The translations under genes were made by a program, and so were the position numbers. Below the pieces are notes generated by a model that saw only the letters and a list, made by a program, of their open reading frames with translations, made no database searches and was not told the origin of the DNA. From Paramacrobiotus metropolitanus (Eukaryota; Tardigrada; Eutardigrada; Parachela; Macrobiotidae), in contig NW_026570269.1 of NCBI RefSeq assembly GCF_019649055.1, positions 496,001 to 560,000 on the forward strand: 64,000 bases of DNA, read 5' to 3'. Positions within the stretch are counted from its first letter, which is position 1, and every line of letters begins with the position of its first letter. Positions 1 through 64,000 of the stretch are shown in pieces.

Positions 1-187
1 ATCAAGGCACTGCTGAAAGCTACACAAACCTAATTTTAATTTCTATTCGATTTTTATTCTACGATATTAAAATATAACAGTATACATAACAGAACATAAA
101 AGTAAGTACATTAAGTCTTCAATTTAATAAACAGTACTCGTACGTATTGTCACCGAATAAAGATTATGTTGGAATGTTTAGCAGATA

Positions 188-1039
188 CTAAGCAAATGTT
201 CGGCCAATTTTAGACCGTAACAGTAAATTAGAATCCGAAGCTAAATTGGTTAAATTGCCACTCGCCTGCTCAAACGGAACTCCGCTTCCGTCAGAAATGC
301 CACGGATTTCTTCCAAATACTGCGGCACAACATCCCGCACAGCATTTAAATACCCATCGAATATCCTCCGTCCTTTGTCGGTGCGAATGAAAGGCAGGAA
401 TTTGTGGTGCATCGGGGCAAAACTGGCGTAAAATGCCTGAATGTGTTCGCGCATCAATCGCCCCTAAAATACGTGCTCAGTAACACAAAATATTCCCCTA
501 ATTCCTCATTGTCAGCAAAACGCACACAAAGCGCAGCACTGATTTTCCTTGTGAATGATACGCCCATGTACCATAACGCTTTGAAGATCGAATAGAGAAA
601 TGAAAAATTCTCAGAACGAAATACCAAATTTAAACAACGATATCAACGATACATGATCCGTCAAGACAACAGCAGGACGTACCGTTTCGAACCCAACTTG
701 ATAGTTCGTTCCGCGGACATTGATTAGCGGCAGGGAATGACTCCCGGAAGCGCACGGATTACTTCCGGTCATTCTACGCTGGATCTGATAGCTTTTGGGG
801 ATATTATACGGACGCCATGTGCGAAGGAGTGCACGAACGAGAGGCTCCGGGAATTGTTGTTGGGCTAATTGCGGAGGCAGTTTGATCGAAGGCGTATTGA
901 ATGGGCGCATCTGCAAGGGCCAGAAAGGCACTATAACACTGCCATCCGCATGCGGCAGTCCATTGAAAAGGACACCGAATATAAAAACCACCAGATGGGC
1001 CAGCCCGATCCATCTATCCGGCATTGTCCAGAAAAACAT
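188..1039 (-). CDS. tan-like peptidase C45 / acyltransferase family hydrolase, N-terminal part, runs off window
   Basis: Two exons are visible. Exon 1 (1039-683) starts at the ATG at 1039, not the in-frame TTG at 1057, and encodes a hydrophobic N-terminal segment (LAHLVVFIFGVLFNGL) that looks like a signal peptide. It ends with the family's opening motif NVRGTNYQVGFE. The intron (682-464, GTACGT...TTTTAG, phase 0) joins ET to GRLMREHIQAF. Exon 2 runs from 463 and contains EIRGISDGSGVPFE, the second hallmark of the C45 family (Drosophila tan, fungal acyl-CoA:6-APA acyltransferase). Where exon 2 ends is unclear: after FEQ the frame stays open to a stop at 188, but the similarity stops. A GC donor (CAG|GCGAGT) or a GT one base further is near 261-266. 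The catalytic Gly-Cys autoprocessing site is not in the window, so the gene must continue beyond position 1. In insects tan hydrolyses N-beta-alanyl-dopamine; substrate here is unknown. Confidence 0.75.
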
Positions 1040-1057
1040 TGATCTTTTGTAAGACAA

Positions 1058-4000
1058 AACAATAATGAAAGGACTAAACAGAAAGTTACTAGTTGATCGA
1101 ACCGCTAATCGAGCAATTTTGGTTGACTATCAAGTTTCACTTCAGTAATTTTACCAGCACAGCCAATGATTTGAGTGGGAATACAGAGGAATTGTCGATC
1201 AGCGCGCAGCGTAGCGGCCGGACTGGTCAGTCTTGAGATTATAAGTGGGGCGGGAAGAGCGACGCGTTTGTGTTGAGATGCTTCGTGAGAACTATTACAC
1301 CATGGTACTCTCGATTTTGGGGCTGTACCTTCATTATGCAGCAACACTTATATTGTACGTATACGTATATCGCTTTCATCGCAAAAAGTTACAATCTCCA
1401 CGCCGGCAATTTAAAAAGTGAAAAATATTTGTATTGTGAGCTAACTGCAGAGAGGGGAGTGGATTCACAAATTAACCATGCTTCGCTGTAGTAGCAAATA
1501 CTGCTATACTGCCTAATGGTGAGAATAAAAACAAAATAATATTATTCAGTAAAATACAAAAAGCACAAGAAGAACGAATTTCTTTTTTTTTACGGTTATA
1601 CTTAATCCGGTAGAGATCCGAAACACTTCTCGGGATAGCACATTTTTCATTTTTGCATTTGCACAAAATAAAATATACGCTAATAATATGCGTATAATTA
1701 CCGCCAGTCGCTGACGACCGTAATGTGTACTGTGCATTCGTTGATTGCACTGCTGGTAAATACCGGTTGGCAACCTGGCACGCAGGTGCTGCATTATAGT
1801 ATGTCGGTGTGTTTCTTATAATGCGGTTGATTGGTCTCAAAAAGATGTCGACGGGATCCTTCACGCGTGGATTGCGGTGTTATGAGTTGCTCGTACAACA
1901 AGGATTATGGGTGGATTGTTGATGAGATTTAGATATGATTTTCCTCTAATATGAACGATGTGTATAGTGTTTACATTGGGCATAACGACTACCAATATGC
2001 CTGTTGTTGCAGATACAGGCAGTATGTTTTGAACTGTTTGGTCTAACGTAAGTTTTTGTCAATGTTTATGCGTAAATAACGGCTGCGGCGCATATAAGTG
2101 CTTCATGCACACTTCAGAGAGACGCCATCGACTTGCTGCATTTTTAACATCAATTTCCTATTTCGTTTATTTGCATAGAATTATCGATTATAAACTCACA
2201 AAAAACTGAGAACGCAGTGGAAGTCATCTAGTTAAGGGTAAAAAAGTACAATATATGATGAGGTCAGCAACGACGAAAAAACCGACGTCCATAAAATTCA
2301 ACCATTGTACCACATGTATCATGTAGGCCACACGATAGCTGATTTCCATAAATGACGAATCTACAAAGCAATACAAAAAACTAATTTCATTCGATGTCAC
2401 GAGTTTGAGCAAATATACTGTAAAATCCAACGTTCTGAGGAGTACTTGTTAGCCGATTCATAGAACTATAAGAGTACTATATAAAGCCTAAAGATGATTA
2501 TTATTAGATATACTTGTATCTCGCACTTATATCTTTAATATGCACAACTCTTATTCCATTAGTGTATGCTTTCATACAGTTTCCATTTTCCAACCTATAT
2601 CTGCCTCTGTACCGGGTGGCTGAAAACAGTGGCGATGTCCTCTTTTGATCTGTTTTTTCACAACGATTTGTTCATTTTGTTGTACTGACGTGACATAACA
2701 GTACCCACACTGATCTCGATAGACAATTTCAGTAGCTACAAGAAAAAACCAAGTCCATCTTGATTACAGCGCTTATTAAAGTCTCCTAAAAATTTATCTT
2801 GTCCCAGCTCGCAAAACACAGAAACTCCCGCCACTTCTTTCCCGTATATACGATATAATATTTGAATATTTTCGACCGTTTTTAGAGAAAAACACCTTTT
2901 GTTTTTAGAGAAAAACACCTCATGACTGTAATGTCGCGACGTAAAAGTAATAAAGATATCATATTTTGTTTTATTAAAAAAAGAAGTGATTGGCTCGGTT
3001 TATGCGCTGGATGAACTATATATGCTGTCACTGATTGCATTTTGTGATTTTTCAAAAATAATGCGGCTTTTTATTGCTTTTTTATTTTCGTTTTCTAAGA
3101 ATTTGGCTTGAAATTGTTGCTCCCCAACACATTGCAATAAAACAAAGTAGTTTTGTCAATGTAGCAAACTGATTGCTCTTTCAGATGCAAGTGTGGATTA
3201 GATCAATTCGGGAAGCGCTGGGCTGACTGAAGTCTATATTCGAAAATCTTGTAACTGCGTTTCACGAAAAGCGACGTTTGCGAAGTAGCAGATCTTTCGA
3301 TTACGTAGCCGAACGCGTTCAACAGAATATCGCACTTTTATACTAAAGAAAAACGAGAATCAAAGCCCCTAACCATATTCGCCCAGTTGAATTACTGCAA
3401 TTTTTAACTTGAAAATTGGGAAATTCGGCTAATTAGTCCCAACACATCCTCTAACGTCCCCCATTTTCCCAAAATAATTCACAAGAAACTGAAACCATTG
3501 CATTACATTGGTTAAACATAACCTTTGTAGGTTGGAAACGTTGCGCACCTTGATAAACCGGACCGCCATTGTTCCTATCCGAAAGTGCTGCCAGCAAAGA
3601 GAAAACTTAAAAAAATCAAATTTTTGCAAACTGCAAAACGCACTTTAAAACAGCTTGTACGTGTATGGCACTGCTGGCCAACTTTCGAAAATTTCAAACA
3701 AAAAAATACCGGTAGCATATATTTTATTGACAAAAAAGTCGACTGGCATAAAAAACAACCCGGGCTCAAATCATTACCGTGGCAAAAATGAATATAAAAA
3801 AACTCGTTGTCCGAACCCGAACCGGTGTTGCTCCCACTAGTACTATCGGGATCCGAACTGCTAATTATATATTCGCTTAGGCGATTACAGGGCCGTTTCC
3901 GTTTCAGCCGAATGCATGTTCGCTGCCTAGCTTGCTGTTACCACCAGTTCCTCCTGCGCCAGACGCCACTCTTATGTACAGCGTGAACCGACGCTGACAG

Positions 4001-5290
4001 TGTTCTAGAAAATTATTTACATTTATCAATTTCCGCTACGTTTGGTATCTTTTTTGGCGGCAGGAGGTGGATATCCAAACTTAACTGTCGCAACTTGTCA
4101 AAGCTCATCGAAGGTACCTCACCTCTTTCGTCGCTAGCATACGTTGCCGATAAGGTCATGGGCGACGGCACACATGCTTTACTCTTCAGAATTGTTTTCG
4201 CCTTAACAGTTAGCACTTGGCTCTACCAGTGACCTGTGATTTAAAAAAACATTTCCGACCCGAAAGAAAACAACCGCGCGCAAATATACTACAAACCTTC
4301 TTGTACTGTATATAAAACTAGATAAAAAAATTTCACTCACCAAAATTGCAAAAAAGCATGATTATCGAGCTATGAATTATATAATACTCGTATTATTGCA
4401 TCAGCTTAGTTAGTTATGCAGGAGCGAGACAATGCCATAGAGGTGCGTCCGGAAGTGGGCAGATCGTATACTAATCTGAAGGTAAAAAGAGCACTTGGAA
4501 GTTCGAACGCTATAACGTTAACAGTACTTCAATGCTATAACAGTTCGATAATGGTCAATTAATAATTATTTATTTGGCCAACACCGAAATATGTAATCAA
4601 AATAAAAAGGTATAATTCGCACAATAATATTCAATTAATTAATAAACTGTACGGTGATCGGAGAAAATGCTTTAAATAGCCCTCATTTTATTAACCTGGA
4701 TCTTCTTTTTAACGATCTAATACTAAAATCTCCTGCAGTAAGTGCGTTGATGCGGCTGTTCTTTTCCGTATAACGATTTTGTTCTTTTTCTGTTTTGTCG
4801 ATTCTACCGTGTTGCCCTTGGGTTTGACTGCTCAAAAATAAACAATGTTATAATAAGGTTAAGTATATTTTTCATGGTTAAAAGTTTTGTACTCCTTCTA
4901 TCTGTGGTTTAATTAATTTCAAATATTTTTACTTCTACTTATGTGTCCGTCTGTTGTATCCACCGTAATAATCCACGTACGGTACTTCCGCTTATACGTA
5001 CAGCGTACAGTTTATATCTTTTAAAATAACAGCTAATGAATTCAAAAAACAAAGAGCGTACACATGCGTCTTATCAAAGCGTCTAGTCACTATAGTCAGC
5101 GCAAAAACTTTTCCGGCACTTCCATTTCGGTCGCTCATGATTGTACCGTTTGTAACGAAAAATATGGGTGACATGGTGTGTTTTCGTGCTTATTACGCAT
5201 ATTTACTCATTTACATTACGAAAAAAGTCACGTGCACACAAAGCCATCGACAACGGCATATTCAAGATTTTTGGTAAGAAATTCATCGGG
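1058..5290. other. 4.2-kb stretch without a supported gene
   Basis: Only short chance frames are present. The best is a 67-codon minus-strand frame at 4013-4216, which has no recognisable domain and no matching neighbour exon. A 20-bp direct repeat lies at 2878-2920. This stretch separates the tan-like gene from the T-box locus and could hold untranslated or regulatory sequence for either. Confidence 0.5.
2878..2920. repeat. 20-bp direct repeat, two copies 23 bp apart
   Basis: The unit GTTTTTAGAGAAAAACACCT occurs at 2878-2897 and again at 2901-2920, separated by TTT. Both copies are identical. It looks like a small tandem duplication in non-coding DNA. Confidence 0.85.
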
Positions 5291-5738
5291 TCAAAAGTTC
5301 CCATTTTCTTTTAGTTTCTGCGCCAGTTCCTGATGATCCATGCCAATAAACGGATAAAACGGACCGGCCGGAATTGGCTTGCCAAAGAGCAGCTGCCGGG
5401 CGAAATCCGACGGTGACATATTCCCGTTGTTAAAGAGGTGACGCTGGTCTAAATTAGCACCCATCGTCAAACCAGCATTCAGCCCCGCTAGACTCCATTT
5501 CTGCAGAATGCCGAGAGGAATCGAGGTAGGAGAAATGGGAAAGGGCTTGATGCCGCCATACATTGGCATGGTCTGGCTGTCGGACGCCGCACCGGGGATC
5601 ATACGGGAAAACTGCGCCAATTTCTGAGAGAAAATCGCGGCGTCGAGGTCATTCATTGGCTCATTCGGGGACATGCTGCAGTTTCCATAGGGGAATACGG
5701 TACTGTCGGGCAGCATACCGCCGTTGTTTAAGGAATCC
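5291..5738 (-). CDS. probable C-terminal exon of a transcription factor, likely the T-box gene
   Basis: One long exon of 148 codons ends in a stop at 5291. It opens after a usable acceptor (TTTTTGAAG|GG); an in-frame TGA just upstream forces entry at this point, in phase 2. The sequence is low in charge and rich in Pro, Gly, Met, Asn and Phe (SPTSIPLGI, GKPIPAGPFYPFIG), typical of activation or repression tails of developmental factors. It lies on the same strand and downstream of the T-box exons at 7.1-11.75 kb. The linking donor was not found with certainty: a weak phase-2 GT inside the 7061-7283 frame is possible, or one exon is missing. If it belongs elsewhere, the parent gene is not visible. 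Confidence 0.5.
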
Positions 5739-7060
5739 CTTCAAAAACACCCCAATTTATATACGCTTCATCCAAAAATTTAGAAAGTTTGGATTTACAA
5801 ATCTATTTTTCTGTTACGTACGAAAACGTCCACACTGTGAAAACGCAAATGTTTGTAAAACTTTGTTTCGCCAAACGAGTTTGTAAAAGGAACTTCGTCT
5901 ACGGTTTGTCGCCGATAAAAGAAAGGTTATCTGTGTCATGGGAAAAAACTTAGAAGGGAAGAAATTAGCAATCTTAAACTGAAACGAAGTAAATGCAGCT
6001 AATTTGGAATTTTGGTAATAAATGCTCACGAAAAATTACGGTGACTGAATGCTGCGCGTTGCAGAGCCAATCGTTTGTACGGTACCATCACATAATCGAC
6101 AATAATTACTCATATTTTGAGGATCGACCCTAATTACTCCGTAATCAGGTCATATCTGCCGCCGGACACATAGAATCTGATCCACTTAATATCGCTGTTT
6201 TAGAGTCAAGCGTAGAAATGCCTAAATCGTAAGCGCTGTAATGTACTGTATCATCCTGCATGCGGTCTGGTGGAGAAATCTATCGATAATCAGGAAAATC
6301 AAATCAGCTATCGTGCGGCTCACAAATCCGTCTGTCACAAACTGACTCGGTGGTCCTGCTATTCCTCTTTCCCTCTCATCCCTGTCCAGCACGCCCCCAA
6401 TTACTCGCTCCAGTATTGGAGTATGACACGAATGATCGTCCGCACAAGCGGCTGTTTGCTGGTGCATTCTCAAACTGAAGAGATTGCTATGGTTTGTACG
6501 GTTTGCCATATATGGCGCATGCCGATTTGCGGGTGAAGATGCGATTCTTCTTGTGCGATCGTTTTATCGTGATTTAGGTTCGGAGTTTGAACGCTTCGCA
6601 TCGCTTGATGTTCCACGTCGTTAATTGCATCACTTTTACGCCGTCTATACAATGCATCTTATGTTCTGTATATCAGATTCTAGCAATTTGTTGTCATGTA
6701 CAATACTTGTAACTTGTAAGTATTCTGGCGCCTACTGAAGTAATACAATGCATACGATGTGTACAGCAGAATCAATCGCTTTTTACAAATTTCCATTTAT
6801 TCTTGCTACTAGTGTAGTGTTATCGTACAATTAGAGTATCTCGACGTTTTCTTGTTAAAAGCGACACTTTCAAAAGGTGCGTCAAAGATGCAGCGGTAAT
6901 AAGATGTCAGATGAAGTGTCTATTCCGATGCAAGGCTTTCAAAAATAGTTTTCGTTTGATTTGCTGATTCGTCCACATTTGCCGCAAACCGTTGTAATTT
7001 GCGGCCCAGAGCTGCTCGCTAACCGTGGATCATCACTCAAAATCTGACCAACCCCAAATA
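5739..7060. other. probable intron of the T-box gene, nothing else recognised
   Basis: This 1.3 kb separates the candidate T-box C-terminal exon from exon 7. It contains only short frames. The longest, 6222-6509 on the minus strand, has no recognisable motif and no clear splice sites. Confidence 0.4.
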
Positions 7061-10000
7061 TTATTCTAAACTGTCACAATTTGAATAATCCGTTTGTGTA
7101 CGCACAGCCAGTGTGAAAGCCGGCAATGTGATCATGAAGAAATGATAACATTTATCCGTCGGACAATTAGCCACGCATAACTGTTCTGTGTCACAGCTTA
7201 AAATATGATCAGCGTTCTTCCTAATGAGGCGCTGCACTTGACGATGCGGCGTCTGATTACAAACTGGTACAAACGGCTTTTCTCTATACCGCATTATTTA
7301 TGTGATCGTATACTTTGATTATGATATGCCACATCATGAGCAGCACGGGCGTTAAAGACACACAAAAGTCAGCCTTCTTACCGTTCCAAATCGGTGATCA
7401 CGCGAGTCGAATCGCGGAATCCTTTAGCGAATGGGTTGCAGTCTATTTTCAGTTTGGTGATCTGCAATGATTTTAAAATGAACAACCATAAAATTTACAG
7501 TGGTGGATACATAATAAAACGACACGGGGGGATAGCGACGCAAATGTGCCGGCCGCTAATGACGCAAAGGCGCCGTGTCGCCAACCCAGGCCATATGCAC
7601 GAAGAGCGGTAAAAATCATTTCAACTGTATTAGAGTGATGTCGTGCAATGGGGGGTTTCGTAAAATTATATTTCCACAATTGTTAACGTGCAAATGCTTC
7701 ATGCGCTTACAGTATGCCCTTAAGATAACAGTGTGATATATTCGGTATGCCACGGAAAATACGGTATTACAAGATATTATTAGAAATGAAAAAATGCTAA
7801 CTTACCAGTTGGTTTTGATAGGCGGTAACGGAATAAAATGCACACTGCAAAAAAATATTTCGATTAGAATCGGTGTTTTGCTCGTAAAGAGTAAATGCAC
7901 GAGTATGAATAAATTACATGATATAGCTCACCTCGGGAAAAACAAATGTCTTATGAGCGCATAATTGGAGATCATCGTAAGTTTTTAAGGATTTGACTAA
8001 ATCGTCTTCGCCCTTCATCATGACTAAATGGATTCGAGGTTGGTATCTGTGCATGGAATTTAGTACAATCTGAAAACATAGACAATAAAGCTGATCATTT
8101 CCCAAAATTGCGCTGTACTTGCACTTACGTAGCCGGGTTTGTTAACTTCCGTGTTGGTCAGCTTGACTTTCTCGAACGTGATAATTTGTTTACGAAGCTG
8201 TTCACCAAGAAAAGGAGCATCCGGGTGCGGGTATAATTTGCTGTGATGTGCTGGATCACCTTTTCCGGCCACCAGCCAGGAGGAACGGTGATATGCATAG
8301 CGGTAGCGTTTATTGTCTACGGTAACGATATCCATGAGTACCATGTATGTTGCTTTGCAGTCCAAACCGGAAAAGGAGACGCGAATTGTAGGAAACATAC
8401 GCCTGCAAATAACAAAATAGGAAACTTGTTAATTGTTATTAGTCTCGTGCCACCACAGACAGTTTGAAGTTGCGGTTTGTTGTCGAGTAAACTTTCGTTT
8501 TCGCAAAAGTTGTTCACAGTTCACACTAACTTCCATGGCGCTCATAGCATCATTCTGTGAAGTTTTCCAAAGCATACGGTTCATAATGTTAGGCTGCTGC
8601 AGAACAACCAGTTTTAACGCGCAATCAATATATTATATTGCGTGCATTTATTCCGTTGCAAACTTAAAGGTCAGACACAAGCACCGGTAATTACAGCTTG
8701 TGGAAAAGAGGCTGACAAGGTATGCATGAAATATTACTGGTCAACGTGTAAATGATTATTTGAATTACTTATGTCTTACGAGTAAAATTCCGTATTTACC
8801 ACTCACACCACAAAGGGTGGACACTGGTATTGTGTTAACAAAGTGGAAATGCCACTGTCAAAGCAGCAAGTCAAACTATATGCACCACTATCCTGCCACT
8901 TAAATACCGGCTTCTGTCGTGCTATTGACGTCCTATCGCCCCACGCTGCGCATTTCAAAAGGTTACATGCATAGGCGATATGTTTAAGAGAAAATACTCG
9001 AACATTCTGACTTACGAGTTATGACACAACATAGTAGCAGTGAACATACTTTATACATATTATTATAGGAAGTCGTTTTAAATGTTTACACAAGTAAGTT
9101 ATCGTAGCTGTTGTGCGTCGCCACAATGCGCAAATCAATCCAGAATTTTACATAATCCGTATTTTTCAAAACAAAGTTTTTTGTACATTTGCCATTCACC
9201 GTCGACAAGCGAAATAGCATGCATACTTATCTTCTGACTCTCATTAGCTATACTGGCTGACAAATCTTGCCCACGTATTCGTATTTCGTATAGCATAATG
9301 CGTAGTGTTTCTTTTACACGTATTTTTTTCCTAGGCTGACTGTATAAGTCCTGAAGCGCTATGTCATTATTTTCTCGTTGGAATGCAGTCACTCATTTTC
9401 AGCCAACTCATGCTGACGGAAACCCTGCAGTGTGGATGGATGAAAATCGGCAAATGCATTTGGGACGCAAAGTCGTCAGTGCATTTGTGGCGATATCGCG
9501 ATGAGTTTGTCGATGATCAATTAGACGTTCGATTTCATCACAAACCTCTTTGGCGATTTACGCAATGATCTGATTACACAAACTGTTCGGGATTGTTCCA
9601 AAGCAAGTTGGCCACGCAAACCAGCGTCCCTCTTAATCAATCTTCATTAGATATTCTGGTGCATTTTTTAGTCTCCAAATACTCCACAGAATTAGACGCA
9701 TCTACATATCACCGTGATCTTGTATTACGAAACGTTTTATATATGCCAGTGCTCATGAATAAACCTTCAAGCACCTTACTAAAGGCCCCTTACTAAAGGT
9801 CAAACCAAGCGGGAAGAAAACATTCTAACTCGTCTACATATTTACAGGATGTACTGGTACTGCTTTTGTCTAGTCGTTAAAAAGCCGTGTTTATTAGATG
9901 CAGAACTTGGGCTTCCCGCTGTATTCCCATTTAAGCCCCTTGGGAGTAAGTGGCGATCGTTAGTGATAATTTTTCATCGCAACTAATTTGTATGCAATGT

Positions 10001-11752
10001 CAGACGAACAAGTGTCTCCTGGAGCGCAACCGAGTGTGATCCCTTTGCTCTTGTGCCATCACTAGTGAGTCCATGTGAACAAAAGGGCGGAAGTCAATGC
10101 GGTGTCAGTTAGTCAATAGGGGCTTTATTCACATTATGCTGCCTTGTGGACAATAACGAAATAACCGTCATGGCATAACGGTGTTGTGTAGCATGAATGT
10201 CCCCTTTATGCCACAACCACAACACACAACCACCCCGCTAATGCGCTGTTATGGAAATAATTGTGGCCGGGGCTGAATTGCTAGACTTAATCCAGTGGAT
10301 GGGGATAATTTGATAAGGTTGGCCTATTGCATTGCTAACTGCTACCCAAACAATTCCACTGACTGTCACACTTATCACTGCCCGCGCACACACACCGCCT
10401 GTATACGTAACTCTGGTCTGTGTGGTTGAATAATACATCCGGACGATGAAGGAGGATGCACTTTCCCAGATTACACCCGCTTTTCACTGGATCATCTCCC
10501 GGGAATGGAGTGGCTTGCCAATGGGCATTCAATGCATATTACTACCATCACATTATCCATATTTAAACGATTAATTTTTGATAATGTCAAATCAAGCTCA
10601 CTGTCAGCGGCAGCACGGCACAATGTGCACAAGGCTACTGTATTATACATGCAGTACCATTTGGGACAAAGCAGCGCGCGCCCGCTTAACGCGTTTATAC
10701 GAGTATGTGTTGCGCTCGGCGCTTTGTCGATTGAACTATCATTTCACGCTTGAATAAATAATTTCCTTGTCGGACCCATCCGAATTGCGTCCGACTCAAT
10801 AGAAATGACATTTCTACTAGTTTATGCTGTCCTGTGTGCAGGCGGGCGTTAACAATGTGTTTTTTCATCAAACTTCGACACTTTGTTGCCCGCGTGTTGC
10901 ATGTTTGTTTGTCAAAGCTCAATTATTGCAACCGAAAATATGTTGAGGACGTATTGATCCATAAACGGCAAACGAGAAAAAAATCAGTCAGCAATTCACA
11001 AATTACACCTTAACGATCTGCACCTGCAGCTATCGTCAACCTGAATAATAAACACGTACAACGCTTTTATGCGCAAAAGATGTAAACAGTTCTTAGCTAA
11101 ACATTCAAATTCGAATAGTAGGCATGTATACCACATATGCATGGCAATAGCACGGCATAATGTAACTGATATTATTAAACAATCGTATATTTCAAAAACA
11201 AAATTACTTCAATGGCTAGCAGCTCAATTAACTTTACAGAAATTAATTGTGCGATAAGGTTGTAACATAATTATATAAGTGCCAATGACTATAAAGAATC
11301 ATACCTGCCACTACGGGTGATAATCATTTCCGTGCCGAGCTCATTGAACCTTTCCCATAATTCTTTAACTTCCAGATGGCACTGGACATTTACCAGTTCC
11401 GGACTGCAAGGTTTTTCTTTAAAAACGGTGGCTAATGGCAAAACATCGTCTGACGTTGTTGTATCTGGGGTTTCGGAAACCGATAGCGGTGTTATGGAAT
11501 CTCGCGATTTAGGACTGACAGGCGACTTGACTTTACGGAATGCGGTGATTTTCTCACTTTTCACTGCAAATCATAACAATTTTACGCCACAAAAAATGGA
11601 AATTTAAGAGGCTGTGTTCTGCTATATTATTTACCTTCTTTGACAATTTCATCCCGTTCAGCCATGATGGCCTTAATGGAGAAGTCGGTGACCTTTTTCT
11701 TCGGCTTCGGATTGGCACCGGTCAATTGTGCTGACGAAAAATTAGGTTCCAT
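7061..11752 (-). CDS. Tbx20-like: Tbx20/H15 (midline)-type T-box transcription factor
   Basis: Nuclear DNA-binding factor. Exons, all in phase: 11752-11635, 11563-11305, 8402-8129, 8069-7932, 7844-7806, 7461-7382 and, less sure, 7283-7061. Exon 1 starts with MEPNFSS and carries TDFSIKAIM, an eh1-type Groucho-binding motif (FSI-x-x-I) as in Tbx20. The T-box begins in exon 2 (KELWERFNELGTEMIITRSG), crosses a 2.9-kb intron inside GRRMF, then reads MFPTIRVSFSG, DNKRYRYAYHRSSWLVAGKG, FEKVKLTN, NSMHRYQPRIH, FVFPE, YSVTAYQNQL, KIDCNPFAKGFRDS. The block RYRYAYHRSSWLVAGK is diagnostic of the Tbx20 subfamily rather than Tbx2/3 or Brachyury. Exon 5 is only 39 bp. The NPFAKGF element is preceded by Cys where Ser is usual. 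Exon 7 starts after a poorish acceptor (TATAG|A), giving DLEREK; its downstream end is uncertain. The true stop may be at 7061 or in the exon at 5291-5738. Confidence 0.9.
8403..11304 (-). other. large intron inside the T-box domain
   Basis: The 2.9-kb intron 2 (donor AG|GTATGA at 11304, acceptor TTTGCAG at 8403) splits the codon for the first Arg of GRRMF in phase 2. No other gene is recognised within it. A 13-bp direct repeat (CCTTACTAAAGGC-like) sits near 9775-9798. Confidence 0.7.
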
Positions 11753-14700
11753 TGCGCTATTGGATATGTCGAATAATTACGAAAGATACTTTATTGGTAC
11801 GGCTGTTGTCGGCGCGTGTACCAGATAACTACGCTGAGTTGTGGCGGACAAGGGCGCAAAAAAATAGTAGCTGTCGATAGCTACCGCAGGCTAAATTTGC
11901 CACACTCAACGACCTTGTTGAAAACAGCACGGCATGCACAGCGTACAACTGGCAACAGCAGCGCCAACAGCGCTAACGCTGTGCTAAGCTAGAAAAGGGC
12001 ACATATTGTGGAGGACGAACGTTAGGAAAGGGAACCATCAAGATAAATGGGTTTTGCACTCGATCTCTTTGCGTACTCCACAGTTGATTCGATCTTGTCA
12101 AACGATGATCATGTTAAACTGTCTTTTCCTGCCCAGCTCCAGTGTAACACAGCACATAACACAATCTCAAAAATCGGTGAAGGAAAAATTCGCTATGGAT
12201 GGCAGTTTATCGAGTTCAACTTGTAAAGTAGCACGACAAGTTTCTTGACAAGTCGTAGAAATACAATAAACGCAACTGTCAGCTGTTATGCGCGCTCGCC
12301 TCTTGGAACAATTCAGAAATATGGCAGTGCGACCGCCAACTGTGCTGTAAAATCCGGTCCTCAGTGAAGGTGTTAATTACTTGCAGAAATCATGTTTCGG
12401 CCGCTGATTGGTAAATGTGTCAAAATTACCGCCTCCATGGCCAATGTGCTACAGTGGTCCGGGAACCATAAAAATACCTGCAAATCAGGTGGACCGACCG
12501 ATGGCCATTGGTCAGTTAGATTTTATTCCCTCCTCCTCATGCATATGACTACGTTGATATGTGTTCACGTTTCGCTGTGTATCTGCTAGTTTGCCAGTAC
12601 TTGACACGTCGCACTCGAAAGCATGCAAAAATAATGGGCGACTGACAAGTGGGGTTATGAATCGATATTGAATATCCCATAACTGCGAGGATGTGCAAGA
12701 AAGATCTCTTGTTTGTCGACAGTGAGGTGTGTCGTTGGGATCGAGTGCAAAGTCTGGTAAATTGTTGCTCGATAATGTGTTACGTCGGATCTGTTGCCGC
12801 GCGGTTTACGGCATCATATTCCTATAATTTGATCCAGTCCAGCATAAACTCTGTAACAAGAAATTTTGCACCAAATGAATGAACTATCGGTCGAGTGCAC
12901 TGGATTAGTTTACGAAATTCGCAGGGAAAAGTTTACAATTCTAAGTACACTCTGGCGAATTAAATTACGCCTACCGCATAAATAGAGAGAGCTATGGTAA
13001 AGTTACTAAAGTCGACGTGCACGATTTACGATTGCATTGGCTAGACCGGCAAATAAACAGAGCAGCTACAGAAATATTAATCTCCAGCGACATTAGACGA
13101 TAATTGTGCAAGTAGTATAAGAATTTACAAGATCGTTAGCGGCAATCAACGTTGCGTTGTTAATGTCCTTTTGACATAAATACGTTAGCACACATACGAC
13201 ACTGCCTCATCACCTGTGTCGCTGTGTGGCATTATCGCTAATTGCTACACGACCGCCTCCGGGTTAACTTCATATTGCTGTTACGGATACTGCTAGGACA
13301 CGAAAATTGCATAAATAGCTATTGTCTCTCTAATAACTTTACCCTCAAAATTTTTAATTTCCTGATAGCTTGCTCGCAAATCACCAACTGTTTCAACGGG
13401 TACATTTACCTTTTTATAAGTTTAGTGTGTAAATCAATATTAGTACAATAGGTGCTTATTGCAGTTGTAAATATTGTAAATTGTAAATATCAATAAGTTA
13501 TTGTAAATATCACATCTGAGTTGTAAGTTGTAAATATCACATCGGTGCTTATTGTAAATATCACATCTGAGTTTTCCAGCCCGGTTTTGCGGCCATGTAC
13601 TGTAAGTTGATATAATTGCGAGCGATCTCTGTTGTTCATGATCAGTGTTGTGAATTGCAATTCTGGGAAATTATTGTTAATACATGCATATGCTTATGAA
13701 CAAATTGACATTGTTGTTTAAAAAATAAAAATTTTATGTGAATCTCTGTGCTGTGTGCGCGATTCCGTACTCGTGTTGGTATATTGTGGGCCAGAATATT
13801 ATTTGTGGTATCCGAGTCGGACCATGTTGTCAGAAGATAAAATGAAAAGTGTGCCGGCATCCACGCCCGTCGTTTTCGGAGACGAAAGATTTTGAAATTG
13901 AGAATTCCAACCAGACAAACGTGAGAAACATAATTTATTTCTTTATGAAGTCCTAAAGTATAATTATATAACTATTTGGCCATCTGAAAATTCATTCTGC
14001 AGATTCAGGTAGTGGCAGACCCCTCGGTACATCCTTGTCGGTACGTACATTTCACATTTATGTCATGCTCCGGGCAAAAATAATAAGACCAGAATCCGAT
14101 CTAATGACGTTACATTGTACAAGTAGGTTGTGGTGACTGCGATGATTTGAGGTTTACCGGAAAGTTAATGCATTTTCTTCTACCATGGCTGCAAGGCTGC
14201 AATGCCGTGTAAAACTCTCTTACGTTAGCTGCCTAACCTGCGTTTAGAAGGCTGCGTGTAAAGTACTTCAGTTTAAAATTTTGAATATCCCTTATAGAAA
14301 TTTTCGAGTTTCATTCGGCCAAGCGTAATTAATTGTAAGGCGTGCACTGTACGGTACATATAAAACGATTACAGTAATATTACACGTTCAGATTATAGCA
14401 GATTAAGAACTGAACAACATTCATCAGTCGACATCTCATATGGGAATACCAGCGTGAAACACCAGGGAAGCAGTTTTTTTACAGGCTGCATTAATTAGGA
14501 CAATTAAGGTCACCAGGCTGTTGTGCGTGTCCTGTTTCGGTATCTTTCGGCGATGTGACAGTGCGACAGTCTGTTAATTGATAGTAGTGATTATCAACCG
14601 AGGCTCGGGTATCAGTATCCCGAGGTGTCAGGCAGGAAAGTCAACAAGCTCATTGATGATTAACAGGTTTTCCCTGGCATTCGGTCTCTTTAATTAATTC

Positions 14701-16788
14701 GTTTACGCTTTAATCAAATCGACTAAGCAAAAGGAAGCTGTGTGCGGTCCCGCTCATGCATGAGAAATCTTTCACTGACATGTTTACTTTGGTTATGCTA
14801 CACTTTACTAAACAATAGCTTAGTGATGTGCGCCACCGGTGCGATAGTTAATCGTCCTCAGCTGTACCCTATACAAAACAGAACAGTTAATTATTCCTTA
14901 ATGGAGTGCTAGTCGTGAAATCAAGTAATCTAATGGCATGCGGAAGATGCTGAACATAAAGTAAAAATCCGAAAAATTTGATGATATCTTGGAACTACAA
15001 ATTAATCGCGTATGCGCCAAGTAGAAATATTCGATACATGCATGCAGCGCACACTTTGATGGCTGCTGTTGGGTGGTCATCATGTCTCTGACCATGGGCG
15101 CTTTTCTCATTGACAGTGATTTACATGTACAAATTATAAATTCCAACCATTCACAAACGTATCGTAATGAGCGATAATGTTATGTTTCAGTTGAACTAAA
15201 CCAGTTATTACGTTACAAAATGATTAATGCACTGCGGGACAAGCAAGCACGTGGAATAGCACGAGTGAGAATATTTGGAAACTGCAATATAATTTATTCG
15301 TTAGCCGTTACAGTATATGTGTAGTTAAAAGTTATTCCAGTTTTGTTTCCAGTGTGATGTTTACCAGCTCGGGGAAAAATTTATCTTAACAATTGTATCT
15401 TAAATTCTTAATCAAGTTCCAGTGTCAGAAAACTATCAGTTCCTGCATTTACATTTAAGTATTCAATTTGTGTTAAGGACTGATTTACATTACCGCCCTA
15501 CGAATTAGTGTTCCTGGGTTTGTGTCACTATGCAGTATATGACCGGCATGTAAGTAGTTTTTGGCCTTTAATATAACTGTGGCAGAAGCTGCTTTCGTGC
15601 TTGAATATTTCCAAATTATGTTAAACACAGAGGGAAAACTCCAGCAATGCGGAATTTGTGAAAAATTTCAACTGTATAAAATACAGCAATTTCAACTTGC
15701 GACGGCTTTTATCAGAATGAAACGATGGAGTCGAGATGAAACAAAGCTAACAATTTTAAACAATGGAGTCTGAGACACCCGAAACAAAGATAACAATTGT
15801 AAACATTACAACAAAACTGATTCATTAAAGTTTTAACTAAATTTATGTTCCACTCCTTATAACTCAAGCAAGATATTGTATAGAACTATTAACTATAGAT
15901 AGTTCTGTTCAACGTTAACCGTAGAAGCATCGTAGAAGTACAATTAATATAATACAAGGGTCTGGAGAATGCTCTGTTATAGGGTCATAATGCATCCCGC
16001 AGTGCAAATTTATGAGGACAGATGTGCAAAACATGAAGAATTTATACGATTATACCACCCCGAACAGGGTCATGAACATGTTTCGGATCTGGTATCCAGT
16101 CGGCATCATGTCTGTCGCAAGTTCACTTTAAACATTTAATAACCCCGCCGCAACAACGCACCACCATGCCAATCAGTAGCGCTAATACATTGCAGTCCAT
16201 TCAGACATACTTTTCCATTAACTGAGTATCTTTTTTATGAGGACGCAGAGCGGTCTAATAAATGGGCAACCGATTTACTGTTAACCCTCGTAAAATGTTC
16301 GTTTCTTCTTTTTAACGGGTCATTCATTCCATTCATGGCAGTGTAGTAACTGACCGTTGCCGAAAGGGATGAAAAGGTGAATGCAAACAGTGACGGGTCG
16401 CTTTTGGTACACATCGTTCAAAGGGTTTATTAGTAAATTAACAACAACGAGTGGCTACGGGAGCGATTTATTATACGAGTACAATTCGCAAAATATCGTT
16501 CATTTATAGCAATGACAACAATATAATAAACTATCAGGGACTGTTTTGAGCACATCTATTCTAGGAAACTATCACTGAAAGGAAGACTATATCTAACACA
16601 AATCGAAAAAATTTTCCAAACCTTCATGAAAAATACTTATTTCTTTAAAAAATTACCAGAAATTCACAACAAGGTATTTCAGTTTTTCACCTAAACGTTT
16701 TCAGCACAAACCATCACCAGGTAAGGAAATATCCTTGAATTTCAACGGTATTACAATTCACCAGAATTTCGAAACTCGGATTTAAAGT
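11753..16788. other. 5-kb gene-poor stretch between T-box and GLYAT-like genes
   Basis: It probably includes the T-box promoter and 5' UTR just right of 11752. All frames are short, without domain-like sequence or paired splice sites. It contains the minisatellite at 13455-13573. No RNA gene was recognised. Confidence 0.5.
13455..13573. repeat. small AT-rich minisatellite
   Basis: Imperfect head-to-tail copies of TTGTAAATATCACATCTGAG and shorter variants (TTGTAAATAT, TTATTGTAAATATC) fill about 120 bp; GGTGCTTATTG also recurs. Copies vary in length, so it is a degenerate short tandem repeat rather than a transposon end. Confidence 0.8.
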
Positions 16789-18245
16789 TTAAGACGTCAC
16801 AATGTCCTTAGAATCTTCGTCGCAAAATTTCGGTGCATACATCATCCAATCGATCGACCATTCTCGAGGGTCAACCATCTTTGCTCCCATTTTTCGGAAT
16901 GCATTTAGGGATGACTGGTTAGCTTTTTCCACATATACCCATACGATTTCCTGGCCAATGTTTCGAATTTTCAGCGCCGCGTGGTAGCAGACAATGTGGA
17001 ACAATCCGTTGCCGCGGTACTTCTCATGTACGTAACCGGTTCCGAGACTGCCGTCACCAAGACTGTATATAACATATGCCACAGGAACATCGCTACCCTC
17101 TTCGAATACTGCAGCGCTAGGAAAGTTGGAACAGAGCAGAAACTGGAAGTAGGGAAGCATCGCAGCCGAGCCATACTTCCACTCTGAACACAACTGTTCG
17201 GCATGGTGTTCCGACAGTTCCCCTAACACGAATCCGGCAGGCAGCGGTCTGCACAACACGCAAAAAATTATTTTACTGGAAACTAAAAGTCAAAGAAATC
17301 CGACTGAATTCGAACAATATGACAAAGGTTTCGTTACGTTACGCACAAGATATGGCGTGCAACACGCCGCCCGTTACAATACAAACAACCGCCACCGTGT
17401 GCACTGTTAACGTACCGTAAAATCATTTCCGCAGGATCTAATGTGAACGCCACACAGTATGCGTCATCGTGATTTTCGGAAATTGTTCCTTTGACTGCGC
17501 CTATGCGCTCCACAATTGGACATATCGTCTTCGGGATGCCTATACAACAGTTTAATAACTCCTATACAACAGTTTTTATTTGATTTCCTACTACGGAGCT
17601 AAAATATTAAAATTCACTACTTCCCACCTACAAAAATAAGCTCAGTGCTCCAGTCAACACAATCAGCCAACATCTCTGCTAATACTGCGTCATCTTTCGA
17701 AAGCAGGGTAATGCCTGGCACGCTCGCGCGTCCCACGAATTCCTGCAAACAGAACAAGTTAGCTGCACAACAATGACTGCAACAGAACAACAAAAAATAA
17801 GTGCGCCGTCAGCGCCCTGGCATAACAGAGAGCCGTACCTTCGAGTTCTTGATCACACGACAGATAATAACTCTGTAATCTGGAAACTGATCGGCCACGA
17901 ACTCAACACCAGGCCATGCACAGATTCCCGATAAATGATTCCTGACCATGGCTTCAATCTGCAGAGCGAAAAACGAACAATGAAGATGACAGTGAACTCA
18001 GCTCAGTATTACTGGTGTTTACCGTACTCCTGTATTAAGTTTATAAATAACGTTCAAAAATTAACTTAGGAAAACCAAATATCAACAAAAGAGGCGTACG
18101 AAAGTAGTAAGACTGTGCGTCAGTACTAGCGGCCCAGCAATATTATCGTATCTGGGATATCTCTTACCTGTAATGACTTCGGGTGGAATGATCTAAGCGT
18201 TGGAAGAACCTGGGTAAGTTGTTCAGCGTTCAGAGTAACTGACAT
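16789..18245 (-). CDS. glycine N-acyltransferase-like (GLYAT family) protein
   Basis: Five exons join cleanly: 18245-18168, 17958-17839, 17742-17628, 17539-17416, 17248-16789 (phases 0, 0, 1, 2), giving about 293 aa, close to the usual 290-300. GLYAT enzymes transfer acyl groups from acyl-CoA to amino acids, usually glycine. The C-terminal exon is the acetyltransferase-like (GNAT) half: VPVAYVIYSLGDGSLGTGYV, HEKYRGNGLFHIV (acyl-CoA loop), and YVEKANQSSLNAFRKMGAK near the end. The N-terminal half has the GLYAT pattern, including GICAWPGVEFVADQFPDY and NHDDAYCVAFTL. No signal peptide is seen; human relatives are mitochondrial or microsomal, and location here is unknown. It is divergent from the UBE2V gene across about 1 kb. 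Substrate cannot be told from sequence. Confidence 0.88.
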
Positions 18246-19300
18246 TCTTAATTTTCGAGCAGCAGGTGCTTCGGAAGAAAATAACCTTACTTTTAATTTC
18301 TAGAAAAAAAGATAACTTCGAATAAGATTTACTCATACATTTAAGAACACGAACAGAAACTCAAATTTCAAAAAATGTGCTGGCAAAATGAAATACGACA
18401 ACCGCCACTTGCGTAGGTTGTTACCTGAATGCTTGAGTTGGCTTGTCTTCAGTTATGCTAACCGCCAGCGGGCGACTTATGGTGCTGTTCTATTTTATTC
18501 CGAGCTATCTATCTACGGCAACTCGTTCCCGAAAGTGGAACTCAACATTTATTCGCTTTGAATATTGATAGGTTCAAGGTGGCTACTCCGGACACTTCGG
18601 TATACGGTATAATTAATAATTTTTATCGAAAATCGTTTTATACAATTTGGAGCAGCCATTGTAGGAAGTTTTGTTTACTGTTAGTTGCTGCAAAGCACTT
18701 GGCTGATTCGAAAGCGACACCAAATTACCGAAACCTTGTCAGTGAGCTTGAATTTCTGCTGCCTCAGCCTGCCTGCTGGCTCTTTTCGTGGGACACTCAT
18801 CCTCAAGATAACGGTACATTGTTGGTTTTCTAACTCAGAAGAATTTGATAGTCGAAGCAATGCAAATTTTTAATAATGAACTCGTTTCCGCAACTGGTAT
18901 CTGTAATCGTTTTATTGAAAAGTTGGGACAGTTTTGGTGGTAAATCTTGTTGACGGCAGTGTTGTGGTTCGTGAAAGCTTTAAATAGTCGACTGTGTCCA
19001 TGTACATTACCAGCCTTTACAGCACGAAATGTACAGGGCCTGTGAAAAGGCGCAGTGATTTCCATAACGGCTGCAGACACTCTAATACGGTAGTAAGTAA
19101 TAGTTTGCGATTTTGTGCAAATTAGCTGATTTCCATGAACCTTCACGGGTTATCTCCAAATATTATATGTTCTTTCCGATTTCTTGTTTTATTTCGATTC
19201 TAAATTTATTGTAGGGTACGTTTCATAATAATACTTTCATTATCAGTAACTGAATTTCTAATTTATAGGGGGGTGCGCGTTCATTCCATTGACCGCGAAT
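18246..19300. other. shared upstream region between divergent GLYAT-like and UBE2V genes
   Basis: The start codons face away from each other 1055 bp apart, so both promoters must lie here or in introns. A 91-codon plus-strand frame at 18558-18833 has no recognisable domain and I treat it as chance or 5' leader. No clear TATA box was picked out. Confidence 0.5.
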
Positions 19301-20330
19301 ATGGCAAGTCCTCCTGGAGCAGGTAAAAGACGTACGATATTTTCGGGTTTCTGGGAAATTTTCTGTAGAGGTTGTATAGTTTAGTACCATGGGTTTTGGT
19401 TCGGTCAATAATTCAGCTTAATCCCTTGTTAAATGTTGTCTTACTCTGAAAAGAGCAGCGTTTATTTGTGGTGATTAGAATCTAATCTAATGACATTAGA
19501 TGATTAAAAATTTAAAATGTTATGTTCTTTGCGTGTGATTTAAAAAAAATTTTAAGAAATTTCTGCCGGATTCCATACGGTTCTGACTATCTTGTCATCA
19601 GCTGCTCAAGAAATAACTAGTGGATTTTTAGTATTCTAATCATTTCTGGCAAGCAGATAAACTTTGAAGAATTAAATAAGTTCTTTATAGCTTTGAACTA
19701 GGTTGACGGCCTGCGATTGTTTCAGGCGCAGCTGCAGGTGGTGCGGTTGTTCCTCGGAATTTCCGCTTACTGGACGAACTGGAGCAGGGCCAGAAAGGTG
19801 TAGGTGATGGAACGATCAGCTGGGGTTTGGAATCGGATGATGATATGAGTTTGTCACGATGGAATGGCATGATTTTGGGACCTCCTAGAGTAAGTGTGCA
19901 CCCACATGTGTAATTGTGAATTAAGTTGTTTGATTGTTAATTTCGTTTTGTGTCGGTAGACGGCGTTCACTGGTTCACTTTTGCATTAATTTGCAGACCG
20001 TGTTCGAGAACCGGATTTACAGTTTACGCGTGGAATGTGGTGATAAATATCCAGATGAACCGCCTTCCATTCGATTTGTCACCAGAATCAATATGACGGG
20101 TGTGCACAGTAATACGGGCATGGTAGGGAAGATTTCCGCTTCTGAACAGTGGCTGGAATTACATTGATGTGGGATTTTCTTGTGGTTAGGTGGATCGGCG
20201 TGTCGTGCCCATATTATCACGTTGGCAGCGTTCCTATACTATCAAGACCGTTTTACAAGAGCTGCGACGAATGATGGCCGCTAAGGAAAATCAGAAATTA
20301 CCACAACCTCCCGAAAATACTACGTTTTAG
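19301..20330 (+). CDS. UBE2V: ubiquitin-conjugating enzyme E2 variant (UBE2V/MMS2)
   Basis: Four exons: 19301-19322, 19726-19889, 19997-20122, 20190-20330 (phases 1, 0, 0), 150 aa against about 145-147 in animals. UEV proteins lack the catalytic Cys and pair with Ubc13 to build Lys63-linked ubiquitin chains for DNA damage tolerance and signalling. The fold is readable: [75 protein letters not shown], then a helix [13 protein letters not shown] and QPPE near the C-terminus. No Cys occupies the E2 active-site position after RINM (TGVHSNTG instead), as expected. The N-terminus has a short Ala/Gly-rich extension (ASPPGAGAAAGGA) before the core. It is tail to tail with MIOX. Confidence 0.96.
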
Positions 20331-21554
20331 TGATATCCTTAATGTTTGCATGGAATTTAAAGGGCTGACACAAGGTAAGTGTTCTTCCAAATCGTTTTGG
20401 GAAACATCTCCTATCTTCGAATTCAAGGCTTAATTCATCTTAAGGTCAATATACGAATGAATATCAGACAAGTGCTTTTAGTATTCACAATCACTTCGAG
20501 TAGAACCTCGTCAACATTTTTGCTTGTGATTTATGGTCGTCGGTTGTTTTTTGCAGCTTGCTGTTATGACGGTTTCAATAACTGCTTCTAAGCTTATGCT
20601 TAATTTCTTTTTGAGAAATCGAGTCATTTGTGTACAAATTTTTCGACAGTTTTGAGTCTGGTTTTTTACGAATACCCATTTTTTGAATCTGTAACCTATA
20701 TATATGTTTGTACGTTTTTGTTGCAGTTTTTATGGAAACTAATGCATCGATTTGGGATTACTGACATTTCCTTTCATTTTTATAATTCTTGGCGCATCCT
20801 TACGCTTTCGGGTTGCATACAGAACGATTGGGGAGTGGTTTTATCTGTTTTCTGTGTGGCATTATTGGGTAATGGACGGATCGGTCGTGTAATAATTTAC
20901 TTAATGTTCGATTCAAACCGCCTCAAACTGCCCGAATGCAGTTTTTTTCCAAATGAAATTGAATATTATTAACTGTATTTTTTGGTTAGTTGTGTGGTTG
21001 TCATCTCGTCATTAGACATTTCATGGTTTTGTGCATTTACGCACAGAGGCATACGCGAGCGCTGGTGCCTTTGATAGTTTAATTGCGTTATCGAGTCATT
21101 GTTCTTGATCTTAAGCGGATAATCTGCGATCCTTATGTTCACTGGAATCGTTTGTGATTTTGGCTTATGACCATTTTCGATTAAAATGATAATGTTGGAC
21201 ATTGTTGCGAGGGTAGCCCATAATCTACCGTTGATAACTGTAAAAAATTAGTTTACAGAGTAGTATTTTGGCTTCGTAACTACGCCGCACCGAATTTATT
21301 GATTTCCTGATTTTCAGGCACAGTGCATCGAATATTGTTCAGTTCGGTTGTGTTGTAAAAATTAATCACAACAAATTATTAAACAGTACAGGCATAATTC
21401 CACAGTTAAATAGCTGGCGAAGCGGGTTTACGAAAGTCAAAAGATTTTATATCTGGATTTCTTCGCACAGTACGATTACTTGTGTTTCAAAAACGCTGCT
21501 TTTTTGTTTGTTTTATCGATCTTTTCTGCTTACATTGGATTCCGACACTCATTA
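20331..21554. other. intergenic, between the 3' ends of UBE2V and MIOX
   Basis: A 1.2-kb T-rich stretch that should include both 3' UTRs. A 114-codon plus-strand frame at 20628-20972 is rich in Phe, Tyr and Leu but follows the base composition and shows no domain. Confidence 0.5.
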
Positions 21555-23085
21555 TCAAAATTCCAGTTTCCCGGGCATGTATTTGTCGATAAGCGCCTGA
21601 TAATAAGGCTTAAGTGCCTCAATGTCCGGAAAGCGTTCGCATTTGGTGTAAAGGTCAAACTTGTTGAATTCTCTCACCCATTTGAGCATCTCCATGTCTT
21701 CGGCGTTGCACAGGTGCATGTAGTCCTCGCCGGTATGCCAAGGATAAAAAGAGTGAAAACGGATCATACTGAGGCCTTCCTTGGGCAGCGTAGACTTGTT
21801 GTGCACGAGAACTCGGTACAAGTACTCGTCATGGCCCCATGAGAGTTTAATCTGCTCCAGACCACAGTTCGGCCGGTACATTCCGTATTTTGTGTTGTAC
21901 TTTGGATTGCACCCATCCGGATTATGGTTGAACGTGTCCGAGCGGAATACGATTGAATTGACGAATTCACAACCAACCTGAAAAAGTGCGAAACAATAAT
22001 TACGTGATGAACACACCCGCAGGGCAATGAATAACTAAGCACGTACAAGTAAAGATGCTCTTGATAAAAAATGAACAATGAGCGCAAAATGATAAAAAAT
22101 TAAGTAACAGTGCGGATAAAAAGTCAGTGCGATCATTTGGTTACACAAATGTCGCTTTTGATAAAAATCTTTGATTATCTGCTAGCTAACAGATATTGCT
22201 TAGAGAAGTAATTTTATTGCTCTCTTTAGGAAAATGCATTGCGCGCCAAATGGCCAGGCAAGTACTAGAACAGAGTAGTAGCAGTAAGCAATACGAGCAA
22301 TCAAAGTGAAAAGATATGTATACTGCTTTTCACTGATTCTACTTTTCATAGCAGCCGAATAACTTGAATCCTTATGTAAACAAATCACCACGACCAAATC
22401 TAGTTTTATGAGGGTGCCAAAATTAATACGCACATTCAACCCGTAGGGAATTAAAGCAAGCTAACTAGCTACAATACACCTAGTATTAGCTGCACTTTTT
22501 AGACTTGCAATTAGCGATACTACTACCTTTTCGTCAAATCATCTATTTCAGAATAAGGTTTTTGAAATGAGGATTGTTATTTAATAATTCAGTTTCGTAA
22601 ATGTTGAGACGTTTGTTACTACTAACCACGAAAGTGTCGCCGGTAACGGCCCACTGCGGTTCACCCCAGACCGCCATGACCTTGCCCAGGTCATGGATCA
22701 AGCCGGTGAGATGAAACCAGTCGTGTTCCGGCCATACTGTGCGAATCTGTTCGGCTGTTTGGAAAGCATGAGCGATATTGGGCAGATTGATATCCGGATC
22801 ACTCTCATCCACCATGGCATTCAACAAATCCAGTGCCTCCATAATGGTCATCTTGCAACGGTCGAAGCGACCCCATTCCGCTATCTTTCGCTCCACAAAC
22901 TGCACGGTCTGATGGGTGTGAATGTCCAGGTAGGTTTTCTTTACCCGATCGAAATACTGGTTGGCGGCAGTGTAATCGCGGAATTGCTCGGTTGGCTTGG
23001 CTTCCGGGGTGAACTTCAGCTGAAGGTCACTGTGGATGGGTTCCGGGCGGAATTCGGATGGGTCATCGAGGATTATTTTGCCCAT
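21555..23085 (-). CDS. MIOX: myo-inositol oxygenase (MIOX)
   Basis: Two exons: 23085-22627 and 21977-21555, phase 0 join (GDTFV|VGCEF), 293 aa versus about 285 in vertebrates. The enzyme cleaves myo-inositol with O2 to D-glucuronate through a mixed-valent di-iron centre, in the cytosol, opening inositol catabolism. All six iron ligands can be seen in context: HAFQTAE, GLIHDLGK (His and Asp), SWGHDEYLY, RFHSFYPWHTG and EFNKFDLY. Substrate-site blocks MVDESDPD and GEPQWAV are intact. The ATG at 23085 gives MGKIILDDP and is the first Met giving a family-like length; 12 extra in-frame codons upstream start with ACG and were not used. Intron 22626-21978 is 649 bp. Confidence 0.97.
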
Positions 23086-23171
23086 TTCAATGCAAAATAT
23101 TAAGCAAGTTGCAGACGTCAACTTATACGATGTAAAGTGGTAAAACGATTTGCAGTTAAATGATTTTTCAG

Positions 23172-24321
23172 ACGGAACTGAGCGTGAAAGTACTTATGGA
23201 GGCGATGCTGCCGTTGCTGCCGTTAATGATGGATCGACGAACAATCGCCCGATGTGTGCTATCGTCGAACAATCTGAAGGACTTGACCGTGATAAAAATT
23301 TGTTGGCAGAGCGTTTGCACGTATTGGGAACTATGGTAAGATCTTGGCTAGAGATAAATCAGGTTGACTTTATGCGTGGTCACAAGGTTTATATATAGCT
23401 AATTGTAAATGAAATGGCTGTTATGTACTTTCGGAGCATTATAAAAGAATTGTGCTTCCAAAAACAGTGAAATAAACATAATCTTAAATCTTGATTTGTT
23501 CCCATAAATACAGTAATAACACGGAAAGTTATGAGACTATCACATGAGCCGTTTTGTAATCTTTCTTAATTCCTACGAAACTTGTGCGTTATGCGCGAGT
23601 AACATATTTGTACTTAATACGGTTCTAAAATCAAGTTTGCTTTTTTAGTGAAACATGGGTTTCGGAAATATTATGAGTATCTCGAGATACATTTGTGGAG
23701 TTTAAATCCCCCTTTTTTTCTCATTGGTGAAATGACTGTTTTCACCGAAATATTGAGTCGTCGATCATAAAACTGAAAGAAGAATTGGAAACCAAGTTTC
23801 CTTTATAATGCATACTGGCCGTGTACAGTATTTACTTCAAGGTGAATAGTTGTCCCGGTTTGGTTTCGTTCAATTATACTGTACAGTGTGGTTTTTCGAA
23901 AACTGAAATTTAATACGGGTTTGTTGCTGTACCATATTCGGACCAGCGATCAAGTGTGAACCTGTTTAAAACCGACCAGCGACTCCGGTTTACTTCCAGG
24001 GCGCAGTTACAAAACCGACAAAATTTATTTTTTTCGCGGTGACCTATTCTGCAGCAACAAAAATTACTGTTGTATATTGTGTATTAATATGTTTCTTTTT
24101 TCTTCTGCCAGCTGTTTGTTTTCGTGAGATAAGGTTGAAAAGCATTACGTAATCATCTTTTTCGCCTCTTACAAATTTGTAGTATCGACACATGCTTACT
24201 GCTCATTTCGAATTCTGGTATGACCACGTAATTTAAGTACGATTTGCAGGAAATAACGAGCGATCCCTTCATCGATCGATCAGCTGGATCTCAGAAAAGC
24301 CTACGATACACATGCACCTGA
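23172..24321 (+). CDS. unassigned exon pair of a possible small gene
   Basis: An exon at 23172-23335 has a strong acceptor (TGATTTTTCAG) and donor (ATG|GTAAGA). Its most protein-like frame is acidic (DGTERESTYGGDAAVAAVND, ending RLHVLGTM). A second exon at 24250-24321 follows an acceptor GATTTGCAG in matching phase 0 and reads EITSDPFIDRSAGSQ before a stop. No upstream exon was found: only 86 bp separate the first acceptor from the MIOX start codon, so an upstream exon would have to lie inside MIOX, or translation begins at the internal MCAIVEQ. The same 164 bp is also open in a second frame. No family recognised. Confidence 0.3.
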
Positions 24322-24704
24322 TAAAGGCAGGGATACCGGCATTCTCTCCCTTGTGCATGTGTGGAGGAACAGTTAATCCCGCTCTTCAGATTCCACCGGC
24401 ACGCGATGTTCTCCGCGTCAGTACGTGATAGATGAACCGCACATTGTATTTCTGACACCTTTATTAATCTCGTTAGGTGGATTTGTGCGCTCGGACGGTA
24501 GTTCGGCTTGGTTGCATGCATGATGCAGGTAATATAAGAGGCGGGCGTAGGTATTTCTTCTCAGCGGTGTGGTGTATTCTATTGCCTCTTAACTGCACTG
24601 ATGTAACCTATTAGCGCCTCAGTCTGTTTGCTTTCCAGAACTCTTCGAAGGTTTTCTAAATCTCAACCTTCGCCGCTATCACCGGCATCCACGACAACAC
24701 GATC

Positions 24705-26240
24705 ATGCCGCGCCAGGTGACAGAAATGGATTCGCTGAATTTTGTGGTATTTTTGGGCAGTTCGCGCGAAGGACGCATGGCCACACGTGTCGGTAAATAT
24801 ATTCGACGACTGCTGGAAGAACGAAATCACAACATCACTATTATCGGTAAGACATTAGCAATCTGCCGTACTGCAATACAGCTTCCGACCTTTATTTATG
24901 TACTTCAGATTACCCAATGCATATTGTGCAATGTGCACCCCAGCTAAAAGCGTATGAACGATGCATATCAATAGTATTAAGGCAAAAAACTTCGTTTTCT
25001 GAGAATTAAGTTTCTGTTTCTTACTGGTTGCGGTCACCGCATTGACCAGGAGACTGCAACAGGAAAGCTGAATAAATATGCACTGGAAGTGGGGCTATAC
25101 CGAATCATTAACCAATCGATAGATGTAATTGTTTACGCTGTGGCATAAGTGTTGTGAAAATATGCTAAGTATATGTTCAACATATTCATTACATTTCTCA
25201 GTGCTTATGTACTGTAGATCCTCTGGATGTCGGTTTGGGCCAGGTGATCTCGCCCTTAGCGTTCATGCCCGATCCCAGCGAAGCTCCAGCCAATGTGTTA
25301 GAAATCAATAAGCAAATACAAGAAGCGGATGGATTTATCATTATTTCACCCGAGTACAATGCCACTTTGCCGCCTGCCTTGTGCAGTATGATGGATAATA
25401 TTCCACCGGTATCCTTCGCATACCGCCCGTCAGCTATTGTCACGTACTCTCTCGGTAGGTGGAATGTGGAAAGGAAGCATTGGCACACCGCGTATTTGAA
25501 TTAAAAAATTTCTGAATACAGCATTTTTTGTATGCTTAATATCCATAAATTTTCTTGACAACTAAATTTGGATTACGTGATCTATCTGTAGAAGTAAATT
25601 TGTACCTTTTACTACTATTTATATTTTTCTGTAATATCAGATAATATCTAACCTGACGTACCTTGTTGCATTGTCTTCTAAATGTTTATTTCTTTTGATA
25701 CATATATTTTGCCAGACTTAACCGTTGTGCATTGTGTAATTTAATTAAGTGGTTTTACAGTATTATTTTTACAGGGAATTTTGGTGGGATGCGCGCCGGG
25801 TCTCACCTGCGCCAGTTCTTGTCCGATCTGACCACCATATCCTTGCCCCATATATTCAGTAATACATTAATCAGGGCTGCTGTTTTTTTAATCTTTTAAT
25901 TGATCTTTACCAATGCTGCTCGGGTGAATGTTGCAGTGATTCCTATGGTGGAGCAAGTTTTGAACGAAAACGGCGAAGTGTTGTCCAGACGCACCAGAAT
26001 GCAGAAAATGTCCACGATTTTATTCAATCAGCTGGAATGGTACTCCCGTGCGCTCAAGAATGAAAAGCTGGTAATATATTCTTTATTTTAAACTAAGCGC
26101 AAGTTTTTTTGCGGTTCCTGAGAATCACCCGCGCAAGTTTTTTTTCTTCCTGAGAATCACCCGCGCAATGAGCACAATATTATTTATGGAGCTGTTTTTA
26201 GGAGCTGGGAATTCCAGCGCCAAGCGGAATTGGCCTATAA
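24705..26240 (+). CDS. NADPH-dependent FMN-reductase-like flavoprotein
   Basis: Five exons: 24705-24846, 25218-25454, 25775-25858, 25937-26070, 26202-26240 (phases 1, 1, 1, 0), 211 aa, normal for the family. These flavodoxin-fold enzymes bind FMN and reduce flavin, quinones or azo compounds with NAD(P)H. Visible motifs: FVVFLGSSREGR (phosphate loop after the first strand), PLDVGLG, ADGFIIISPEYNATLPPALC (the SPEYN flavin-contact signature) and GNFGGMRAGSHLRQFLSDL. The end of exon 3 (LPHIF) joins MIPMVEQVLNENGEV. The start ATG at 24705 is preceded by in-frame ACG. No signal peptide, so probably cytosolic. Related genes are commonest in bacteria and fungi, but four introns show that this copy is a resident eukaryotic gene. 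A 33-bp duplication lies in the last intron. Confidence 0.9.
26097..26167. repeat. 33-bp direct tandem duplication in an intron
   Basis: GCGCAAG, a run of T, then TCCTGAGAATCACCC occurs twice back to back, followed by a third GCGCAA. The copies differ only in length and sequence of the T-run junction. It lies in intron 4 of the FMN-reductase-like gene. Confidence 0.8.
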
Positions 26241-26516
26241 GCAACGATATCCAGCACCGCAAACCTTGTGTTTCAGACGTTTTTGTTAATATTACTCTCT
26301 GATTTTGACAAATTTTTGATAACCCAGTTTGTGACTCGCTTTTTTTCTTCTTCATTTGCACCAATTTTTTTCCGATTTACTGCCGTGTTATAGCATTAAT
26401 TTTGTTGACAGTACTTTTAATTTGGTTGGAAGAATTACAACTACACCGATTTGCTCTTGAACGGCATGTATTTATTTCTATGCCGCGACCTTTCTGGTTG
26501 TCAAGTGTTCGTATGT

Positions 26517-28061
26517 TTATTTAAAAATCCATGGAAAGGTCTGTTGGAGGGAGAAGACGATTTGGTCGTAAAGGTCACCGAGTGGCTACAAAATTAAGTC
26601 GTATAATAGGATGCTTGCGGCAAGTCGTAGTTTTCTGTAATCAAACATTACGAAAATGTGCATAGCATCTACCTCTTTGAAAGGTCCCAAAAACGCCAGC
26701 AGGTTAACAGCAGCCGCCTCCGTGATGGTGCTGCCCAGCGAGGCCAAATTATCGACGATGGTTTGAGCGATCGTTTGAACGAAGTAGATGCTTAAAGCGC
26801 TGTCGGGCTGAACATACAGAAAGACATTTAGCAATTTAGCATGATAAAAACTTCGAGGATAGCTTGTTCGAATCACGGGATAGCGACAATACTTTATATA
26901 AATATTTTATTTTCGCCGAATATGTGAGTGCATTGCGTCATGCGATCCGACGTCTTACCATAATCGTGGCAGCAAGTGTAGCTAGATTGTTAATAATCCA
27001 GGTTGGTCCACCGGTAATCACATCGGCAATCCAGCCCAGAAGACCGCGGCTCTATCAAAACCCAAAGCAAAATCAATTAATATAAAAGTTAGCAGTAATT
27101 TTATACGGTTTCGTGAAAATCTGATTTTAATAACTTTCTTCAGTTCGGCTTTTGTTTGCTTTTGTACGTTATTGAAAGCTGATATGTGATATGCAAGAGG
27201 TACAACTTATTACTAACATTTGCCTGCATGTTACCGTACTTATATCTAACAAAATGCAAACAAATAAACGGGTAAATACAATAACTATACCCTAGTCGTT
27301 TACCTGAAGATCGACCATTCGTGCAGAAACAGCATTAAACATGCTCATCCGGGTGAAATCAATGGCAATGTTTTTTGCTTTGTCCAGTGCAACTTGGGCG
27401 TGAGCGTTAAGTTCTAAAAGAATCAAACGAAGGTGTATTTGCAGCAATATACCTGTAGAACACGCCAAAATCTTAGTGGCAAACCCTTAATTTTTGGCAT
27501 CAGGCCGATGACTTCTTCCGCAACCAGGGCAGCATAGTTGATTTTTTCCATTGGCGGGTCTAAATACGGAATCTCATGACGGATGTTCAGGCTTACCGTA
27601 CATATACTCAAACTTTTGAGCGTTTTTCGACAATTTTGTCTGTACGTACTGCGCAGAGGCTCAGTGGCTTTGTGGAGCATGGCGTTAGCTTCTTGGGTCA
27701 TCTTTTCATATTCCTGCACATAGTTCTCAAAAAGTTGCACCCGTTTATTGCCTTCTTCGTCCACCAGAGCCGCTACGAATTCGGCGACTTTGTTGTTGTC
27801 CGACCGGGCATCGGTGTTAAATGCCTGATAGACTTCCTGGCGCATTTCCAAAAGGGCATCTTTCAGCACAGGCTTCAGCGCTACAACTCACAATCGTGTC
27901 ATCACCAGCATGCCAAAAAACGCAGGTTCTGACAAAAGTAATTTACAGTACTCGTACAGGATTAAGAATAATAATACAATTTGTATACCTCCGGAGAAGT
28001 ACGCTTCCCCCAGGCCGGCGCAGGCGATGACAAAAAGGGCGATGGCAAGAATAGACTTCAT
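26517..28061 (-). CDS. secreted helical protein, local family member 1 (261 aa)
   Basis: Seven exons in phase: 28061-27989, 27880-27650, 27559-27485, 27413-27304, 27051-26959, 26807-26673, 26585-26517. It starts with a clear signal peptide (MKSILAIALFVIACAGLGEA). The mature chain is amphipathic and probably helical: LKDALLEMRQEVYQAF, VQLFENYVQEYEKMTQEANA, LDKAKNIAIDFTRMS. A later exon begins SRGLLGWIADVI, parallel to SRGLFGDIWNGV in the 638-aa gene at 36-38 kb. The C-terminus is PWIFK. It lacks the two-Cys module of the other two genes. Intron 3 is only 71 bp. The donor after KIK (AAGG|GTTTGC) is the least certain join; it is chosen because it keeps the frame. Family and function unrecognised. 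Possible roles such as lipid- or surface-binding extracellular protein are speculation. Confidence 0.82.
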
Positions 28062-28780
28062 TTTTTTAAATTTCGGGAACGCCGTGACCTGAGCTCAGTT
28101 TGCCCTTGGAAGTGTGCTAATGAGATAGTGGCAGCTGATTTGTAAACCAATTTTTGCCTTAGAACTGCCGGTTGGTACAATAATCGTCTGATTTCCAGTG
28201 AGCTAATCATATCAAACCAATAAAATTAATAATAGCACGTGAAATGATAACCTTGGATTGTAATAATCGCACTAAATTTGCCGCAGATAGTAGAAAAGCT
28301 TACCGCCAACATTAAAGCAAGGATAACAATTCGATCATAAATGCTTTTGATGAGATCGCTGCGGCACTAAATAGTTTGCTTTACTGATTTATTCGCTAAC
28401 CTGGCCCGTAAATAAAAAATACAATGCTATACCCGTATGAAAGTAATTGCTGAAAATCCATCAATTTTAGGCTTATTTACAATAAAATTTACGCAAATCC
28501 CAGTGTGGAATTTTTGTAGTGAGTTGGTCATCTCAAAACTGCAGCGGAAGTGTCGCAAAGGCGCGTTTTAGGGACTTCCGGTATGTTTTTACGGGATGAT
28601 ATGCGGACTAATTGCGACTTATATACGGCGCATTTGCGCAACAGAAACCTTTTTTAATGCATTGGTACTGCAGTTCAGGGAAGTACTATAATTTATGGAT
28701 AGTCTGTACCACCATCACCGTACGCAAAGCACACTTTTATTCTCCCTACACAAAAAAAATAGGTTTACCTAAGAACTAAA
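28062..28780. promoter_or_regulatory. upstream region of secreted family member 1
   Basis: Minus-strand upstream sequence contains GTTTGATATGA (28218-28208), which is also found upstream of family member 2, plus a GATA-like site (AATGATAACC near 28242). No coding exon is seen. The assignment as promoter is inferred from position and the shared motif. Confidence 0.35.
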
Positions 28781-28818
28781 AATACCGAACAAAAAATTCT
28801 GAAACGAAGAGCAAGTTT

Positions 28819-31101
28819 GGAAATCCTTTAAATTATTTACCGAAATAAAAACAGAGCACGGCCAAGATCTACTGAAAATTTTTATAGATTCTGGAGGTTG
28901 CAAACAGACACGGATATCCAAATTAAACCATCGAAAACAATCCTCTTCCAGCGATTTTTTCAGTCCCCGAAATCCGGCGCAGCCTCTTTCCCAGAATTTT
29001 CCATAAAATCTAAAATTAAATAAATCATGAGAAATGCTAACTCAACGTAAGTACTTATCACAAACGGATTTTTATTCTTCCTCTAACATTTTCAATCAGG
29101 AAATTTGGGAAATCCAAGAACAATTTTTGAATCGTAGCGATGATAGCGCTCCTATTTTGCGAGCTTGCATCGGACCCAGAAGAATGTTGCGCGCTGTATA
29201 GCACACTGCTTTTAAAATCATGATCTTATTTTAAATTAAATTAAAAATAACCATAATAACCATAAATTATTTATTTGATAAACCTTAAAATCATCGCAAG
29301 GGAAACAATTTTCTAAAATTTGTTCTTACATTGTGCTGCCGTACGATCGTTTTAGAAATCTTCTTGGAAGTCCGAGTATTTTCAGGCAAACTTCGTCCTG
29401 CAAACGGCAAAAGCACATAAATACACACGACTTATTTTTTTTATTTATCATTTGTGGATTTCTAAGAGCTTTGAAGCAATTTGCTAACGTAGCAACTGAA
29501 GAAATAAGCATCCCTACACTGATTGCACCCTTTTCAGCGTCAGCTAATAAAAACACTATAAAAAGCACTGTAATAAGATCAATCACTATAAAAATCTGGA
29601 AATCCAAACTTAACATGAATTTAATCGCTATGTGACTTGTGACGGCGTTTGCTGTTTGCGTATAAAACCTGCAAAAAGAATACGTGCATAAATAAAAAAA
29701 TTTTAAAATGTCTGTAACTAAAATTCAAAATCTGCAAGTTCTCTGTGGTTAAATTATCCAACCACAGAAAACTTATAATTTTATTTTCTATTCACAACCA
29801 GATTTTTTAGAAAAAATTATTTTGCGTACCTCAAGTTGCTCCACTGTTAAATCATCTCTTAAGTATTATGGATATCCAAGAGTCACTCAGATATTTTTCT
29901 GCAACATGAGCAAATGCAAACGAATAACACTAAGCATCTCTCGCGCGTCTACCGTTCATTAATCACTAAGATTCCGGAATTCCAAAATTTACGTTTTAAA
30001 AAAACACATAAACTGGAACGCAAAGAAGCTTACCGTTTGAGGAGTAGACAGGTTACTGCTGCCACTTCAAACCACAACAGTGTGGAGGCACTGGAGCGCA
30101 GGCGCTTGACGTTTGCTGGCATTAGCAAAACTGGCGCCACCTATGAAAGAATGAACAATATTTCGAAATATTGTTGCAGACTTCGTATAACTTTTAAAAA
30201 CACGGAGTAACACTGTTTTCATTCCCGTAATAACTTACCCGTAAGGGACGTTTCTTTTTCACTGTGCGTAGGCTGAAAGACTTGGAAATCCGTGTTGTCG
30301 AAAGCACCTGCAAAGTACGATTCATGTTTAAAGTGTTGTTCTACTGCCTTATTAAAATAACTGTTTTAAAAAACCCAACGTTTTGAAAAGAAAATCCTGA
30401 ATAAGTGTGAAATATTTTGGAGACCTGCAAAATGGCGGACGTAGCTAAAAAGTTCAAAACTGATCAACTGACTTAAACCTTGCAACGGCAGCTGCTTGTT
30501 CACTGACATTGCCAGTGAACAGAAATGAACGAGCTGAAATATGCTTGACCAATCAAAAAAAGAGGGTGGTCTCCGCATGAAACTGCCTAATTTCACATAC
30601 GTAGTTATTCATAATTTCACTGAATGTGCAATTGTTTTGCAAAAATAAACAAAACATTTATTCTAAACACTTAGAAAAATTAAAATAAATTTTCCAGTAT
30701 GAGGTTTAACCGATAACAATTAGTATAGTCAGTTTTACCTGATGGCAATCGTCCGGGTTAAAGAAAATTGAGTCAGCAGTTTAACGTAGTTCCTGGAAAT
30801 CCAAGTTTTTTCCCAAATGAATGATTGGCAGAGTTATATGGTAAGTGGATCATCATGAAGCACAAAGTCAGAGGAAGTGAAAGGAAGAATGACGATGTTG
30901 GAAAAGGCTCGTCATGGTGCTAGCTCGCGCGCAAACCTGAGCGCGCGTACATGCGTCTGGCTATGAGAACTACTACTTGCTCTTGGATACCATAACAAGG
31001 CTTTGTTTTTCACGAGTTCTACATCGTGGTCTTTCAAAAAAGCCCTAATATTATAAATATAACCCGCAAACGGTTTTTGTATAACAAATACTGGGAAATC
31101 C
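28819..31101. promoter_or_regulatory. cluster of GGAAATCC / GGATATCC near-palindromes
   Basis: Six exact GGAAATCC at 28819, 29108, 29598, 30284, 30795 and 31094, all in the same orientation, two palindromic GGATATCC at 28912 and 29870, and one variant GGAAGTCC at 29366. Several extend to TGGAAATCCAA, a dyad with TTGGA/TCCAA arms. Flanks are not otherwise alike, so it is a dispersed short motif, not a long repeat. It may be a clustered protein-binding site; alternatively it is the remnant of repeated exons reading LDF[PQ] on the minus strand. Confidence 0.4.
29333..30307 (-). CDS. weak candidate multi-exon membrane-protein gene
   Basis: Three minus-strand exons fit in phase: 30307-30239 (acceptor TTTGCAG, donor CGG|GTAAGT), 30140-30034 (acceptor TTCATAG, donor CG|GTAAGC) and one starting at 29668 (acceptor TTTTTGCAG) that stays open to about 29333. 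The middle exon contains STLLWFEVAAVTCLLLKR, and the third has FIVIDLITVLFIVFLLADAE and ISVGMLISSVATL, which look like membrane segments. A following short exon (29400-29333, donor AAT|GTAAGA) and one near 29010-28775 could continue it. No start or stop is fixed and no family is recognised. It could be a real gene fragment, a pseudogene or chance. Confidence 0.28.
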
Positions 31102-31606
31102 AACAATATTAATCGAATTCTACAAGGCCATAAAAATGCAGAAAACCTCCTGTAAATTATCGGTTTTAAAATGGCATTTTGCAGAACTCAAAATTTTACT
31201 TGCGGATTCAATGTTGGTATACTGCTGTCGCCACAGGGCGGACGCAATGCTTTTGTGCGGGATATATGTTCATAATTTTGCACCGAAACGAACTGCGACT
31301 GTGAACCGCATACTGTAATATACATGCTATAGGCATTTCAAGGGAGAGTTACTACAAACATAGATTTATCTGGCCCCAGATTTCTTGTCAGGCGTGGTTT
31401 TAGCCGTTAACCAAGGCCATACTCGCACAATAAAACAAATTCACAATAGTCACATAACAAAGGGCATCAGATTTTCCAGTTTTGTGACATATGGTGTATA
31501 TTTCAGTCCAACTAGTCAAGTGACCTTCGATCACAAAACCCAGTACGTATTCGATTCATCAAATGTATTGCAATAATCAGAGTGTTAGAAGAATTTCGAA
31601 TCCTAG
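30366..31606. other. no supported gene
   Basis: A 76-codon minus-strand frame at 30366-30596 has an AG at its start and CAG|GTCTCC at its end and might be a further exon of the candidate membrane gene, but its phase does not fit the 30239-30307 exon as read there. The rest shows nothing beyond the GGAAATCC motifs. Confidence 0.4.
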
Positions 31607-33632
31607 CTAGTGCTTCTTGTTTTTCAACTTCGAGTCAAGTTGTCCAGAAAATAAGGTATTCAGTTGGGTAGTGATCTGCTGGATGAGTGTGGGGAAATAC
31701 TGCAAAGACAACGTAAAGTTAAAGTTTAGGCAATTCAGCGCACAATAACTTCAATGGAATTTTTTTCACACTGTTGATGCTATCAGCATTTTCAGATACA
31801 GTTACCGACCACATACAGTTGTGCATCTGAGACAATAAACCAGAGATTTCATGAAGTACCCGTAAGCCGTAGGTACTAGGTATATTATATAACCAAGCGT
31901 ACCTGCTGCAGTGGTTTTAAAAACTCCACAAATTCATCCACCACCAAATGTAGGACGTCGTTGAGCTGGCCAATCGTTTCGTGAATAAAGTTTTGAATGA
32001 CGGTTTCCACCTGTGCAAACTGACTGGCAATAGCCGGTAACAGAGCGGTCTTGGTGTCGATCAGATGGATCGGGATATCCAGAAGATCAACAAAGCGGGT
32101 TTTCTAAGCAAAAACGGTTATTATAAAGACAGTTAGTTAAGTGTTAGCCACAAAAAGCACTGCCGCCTTTAATTTTATTGGTGTTGTACAACATTAAGCA
32201 AATATGCAGCTGACAAACCTACCGGGCGACTGAGTAACCACTGGTTAACCTGGCTGCCAAGGTCATGACCCAAATGCTCCAGAACCGCCTGTGTCACCGC
32301 TTCCGTGGCGCTGAGTTGGCCGGCAATGGTCCACGCCCATCCAACAACCGGCGACGTCTGGACGTAATTCTGCATGCCACCGTTGGCCGTCAAGCAGTCC
32401 TGCACCATGGGCAGATACAGGAAGTCCAGTGCTTGATTGTTCTCCATCAGACCGATGACCAGGGCGGTGTTGCACTCAATGCCGTGCACCTCGATGCACT
32501 GCACGACGGGATCTTGTGCTACAAGTCCCTGGAACTGCGCGGATGACGTCAGCGCATTGATGACTAGCTGAATCAACCATGGAATTCGTGCGCTGCCATC
32601 TCGGCTCACTGCAAAGTTAATATTTATTATTCCACCGCACACCATGCAGAAAGATAAAATTAAGCACGGAGCTCTGTTTAGGCAACTGTAGACTGACCTT
32701 TCGAATTGGACAAAGTGGTTAGTAACTGCTGGAGGATTGCTTCTCCATATTGGAAAATATTGTCGCCCAGACCTAGAGAATAACAGGACATGCTGGCAGT
32801 AATGTTCTCATTATTGATTAAAATTATCACGTGCAAAAAAAGCCACTAGTAAGAGTGTCGCTCTAATATGTTTTTCTACTTGCCGTTAAATTCGAGTTAT
32901 ACTGCAATTCAGTATTCACCATTTTTACCGTACCTTGCAAGGCGATCAGCGCATGTTGGACGACTGTGTAAATATATTCAGCATATTGTTGTGATAATGC
33001 GGCAGTCTGCTGGAGAAACTGCAAGATGCTTTCAGCGTTATTTTGCAGAATCTGTGCGATGTCGGTTACGGCTCCCGATCTAAACATTTAGATACTGAAT
33101 ACAAGTTATTACAATTAATGCATTCCTGTTGTAAAAAATGTTCTCTTAAAACCGAAACGAAATAATTATTGGACTACTGTGCAATTTCAATTAATTAATG
33201 CATCAGTAACTGACTGGTGCACAGTGCACAACCAAAAATTATTCACTGGCAAATCTTAGTTATTTTCATTCCAGAAAGTAAACGATTTGAGTTAATCTTC
33301 TGGAATCTGAACCGTTACGCAGATGAAGATTGTCCTTCGTGTATTAGTAAGCAGTCCACGCACCTGGTATCTAAGCCGGACGCTTGCACCGGAAACAGTT
33401 TTCTTGACTTGCTTATGGCAGCATGCAGAGGAGATGATGCACCTGTATCCCAAAGCAGTTGAAGTGCTTTCGATTGCATAGTGGCAATTATTGTACAAGT
33501 ATACAAACTGTAAATGCAATAAATTAAAGGTGTTACGTAAGCAAGTAACTCACGCTGGGAAAGGTTAGGAAGTTCTCCACCAGCCGCAATGTACACCAGC
33601 GCAAACACACAAAGCAGGCTTAGGGTTTTCAT
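31607..33632 (-). CDS. secreted helical protein, local family member 2 (352 aa, one two-Cys module)
   Basis: Seven exons in phase: 33632-33554, 33442-33364, 33079-32934, 32772-32698, 32608-32223, 32103-31903, 31699-31607. The N-terminus is a signal peptide (MKTLSLLCVFALVYIAAGG). Exon 3 is a helical segment (ILQNNAESILQFLQQTAALS). Exon 5 (128 codons) is the module shared with the 638-aa gene: GSARIPWLIQLVINAL aligns with GRAIPAFLKPIIQQIA, MENNQALDF with SQNNQLNAD, and VQDCLTANGGMQNYV with IAHCIEQGGGLESIV. Two cysteines, QC...DC, are spaced 33 residues apart (34 in the relative), with an extra Cys (IEC) between. Exon 6 begins after LLSRP and is again helical; the C-terminus is Lys-rich (SKLKNKKH). 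No known domain recognised. It lies upstream of member 1 and is divergent from member 3. Confidence 0.85.
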
Positions 33633-35863
33633 TTTTTACTGTTTGTAATTTCAACTTTTCTTTTTTCAGTGTTACTGTACACTGCCTACTCTAGTCATAT
33701 CAAACTAGCTACTCTCATATCAACAACAGCCTTCGCTCCAGTAAAACTAATTACGTTCGAGAAAACTTCCGATCCTGTTTGTTATCCAAATGGAGATAAC
33801 CTTATCACAACCTTTTGTTAAGAAAGCGCAGTGCATCTTTGCATTACGGATTGCGCATAAAATATTATCAGTTAATCAGTTTTAAAGCGTCAATAGTGTT
33901 GCCGTTAGCTTGTTACTCAACATTAGTGGCGCTGCTTAAATGAACAAATTTCTTATAATTGTAGTTTTACGTATAGCGTCAGTTATGGCAATCTGTTAAA
34001 TTATCCTACTTTTACGATATTCATATCTGATACGTAGGTATTACCGTAATCAATCGACCACATTGAGGATGGTTTGGTTAATTTGGAAAAACAGCGCATT
34101 TTACCAGTTTTCATAAAGCAATCCCCTCTAAAAATAACAAGAATCTAAATGTTTCTACACCAATAATGCTTTGAAACAAAATTCTTCCTAATTGCATCCA
34201 AACAGAACCAGCGCCCCGATTAAGACCGGCAAGTGGTTTATTATTTGTATATAAGCACAACTGCGATAAATGGAGTTGTGTTACTTGTTAGAGACCTATA
34301 CGTATGAAAAACCAAACTGAAACACTGGTAATTAAACAAATACCAAACTGTAAATTTATTGGAGCAAATAAACGCCATTTCAGCGAAGCCCCACCGGAAA
34401 TATGAAGTACTGTATGCAGTATTAAGTACCGTACCAATGGGTACAACAAACAACCGTTCCATCTTGGATCGAAGATGTTCAAAGACGACAGAAACAGCAA
34501 TGAGTTGTAAATTTCTAATGAGTTGCAATTCTGTCCACATCTGTTGTTGACTGTAAATCTTGATCTGTAATCATAGAGAAATTTACTCGACAGTGGGTCG
34601 GATCCCTTTCGATGTAAACAATTTCGCTTTCCGTACGTTTTTAAAAACAGACATCGTTTTCCGCTTACAGATATGCATTGCATGTCATTCTGCCCTTAAT
34701 CGACATCAACCAAATCTTGTCGGTCTGAAATTGTTGTCGGTTCACGAAAGAAAAAAATAGCACAAATCTTTCTCAAACGATTTGGAAATCTAGAAAGTTT
34801 TCATGAATATCTGCAATCTCTATAATTATGATACGAGTATATCTCTCAAGAACGTCTTTTTCGGAGCGGACAATAGGGTGTGCCGCAGCCCATTCTTTTT
34901 TATGCACTTGGTAAGGCAATCATGATATGGATTTAGTACTGTACATGCCGAAAAATATTTATCGGTAGTCTATGCAATGCCTGTGACACTGACAAGCCGA
35001 AAATTTTAAAAATTTATTTACAAACACCGATCGTTGTAGCTGCCGTATGGCAACTTTGTAGTAGAATCAATCATGAGCTTAATGATCATAGTGTCCTATC
35101 CTCTCAGGATTTGTTGTAACTGTGCAAAGTTCACTTCCACCTTTGCACTATGATTCTCCTCCTCATCACACACCAAAACGTCCGTAAACGCAATTTACAA
35201 GGATGTTAGTTTTACACAAAACATGTGAATCATCAAATTTTACTATAATTTGCCGCTGCGTATTTTACTCGTTTCACGAAGTGTGCAGGTACAGTATTTT
35301 CTAATCGGCAGTAGAATTCACGGTTCATGTCCTCCCATTATCACACCATACGCGGCTGACAATATTGCCCGCTGTTATTCCAAAATCCAAATTCGCTTGT
35401 GCATTCCCCAGAATAAACTGATAAATATGCAGATATCAGTATCGTTTAATTCAACAGATACGGTAGAAATACATTGATAAAACAATCAGACCATAAAAAG
35501 ATTTAAAGGTGTATACCGCCTTCCGTTTTTCGTATGCTTACATTAAATGGCACATAGCATGCAAGTGTATATGTATTACAATGAACCGTAGTCCAAAGTT
35601 CTTACTTTCTTAAAAAGATTGCGCTTAAAAATCAGCCATAAATATGCTTACATATCGGAATCTGTCGATAAAACATTTATCGGAAACAGGTAAAATTATA
35701 CTACGATACCAATTGTTTTCGCGTGACCATTGTTCTACATTGATAAGGTCAAGAAGTTGGCCATCGAAATATATAAGCAACCGGAAAGAAAGTTAGACAA
35801 CAAGCTTTCAGCGAGTCAACAAGTTTTCTAAAACAGTTTTTAAGATTTCCTGCAAAGGTCACC
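33633..35863. promoter_or_regulatory. divergent upstream region of secreted family members 2 and 3
   Basis: 2.2 kb between the two start codons. On the minus strand, GTTTGATATGA lies at 33705-33695, 63 bp before the start of member 2, and a paired GATA site (TGATAAGGTTATCT) at 33807-33794. On the plus strand, TTGATAAGG near 35739 and a TATATAAG box near 35770 precede member 3; its start at 35864 has an ACCATG context. Frames at 34241-34760 show no domain and no splice partners. Confidence 0.5.
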
Positions 35864-38120
35864 ATGAAGGTCCTGATTGTTCTCGCTTTGGCTCTGACCG
35901 CTGCGAATGCCGGATTTTCTGGCTTTCGGCAGCAGGCCCAGCCAGTTGTCCAGCAGGCCATCAACAAGGTCCGTGCTGACTTGGCCGCCAAAGCTCCAGC
36001 TCGCAGCTCGTAAGTTTAAATACTCTAAAGCTTTAAACGCGTACGGCAGCATGCATCACTTTAAAGAGCATTTTTCAAAAAGCATTTTGAAAGTATTTTC
36101 GATTTGCTATTTTAAAATCATATTAATAGCAATAACAAACACGATTTACATAATGAGATAAAATACACTGACCAAAATAGAAGAATAAATAGCATGAAAA
36201 CTTTGAATATTATTCTTACAGTGCCGAAGTGTCCTTTCAAACTGAATTCGTGAACGCTCTGAACAACCACGCCAATGAAATCTTGAACCAGATCGACAAT
36301 ACCGTCGATGCCGTCAACGCCCTGGCACAGGGCGTTGTCAGCCAGTTCCACGCAGCTGTGTCCCAGCTCCAAGCTCTGGGCCAGAGCGCCGTGGAAAGTG
36401 GCCAAGCCATCATTGGCAACCTCGTCAGCGGCTTGTTTGGCAGTCTTTGTAAGCAGTTTTCCTCTCAGTCACATAGTTCGTTCGCTCTTGACAGTTCAAT
36501 TCCCTTGCAGTCGGTAAGGACCGCAGTGGACGTGCAATTCCAGCATTCTTGAAGCCCATCATTCAGCAGATCGCCACCAACCCGCAGTTCGTCTCGATGG
36601 TGCACAACAGCGACTCCTACAAGTGCCTCAAAGAGAACGGTCTGACTGTGACCTTTGAATGGGTGCAACAGCTGAGCCAGAACAACCAGCTGAACGCTGA
36701 CCTTCTGGACGATCCCGTCATCGCTCACTGCATCGAACAGGGTGGCGGTCTCGAAAGCATCGTCGCTGGATCGCAGATCATTGACTTCGTTGAGGCCATT
36801 GTGGAGCCACTGGGACTTAGCGCCCTGATCGACCAGACTATCATCAGTGTCCTTGGTGAAGAATTAGGAAGCGCGATCATTGCCGCTATTAATGTAATAC
36901 AACCGCTTTGTTGTTGGTTCAATCAGTCAGTACATTCATGGGGCAACTATTTACTTTAGAGTCGTGGACTTTTCGGTGACATCTGGAATGGTGTTTCCAA
37001 TGCTGCCGTGAATATTTGGGACGGTGTCAGTGGAGCCGCTGTCAACGCCTGGAACAACCTGAGCCAGGGCGTCATTAATGTCGGCCAGTACATTGCTACC
37101 TTGGCAACCGAGACCTTCAACTCCGCTGCGGAGAAATTCGAAATCATCAAGCAGCTGGCAGTTGCCTTCCTCCAGGGTGCCATCACCACGGCCCACTTTG
37201 CCACCCAACAGGCGGCCCAGGAATTCATCAACTACCTGTCGGAGTTCGCTTCCGATCTGGGTCACCTTTACGACAATGTGGTCAACCAGCTGACGGCCAT
37301 CTGGGACGGTCTGTACATTCCTACCTGGACTTCCCGTCAGGCTGCCCGCAGTGCCCGTGCTATTCCCGCTTATCTTAAACCCATCGTCCAGCAAGTCGCC
37401 ACCAACCCGCAGTTCGTTGCGTTGGTCCATGCCAGCTCTTCTTATAAGTGCCTGAAAGAGAACGGTTTGACTGTCACCTTTGAATGGGTGCAACACCTAA
37501 GCCAGAACAACCAGCTGAACGCTGACCTTTTGAACGATCCCGTCATCGCTCACTGCCTTGATCAGGCTGGTGGTCTCGAGAATGTCATCGCTGGATCGCA
37601 GATCATCGACTGGGTCCAAAACTTCCTTAAACCTTTTGGTTTGACCGGTGCCATCCACAACATCATCTTAGAAGTCCTTGGTCAGGAACTCGGAAGCGTT
37701 GTCATCAACGCCATGAATAGCCGACATGCAGGACGCAGCGCCCGGGCCATCCCTGCCTACCTCAAGCCCATCGTCCAGCAAATTGCTACCAACCCACAGT
37801 TTGTCGCTTTGGTGCATGCCAGCTCTTCTTACAAGTGCCTGAAGGAGAATGGTTTGACTGTCACCTTTGAATGGGTGCAACACCTGAGCCAGAACAACCA
37901 GCTGAACGCTGACCTTTTGAACGACCCCGTAATCGCTCACTGCCTTGATCAGGCTGGTGGTCTCGAGAATGTCATCGCTGGATCGCAGATCATCGACTGG
38001 GTCCAAAACTTCCTTAAACCTTTTGGTTTGACCAGTGCCATCCACAACATCATCTTAGAAGTCCTCGGTCAGGAACTCGGAAGCGTTGTCATTAATGCCA
38101 TGAACAGCCGCCGCGTTTAA
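35864..38120 (+). CDS. secreted helical repeat protein, local family member 3 (638 aa, three two-Cys modules)
   Basis: Four exons in phase: 35864-36009, 36222-36448, 36511-36893, 36960-38120. Signal peptide MKVLIVLALALTAANAG. Then an Ala/Gln/Val-rich helical stretch (LNQIDNTVDAVNALAQGVVS). Module A fills exon 3: GRAIPAFLKPIIQQIATNPQ, YKCLKENGLTVTFEWVQ, LSQNNQLNADLLDDPVIAHC, then a hydrophobic end (LGEELGSAIIAAIN). Exon 4 opens SRGLFGDIWNGV, followed by an amphipathic region (NNLSQGVINVGQYIATLATE), then modules B and C starting at SARAIPAYLKP, exactly 129 codons apart. B and C differ at only two residues over about 120. Each module has Cys in YKCLKENG and in IAHC[IL][ED]Q, 34 residues apart, probably a disulphide. 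Codon use in exons 2-4 is GC-richer than the surroundings, as for a highly expressed gene. Function unknown; not a family I recognise. Confidence 0.9.
37350..38117 (+). repeat. tandem 387-bp coding duplication (modules B and C)
   Basis: The segment from 37350 recurs from 37737. The last 230 bp of each copy differ at roughly six, mostly silent, positions, while the first 100 bp differ at many more silent sites. The proteins are almost identical. The uneven divergence suggests a partial, recent conversion or unequal crossing-over event. Confidence 0.9.
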
Positions 38121-39328
38121 ATAAGCCTGAACTTGCGCCGGAAGCAAGGGATAAAATATTTGTAGAAAGTTTACTGCTAATCGACTAAACGAGAATTTCG
38201 CGGTTGTTGTTCAGCATCTCTGTATTATTTAGGAAAGCACAACGCAGTTCTTTTAAAACTCCAAGATCTGACGAAATTTCCTCGGCCAGTTGTCTCGCTA
38301 CTCAAACGTTCATGAAGCAGTACAAACTAATTCAAACTGAATAGTGAGCTGGCAAAAGTTTGAAACTTTGAACAGCGCAATGTCACGCATTGAATAGATT
38401 TTTTCGCATACAAATCATTTGAACTGGTACGCACATAGAAGCTCGGAAAAAATTTACCATATCCCCGTACACACAGTTGCGAATTCTTCCATATGTGCAC
38501 AGTACACATACGGCACAACCGTACATGTACAGTATTTCTTAATTATTATCAAAATACGAGTAGATTATTTATTTACTCGAAAGCCAACAACTCAAAATAA
38601 ATGGCGCCAGGATTATGAAACAAACAGTTCTGCTGCAAGTAACAATACATTAAGTGTTTTTTCATGTTCTACTGTACTTACCATTAATAGACAATAGGCA
38701 AACGTATGTGTCATTTGAAAGACTGCATGCACCCAGAAGCAGAAACATTTTCAGTTATAAAGAACACAAAGAAAATGCGCCAAAATACGACTGTGCGAAG
38801 TACTAAAGTGCGAACATATGCAGGTCCTAACAATTTACATAGATCAGGTTCATAACCAGAAATAATTTTTGTTTGGAATGACGTACAGTATACGTCGATG
38901 CGAGGATAGCAGCGCTGTCGAGGAAACTGTGCATCGGTATTAAATGCACGCGTTATTATGTACCAGTGGTAGCGTTTTAAGCTGCACAAATCTTATTCAG
39001 GTTTGCACACTATTATGCAGGTTGTATTGTACCATTGCTGTACCTTAATTATTAAAACAGTTTCAAGAATTTAAAAACAAGGGAATATTTTTCGAATTTA
39101 TTATGCGATTTAGGATTTCCTTTATAGTGTACAGTACATACTCATTCACAACGAATCTATCCGCGAGAAATTTACTTTGATCATAAACGACACAGCATTG
39201 CATAAAGAATCTTTTCACTACGTACTCTATGGATTCTTTCAAAATGATTAGGTACCTAGTCTTGAGCAGCCAACCGGCGAAGCGCTTAACGTTTTTTTGG
39301 CATTGAAAAACCTGTTTATAACTGCAAC
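38121..39328. other. intergenic, no supported gene
   Basis: It contains the 3' end of the secreted repeat gene and AT-rich DNA. Frames at 38419-38697 and 38711-38989 are short and domain-free. Confidence 0.5.
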
Positions 39329-40839
39329 TTAAATTTCCTCAAGAATCTTCCGCCGTGCCATCCTATGATGTGGCTTCGTAATACAGCTGTCGGGCATTAC
39401 ATAACATTCACGGTCTCCATCCAAAATGTAGCCGGCTAGAGCACACACTTCGCACTTGATATCTTTGTTAGAAACTGTTTGCTTACATCTGCTAAAGATC
39501 AGCTGATTGTGACGCTCTGTCAGGTATAATTCCATTTTCAAGTAGACTGCCGACACATAAATGCCGGTGTAAGCGGCAGTGCCTAACTGATCTCAAAGCA
39601 CTTCCGGCAAATTTTCTATTTTCGAAATATTTTTCCACAGCAAAAACGCATCATACACAATCACAGGAAATTTGTTGCAGGAAGGAATTTCCAAGTATGA
39701 TGTGACCAGTCAACAGTTGAAACGTTATTGTTGACTTCTCACGAGCAAAAGTGTATGCCGGCTCTTCCTTCTGTTGGAGTATTCGTAATTAAAATTCACC
39801 AAATTTCAGTAGATAACCGATTACGTCCGATATACACTGTTTTGAAAATTGGTTACTTCCGGAACCCTTTGTAAAATCTTCATGCCGAACATAAGACTGT
39901 AGTAATGTTTCTTGTTTCTCTTATAGAAGTATGCATAATCGGCATAAAAATCATAGTCATCTGTACAATCTGCATCGTCCACCTACAGTAGTACCTATTA
40001 CCGATCTGTTGTGACACCAGGATACCGGCGCGCATCAGCTGCTAATTGGGGCCGACACCTGAATAACTTTTTTGTAGCAGTATTCCAGTATAATACCAAC
40101 TCTATCCACGAGATTCCTGCTAATGTACGCCTTGTCATGTGTTGCAATTTATTACCAGTATTTCTCCAGATTAACTTTTTTCTATAGACACCACAAAAGC
40201 TCGTGCTCTTGACTTGGCATTAGGACGGGTGCACTTGCAGCATTGCGCTAGTAGACTGTGAAGAATATAATTGGGAAAACCTGTTTGGCAGATCAGCTTC
40301 TTGCGAGCGGCTGTTGTGAAGAACAAAAAACGCTGCACATTGAAATAAAATTTTAACATTAAGATGCAGCTTGGCATTCGATTGCATAATACTTACCAAG
40401 TACTGAGAGTAATTTCGCCTTAAGTGTAGATCTGAGAATGCGTTTCCTGCATGGAAGCTTCGCCTTTGATTTATTGACTGCTTTATGGCAGATGTGCATT
40501 GTGTGGTGCGTACTGGTTCGTGTGTTTTTGCGCGAGCTTTTATTGTCTGGATACCGGTAAATCACCACACACCACCCGTACAGACGTAGGCTACAATACG
40601 TACCGTAAGTGCATCACAATATACTTACAGTATGTATCCCACAATTATTCATAATAATGTGTTAAAGTGCAGGAGGGATTAAAAACCTGTAATGTTTGCA
40701 GACGCGCAAAACTCTCGTGCAAAATTAAAGAGAACAACAACGTAGCTATAGAACTGTGATCGAGCCGCATTTGAACACCAGCAGTATTCTCACTCAAAAG
40801 CAGAAAGGTGAACTTCGCCACTGACCATTCGGACGCCAT
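39329..40839 (-). CDS. candidate small secreted Cys-rich (TIL-like) protein
   Basis: Exons fit in phase: first exon to 40687 (start at 40839 or, giving a better signal peptide, 40770: MRLDHSSIATLLFSLILHES), 40546-40397, 40332-40214, 39488-39329. The spliced chain has ten cysteines, including LICQTG, QCCKC, IKCEVCALAGYILDG, REC and PDSC. The last part resembles the end of a trypsin-inhibitor-like (TIL) domain, where C-x-C-x-x-GY...G-x-C...C is usual. If exon 3 is read through instead of using its AA|GTCAAG donor, a stop at 40171 gives a 131-aa form ending SIEKS. The donor of exon 3 and the 725-bp intron are the weakest parts. The TIL assignment rests on spacing alone; an extracellular protease inhibitor or another Cys-rich secreted peptide would fit. 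Confidence 0.45.
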
Positions 40840-42987
40840 CTTTTAACAGCCACTGTAGTACCAGCGTCGGCGCTCATTGTCCGTTGTATCAGGACTGAAT
40901 GAGAATATCGAACGAGTCATTTACCGCATTCGTTATTATTTTCATAATTTCATTCACAAGTTTGCGCTCACTTGTTGGTTCATTATGGCGCTAATAACAA
41001 ACAATCATCGAAATTCGCTTTGCTTTCCCGTTTCAACTCTATATATTATTCAGTAGACAAAACCCCAGTTAAGCGAAAAACTACTGTAGTGTATACTGTA
41101 TATTTAAAACCGATAAACACCGGCAGTGACGAGAAAGGGCAACGCAGCGATATTCAAATGATGGAATACAACCTGATAAACTCAAAGGTTTTAGTGGGGG
41201 ATATTGTTTGCGGTAAACACATTACCAGAATTATGTCGAAAAAGATGCCAGTTATTTGCAGATTTTAAATTGAAAATCTTTCAAGATTCGTCACCATAGA
41301 TGTAGAATTGTAGATATCGCTAAGTAAGAGAGGATGCGGAGTAATGCGCTTGCGAATCTGCGATCGTGATCTGTGTGCATTGTCAAGCTTTCAATCTTGT
41401 GACGTAACTCGAAGCGGACAAGCCTCTCCTTTATTCCACGATATCCATTTGATCGCAAAAAAAGTGCGCATCATCTTTTCTGACCCGGCATACAGCGGAG
41501 TATACGAAGCCGGAGATATCACGTACAAAACAACTCTGCCCCGGCTCGTACACAGCCCTGCGAAGCACTCAAAACGCAAAAGCCCATTCAGCGGATGCGA
41601 TCCAGCCAGAGCTTAATCATCAAAAACGCCATGCATAAACCACTTGTTGCTCTCAGCTTTTCTGATTCGGCTGCATCCATCCAGCTGTAAATCCTTCGTG
41701 TACGAGTTCTCTTTTTGCCGACAATATTTGTCGGCCCTGTATGTGTGTACTTCTCTCTCTTTCACGCGCCTTCCTCGCCAGGCAACATTTGTAACGTTTG
41801 CTCTCACACCAACCCAAAATTGCACTTGTCTCTCTCACTTTCACTCTCTGGCAGCGCATTTGGCAAACAGTATCCAACCATCCAGTTTACACTTGTTGCG
41901 CCTTAGTAAACTAGTCCACTTTTTCTACGGTAAGTTTTGCTCCGCGTTGTCGCTTTAGGGCGGCAAAACTGCTCTGCTATAATGCGCTGAATACTTACAC
42001 TATTATTACTGTTGCCTGTTGTATACACATTAACACATACATATACGCTTTGTCCATAGTCTAATTGACAAACTGCTCGCTTTTTGCCGTAGCTGCCGCC
42101 GCCGACCAACGCGACGTACAACATCTGATTAACTCCGCCACAGCAGCAGCAGCAACTTCCAATTTGCCGGTGCACAGCAGCGACGACGTTTTGGAAGCAA
42201 AATGTGATCGATCGCAATTCCGAAGATTACGCGAACCACATACATTCAATTAACCAAGAGTACGTTTTGTAGTAGAAGACCGGCTGTTTGTACAGTTTCT
42301 CGTATCACTGAAAACTATCTCTAGGACAGTAGGTATGTCTGAGCCTGATAAAGTGGAAAAGCGAAGCTCCACTTTCCATTGCGTATAGTGCAAGCACTGC
42401 ATATACAGAGCTAATCGCAATCTCATTCTCATGCTGTTCCGCAACTGATAACGCCACACACGCGCGTTGCATCTTTTCCATCTCCCTTCGTTTGCTGCCG
42501 TGTATGGACGGCAGAGTTTTCTTCCACACGAACACGTTCAACCGAGCATATCAGTAGTTCTTTGTACACATGTGTGTGTATGTTTCACAGTCTCATTCCT
42601 TTCCGCTCATTCCCCCTTTTACAATCACCATCACCCACTGCAGCACTGTGATGTGGAAAGATGTGTGAAGACATTTCCGGCTAAGAACGTCTTTTACGGC
42701 ATTCCTTCGCGGTAAGTGTCGTGATTAGCTGGCATACTAGTATCGGTGCATATGTTTTCACTTTCGCTTTCTTCGGACATTTTTCGTTTTCCTTTCACCT
42801 GATGGGCAGGATCTGTGTGAACGCACCAGCGGCTGGTGCACACACGAGCGCCGCTGACAATTACACAGACACAAGCTTGATGATCGTGAATGTTGCTCTA
42901 GATCTTCTCACCGGCTCTAACCGCCAAAATTCTCAACTTGCCCCGAGACCGCAGCACGGAGCCGCCGTTTTCTCCGGCAGCTGCACA
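40840..42987. promoter_or_regulatory. upstream region and probable 5' UTR of the RREB1-like gene
   Basis: The base composition shifts to CT- and GC-richer DNA, with TTCTCTCTCTTTCACGCGCC at 41751-41770 and GTCTCTCTCACTTTCACTCT near 41828, resembling GAGA-factor-type promoter sequence. A CAG/GCN run near 42137-42152 gives Ala- or Gln-rich frames. The frame of exon 1 is open upstream to 42721 but the extra part is not conserved-looking, so it is probably leader. Confidence 0.4.
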
Positions 42988-45900
42988 ATGGCCTTAGAAA
43001 TGGACAGTTTCGATGCCGGGTTGGATCTGAAGAGCAGCCGACGGAAACAGCAGAATCCCAAGCATCATTCCCATTCAGGTAAGAATTCCCAGTGTATCTT
43101 TGTACTCTACAGTAGCTGCTGTGGTAAAGTTATACCGGTGTATGTTGTGGGGTACGTAAAGTGCGTTAGGCGCTTACTGTGCACCAATGTTAGAGTGACT
43201 CATTGATCTTCAGTCTCTAATTGCTATACCGCTCTTGAGCATGTAAGCAAATTATGCAAATCGTGTGTAACGTGCTGATTATTCAGTTTGTATTCTTTAG
43301 AAGACAATACCCACACTCATGACGTTTGTTTTATACTAACGATATAATTAAATTAGCTTGCGCTTCACCTTTTTAAAATTATATATATTTTGATAATCGA
43401 GCATGTGCAGCTAATTTTCGATAGCATTCAGAAATATTTCGATGAATATATTATTATAAAGAACTGACTTTGGTCATAAATTGCCGCAGTTCTGTTAGTA
43501 ATGTGGCATTATGGCTTGCAGTAGCAAATAACAACCACAAGGCAGTTTCCGGCATTTTTACGTTTTTAGATCGTAAATATTGTTGGGAAAACAGTCCTAC
43601 AAGTTCAGAAGTGCGCTCTATGCATGCCTGAGTCAAGGGCGTAACAATGTGATTCAGAACGTGTATCTGAGAGTGTCGCAGTGAGCAGCAGAAAAACGGC
43701 GAAACATCCAATGTGCATATGCACTTGTTGCGCATGTTTGCTCATCAGGATTCCTGGGACTACAGACCAAAAATCCGGTTTTCATTCATTGTGTTTACCG
43801 CTTCGGCTGAGATGATAGAAGGAAAAAACATTCAAGCGAAATCTTAGCTGTGATTGCCAAAAAATGTGTTCACTCTTATTTGCGTAGCGCCTTGTCTTTT
43901 ATGAGACAGTACTCTAACCAATGATTAATGTGCCGATATAAGCGCATCACAATAAATGGAGTACCTTCAGAATTCTATAAAACTAGTCCGGAGGTTAGTT
44001 TAGCATATCATGATACAACATTACTGAGAAACCTTCCGGTGGAAATTGTGAAGGTGACCTTTAGTGTAGACAAGATGAGAACAGTATGAGATTGGAGCGA
44101 AATAAGCCGATGTTATCGGCGGCGGATTGGCGCGAAAACGCGAAAGCACTCAACACTCGCCTATACTGAATGTACCCACAGTACGGTCTACTGGCCGGAA
44201 GTTGTTGCATTTTAGCACTGCCGAATCTCTGCTTCACATCACGAACATCGTTCGCAATTTTTCTGTGCTCTACCCTCCTACAAAATCGCTTTTCGGTCCG
44301 ATATCTCCCATCAACATCACACATTCTGCTGCATCAAATGCGCATGCGTGTATTTTGCTGTTATATGTCTGGATCGAGGTTCACCGGCTGCACAAACATC
44401 CTTCCAAGCGCAAAACCGGCAAAAACGCAATTCTAACATGTGATGCTAGCAAACATGATCATAATTCGATGTATGTTGTGTGTGATGTGAGGCGATTCAT
44501 GGCGGGTTGATTGTGTAGGTGATGTGTGCGTCTGTGTGTGCAGTTGCTTGAATATAGAAAATTGCTTGTTGTCAAGCTTCCAAGTTTCCTGGCGAAATAT
44601 CGCTTAACAGATTCCTGCTTTGTCAGCTGTGAGATATCCTCGCCGAACTTGTTTAGCAACGTACCGGCACTTGGCCGCTGGTAGTTGTTTTCCAGATGAA
44701 ATTTTTCAACAGGAACGGAATGTTGGATTGTGCCGAATGCCGAGTGTTTCTCTTTTCCCTAAAAATTACTGTAAATGGAAAAACGATTTTGCACGGAACA
44801 TTTCTTCTTGATCATCGAGTGCATTGCAACATTCGTTCTCCGAATCAGAAAAATTATCTTTCTGCAACAAAGTGGTCATCGTAATTTGATTAGTGTCATA
44901 GCCACATGAATCACATAAATTGTGACACCTTGCAAAAAATAGCGTACATCGTATACTCTGTGCTTGGCTAATCAAATAACATTTTATTAATAATTAATTC
45001 ACTATTATTACAAATGTTATATTATGATAGAGTATTTCCTTTGGTCAAATCTTTGGGCGTTGTCCCATTTAACGCGAAGACAGCGAAACATCTGCGTGTT
45101 CTTTGCTTCACCGGAGCATAATAAGATTGCGCGATGTTCCGCGCGATGCATGAACGGAAAACGTTGGCCGGCGTCGTAGAGTATTCCGGTTCGTTATCGC
45201 GAACGGAGTTGGTGCTGCAAACAATAGCAGTCGGTAGTTGTACTGAGCCAAGCTATATGCAGAATATGGCATTTTGAAACAAATCTAATCTCTTCGCCCG
45301 TCCTGCGTTTTTGCCCTGCAGGAATATTATCTTGATGAAGTTTCGCCGAGACTCGTAGCCGGCATCGAGTTTTCAAACTCTCTTTTTCCGCTGCTACCGA
45401 GTATACAAAGTTGTCTTCTGTCTTTGCCAGCAGCAGCGTGAAGTTTTTGTTGTGTTCTACCGTTCGTTTGTGTGCTCGAGTTCTGATCGTCTGCCAAGAT
45501 CTTCGGGAAAGGAATTAACGCAGTTGTCTGTTGTATAAAACAAATTGTCTTGTATTTCATCTCATGGGTACTGTGGCATGCAATCTCGTATAAGCCGGAA
45601 ATGCAGCACCTGTTTGGGCATACCACAGCAATTCTACCATACATAAAAAACGTGACTGCAGGCTGCAATATGTTAGATACGGTTAAATCCCATTTCACAT
45701 CAACGTTATCCATAGAAACGCAAAATTATAATTTTGGTAGAAGGTGTTCCGTTTAGTATGTGGTCACAGTATACTATATTCGCCCACTCAAAATAACGCA
45801 TGCATTTTAACGTAATTTACTAACTACATTGTAAGATGCTTCAGAACGCAAAATAGTCGCTCTACACTTATAGGCAGTTATGGTATACATGTTTACAGCA

Positions 45901-48900
45901 ATACTACTTGTAGTCCGTATAGAAACGCACAAGCTATAGTGATACTGTTATACCATAGCCCAATATCTGTTGCTTTGTACTGGTCAAGCATTTAAAAATC
46001 TCTTCGTTTTGCGTAGCGAAATAAAGCGCCTTCTTTTTAAGAATACCGAAACTCATATGAATTCAAATTATTTTTCTAACAAGACAACTATGGCGTATTA
46101 TTACTGGTAATTAAATTCATTAATGTAAAACTGAATGAGTCTGAATGTTAATGAGTCTGAATTAGTTTGGCAGTGTGGTGGTTTTGGGAGTGTGCTACTT
46201 GTTTACAAAGCTCATAAACTATCGAAGATTTATGAACTAGCATCAGGCTAATCTACCAACTCTTGCTTATTTGTTAAACAATTACGCATCAATTAAAGTC
46301 TGATAATAGATGCACGCGATTGAATATCCACCCAGTACATCTATCACCCAAACCACACGCTGTTCTCACTCTGCAATTGCTAACTGTATCAAGTCATCGC
46401 GATTAGTGAGTTACATTTGTTCTAGTAGTGATAAAAATGGGCGACAGCCGTGTTTGAATTTCACCCGGGTCTCGGCGATCGTCATTAATATTTTGCGCGA
46501 TGCACAAACTTTCAGCTCGGATGTGTTTCCGTAAGCCAAAGATACAGATTAGGACGTTCTGTGTTAACAGTAGTCAGTAGCCCGGACAAACCCCTTTATC
46601 AGCTTGTAATCATCTTCTGTGCCGGTTGCATTTCTTCTAACATTTTACTCACAGCCAGGCATCGATCTATCTCTTCCTGGTACATAACATACTCGTACTA
46701 TATAAACCGATCACAGCTGTAAATCAACTGGTGGCTGTGGAAATGTTTAAAGCGCAATTAGCGACAGTGCCGGAGAAATGGTATTTGTAAAGGCGGCCCG
46801 GGCGGATGTTGCCGGTGATTGTGCAGTGGCTTGAACCATGATTCTTGATCATGAGCCAGTTTTTATCTCGCTTAAATGGTCGTGCTTGAACAAATGCGAT
46901 CGGAAGATTGCAGGATCAATGTATGCAGCTACATATCTGGCTTGATTTTCCGGCAGTGTATAATGTATACTTCAACAAATACACCAACAAGTGTAGTTGC
47001 TCAATGCTTACGTGTTATATACAATGGCACAGGAAGGCCGAGAAGTTGTTACTGGCGATATAACTGCTCCGCTCATCGATACGTTTCCCGCAGAACTTCT
47101 AGCGTGCTTGCTTCATTTCGAAAATTTAATACACTCTTGATATATCTTAACATGTAAGGGTTGTGAAAAAAATATTGTATCATTTGCACACATTGCGAAC
47201 AATGATTGTGTTACGAGGTAACAAGTGGGAAACCCGAAAATCTCTTCAAAAAACGTAGTCAATATTATTGCAAAGATGAGGAAGTTCAAATTTCAGCTGT
47301 TACCGGCATATCTAATTACGACCGGCGATCGCATGTGCATAACTTAATTTATACATACCGTATACAAACTGATAATATTTCATGTCAACCGGATGTACAC
47401 TGAACTTATATAATATAATGATATGAGTTATAAAAGTACATTTATTAAATATAAATATCCAGTCGAGTTATATAAATACATTTACTTTGTAAACTGATAA
47501 ACTAAGTAAAACAGAATAAGCAATAAGTGCTGCGTATAGTAGAGCAGCAAATTTTGGCAAATAAATACGTAACCGAAAGGGCGCCGAATAACATTAAAAA
47601 ACTATAAAGCATTTTAAAAAGCAGAGCCTACACCATAATAGATTATGTACGACTGAATTTTAGAAACAATGTATACTATAAAGATTTCTTTACAACCACG
47701 CGTACAATCCATGTAACCTATATCAGAATTTGCATCGTATACGGGAACTGCTTGTGATGAGGATCATTAATCATGGAGAGCGTATTCGCAGATGCCTTGC
47801 GTGCAGATACGCTAATAGCCAGGTGCAGGTGTATCACGTTTAACTGGTCAGTTAACAGTCCATCACATTTCCTGACAATCTGTGCGCAAAGTATGCAGTA
47901 GAAAAGACGAAAAAGATCCTATGAAAAAACGAATAATGGGACCCATATAACTACTTCGAAGTAAATCATAACTATAAGTACGCATTGACCGTCGGTTCAC
48001 CTTCCCAGTGCAGTTTTTGATGGTCGCACTTTTGGTCACATCACCGATCTTCTTGCTTATGCATACAGTGCACGTAGTGTTCTAAAATTACCTTTTTCAT
48101 AAAGTATACGAAGTATACATTGCAATTGTCCATATTCTGTGTCGGAAAAGTTGTCTCGTGTATGAGATGTTAATGCGCAGTGATTGTCAGGTTTCGTGAC
48201 ATGAAAAGCACATTGGGGCAGCAATCATTGTGATCACTCTCTCGAATTAGCACATCCGGGACCGCTATCCAAGCGGTACGGAGATGCACGCTCCCTCTCA
48301 TCACTTTTCCGGCTCTGAGCCCTATCAGACTATAATCCGCCGTGGCTGCACGGATGGATGATCGAAATGTGATCCGCTTTTCTTTCTCTGCTGCTTAAAC
48401 ATATATTACCTGTGGATTGGTCTTTCTTCTCCCTCCCTGCTCTCCCGGCACCGGTCTGTTCTCAGCGGATCGGTCGGCACATCTTTCGCCTAGGCTGATT
48501 ATGCCGTAGTTGGCGCCGTACGGAAAATTGATTCTTATGGATGGATATTATGTTCTCTCTTTCGTGCACTCAACAGGTAGACTTCATTTTCCCTGTGCCC
48601 TCATTTCGGCCTGTTGATAGGAATGTCCCTTTCGTTTGCTGCAAGCTGTTCACAGAGAGAAGATGCGAGAGTGATCAAGCAGATCCTGCACATGCATAAA
48701 CAAGAGAGCATACCTGATCAAACTGTGCTGCCAGAGGCAGCTGCACTGTGTGGGCATGGAGGACGGAATTTCTCAGCATTTTCTCACAAAAGCATTGCTT
48801 GGGAATTCTGTTAAAATATGAGCAAAAAAGAAATCATAAGTAAATAATTACTTTTCGCTAGAAACCAATCCTTGTTTTTCTTAAAAACGAATTCAGCGAC

Positions 48901-51900
48901 GGTACAGCAAATAGGATGTCGAGGACGGGTACTGCAGCAATTACTTAAAATGTATTAACAGGTAAATTCGATCAGAAGATTTTGAGGGAAAGTATTTGCC
49001 GTACTTATATCAAGGAATTTACTCATAGTCATGTCGTATACTTGAACTTGTACGGCGGTTCCCAGTAGTGATAGTAATGCCGCACCGGATACTTTTTTTA
49101 GAAAACAGTGAGATCACCAGATATTAAAACTTTTAAGAAACGAAAATGCTGAAAACACAGCATTAATGAAATTGTGCTGATGTTAGGCCGGCTTTGGTTA
49201 TTTTAAGCAGCTACATTCGCATAAGTAACATCAGTGCTTGTCTGTCGAAGTTCGCTTCTGTACTCGTATGCAAAACTCTGATATATCAGCGACAATGAGA
49301 TGCAGGTGTACAGCACGTACGCAGACCGTCCATTGGTCATTCCTATGCCTTCCAGATTGCTTAACTCCCGCACCCGGTGAATAGGCATTTATAGTATGTA
49401 GGTAGATTCGAATGCAGCCGGGAAGTAGATAGGATGTTTTAATTGCTCCGACAATCAGTTCTGATCCAAGCAGACACATTCTCTCGCTGTCCTCGATTTC
49501 CCTGATTGAGAGAAGTGAGTCTATTAACCCTCTTGAGAATCCGACCAGTTACGGCGCCGTAGCGGAGGTACTGGCTAGTTAAACAAACTTTGGCCGTAGC
49601 AGAGCAGCAGGGCACATTTCTATGATCTCTCGTATACATGCGGGACTTATCAGCACAGATACGGGAGAATGTAGGATCTCATTTCCACGGTAGCAATAAG
49701 TAGCCCTGAATCTGATTTTCTTTCTCAATTTGCTCTAGCCTCCCGTATGCACGTTAGTCTTGGAATATTTTCCTGCCGAATGCCGTATATGCAACAATTA
49801 TATGTGTTACTTCTACGATAATTATTGTTTTGATGAATTATGTGCCAGTAGAATGTTTGCATTGTTGTATTTCTGGTGGCCATTTCACTAGGCCTTTCGA
49901 TAGTATTTGTAATTGGCATTTTGTATCGTCATCGCCTAACGAATTATTTTATCATAATCGTAAAGGTGACATTTTTTGACCGATCCAGACGTTCCGGTTA
50001 AGCGGTAAGTTTCGTTAGTATAACAGCACTAAACATTTTAAGCCCAGAGAGCAGCAGTTACTGCTATACTTCTATTAAATATTGTGTTTTGCTGCATTTC
50101 TGGTGTTGATTAATGTCACTGCGGTAATAAATGGCTAAAATTTTCGTATTCAAAAAAGGAATGTAAGTTGGCAATCTGAATAAACAAAAACAACTACCTG
50201 TTGTTCGATAAATTAATATCGTTGACACGTACTAACTGTACGAACGGCTGGAAAAGTCGTTCCTACGTTTGCTTGCAAAACAAAAACTTTTTATCAGCTG
50301 TAATCCAGGCTACTTCTTATCTGTAATCCAGAATGATTTCCGCCTGTTGTCGTGACTTTCTGTATTGCTTCCGAACGGGAGTGTAGTATTTCCTGTCTAC
50401 TACTGTGCATCTAGCAGCGTATCTGAATAATTCGCAAGTTAGTTTTGGTAAAACAACAGTGGCAAAAACCCATTAAAATTGCTTACGCTTGTACATATTT
50501 CGAAAAATGTAAAGCCCGCACTTTGCTTTTAGTCTATTTTACAGGTGCCTTTTCTGTACTATCCAACCTTATATTGTGAAAAAATGGCAGAATCCCAATA
50601 ATAATTAAAAATTTGTTCTCCGTCTAATTTTCGGGAGAATCTTTAAAGAACAATCGAAAAAATGAAAGTGTGCTTGTGCAGTTGTACAAGCGCCTTGTAG
50701 CTTTCCGTTATTCGAATATTTAACATTTCAGTTACCGTTAACGCAATAGAAAATAATTAAAGCAATAGATTAAACATGTTACGCATATACTGCGCCCGAA
50801 TGCGTTGCAGGAGTGGCGAAGCGCAAGATCGCTATCTCTAACACAGACGCCCGCTCAAAAAGCGTCGCCGGAAAATCCGGTAAAAATGACGGCCCTGTAG
50901 TCAGCAACGCCCGTTCAGTTTAAAATCTTGCACACGGCCACATGCAAATTAACCGATGTGCTGATCACTAGCTCTTCTGGAACATCGAGGTTTTGTTTGA
51001 TCATTTGTATCATTTGTATTTCCATCAACGATCAAAATGCGTAACAAACCGAGTCCACGTAAAATTAACCGACGGCATTTTGCATGGTCGGTCTCAGAGG
51101 GTATGCCTGACGTTGTGGTATGGTGCTATCGCTGTACACATCTACTGTATATAGATATGTACGAGTACACTGCGTCATAGTACTTCTGTGAAATTTTCCT
51201 ACGTGAATCCAGAAATTCTCGCAGTGAATTTTGTTGTTGCTTTCCACCCGCTTCAACATTTCACACCCATTGGTGTTATTCCCCTTGGTGTGTCCTTTCC
51301 TAGAGGACCAAAAGCACGCCCACGGCAGTTGACTTATCTGTTTGCGCTTCATGTCGTTCAGTTTGCTTCCTATGAGAAACAAAGGCTATAAAGCCGCCGG
51401 GCCGTCTTCGTCCGGCGGTACCAGCGCAGAAAATTCTGTTAGTCCAGTGTGGCATGAATCTTTATCATACTTCCCGAGAATTCATGAAATTTTACAGTGT
51501 CCTCGAACACGCTTTCAGATGCGCTTTCGGGATGGCTACACCACGGCAATTTGCTACAGCAATGCTGCAGCGCTGTGCTCATTGCTGCGACCAGTTGCAT
51601 CCCGTCGGGTCACAAGCATTGTTATATTTAAAATGAGCCGTTTAAACTGCCCAAATCGCAATTACCGTGCTTTTGTGGCAGGAATTTCTAAAGCCGGAGA
51701 CATGGACATCTCCCAGGAGCCGATCCGGTCCGGAACACCTGTGTCCAAGAGCGGAGCGACATCAGGTCCTCCACGGTTCCTGAACGTGGCCACGGTGCCG
51801 TCGCCCGATACCAAATCCTCTATTGGATCAGGATCCCATTCCCCTGATGGATCCTTTCATCCGCTGGTCCGCTCTCTGGACGCAAAAGATATAATGAAGG

Positions 51901-54900
51901 AAGAGGTACGAGTAAGCGCACAAGCGATTCATTGGAATTAGATCTAGCTTTTTCAGTTTTATTTGTTGGAGCGAAAGACAAAATCATTTGTTTTTAATCA
52001 GTTACTGAGAAACCTGTGTGTCTTTTATGCATAAATTAATTGCTCTTCTTAATTTTAACTTAATTATTTGCAATACACCGTTTCTTTGATCTCTGAATTA
52101 GCAGCATTTTGTGATGAAGCAAATTTATTACCAACTGCTAAAAAAGCCGATGAAATGAGCTTTGAAATCGTTGTGGATCATTTTTAAGAATGTATAAAAT
52201 AGTAGTAGCGTCAAAAATTTGATGAGGGTGAATTATTCGTAAACATGCTACGATTTTAAAGATTTATAACTGTTTGACATTCATTACTGGGCAATTTTCT
52301 GCATTTAAATGGTCACGCGAGTACTTCCTACGATAAGAATTGATTAATTAGTTGGTGAAGTAGGCGTTGTGAAGCGCGCGCAAGTTTTTTCAAAGTATTT
52401 CATGCGGTGAAGATGTAATATGTAAAAAATAGATGTTAACTGGTTTCGTTTTCATTTTACAGTATGTTACCGATGTTCACTCTACACAGGACGAGATGGC
52501 TGGCTCCATGATGGAAAAGGATGCCGGTGGAAAAATCACCCGTCGGTTCCAGTGCAATGAATGCGGCCGTCTGTTGAGCACGTCCACTTCTCTGGAACGA
52601 CACATGCTGACTCACAGCGGCCAACGCCCGTTTCCTTGCCCTCTGTGCCCCATCTGCTTCACTACAAACGGCAACCTCTTACGTCACCTGAAGAGTTGTC
52701 ACGACGCACACGGCTCCGAGTCCAGTCTTTCCAAAATGGATCCCACAGCGAAGGATCTGCGCCCAGCAAAAAGTCCAGTCAGCTTACGAATGCCTAATTC
52801 ACTGGTAAATGCACTGGCTACTAAACGCGACATCTTACCAAAAAGCGCGATGAACGATGAGCTGACCCGGGACAGCCACAACCAAGTGGGCAGTGAGACG
52901 GAGTTTCCCGATGCGACCAAGTATAAGCCGTTCCTGTGCACGCTCTGCGACAAAGTCTTCAGCACGAGAACCAACTGCGAACGCCACATCCGTAATCGGC
53001 ATTCGGATAAGACGTATTCCCGACAGGTAGAGTGTGTCATATACTCTTTTGTAATAATTTAAGAATTTTAAAGCACATGGTCAAAACTTAGATGATTTTC
53101 GTTAAAATTATTATTAGCACTAACCTCTGCAAAGTAGCAAGGTGGCACCAGTGCCGTACTGTCAACCGGTGTCTTTAATATGCTTTCTTCGGTTGGCGGT
53201 ACATTCGGTAACAATACTTACTAGTTACTGTAGTGTTTTTTGTATACAGCACATATTCGTATTAATTTTTAATTGACTTCAAGTCGGCTTCCAGTAATTG
53301 ATTACCTGAAATGAGCTTCTAAGTCAAGTCCAAAAAGTCAGCTTGGATGTCCCAGCAGTTTAAAAATTTTGACTTTTATGGAAACAGAGTCAAAAGTCAA
53401 GTCAAGCTACTGTTTACTAATTCAAGTTTTTGGCATCCCTACCAACAGGAGCTGGTCAAGCTGATTAAGTTCATCCCGAAGAACGCAGCGGATAGCCATG
53501 CAGTATGCAAGTACTGTAAAAAAGATTACGTTTCCAGTAAGATGCTGAAACACCACTTGCGCTCACCATACTCCAGCTGCCGACGGAAACCGTTTGCTTG
53601 CAAACTCTGTGAGGTGCGTCAAATAACCACTCTAAGCAACCATATTCGCAAACTCCAGAAATTTCATTTTAAACTTTAATTATTACGAGCGCATTATTCT
53701 TCCCGATCTTCTCGAACTGATATCATTATTCCAGCAAGTAAGAACATCCGGAAGTTACAACTCCTACTTAGTTTGCTGTCACGTAGCTTGTACCTATTTT
53801 ACAACAGGTACGGTACAGAGAATTTTTAAATTTGTTAACCACCTTGAGATTTGCTGCATATCTGTAGTTCTGATGGTTGGTTAAAGCTCGGAACCTTTCC
53901 AACAATGGAAATCGTACAAATTAATATAAATTTCGATTCATTGCAAATTGTTTGATTCTTCTGGATTCAAGGAATCAGTAGTGAACGGTCTAAAATCTAG
54001 AACGCTCACTACTGAGTACTCTGTACTTCTAATTTCTTCAAATTTGAGTACGAGTATTGTCTTCGCTGTTTTTGCACATTTTTTCAACTCATGAACCCAT
54101 CCAGTAAAAGATACGTATCTCAAAAAAATTTTAAATATGAGTAATACGTATGTAATATAAAATTTCTGAACTTAATTTTTTTCAAAATTAATTTTTTCAA
54201 AATTTTGAGTGAAAATTCGGGACATGTTTTTCGGAAGAAACAAGAATAAGATTCGGAAGAACGACTTCTTACGCGAACATAAAGCTTTGCCATTAGCGTT
54301 TTAAAATCTCACCTTTTCGTTCTCAGACAGAAATATTCATTTCAGTATTGAGTCAACAGCAAAATCACGATTCCATGTTCCAGGATAGTACCAAGTATCA
54401 CAATTTCGTCTCTGGATCTGCAAATTTGCACGAACTCGTCGAATCGCTCGTGTGAAAGTTTGTCCGACTTTGTTTGCAAAGACATTTCCAATATCAGCTA
54501 TTCAAAAATTCAGTCGCAAGAGATTAATTTACCAATAGCCAACGAACATGCATTAAACTTTCACAAACTGACAGTAACACTCCATTTAGACTGATTCAGT
54601 CATTAGTGATTCATAAAATTAATGGAAATACAAAAAGCGGGGTATAGCAGATAATTTAAGCAGATATAGGAATGATGATGAGACTTGTTTACTTGCGAGC
54701 CTGAAGCCTGCTAAGGTCACGGATAGTCGCCAGCCAGGCAGATTGCTCCCGCCCGTTAAGTAATACTGTTCAAAATCAAGAATATACGAGTTTCACTAAC
54801 AAGCCACGACAATAATAACTGATCCCGAGGACCCGAAGAAACAAAACAGAAAAATTTGCTTGGCTTTTCATTTTTTGAGAAACCGAAACTCCGAAAGCAG

Positions 54901-57824
54901 CCTTTTCTATCGGGAGGTGGCGCTAGCTCTTGCTACATCGTCTTGAGGCCTGAGGTTTCAACTTTCAACAAGGGCGACGGGCACCATTGTGTCTTTAGCG
55001 CATGTGGCCATTGTGCAGCTAAAGCTAGTCATGCACACATCGCTCCAGTTTAGTTTGCGTACTTAATTAATGGGCGCTTGAACACTTCTTTGACTTCTGT
55101 CCTCTGCCTTCGTCAGTTTTCGTCCCTTACAATATTTTTAAACTTTGTTTTCAATGTTGTGTTGAATATTATTTTATTAGTTGAATTTTTATGAGCTGTT
55201 CTTATTTTTTTATTTTTTGATTATTTATCGGAATGGCAGCATCGCATAATTCATTGTTGTTGACCTTTACCCCGATTCCTGCGGCTTCGGAGATGTTTAT
55301 GCACTTGGTAAGCCCTTACCATAGCGACGATGCGCGTGACCAGCATGAACCATTCCGAACTTTTTTGGACTCACACTGCAAAATAGCGCCTATAATCGTT
55401 CTCGTATTTTCTCAAAATTTTGAACAGAACTGAGCCGTAACAATTTGGGTAGTTGGGATAAATTTATAATGGGAGCTTTGGCAACCAAATGGTGTTTCCT
55501 TTATAATATTACCAGTATTTGTGGTTTTCTATATCGTCTGCCTCCGTATCTTTTGACCCTTTGTCGGCTCCGTCAATGACAAACTGACAAAGCCGATTTT
55601 CTGATGAAGCCGATATTCTGCTATACTTTTTCCAACCCCATACGTGATATTAGTACAGAGTATAATTTCTTTGGTAGAGGTGGAAAGCTGATAAATATTC
55701 TAATTGGGAACACATTGGGAAAAAAATGAAGAAACGAGGTGTTTAAAATTTTCGTTAGCCGTTAGGACAGGATTTTCACAGTATTTTCCTTCCATTGTGT
55801 TCGTTATATGTAAACACCTAGGCGAACCAAACGTAACGAGCAGGAGTTTGTGTAAGATCAGGTTGTTTTCGGGTTTTTTACGTTTTTGTAAAGTTGTAGC
55901 CAGCCTCGGTATGCGCGCAATTTTATTGAACTCTTCCTCAAGAATGCTTTTCGTTTTACAGGCGACGTTTTCAACTCGCAATAATTGCATCCGACACATC
56001 ACCAATCTTCACCCGGATCGCAAATCCGAATACAAATCCTTAATAGTGCTGAACGCGCCGGTCTCCCAAGCGGATGACGAAGCACCGGAAGTTGAAGAGG
56101 ATGACATGTCTCCACCCACCATGCTGGGCACATTCCTCTCCCCGGACCGTCTGACGTGAATTTCTCCGTCCGCAGCAACAATTCCGGCGGCGACGCGGAC
56201 AGTACGGACCGTGACGAGGCCATCTCGGAAGCCTACTCACCGGAGAACTATTCGGCCTTCTCGCCCGACATGGACCACCATGAACAGCCGATGCCGTTGC
56301 GCCTGAGCCGCTTCGAAGATCCCCTGGACCTGAGTATTCCCAAATCGAAGCGAAGTGAATGCTTCAACGAGTGTGGTGATGGTCCACTGGACTTGAGCAT
56401 GAAGAAACCAAAGAATGACAATGGTCGGGGCCGCTGTCTCACTGCCGACCAACTGGTTTTCGCGCAGTCAGCTGCAAGCGCAAGTGCCCGTGCACACGCA
56501 CATGGTCGACCATTTTGGTGGAAGCAAGAAGCACGGTGCCAGCATGATTACGGTGGCTAGTTTAATGGAGCGGACAGTACCGCGGAATGATATCCGCAGC
56601 CCGGTGCCGATTGCGCCTATGCCTCTGAAGAGTAGCGCCAATGTTAAACGGATGAGCCAAGAAGGAGAGCGGCCGGGAAAACGGGATCGGCCGTTTATTT
56701 GTCCTTACTGCGGGATTGGATTCACAATTCGAGGTAAAGCTCAAGTGCTTCACAAATTTAAATTATTTTGCCATGACTCAAAGATGAACAGGCTAACGCA
56801 CTTCCGTAACCTTGTAATCGGTATGGTGTGGTAATTATTTTATGGTTTTATTTTATAGGCAATATGTATCGGCATTTCCGCCACAAACATCCGGAACATA
56901 ATTCAAAGCGGCGCGGTAAGAAAGGCGATTCGGAGAGCGACGCTAAAGAACTAGATAGCACACTGGACTCTGCGCAAGTCGGGCTGATTTCCATGGCCAC
57001 TCCGAGTCCTGCTCAACCAGTGTTGTTTAATGGCGACATCAAGCACGACGATGAAGATATAGAATTGTCTGACCCGGTTCACCGCCCGCTTTCCATTGAC
57101 GAGCACGGCAGTCATGAAGAACCCCAGCCTGTGCATTCCGACGTCGGGCAGGATTCCGATCGTGATGGTTCGCACAATCAGGATGAGACGTCGTCGAATA
57201 ACTCCAAGAAGCGTCTGAAGATCAACTCCTACTCGGCATCGCCTCATAACCACGTCTGCTCGGAATGCGGTGCGGCGTTTCCTTGGCAGAGTTCATTGGA
57301 GCGTCACATGTTCACGCATACCGGGATGAAGCCGTTCGCGTGTAAGTGGTGTGACCTGCGTTTCTCCATCAAGTCCAACTGTGAGCGCCATTGTCTGCGT
57401 ATCCATGGGAAGAGTCTGAATAAGGCGCGCAAAGAACGCCGCAATCCTGGAAATCCGATTAAGTGTCCGCTGTGTGCGGAGACGTTTGCCTATAAGATTA
57501 ACTGCGAACGACACTGTCTGGATGTGCACAAGCAGCATTACGAGAATCTGGTGACCAGCAGTGGAGCGGAAGGCAGCGTGGAAGGTGATCAGCCGGCATC
57601 GATGGGCAAGGTGAAACGACAGAAGGGATCCCGAAAGGGCAGTGATGCGGCCAAGTCAATGATGTATTATCCCCTGTATGAAGTGTCCGTCATCGTTCGA
57701 CAACACGGAAGATTTGCAGTTGCATGAAGAAAATAATCACTTCAGCATGGACATGCATGTGGATGATCAGCATGATCAGGACAGTAATTCGTCCTACAGC
57801 GGCAGTCTGGTCGTGGACGCTTGA
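42988..57824 (+). CDS. RREB1-like: RREB1/hindsight (pebbled)-type zinc-finger transcription factor
   Basis: Exons in phase: 42988-43078, 51682-51905, 52463-53026, 53449-53613, 55962-56107, 56176-56423, 56485-56733 (approximate start), 56859-57610, 57684-57824. Exon 1 carries SRRKQQNPKH, like the NuRD-recruiting SRRKQ-x-x-P motif of SALL/FOG proteins. C2H2 fingers: CNECGRLLSTSTSLERHMLT, then CPLCPICFTTNGNLLRH, CTLCDKVFSTRTNCERH, CKYCKKDYVSSKMLKHH, CKLCE|ATFSTRNNCIRH (split by intron 4), CPYCGIGFTIRG|NMYRH (split by an intron), CSECGAAFPWQSSLERHMFT, CKWCDLRFSIKSNCERH and CPLCAETFAYKINCERH. The FPWQSSLERHM and FTTNGN blocks are diagnostic of RREB1. Two CtBP motifs, DPLDLSIPK and GPLDLSMKK, lie between fingers; vertebrate RREB1 has a related PIDLSIPK. 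A nuclear repressor/activator in epithelial and Ras signalling in other animals. Three in-exon frame changes are explained by introns of 61-73 bp. Confidence 0.88.
43079..51681 (+). other. 8.6-kb first intron of the RREB1-like gene
   Basis: Donor TTCAG|GTAAGAATT at 43078 and acceptor TTTTGTGGCAG at 51681, phase 1 on both sides (HHSHS-G-ISKAG). Only domain-free short frames are seen. A CT-rich island at 48235-48600 (for example TCTTTCTTCTCCCTCCCTGC) could be an internal promoter or enhancer. Confidence 0.6.
53614..55961 (+). other. intron 4 of the RREB1-like gene, within a zinc finger
   Basis: 2.35-kb intron between CKLCE and ATFSTRNNC, phase 0. No other exon is seen; frames at 54856-55053 and 55233-55433 have no domain. 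Confidence 0.7.
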
Positions 57825-58475
57825 GCCAGTTAAGCGGACCAAATTTTTTGGGATTAGTATTTGAAGCATTTCTTGTTTATTCGTGATAAGCACGTATTTC
57901 CTGTACGAGAACATATCCAATGCAGATTTACACATTCCTGTGAGGAGAAGCACATTTCTCCGGTAGTTATTCGTTTATTTTGGTGGAGACGTTTTATTTT
58001 TTCTCTTAACCATGTTTTGTTGCTTCAGGTCCCAGTTCTTTACTTATTCTTTGTCGGGTTACATTTGTATCGGTTTGTGTTGAGCGGTGGAATGGGATTT
58101 TGTCCATTGTATATAGTTTTTCCATTTTGGTGTATTAGGTACGTTTAATTTTGTTACCGTCGGGCACATGTCTGCAAGTCAACATTCCTGTTTAAACGTT
58201 GTAATTCCGGCTGTATTTCTTCCGATTTATAAATATTCAGCAGATACACTGAAGATCTTTCGTTGTTTGCAAAAACACCAGTCTTGCGTAAGCATGCTCT
58301 GGTTCAAGAAAACTGCTACTACATACCTACCTCATATACCTAGCATGAAACACTGTCTAATGCTTATTACATAAAACTCGCATGGTCAACCATTTCAAAC
58401 AGCGCAGAACAGATAAAACTCTTAAGAGTAGAATATCAAACCAAAATAAAATTAATATTAAACCTCCCGCAGGAA
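57825..58475. other. tail-to-tail region between the RREB1-like and SLC10-like genes
   Basis: It should contain both 3' UTRs. AATAAAATT near 58444 lies in T/A-rich sequence. No coding frame is supported. Confidence 0.5.
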
Positions 58476-61035
58476 TTAAGCCTCAATCGGCTTGAGTAAC
58501 TCCTGCTGAGAGGGCGGCAGTGGAAGGGAATTAGTTCGATTCTTCTTAAAGAACCCGGTGAAAATTTTAGCCTGTTTCTTCTCTTCCTTTTCCTCCGTTA
58601 CCGGCCCCACACCATTTTCCATTTCCTCCAGACTGCCTTCCTCCGTTCGCACTTCCATCACTCGCGATTTGCAGCACCGATTATAAGCCGTCAAGCCCAA
58701 GAACCATAAGAAGAGCGGAATAAACAACATAATCGATCCGCACACCGGCAGCACCGAACCTAAATCCGCATCCGGCTGCGGCAGACTGTATCGCAGCAGA
58801 ACAATGGCAATTCCTGTATTCTGTACTCCCGTCTCCACGGAGATGGCAATCACTTGCTCCTTACTGCGCTTGGAGATAACTGCCAATGTGGCACCAAAAA
58901 CGTATCCACACCATGGGACAATCAATCCGGCCAACATGGTGCGCCAGTTCATCACGTAGAACATGTACAGATTGGCGTAAACACCGAAGGTGAAAATGAA
59001 CAGCATCATCAGGATGGTGAAGGGGCGGATGCACTTCACGGCTTGATTGGCCCATTGTGGACGGTAACGACGGATCAGTACACCGATGGCCAGCGGGCCG
59101 GTCAGCGCGATCAGACTGGTGAGAATGTTGGAGAAGGGGATGCGAATCTGGAGATTGCCGAAGAGGGAGCGTCCCAGAGTGAACAGCCAGAACGGCATCA
59201 TTCCTAGAAGCATTCAAATTGTGAGACCTACGCATATATAATACGCGGATGTAAAATTGATCATGCGCAGAAACACCGTCAACACCCGCAAGCAACGTTT
59301 ACGATGTTATTCGAATGCGTAGTTAATAGTACAGGTGCATTGGCCACTAATCGTAAGGAAATCAACAAGTATCAATATCAATAAATTATCAATAAATAAA
59401 TTATCAATAAATTCTGCCTAGTCAATTGATTATACAAGGAACAATCTGTATAAGCTTCCATGAACTACCGCAATACACCTTTTCTTGCATTTTTAGACAG
59501 TAACTGCCATATTGATCTGCAGAACACCATGCTCTACCAACAACGTCTTACGTAAACTCCTTCTCCATTTAATTAAAGCGGACTGTATACAAGCAAAATA
59601 TGTAGTTGGTAGCAAACTTTTCGATGTAAATTAAACCTCTTGTCAGGTTTTCTAAATACTGCAAGCTTACTGGAATAACCACAAAGAAGTAGGTGAAATT
59701 TTCACCGACATCTGCTTCATGAAGTTGCACAAAAACGAATTTCCTAGGTCAGCCTTAATATTGCTAGACTCGCAAATGATTTTCGACACGCACCACCAAA
59801 CCAGTCACTTTCTGCCAAACTCGTTTTAGCTCATTACGGTGTCACTCACAATCAACACAACATATATTGATTTCAGCATAATGGAAACCGGAAAACTTTT
59901 CCCTGAACCGGGGGTAAAGAATACTTTATCGCGTAGTCTAACTGAATTGATTTCTCAAGAAGCGCATGTTTTAGTTCAGCCAATTGTTATGTAGTTCAAC
60001 CAAAGAAATCAACGAATCGCTGCTCGATTTTAATTACTAATGCATAGAGGAGATTTTTCACACCTAAAGCCAACGCAGTGCTGAGGAAAGTCATCGTTAT
60101 GCTGAGATTGGTGTCTCCTTCTAACAGTAGTGTCCAAAAGTTTGAAGCGCCACCTCCAGGCGAACATCCCATGGTAAACAAACCAAGCTGGAGATTTGGC
60201 TCTTGAAACAATGCCATTGCGACCCCGTACGCAATCTATAACAATCAGTTTGAGTAAAAAATAAATCTCCCAGAAGAAGAACCAAATTCGAAGGTCCAAA
60301 CATAACAGTAAGTATATAAAACATTGGTACTAGTACTGATTCTGCCATAAAAAGAACGAAATCCAACTCATGACCATGTAATCGAGTAAAGAGTGTCAAA
60401 AACGAGTGCTGTAAATTCCTTACCAATGGCATAAACATGTACTGGCTAGTAAAGCCAATGCCGATCGCACAGGGCTTCTTTAAATTTTCCTTCACCACCT
60501 CCAGATCCAAGTGACAGCCCATGTTAATAGTGTTGATCCCCACAAGGATAGCGATAATAGCCACAAAAGCCGTATCTAATTTGGAGGGTGCCCGAATAAT
60601 ACTGACCGGGAACACATCCACCAGTTCCGTTTCTTTTCCTGCATCTTTTTCATCCTGCGTGGTGGCGGTAATGAGCAGATTATCCCGACCTAGAAATTTC
60701 CCCCGCACCCATATTGTGCGAGAGAAATCCTCGCGGCAGTGCAACTGCTCTTCGCCCTCACCCTCGAGTTCAATAATATCCGATCGAGCTGGACGAATTT
60801 GTAATAAGATAACTTTCCCTGCAGTTACCGCTTCAGCCGAGCACACACACTCCACGGTGACATTGGCGGTGGTTTCTTCGTGGACTTTTTCCAGACCATA
60901 TTCAATGGACGGGTTGAATGTACAGTTCAATCTGCGATGTCCCACACTGGATGAACGGATCCCGTTTAGTGCTTGGGAGATGGCGTAGGGAATCAGCATA
61001 AGTAGGAGAGTACCGATTACACAGATTAGATGCAT
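58476..61035 (-). CDS. SLC10 family (SLC10A3/P3-like) bile acid:sodium symporter homologue
   Basis: Three exons: 61035-60424, 60235-60064, 59203-58476 (phases 0, 1), about 503 aa. Signal peptide (MHLICVIGTLLLMLIPYAIS), then about 150 residues of predicted extracellular domain with several Cys (NCTFNPSIEYGLEKV, VTVECVCSAE), then the SBF transmembrane core: FVAIIAILVGINTINMGCHL, EVVKENLKKPCAIGIGFTSQ, GLFTMGCSPGGGASNFWTLL (the conserved GCSPGG), TFLSTALALG|MMPFWLFTLG, and SVETGVQNTGIAIVLL (the E-x-G-x-Q-N-x-x sodium-site motif). A charged cytoplasmic tail follows. The large N-terminal domain points to the SLC10A3/A5 branch rather than classical NTCP/ASBT. Both sodium-site motifs are intact, so transport is plausible; the substrate is unknown. 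The first exon frame continues past its donor (VRNLQHSF) without homology, supporting the splice. Confidence 0.92.
59204..60063 (-). other. intron 2 of the SLC10-like gene with a short AATAAATTATC repeat
   Basis: 860-bp intron. Near 59372-59415, three or four copies of AATAAATTATC or AATAAATTAT variants occur in tandem. No exon is seen inside. Confidence 0.7.
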
Positions 61036-64000
61036 TTTTACGCCGCCGGATACGGTTAATTGTCTGCACTCAAATCAACGAACACGCTCAACCAGTTGGT
61101 AGCTGCAAAAAACACGCCACTATAACAACACGGCGATCTTTAATCGTGTACTCGTAAGTACAAAAAAACGAGAAATGCACGCTGAGATATGCATCGGCGC
61201 GAACGGTAATTACGCACTACGAACGGCTGGTTCAAATAAATATTCGTTCTAACGTAAGCGTTTTTGTGTGCAGTACTGTAAGAATTCACGTGCGCCTAGA
61301 TACAAAACAGACAGCTACTTATCTGAAACGAGAAGCATTACTTTATAAGAATTCTAAAAACCCATGAAAGAAGATTTCTAGTAAAAAACGCGACCACCAA
61401 AAAAGCACACGACCACTGTTATTTCTGATTGTGTAATCTTGGAATTACACATAAAAATTACATAAATTCCATTGTTACCGTTCACATGAAACGTAGAGTA
61501 CAGCTGATCGGGCTCTTTACGCATATTTATACAACGCATGCGCAGCCAGCTTACACCCGCCCAACATCAGCGCAACGACAAAAAATAAAACGCGGTTATA
61601 ACGAAAACATTACAAGTAATATTCTTGGCTAAAGATTATCTTGTAAAAACTTTGCAAACCATTGACAAAAAGGACAGCCGATGTCCAGATGGTCACCTAA
61701 ATCGTTTGTCCCAACAACTGATTGCATCACACTAAGCACAAAAAGTGGTCCCGAACGATCCGACAGCTGATTATCAATCTAACATAATAAACCAATCTAA
61801 CACAAAAATGCGGAGATTAATGATATATCAAACGAATTCATGGATTAGCACAAATAATCTGACCTGAAATCGAAAAAACTTTACACGGCCATATTCTATT
61901 CATCACCCAACGAATAAGCTTATGTAAATTTCACTATCCCTCATCAAACAAAGACGGCGGAACATATCATAGCGCTATAAGGATTTCCGCCTTGTGCCTC
62001 AACAGTAAACACGATAACCAAACAGCAGTTCGCACTTAAAAAGTTTTATCGCGGCTTCTCAAACGCAAATTACGCAATATCTAAAACAGTACATGCAGCT
62101 TATACAGTACATGCATTTTAATTATCGTAACTCTCAAGTCATTTACTAACAGCAGCAAAAATTTCCAAAATATTTGTGCTACCGCCTGTATACGTAAAAT
62201 ATCTGTACTATCGCATCTATCTATTTATCAAGCGTCAGCGAAAGAAATCGTCGGTCAAATATTGCTTAAAAACAATAATCTTGACCATAAATCAACATAA
62301 CATATCTCAAGCCTATAAAACCGCTAAAACAGGATAACACTAATAATACTCATATTAAATTTGCAATATAGTTATAAATTACCTAATAGGCTAATACTCA
62401 CAGAAAATGGCCGTGTGGAGTAGTTATGACGCTGAGGAAGTTTTAAGCTCTATTCTCGCACTGTGTTAACTTTACTCGTGTCATTTATGAATCCATACTT
62501 TAACTCCCGTACAGAACTTGGTCGTCAAGCGCGAACATTAATTCAACAAAAAGGAAAAAGTCCAATTTTCAATATGATTTGAGGTCGGTGAAACCGTGAA
62601 TAAATGCATGAGGTTAAATGCGGCTAACATGCTGACACGAGAAAGTGCAAGTGAGCAAATTACTTGCTCAAACGAACAGAACGACTAATACTTGCACGAA
62701 ACCAATGCATATAACTGATATAAGTAACTATCTCGACGACGACCAACTTCGAAAAACCAGTTCCAGCGCTGTCAAAAGTCATTCACAGACGTGCGTAACA
62801 ATTGTAAAGTGCACGTAATCGATATTAAGCAATTTACCGTAATTAACAGTGACACAAGACATAAATCTACATAACGTTACCGCATCAAGCAAACGATATG
62901 AAAGAGAAGTGCATGTTCTCAAGAATACCATCTAAGGAGCCCTCGTATCCCTTATAAACTATCTAACCGGAAAATCAAATCAATAGGTAACAATTCATTG
63001 TTATTCACACGTAATACCATTCTGCTTTAATTAATAATAGCGTCATTGTCAGTTAAACACTGCTAAATGTTCTACGTACATTCACTAGAAACGACGCTAA
63101 AAAAATAAATAATATAAACTGTCTTACTGATGCAGAAAACGCGCTGGTATCCTTAAATTTAAGCAAATATTGCACCAACACAGCAAGGAAGGGGGAAACT
63201 TGAAATGATGTGCTTAAAAAGATCTTCCACAATGACTCCTGTATTGCACACTTATTACAGTCTATCTGACTATCAGTTCACTGCGTCACGGTTACAGTAT
63301 CTGTACATACATGTACATCGATAAAGGCACTTAAACACTAACCTGGTTTTCACAACATCATCCTGGGATTTAAAAAAATTTCATTAAACTGAGCATCACC
63401 CCAACACCGTGCATCAGCATTTGACTTCTAGAGAGCCTTCACTGTCTTCTACGCACACGATACCTGTGTCAACAAATGCTAGTGACGCATGAACGGAACA
63501 GCCAACTTCGGCGAACCCCGTCTAGTTCGCTGACGCTGACAGTTCAGCAGACGAATCAAGTATCCACCACCAGGTTAAACAGGATCCGCCCGACCTAAGT
63601 CAAGCACTTACCGTTTCTTTATGTCGACTGTTAGACAACCGAGCCAGTAGGATAAGCGACGGATTCCGTATAATAAAGCTCAGCAAACTTAATCTGCAAA
63701 GAATTTTCAATCCACATCAGGCACGTTTTTCCACCAACGAGTTTAGGATGTAACAATAAAATGTTTCTTCTCACAGCTTTCCTAACACCAATATAACTCC
63801 TTGTTAAAATAAAGATCACTGTTGAATGTTGATCAGCCAAAACTTGGGGATTTGAAGAATGACCAAGAAGCACACTTACAGTATTAATTTTGCTTCACAG
63901 GTGAGAAACTGAGAAACAAACAAGCGATGAAACGTACGCATGAAACGTTTCCAGCTGATACGTTCGTGCAACTGAGATACATAACGCAAACACTGATTAA
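61036..64000. other. no gene recognised
   Basis: About 3 kb of AT-rich DNA upstream of the SLC10-like start. The longest frame, 63631-63873 on the minus strand, has no domain or clear splice sites. It may hold the SLC10 promoter and the edge of a gene beyond the window. Confidence 0.5.

Follow-up and report, generated by a model that had tools for sequence, protein, structure and literature searches.

What do the three neighbouring genes m1, m2 and m3 of the tardigrade Paramacrobiotus metropolitanus encode, given that an initial annotation of the 64,000-nucleotide stretch containing them (the window) described their products as secreted helical chains carrying no known domain? The existence of three multi-exon genes was confirmed (Table 1), with the limits first proposed for the cluster, 26517 and 38120, falling exactly on the m1 and m3 stop codons. 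Spliced as modelled, m1 and m3 have clean reading frames and GT-AG introns, m1 requiring one weak donor, GTTTGC, following exon 3 (after 27485). The exons of m2 also splice cleanly, save for the uncertain join between exons 1 and 2, where an acceptor 8 bases downstream of an out-of-frame candidate fits. Scans of the window against Rfam, at the gathering threshold, and for tRNAs found no matches. The ENC of m3 (43.4) is under its GC3 expectation, and that of a neighbouring SLC10-like exon (45.7) is likewise below expectation.

Table 1. Genes, domains and upstream regions of the m1-m3 cluster (positions in the window)
Feature	Coordinates	Strand	Description
Gene m1	26517..28061	-	261 aa, 7 exons: putative signal peptide, own N region, B domain
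m1 exons	28061-27989, 27880-27650, 27559-27485, 27413-27304, 27051-26959, 26807-26673, 26585-26517	-	
B domain of m1	26517..27051	-	exons 5-7, SRGLLG start, phase 0
m1 upstream 400 bp	28062..28461	-	2 GATAA/TTATC sites
Gene m2	31607..33632	-	323 aa, 6 exons: putative signal peptide, A, C2, B
m2 exons	33632-33554, 33071 (or 33079)-32934, 32772-32698, 32608-32223, 32103-31903, 31699-31607	-	
A domain of m2	32698..33071	-	two exons
C2 module of m2	32223..32608	-	single exon, starts phase 1, ends phase 0
B domain of m2	31607..32103	-	two exons
m2 upstream 400 bp	33633..34032	-	5 GATAA/TTATC sites
Gene m3	35864..38120	+	638 aa, 4 exons: putative signal peptide, A, C2, B, C2, C2
m3 exons	35864-36009, 36222-36448, 36511-36893, 36960-38120	+	
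A domain of m3	36222..36448	+	39% to C29, E 5.0e-9
C2 module a of m3	36511..36893	+	own exon, starts phase 1, ends phase 0, like m2
B domain of m3	36960..37325	+	SRGLFG start, phase 0
C2 module b of m3	37359..37724	+	
C2 module c of m3	37746..38111	+	
m3 upstream 400 bp	35464..35863	+	4 GATAA/TTATC sites

A duplicated family with signal-peptide-like N termini

Each of the three proteins begins with Met-Lys followed by a hydrophobic core, in agreement with the secreted starts originally noted, and in four of the five N termini compared (m3, m1, C29 and C146, the exception being m2) F[S/T]G directly follows this core. These signal-peptide-like starts, a visual judgement on the five sequences, suggest that the family is secreted. 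Relatives of m1-m3 occupy at least four additional loci elsewhere in the 170-Mb genome, and sequence comparison establishes that all share a common ancestry. The local duplication suspected earlier is real, being evident in the m1-m3 trio itself, on contig C49, and also in the inverted pair of C29. The proteins are acidic (net charge -9 to -26), with K, R, D and E making up 10-20% of residues and Ala, Leu and Gln being abundant.

Three domains, A (N-terminal), B and C2, are arranged differently in different members: A-C2-B-C2-C2 in m3, A-C2-B in m2, B in m1, and A with seven copies of B in the C146 gene. The SRGL-x-G motif reported as common to m1 exon 5 and m3 exon 4, both of phase 0, is indeed shared and opens the entire B domain in these genes. 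When profiles were built without the sequence under test, m1 scored 44.0 bits against B (reached by 0 of 1930 scored shuffles), while m2 scored 29.7 bits against B (equalled by 0 of 1924) and 37.2 bits against A (0 of 1999). The N region of m1 was also tried as an A domain, an assignment left unsupported by a score of 2.1 bits, with 184 of 1914 scored shuffles equally high. The two-Cys module, C2, is common to m2 and m3 as first suggested (32% identity, E 3.8e-11 in this genome), and both cysteines are invariant in all five aligned copies. The initial annotation did not list the B domain of m2, the additional loci, or the presence of three two-Cys modules in m3; these are each about 122 aa long, contain two cysteines and are preceded by RSGR or RSAR, with modules b and c lying inside a tandem repeat whose period is 387 bp. 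No R-x-x-R precedes the module of m2. A search with C2 found no confirmed relative in viral or prokaryote contigs; the lineage restriction initially proposed for the family stays conjectural.

Comparison of m3 modules b and c gave a dN/dS of 0.024, and values across the pairs tested ranged from 0.02 to 0.23; on these sequence comparisons, C2 is under purifying selection. Fast evolution is common among reproductive and salivary proteins, and such low ratios make it very unlikely that the family is a secretion of this type evolving through local duplication, although the C49 trio and C29 inverted pair would suit one, as would the existence of P. metropolitanus genomic bins enriched for male-biased genes, reported in PMC11191345.

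Amphipathic periodicity and relation to known proteins

The A and B domains have a coherent repetition of hydrophobicity every 3.62-3.69 residues, across 67-118 residues. All nine peak at 97.7-99.4 degrees with a power of 11.5-19.7, a level that none of 300 shuffles of each domain reached; C2 lacks this coherent amphipathic periodicity, and a power of 11.5 was reached by none of the 81 non-family ORFs of at least 90 aa in the window. In four of five B domains the power at 11/3 (98.2 degrees) is 1.6-4.7 times the value at 100 degrees. The four A domains (9.8-16.2 at 98.2 versus 11.0-13.5 at 100 degrees) and the B domain of m2, which peaks at 99.4 degrees, show no clear preference between 11/3 and 18/5, and these five could equally well be ordinary amphipathic helices. 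The B domain of m3 follows a gapless 11-residue register of ten units and one partial unit, with a hydrophobic face of about 5 of 11 positions. Helices of the 3-11 kind are known from apolipoproteins, synucleins and perilipins (PMC6164224, PMC5889406). A heptad coiled coil was rejected, since the nine domains have a power of only 0.6-3.8 at 102.9 degrees versus 9.8-19.4 at 98.2, a difference of at least five fold in every case.

Hendecad coiled coils and LEA proteins likewise have an 11-residue period, and repeats of this length are suited to straight coiled coils. A structural secretion might be built from such helices, packed as bundles or as hendecad coiled coils and making up a gel, a glue, an eggshell or a cuticle layer, as the repetitive gain of domains (seven B copies in C146), the low charge and the high Ala, Leu and Gln content could indicate. 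We consider this rather unlikely: the B face of m3 appears wider than would be expected of a two-stranded core, C2 is strongly constrained, and the GATA-rich upstream DNA described below suggests gut or storage cells.

That no known domain is visible was borne out for m1, m2 and m3, all Pfam matches of which fall under the cut-off, and sequence searches of the PDB, run with the m2 and m3 proteins and with profiles of C2 and B, gave a best E of 0.64. The helical nature of the chains, as initially described, is not established: AlphaFold2 models of m3 exon 4 (3 rows, pLDDT 43.5) and C2 module a (4 rows, pLDDT 54.4) are all helix at low confidence. Foldseek with the latter returned three matches, the best at E 5.8 and none at E<=0.001, and VIA-align of this weak model to 22 chains gave a best Z of 3.2 (rmsd 4.1 over 105 residues), to globins. 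The missing fold match for a low-confidence C2 model does not show a new fold. Literature titles and abstract openings among the matches listed contain no description of the family, which is a weak indication of novelty.

Weak Pfam matches of amphipathic helices often do not reflect homology. Those of C29 include PF01442 Apolipoprotein (22.2 bits against a cut-off of 90, E 1.3e-4), PF03036 Perilipin (best 19.6 bits against 33, E 5.3e-4), a baculovirus envelope protein (2.1e-4) and ApoLp-III (0.1), all sub-threshold; PF01442 is not among the matches of m1-m3 (E<=1) or C146, nor is PF03036. The whole of C146 matched TAFH/NHR1 (PF07531) at 36.3 bits against a cut-off of 27, the best stretch covering positions 6-39 of 90; three of 11 single B domains match this model at E<=1 (best 0.027), and it is not among the matches of m1-m3 or C29.

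The exchangeable apolipoproteins (apoA/E, apoLp-III), which have a 22-residue proline pattern, resemble the family in having a signal peptide and long amphipathic helices near 3-11; the family differs in its two-Cys module and in a Pfam score, that of C29 only, far below the cut-off. Perilipins are intracellular droplet proteins without a signal peptide, unlike the family, in which all five N termini look signal-peptide-like by eye. They, and especially Plin4, have gapless 11-residue repeats as in the B domain of m3, and charge is modest in both, with 5 charged residues per 33 in Plin4. Plin4 is described (PMC6164224, PMC5889406) as having a hydrophobic face without the Leu, Ile, Phe and Trp of the tardigrade family, and a helix that becomes cytosolic, off droplets, when net charge per repeat is changed from +1 to -1, a point against lipid-surface binding by the acidic tardigrade proteins. 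The periodicity of A and B places them near a known biophysical class, so their mode of action has probably been seen before, whether or not the family is new, and the earlier phrase 'undescribed system' is too strong.

Nematode polyprotein allergens (NPA) are built from tandemly repeated units, each about 125 aa long and containing two cysteines, joined by R-x-x-R links, and the three m3 modules, two of them within a tandem repeat, are alike in size, cysteines and preceding RSGR or RSAR. It is nevertheless improbable that the family comprises soluble binders of this type, with helical units cut at R-x-x-R and small lipids or fatty acids held in the core: PF16469 is missing from the Pfam matches of m1-m3 (E<=1), C29 and C146 (E<=10), C2 is repeated in m3 only, the m2 module lacks the preceding site, and we know of no NPA counterpart of the amphipathic A and B domains. 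Searching the genome with the PF16469 model found nothing, and no control matched either.

The SAHS proteins, which have FABP-like beta folds, are likewise secreted and multicopy in the same genome; a SAHS1 query of approximate sequence gave 24 genome matches at E<=1, none of them on contig C49, where m1-m3 lie. A tardigrade host with a SAHS cluster, and an amphipathic pattern near 11/3, might point to a secreted protein that protects against desiccation, with a helix potential similar to that of LEA or CAHS and acting as their extracellular counterpart. This we regard as highly doubtful, as GRAVY without the first 18 residues is positive throughout (m1 +0.07, m2 +0.15, m3 +0.16, C29 +0.23, C146 +0.36), whereas PMC8582207 describes a hydrophilic or disordered character for LEA, CAHS and EtAHS.

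GATA-rich upstream DNA and a possible role

The 5-mer most enriched upstream of six family genes is GATAA, with 29 GATA sites against 5.8 expected, in a set of related genes with putative start codons and for a motif that was picked out first and tested after. Of eight cathepsin genes, five carry 2-4 such sites within 400 bp, where the background is 0.98, and three carry 0-1; one control GTPase has four, counted from its first Met. The SAHS genes were considered as a promoter comparison and set aside, since in all three looked at the first matched exon was without a start codon. A TATA-like word lies 94 bp before the ATG of m3. In C. elegans, TGATAA is over-represented in the promoters of intestinal genes (PMC10411582); no enrichment of TGATAA was found within 150 bp upstream of the family genes.

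GATA-driven expression in gut or storage cells, combined with surface helices, would make extracellular lipid handling or surface coating the likely job of these proteins. We tentatively favour, at somewhat below an even chance, secreted surface-active proteins of lipid surfaces, made by gut or storage cells and apolipoprotein-like in physics, not membership; both lipid binding and tissue are inferred from sequence. A GATA factor would turn on the genes in these cells. The A and B domains could then lie as long 3-11 helices on the surface of a lipoprotein-like particle, a droplet, or a cuticle or gut-lumen interface, or alternatively fold back into soluble bundles that open on lipid, as exchangeable apolipoproteins do. 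C2 would be a compact module pinned by a single disulfide, which may supply a second binding site, and those of m3 may be freed at the R-x-x-R sites. A more specific and distinctly less probable version is that tardigrades have their own extracellular lipid carriers, gut- or storage-made polyproteins that combine 3-11 helices with a new two-Cys helical module, are partly subject to furin-type cutting, and are independent of apolipoproteins and NPAs.

The analysis supplies predicted exon structures, domain limits and a candidate promoter motif for the family. The literature on tardigrade secreted proteins, among the matches listed, mostly concerns protection from drying and stress; a family of secreted proteins that pairs apolipoprotein-like periodicity with GATA-rich upstream DNA would indicate a system for lipids or surface coating outside cells and, were this confirmed, apolipoprotein-like physics of independent origin.

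Gene models and family members

The exons of m1 and m3 join in clean frames across GT-AG introns, with one weak donor in m1, and m2 contains a single ambiguous join, between its exons 1 and 2. The initial annotation of a three-gene cluster was right, and even understated; m1 and m3 have their stop codons at its two ends, 26517 and 38120. An N-terminal, probably helical domain (A), a two-cysteine module (C2) and a domain opening with SRGL-x-G (B) are arranged as A-C2-B-C2-C2 in m3 (C2 modules a, b and c) and A-C2-B in m2; m1 has its own N region and B. The divergently oriented m2 and m3 have start codons 2.2 kb apart. As judged from exon lengths, C2 is encoded in both m2 and m3 by an exon that begins in phase 1 and finishes in phase 0, and B begins in phase 0 in all three genes; these matching phases support common descent.

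Family loci in the assembly (169.8 Mb, 533 contigs), searched with m3 exon 4, m1, m2, the C29 protein and pieces of C146, comprise the trio of the window (contig C49, 496001-560000), two genes on contig C29, one on C146, an exon on C42 that carries C2 and is the only one located there (43% identity to m2, E 2.3e-22), and a 93 bp piece on C12, a minimum, as scoring covers only the best candidates in the genome; C219 gave a weak match (E 1.27). The C12 piece, with 95.7% identity to m3 exon 4, is a dispersed fragment. The C146 gene is open through 12 exons and encodes 862 aa, consisting of a signal peptide, A, a linker and seven B copies, with one B core in each of the last seven exons; after it comes an open frame of 343 codons, rich in hydrophobic stretches and to the eye like a membrane protein. 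The C29 genes form an inverted pair facing one another, with 90% DNA identity over 1232 columns; amino acid identity drops from 99.3% in exon 2 to 93.7% in exon 3, perhaps through partial gene conversion.

Profiles of A and B built from m3, C29 and C146 only recognised A in m2 (37.2 bits, equalled in 0/1999 scored shuffles) and B in both m1 (44.0 bits; 0/1930) and m2 (29.7 bits; 0/1924). No A domain was recognised in m1 by the A profile (2.1 bits, with 184 of 1914 shuffles as high).

Among the window's repeats, GGAAATCC occurs nine times (1.4 expected; nine reached in 0/100 shuffles), six of the copies lying on the forward strand between m1 and m2, spaced 289-686 bp with variant copies interspersed. 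A 32 bp tandem repeat of 2.2 copies lies approximately 350 bp past the m1 stop codon.

Locations of family genes, related loci and window features (bare coordinates, window positions; G000, the genome assembly; L021, the C146 locus; L004, the C12 locus)
Feature	Location	Strand
m1	26517-28061	-
m2	31607-33632	-
m3	35864-38120	+
C146 gene	L021 1775-5959	
Open frame after C146 gene	L021 6877-7905	
C12 fragment (L004)	G000:C12:1402964-1403056	
Matching part of m3 exon 4	37084-37176	
SAHS-like tandem cluster	G000:C3:446414-467533	
Six GGAAATCC copies	28819-31101	+
Tandem repeat	26097-26168	
GNAT acetyltransferase	16789-17289	-
Myo-inositol oxygenase	22546-23193	-
FMN reductase	25169-25504	+
C2H2 zinc finger	52433-53062	+
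C2H2 zinc finger	56810-57727	+
Bile-acid-symporter-like transporter	58476-61074	-

The C2 module and comparison with known families

Five aligned copies of C2 share 11 invariant columns, including Q18, F19, both cysteines and five glycines. The two cysteines sit in similar half-motifs, a likeness partly by construction because the halves were cut around them; the half-against-half score summed over four modules, reached by 2 in 2000 shuffles of the columns, suggests that C2 arose with an internal duplication. Between modules b and c of m3, dS is 0.437 and dN 0.010 (ratio 0.024); dN/dS is 0.22 and 0.15 for module a against b and c, respectively, and 0.15 and 0.23 for the C29 copies. The family proteins are thus constrained rather than products of chance reading frames.

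No Pfam family matched m1-m3 over its cut-off, the lowest E value (0.0007) being that of a DUF at 19.9 bits against a cut-off of 23.6. Far under cut-off, C2 has weak hits to the XPC-binding (best 0.091, two of five copies) and Ubiquilin-1-like (0.19, one of five) domains. The C29 protein matches Apolipoprotein best (E 1.3e-4), followed by a baculovirus envelope protein (E 2.1e-4) and Perilipin (E 5.3e-4), likewise far under cut-off. Relatives of C2 were not confirmed among 53 pattern matches in IMG/VR or 47 in GTDB contigs. The whole C146 protein exceeds the cut-off for TAFH (36.3 vs 27), a nuclear domain; this score comes from summed repeats, because single B domains fall short of the cut-off (3/11 at E<=1, best 0.027), and membership is unproven. 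A carrier resembling the nematode polyprotein allergens is a rival reading of the family.

Helix-like periodicity of A and B

Four A domains (m3, C29, C146 and m2) and five B domains (m3, m1, m2, C29 and a single copy of the seven in C146) have their hydrophobicity maximum, on the Fauchere-Pliska scale, at angles of 97.7-99.4 degrees, or 3.62-3.69 residues per turn. Normalised power is 11.5-19.7, in every domain above the maximum among 300 shuffles (6.9-10.7), the scan using 1 degree steps for shuffles and 0.1 degree steps for real sequences. The two C2 modules tested (4.6 and 3.9) fall within their shuffles. A second scale and method concur, giving z of 4.1-6.9 for eight A and B domains, 3.8 for the m1 N region and approximately 0 for C2. 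None of 81 non-family open reading frames in the window reaches 11.5 in its best 90 residues, the highest being a myo-inositol oxygenase exon (9.9 at 109 degrees); family frames include two from m3 (13.9), one from m1 (11.6) and one from the m2 C2 (7.5), the antisense frames of m3, which score high as well, having been classed with the family.

Power at the 11/3 angle is 1.6-4.7 fold that at 18/5 for B of m3, m1, C29 and C146; for m2 B and the A domains, the two angles are not clearly separated. The B domain of m3 can be divided gaplessly into ten complete 11-mers plus a partial one, the first three resembling one another; the hydrophobic side occupies around five of 11 positions, the remainder being filled largely by N, Q, S, T, G, D and E. 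The same pattern is described for apolipoproteins, synucleins and perilipins (PMC5889406, PMC6164224). The suggestion of an 'undescribed system' is partly borne out. A structural gel or coiled coil is a rival reading of the same proteins.

Without their first 18 residues, five of the proteins have a GRAVY of +0.07 to +0.36, with 7-12% D+E and 4-8% K+R. Extracellular protection is another rival reading; GRAVY and charge composition set the family apart from LEA, CAHS and EtAHS proteins. Contig C3 carries a tandem cluster of SAHS-like genes, matched by an approximate SAHS1 query with 57% identity over 65 residues (best E 3.2e-19), on which basis the animal is regarded as a eutardigrade. In three of these genes, all those examined, the first matched exon lacks a start codon, so an exon upstream of it probably supplies the translation start.

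Upstream DNA and a proposed role

GATA-like words were first spotted by eye and tested afterwards, in six promoters that are not independent, the gene copies being related: all six genes (m1, m2, m3, C29a, C29b and C146) carry TGATAA/TTATCA in the 200 bp before the start codon, as do 0/20,000 random six-stretch background sets. This hexamer ranks first at 200 and 300 bp and second at 400, with no enrichment at 150 bp. GATAA/TTATC, the top 5-mer, numbers 29 in the upstream 400 bp (m3 4, m2 5, m1 2, and C146, C29a and C29b 6 each) against 5.8 expected, a mean reached in 0/100,000 random sets; when this DNA was shuffled 2000 times by mononucleotide, the count averaged 8.8 and never exceeded 21, and one site falls in the opening 400 bp of the gene bodies, the six taken together. 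TATA-like words precede the start codons of m3, C29a and C29b by 94, 113 and 116 bp, with none within 200 bp for m1, m2 or C146.

Among control genes, myo-inositol oxygenase has two GATAA/TTATC sites and the SLC10-like gene one. Of 20 small GTPase loci fetched, 13 were examined and six had an in-frame Met, averaging 0.67 sites from the nearest Met and 1.67 from the first (range 0 to 4). Eight of ten Inhibitor-I29 cathepsin matches have a signal-peptide-like start and carry 3, 1, 4, 3, 0, 2, 0 and 4 sites, one start having been picked among several for two of them; the five on C5 and C37 have 2-4 and the three on C36 and C2 have 0-1. Two loci without a clear start were excluded (doubtful candidates having 3 and 4). 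TGATAA is described as over-represented in C. elegans intestinal-gene promoters in the relevant passages of PMC10411582, in which ELT-2, the factor for this word, binds just a fraction of them.

The GATA-rich upstream DNA suggests expression of the family in gut or storage cells; a reproductive secretion is a further rival reading. Secretion and interface adsorption form the most economical reading of the family, in which m3 may also be cleaved at RSGR or RSAR ahead of each C2: the proteins would be secreted, after which A and B would adsorb as long amphipathic helices to lipid or another apolar interface, with C2 as their compact, disulfide-linked companion.
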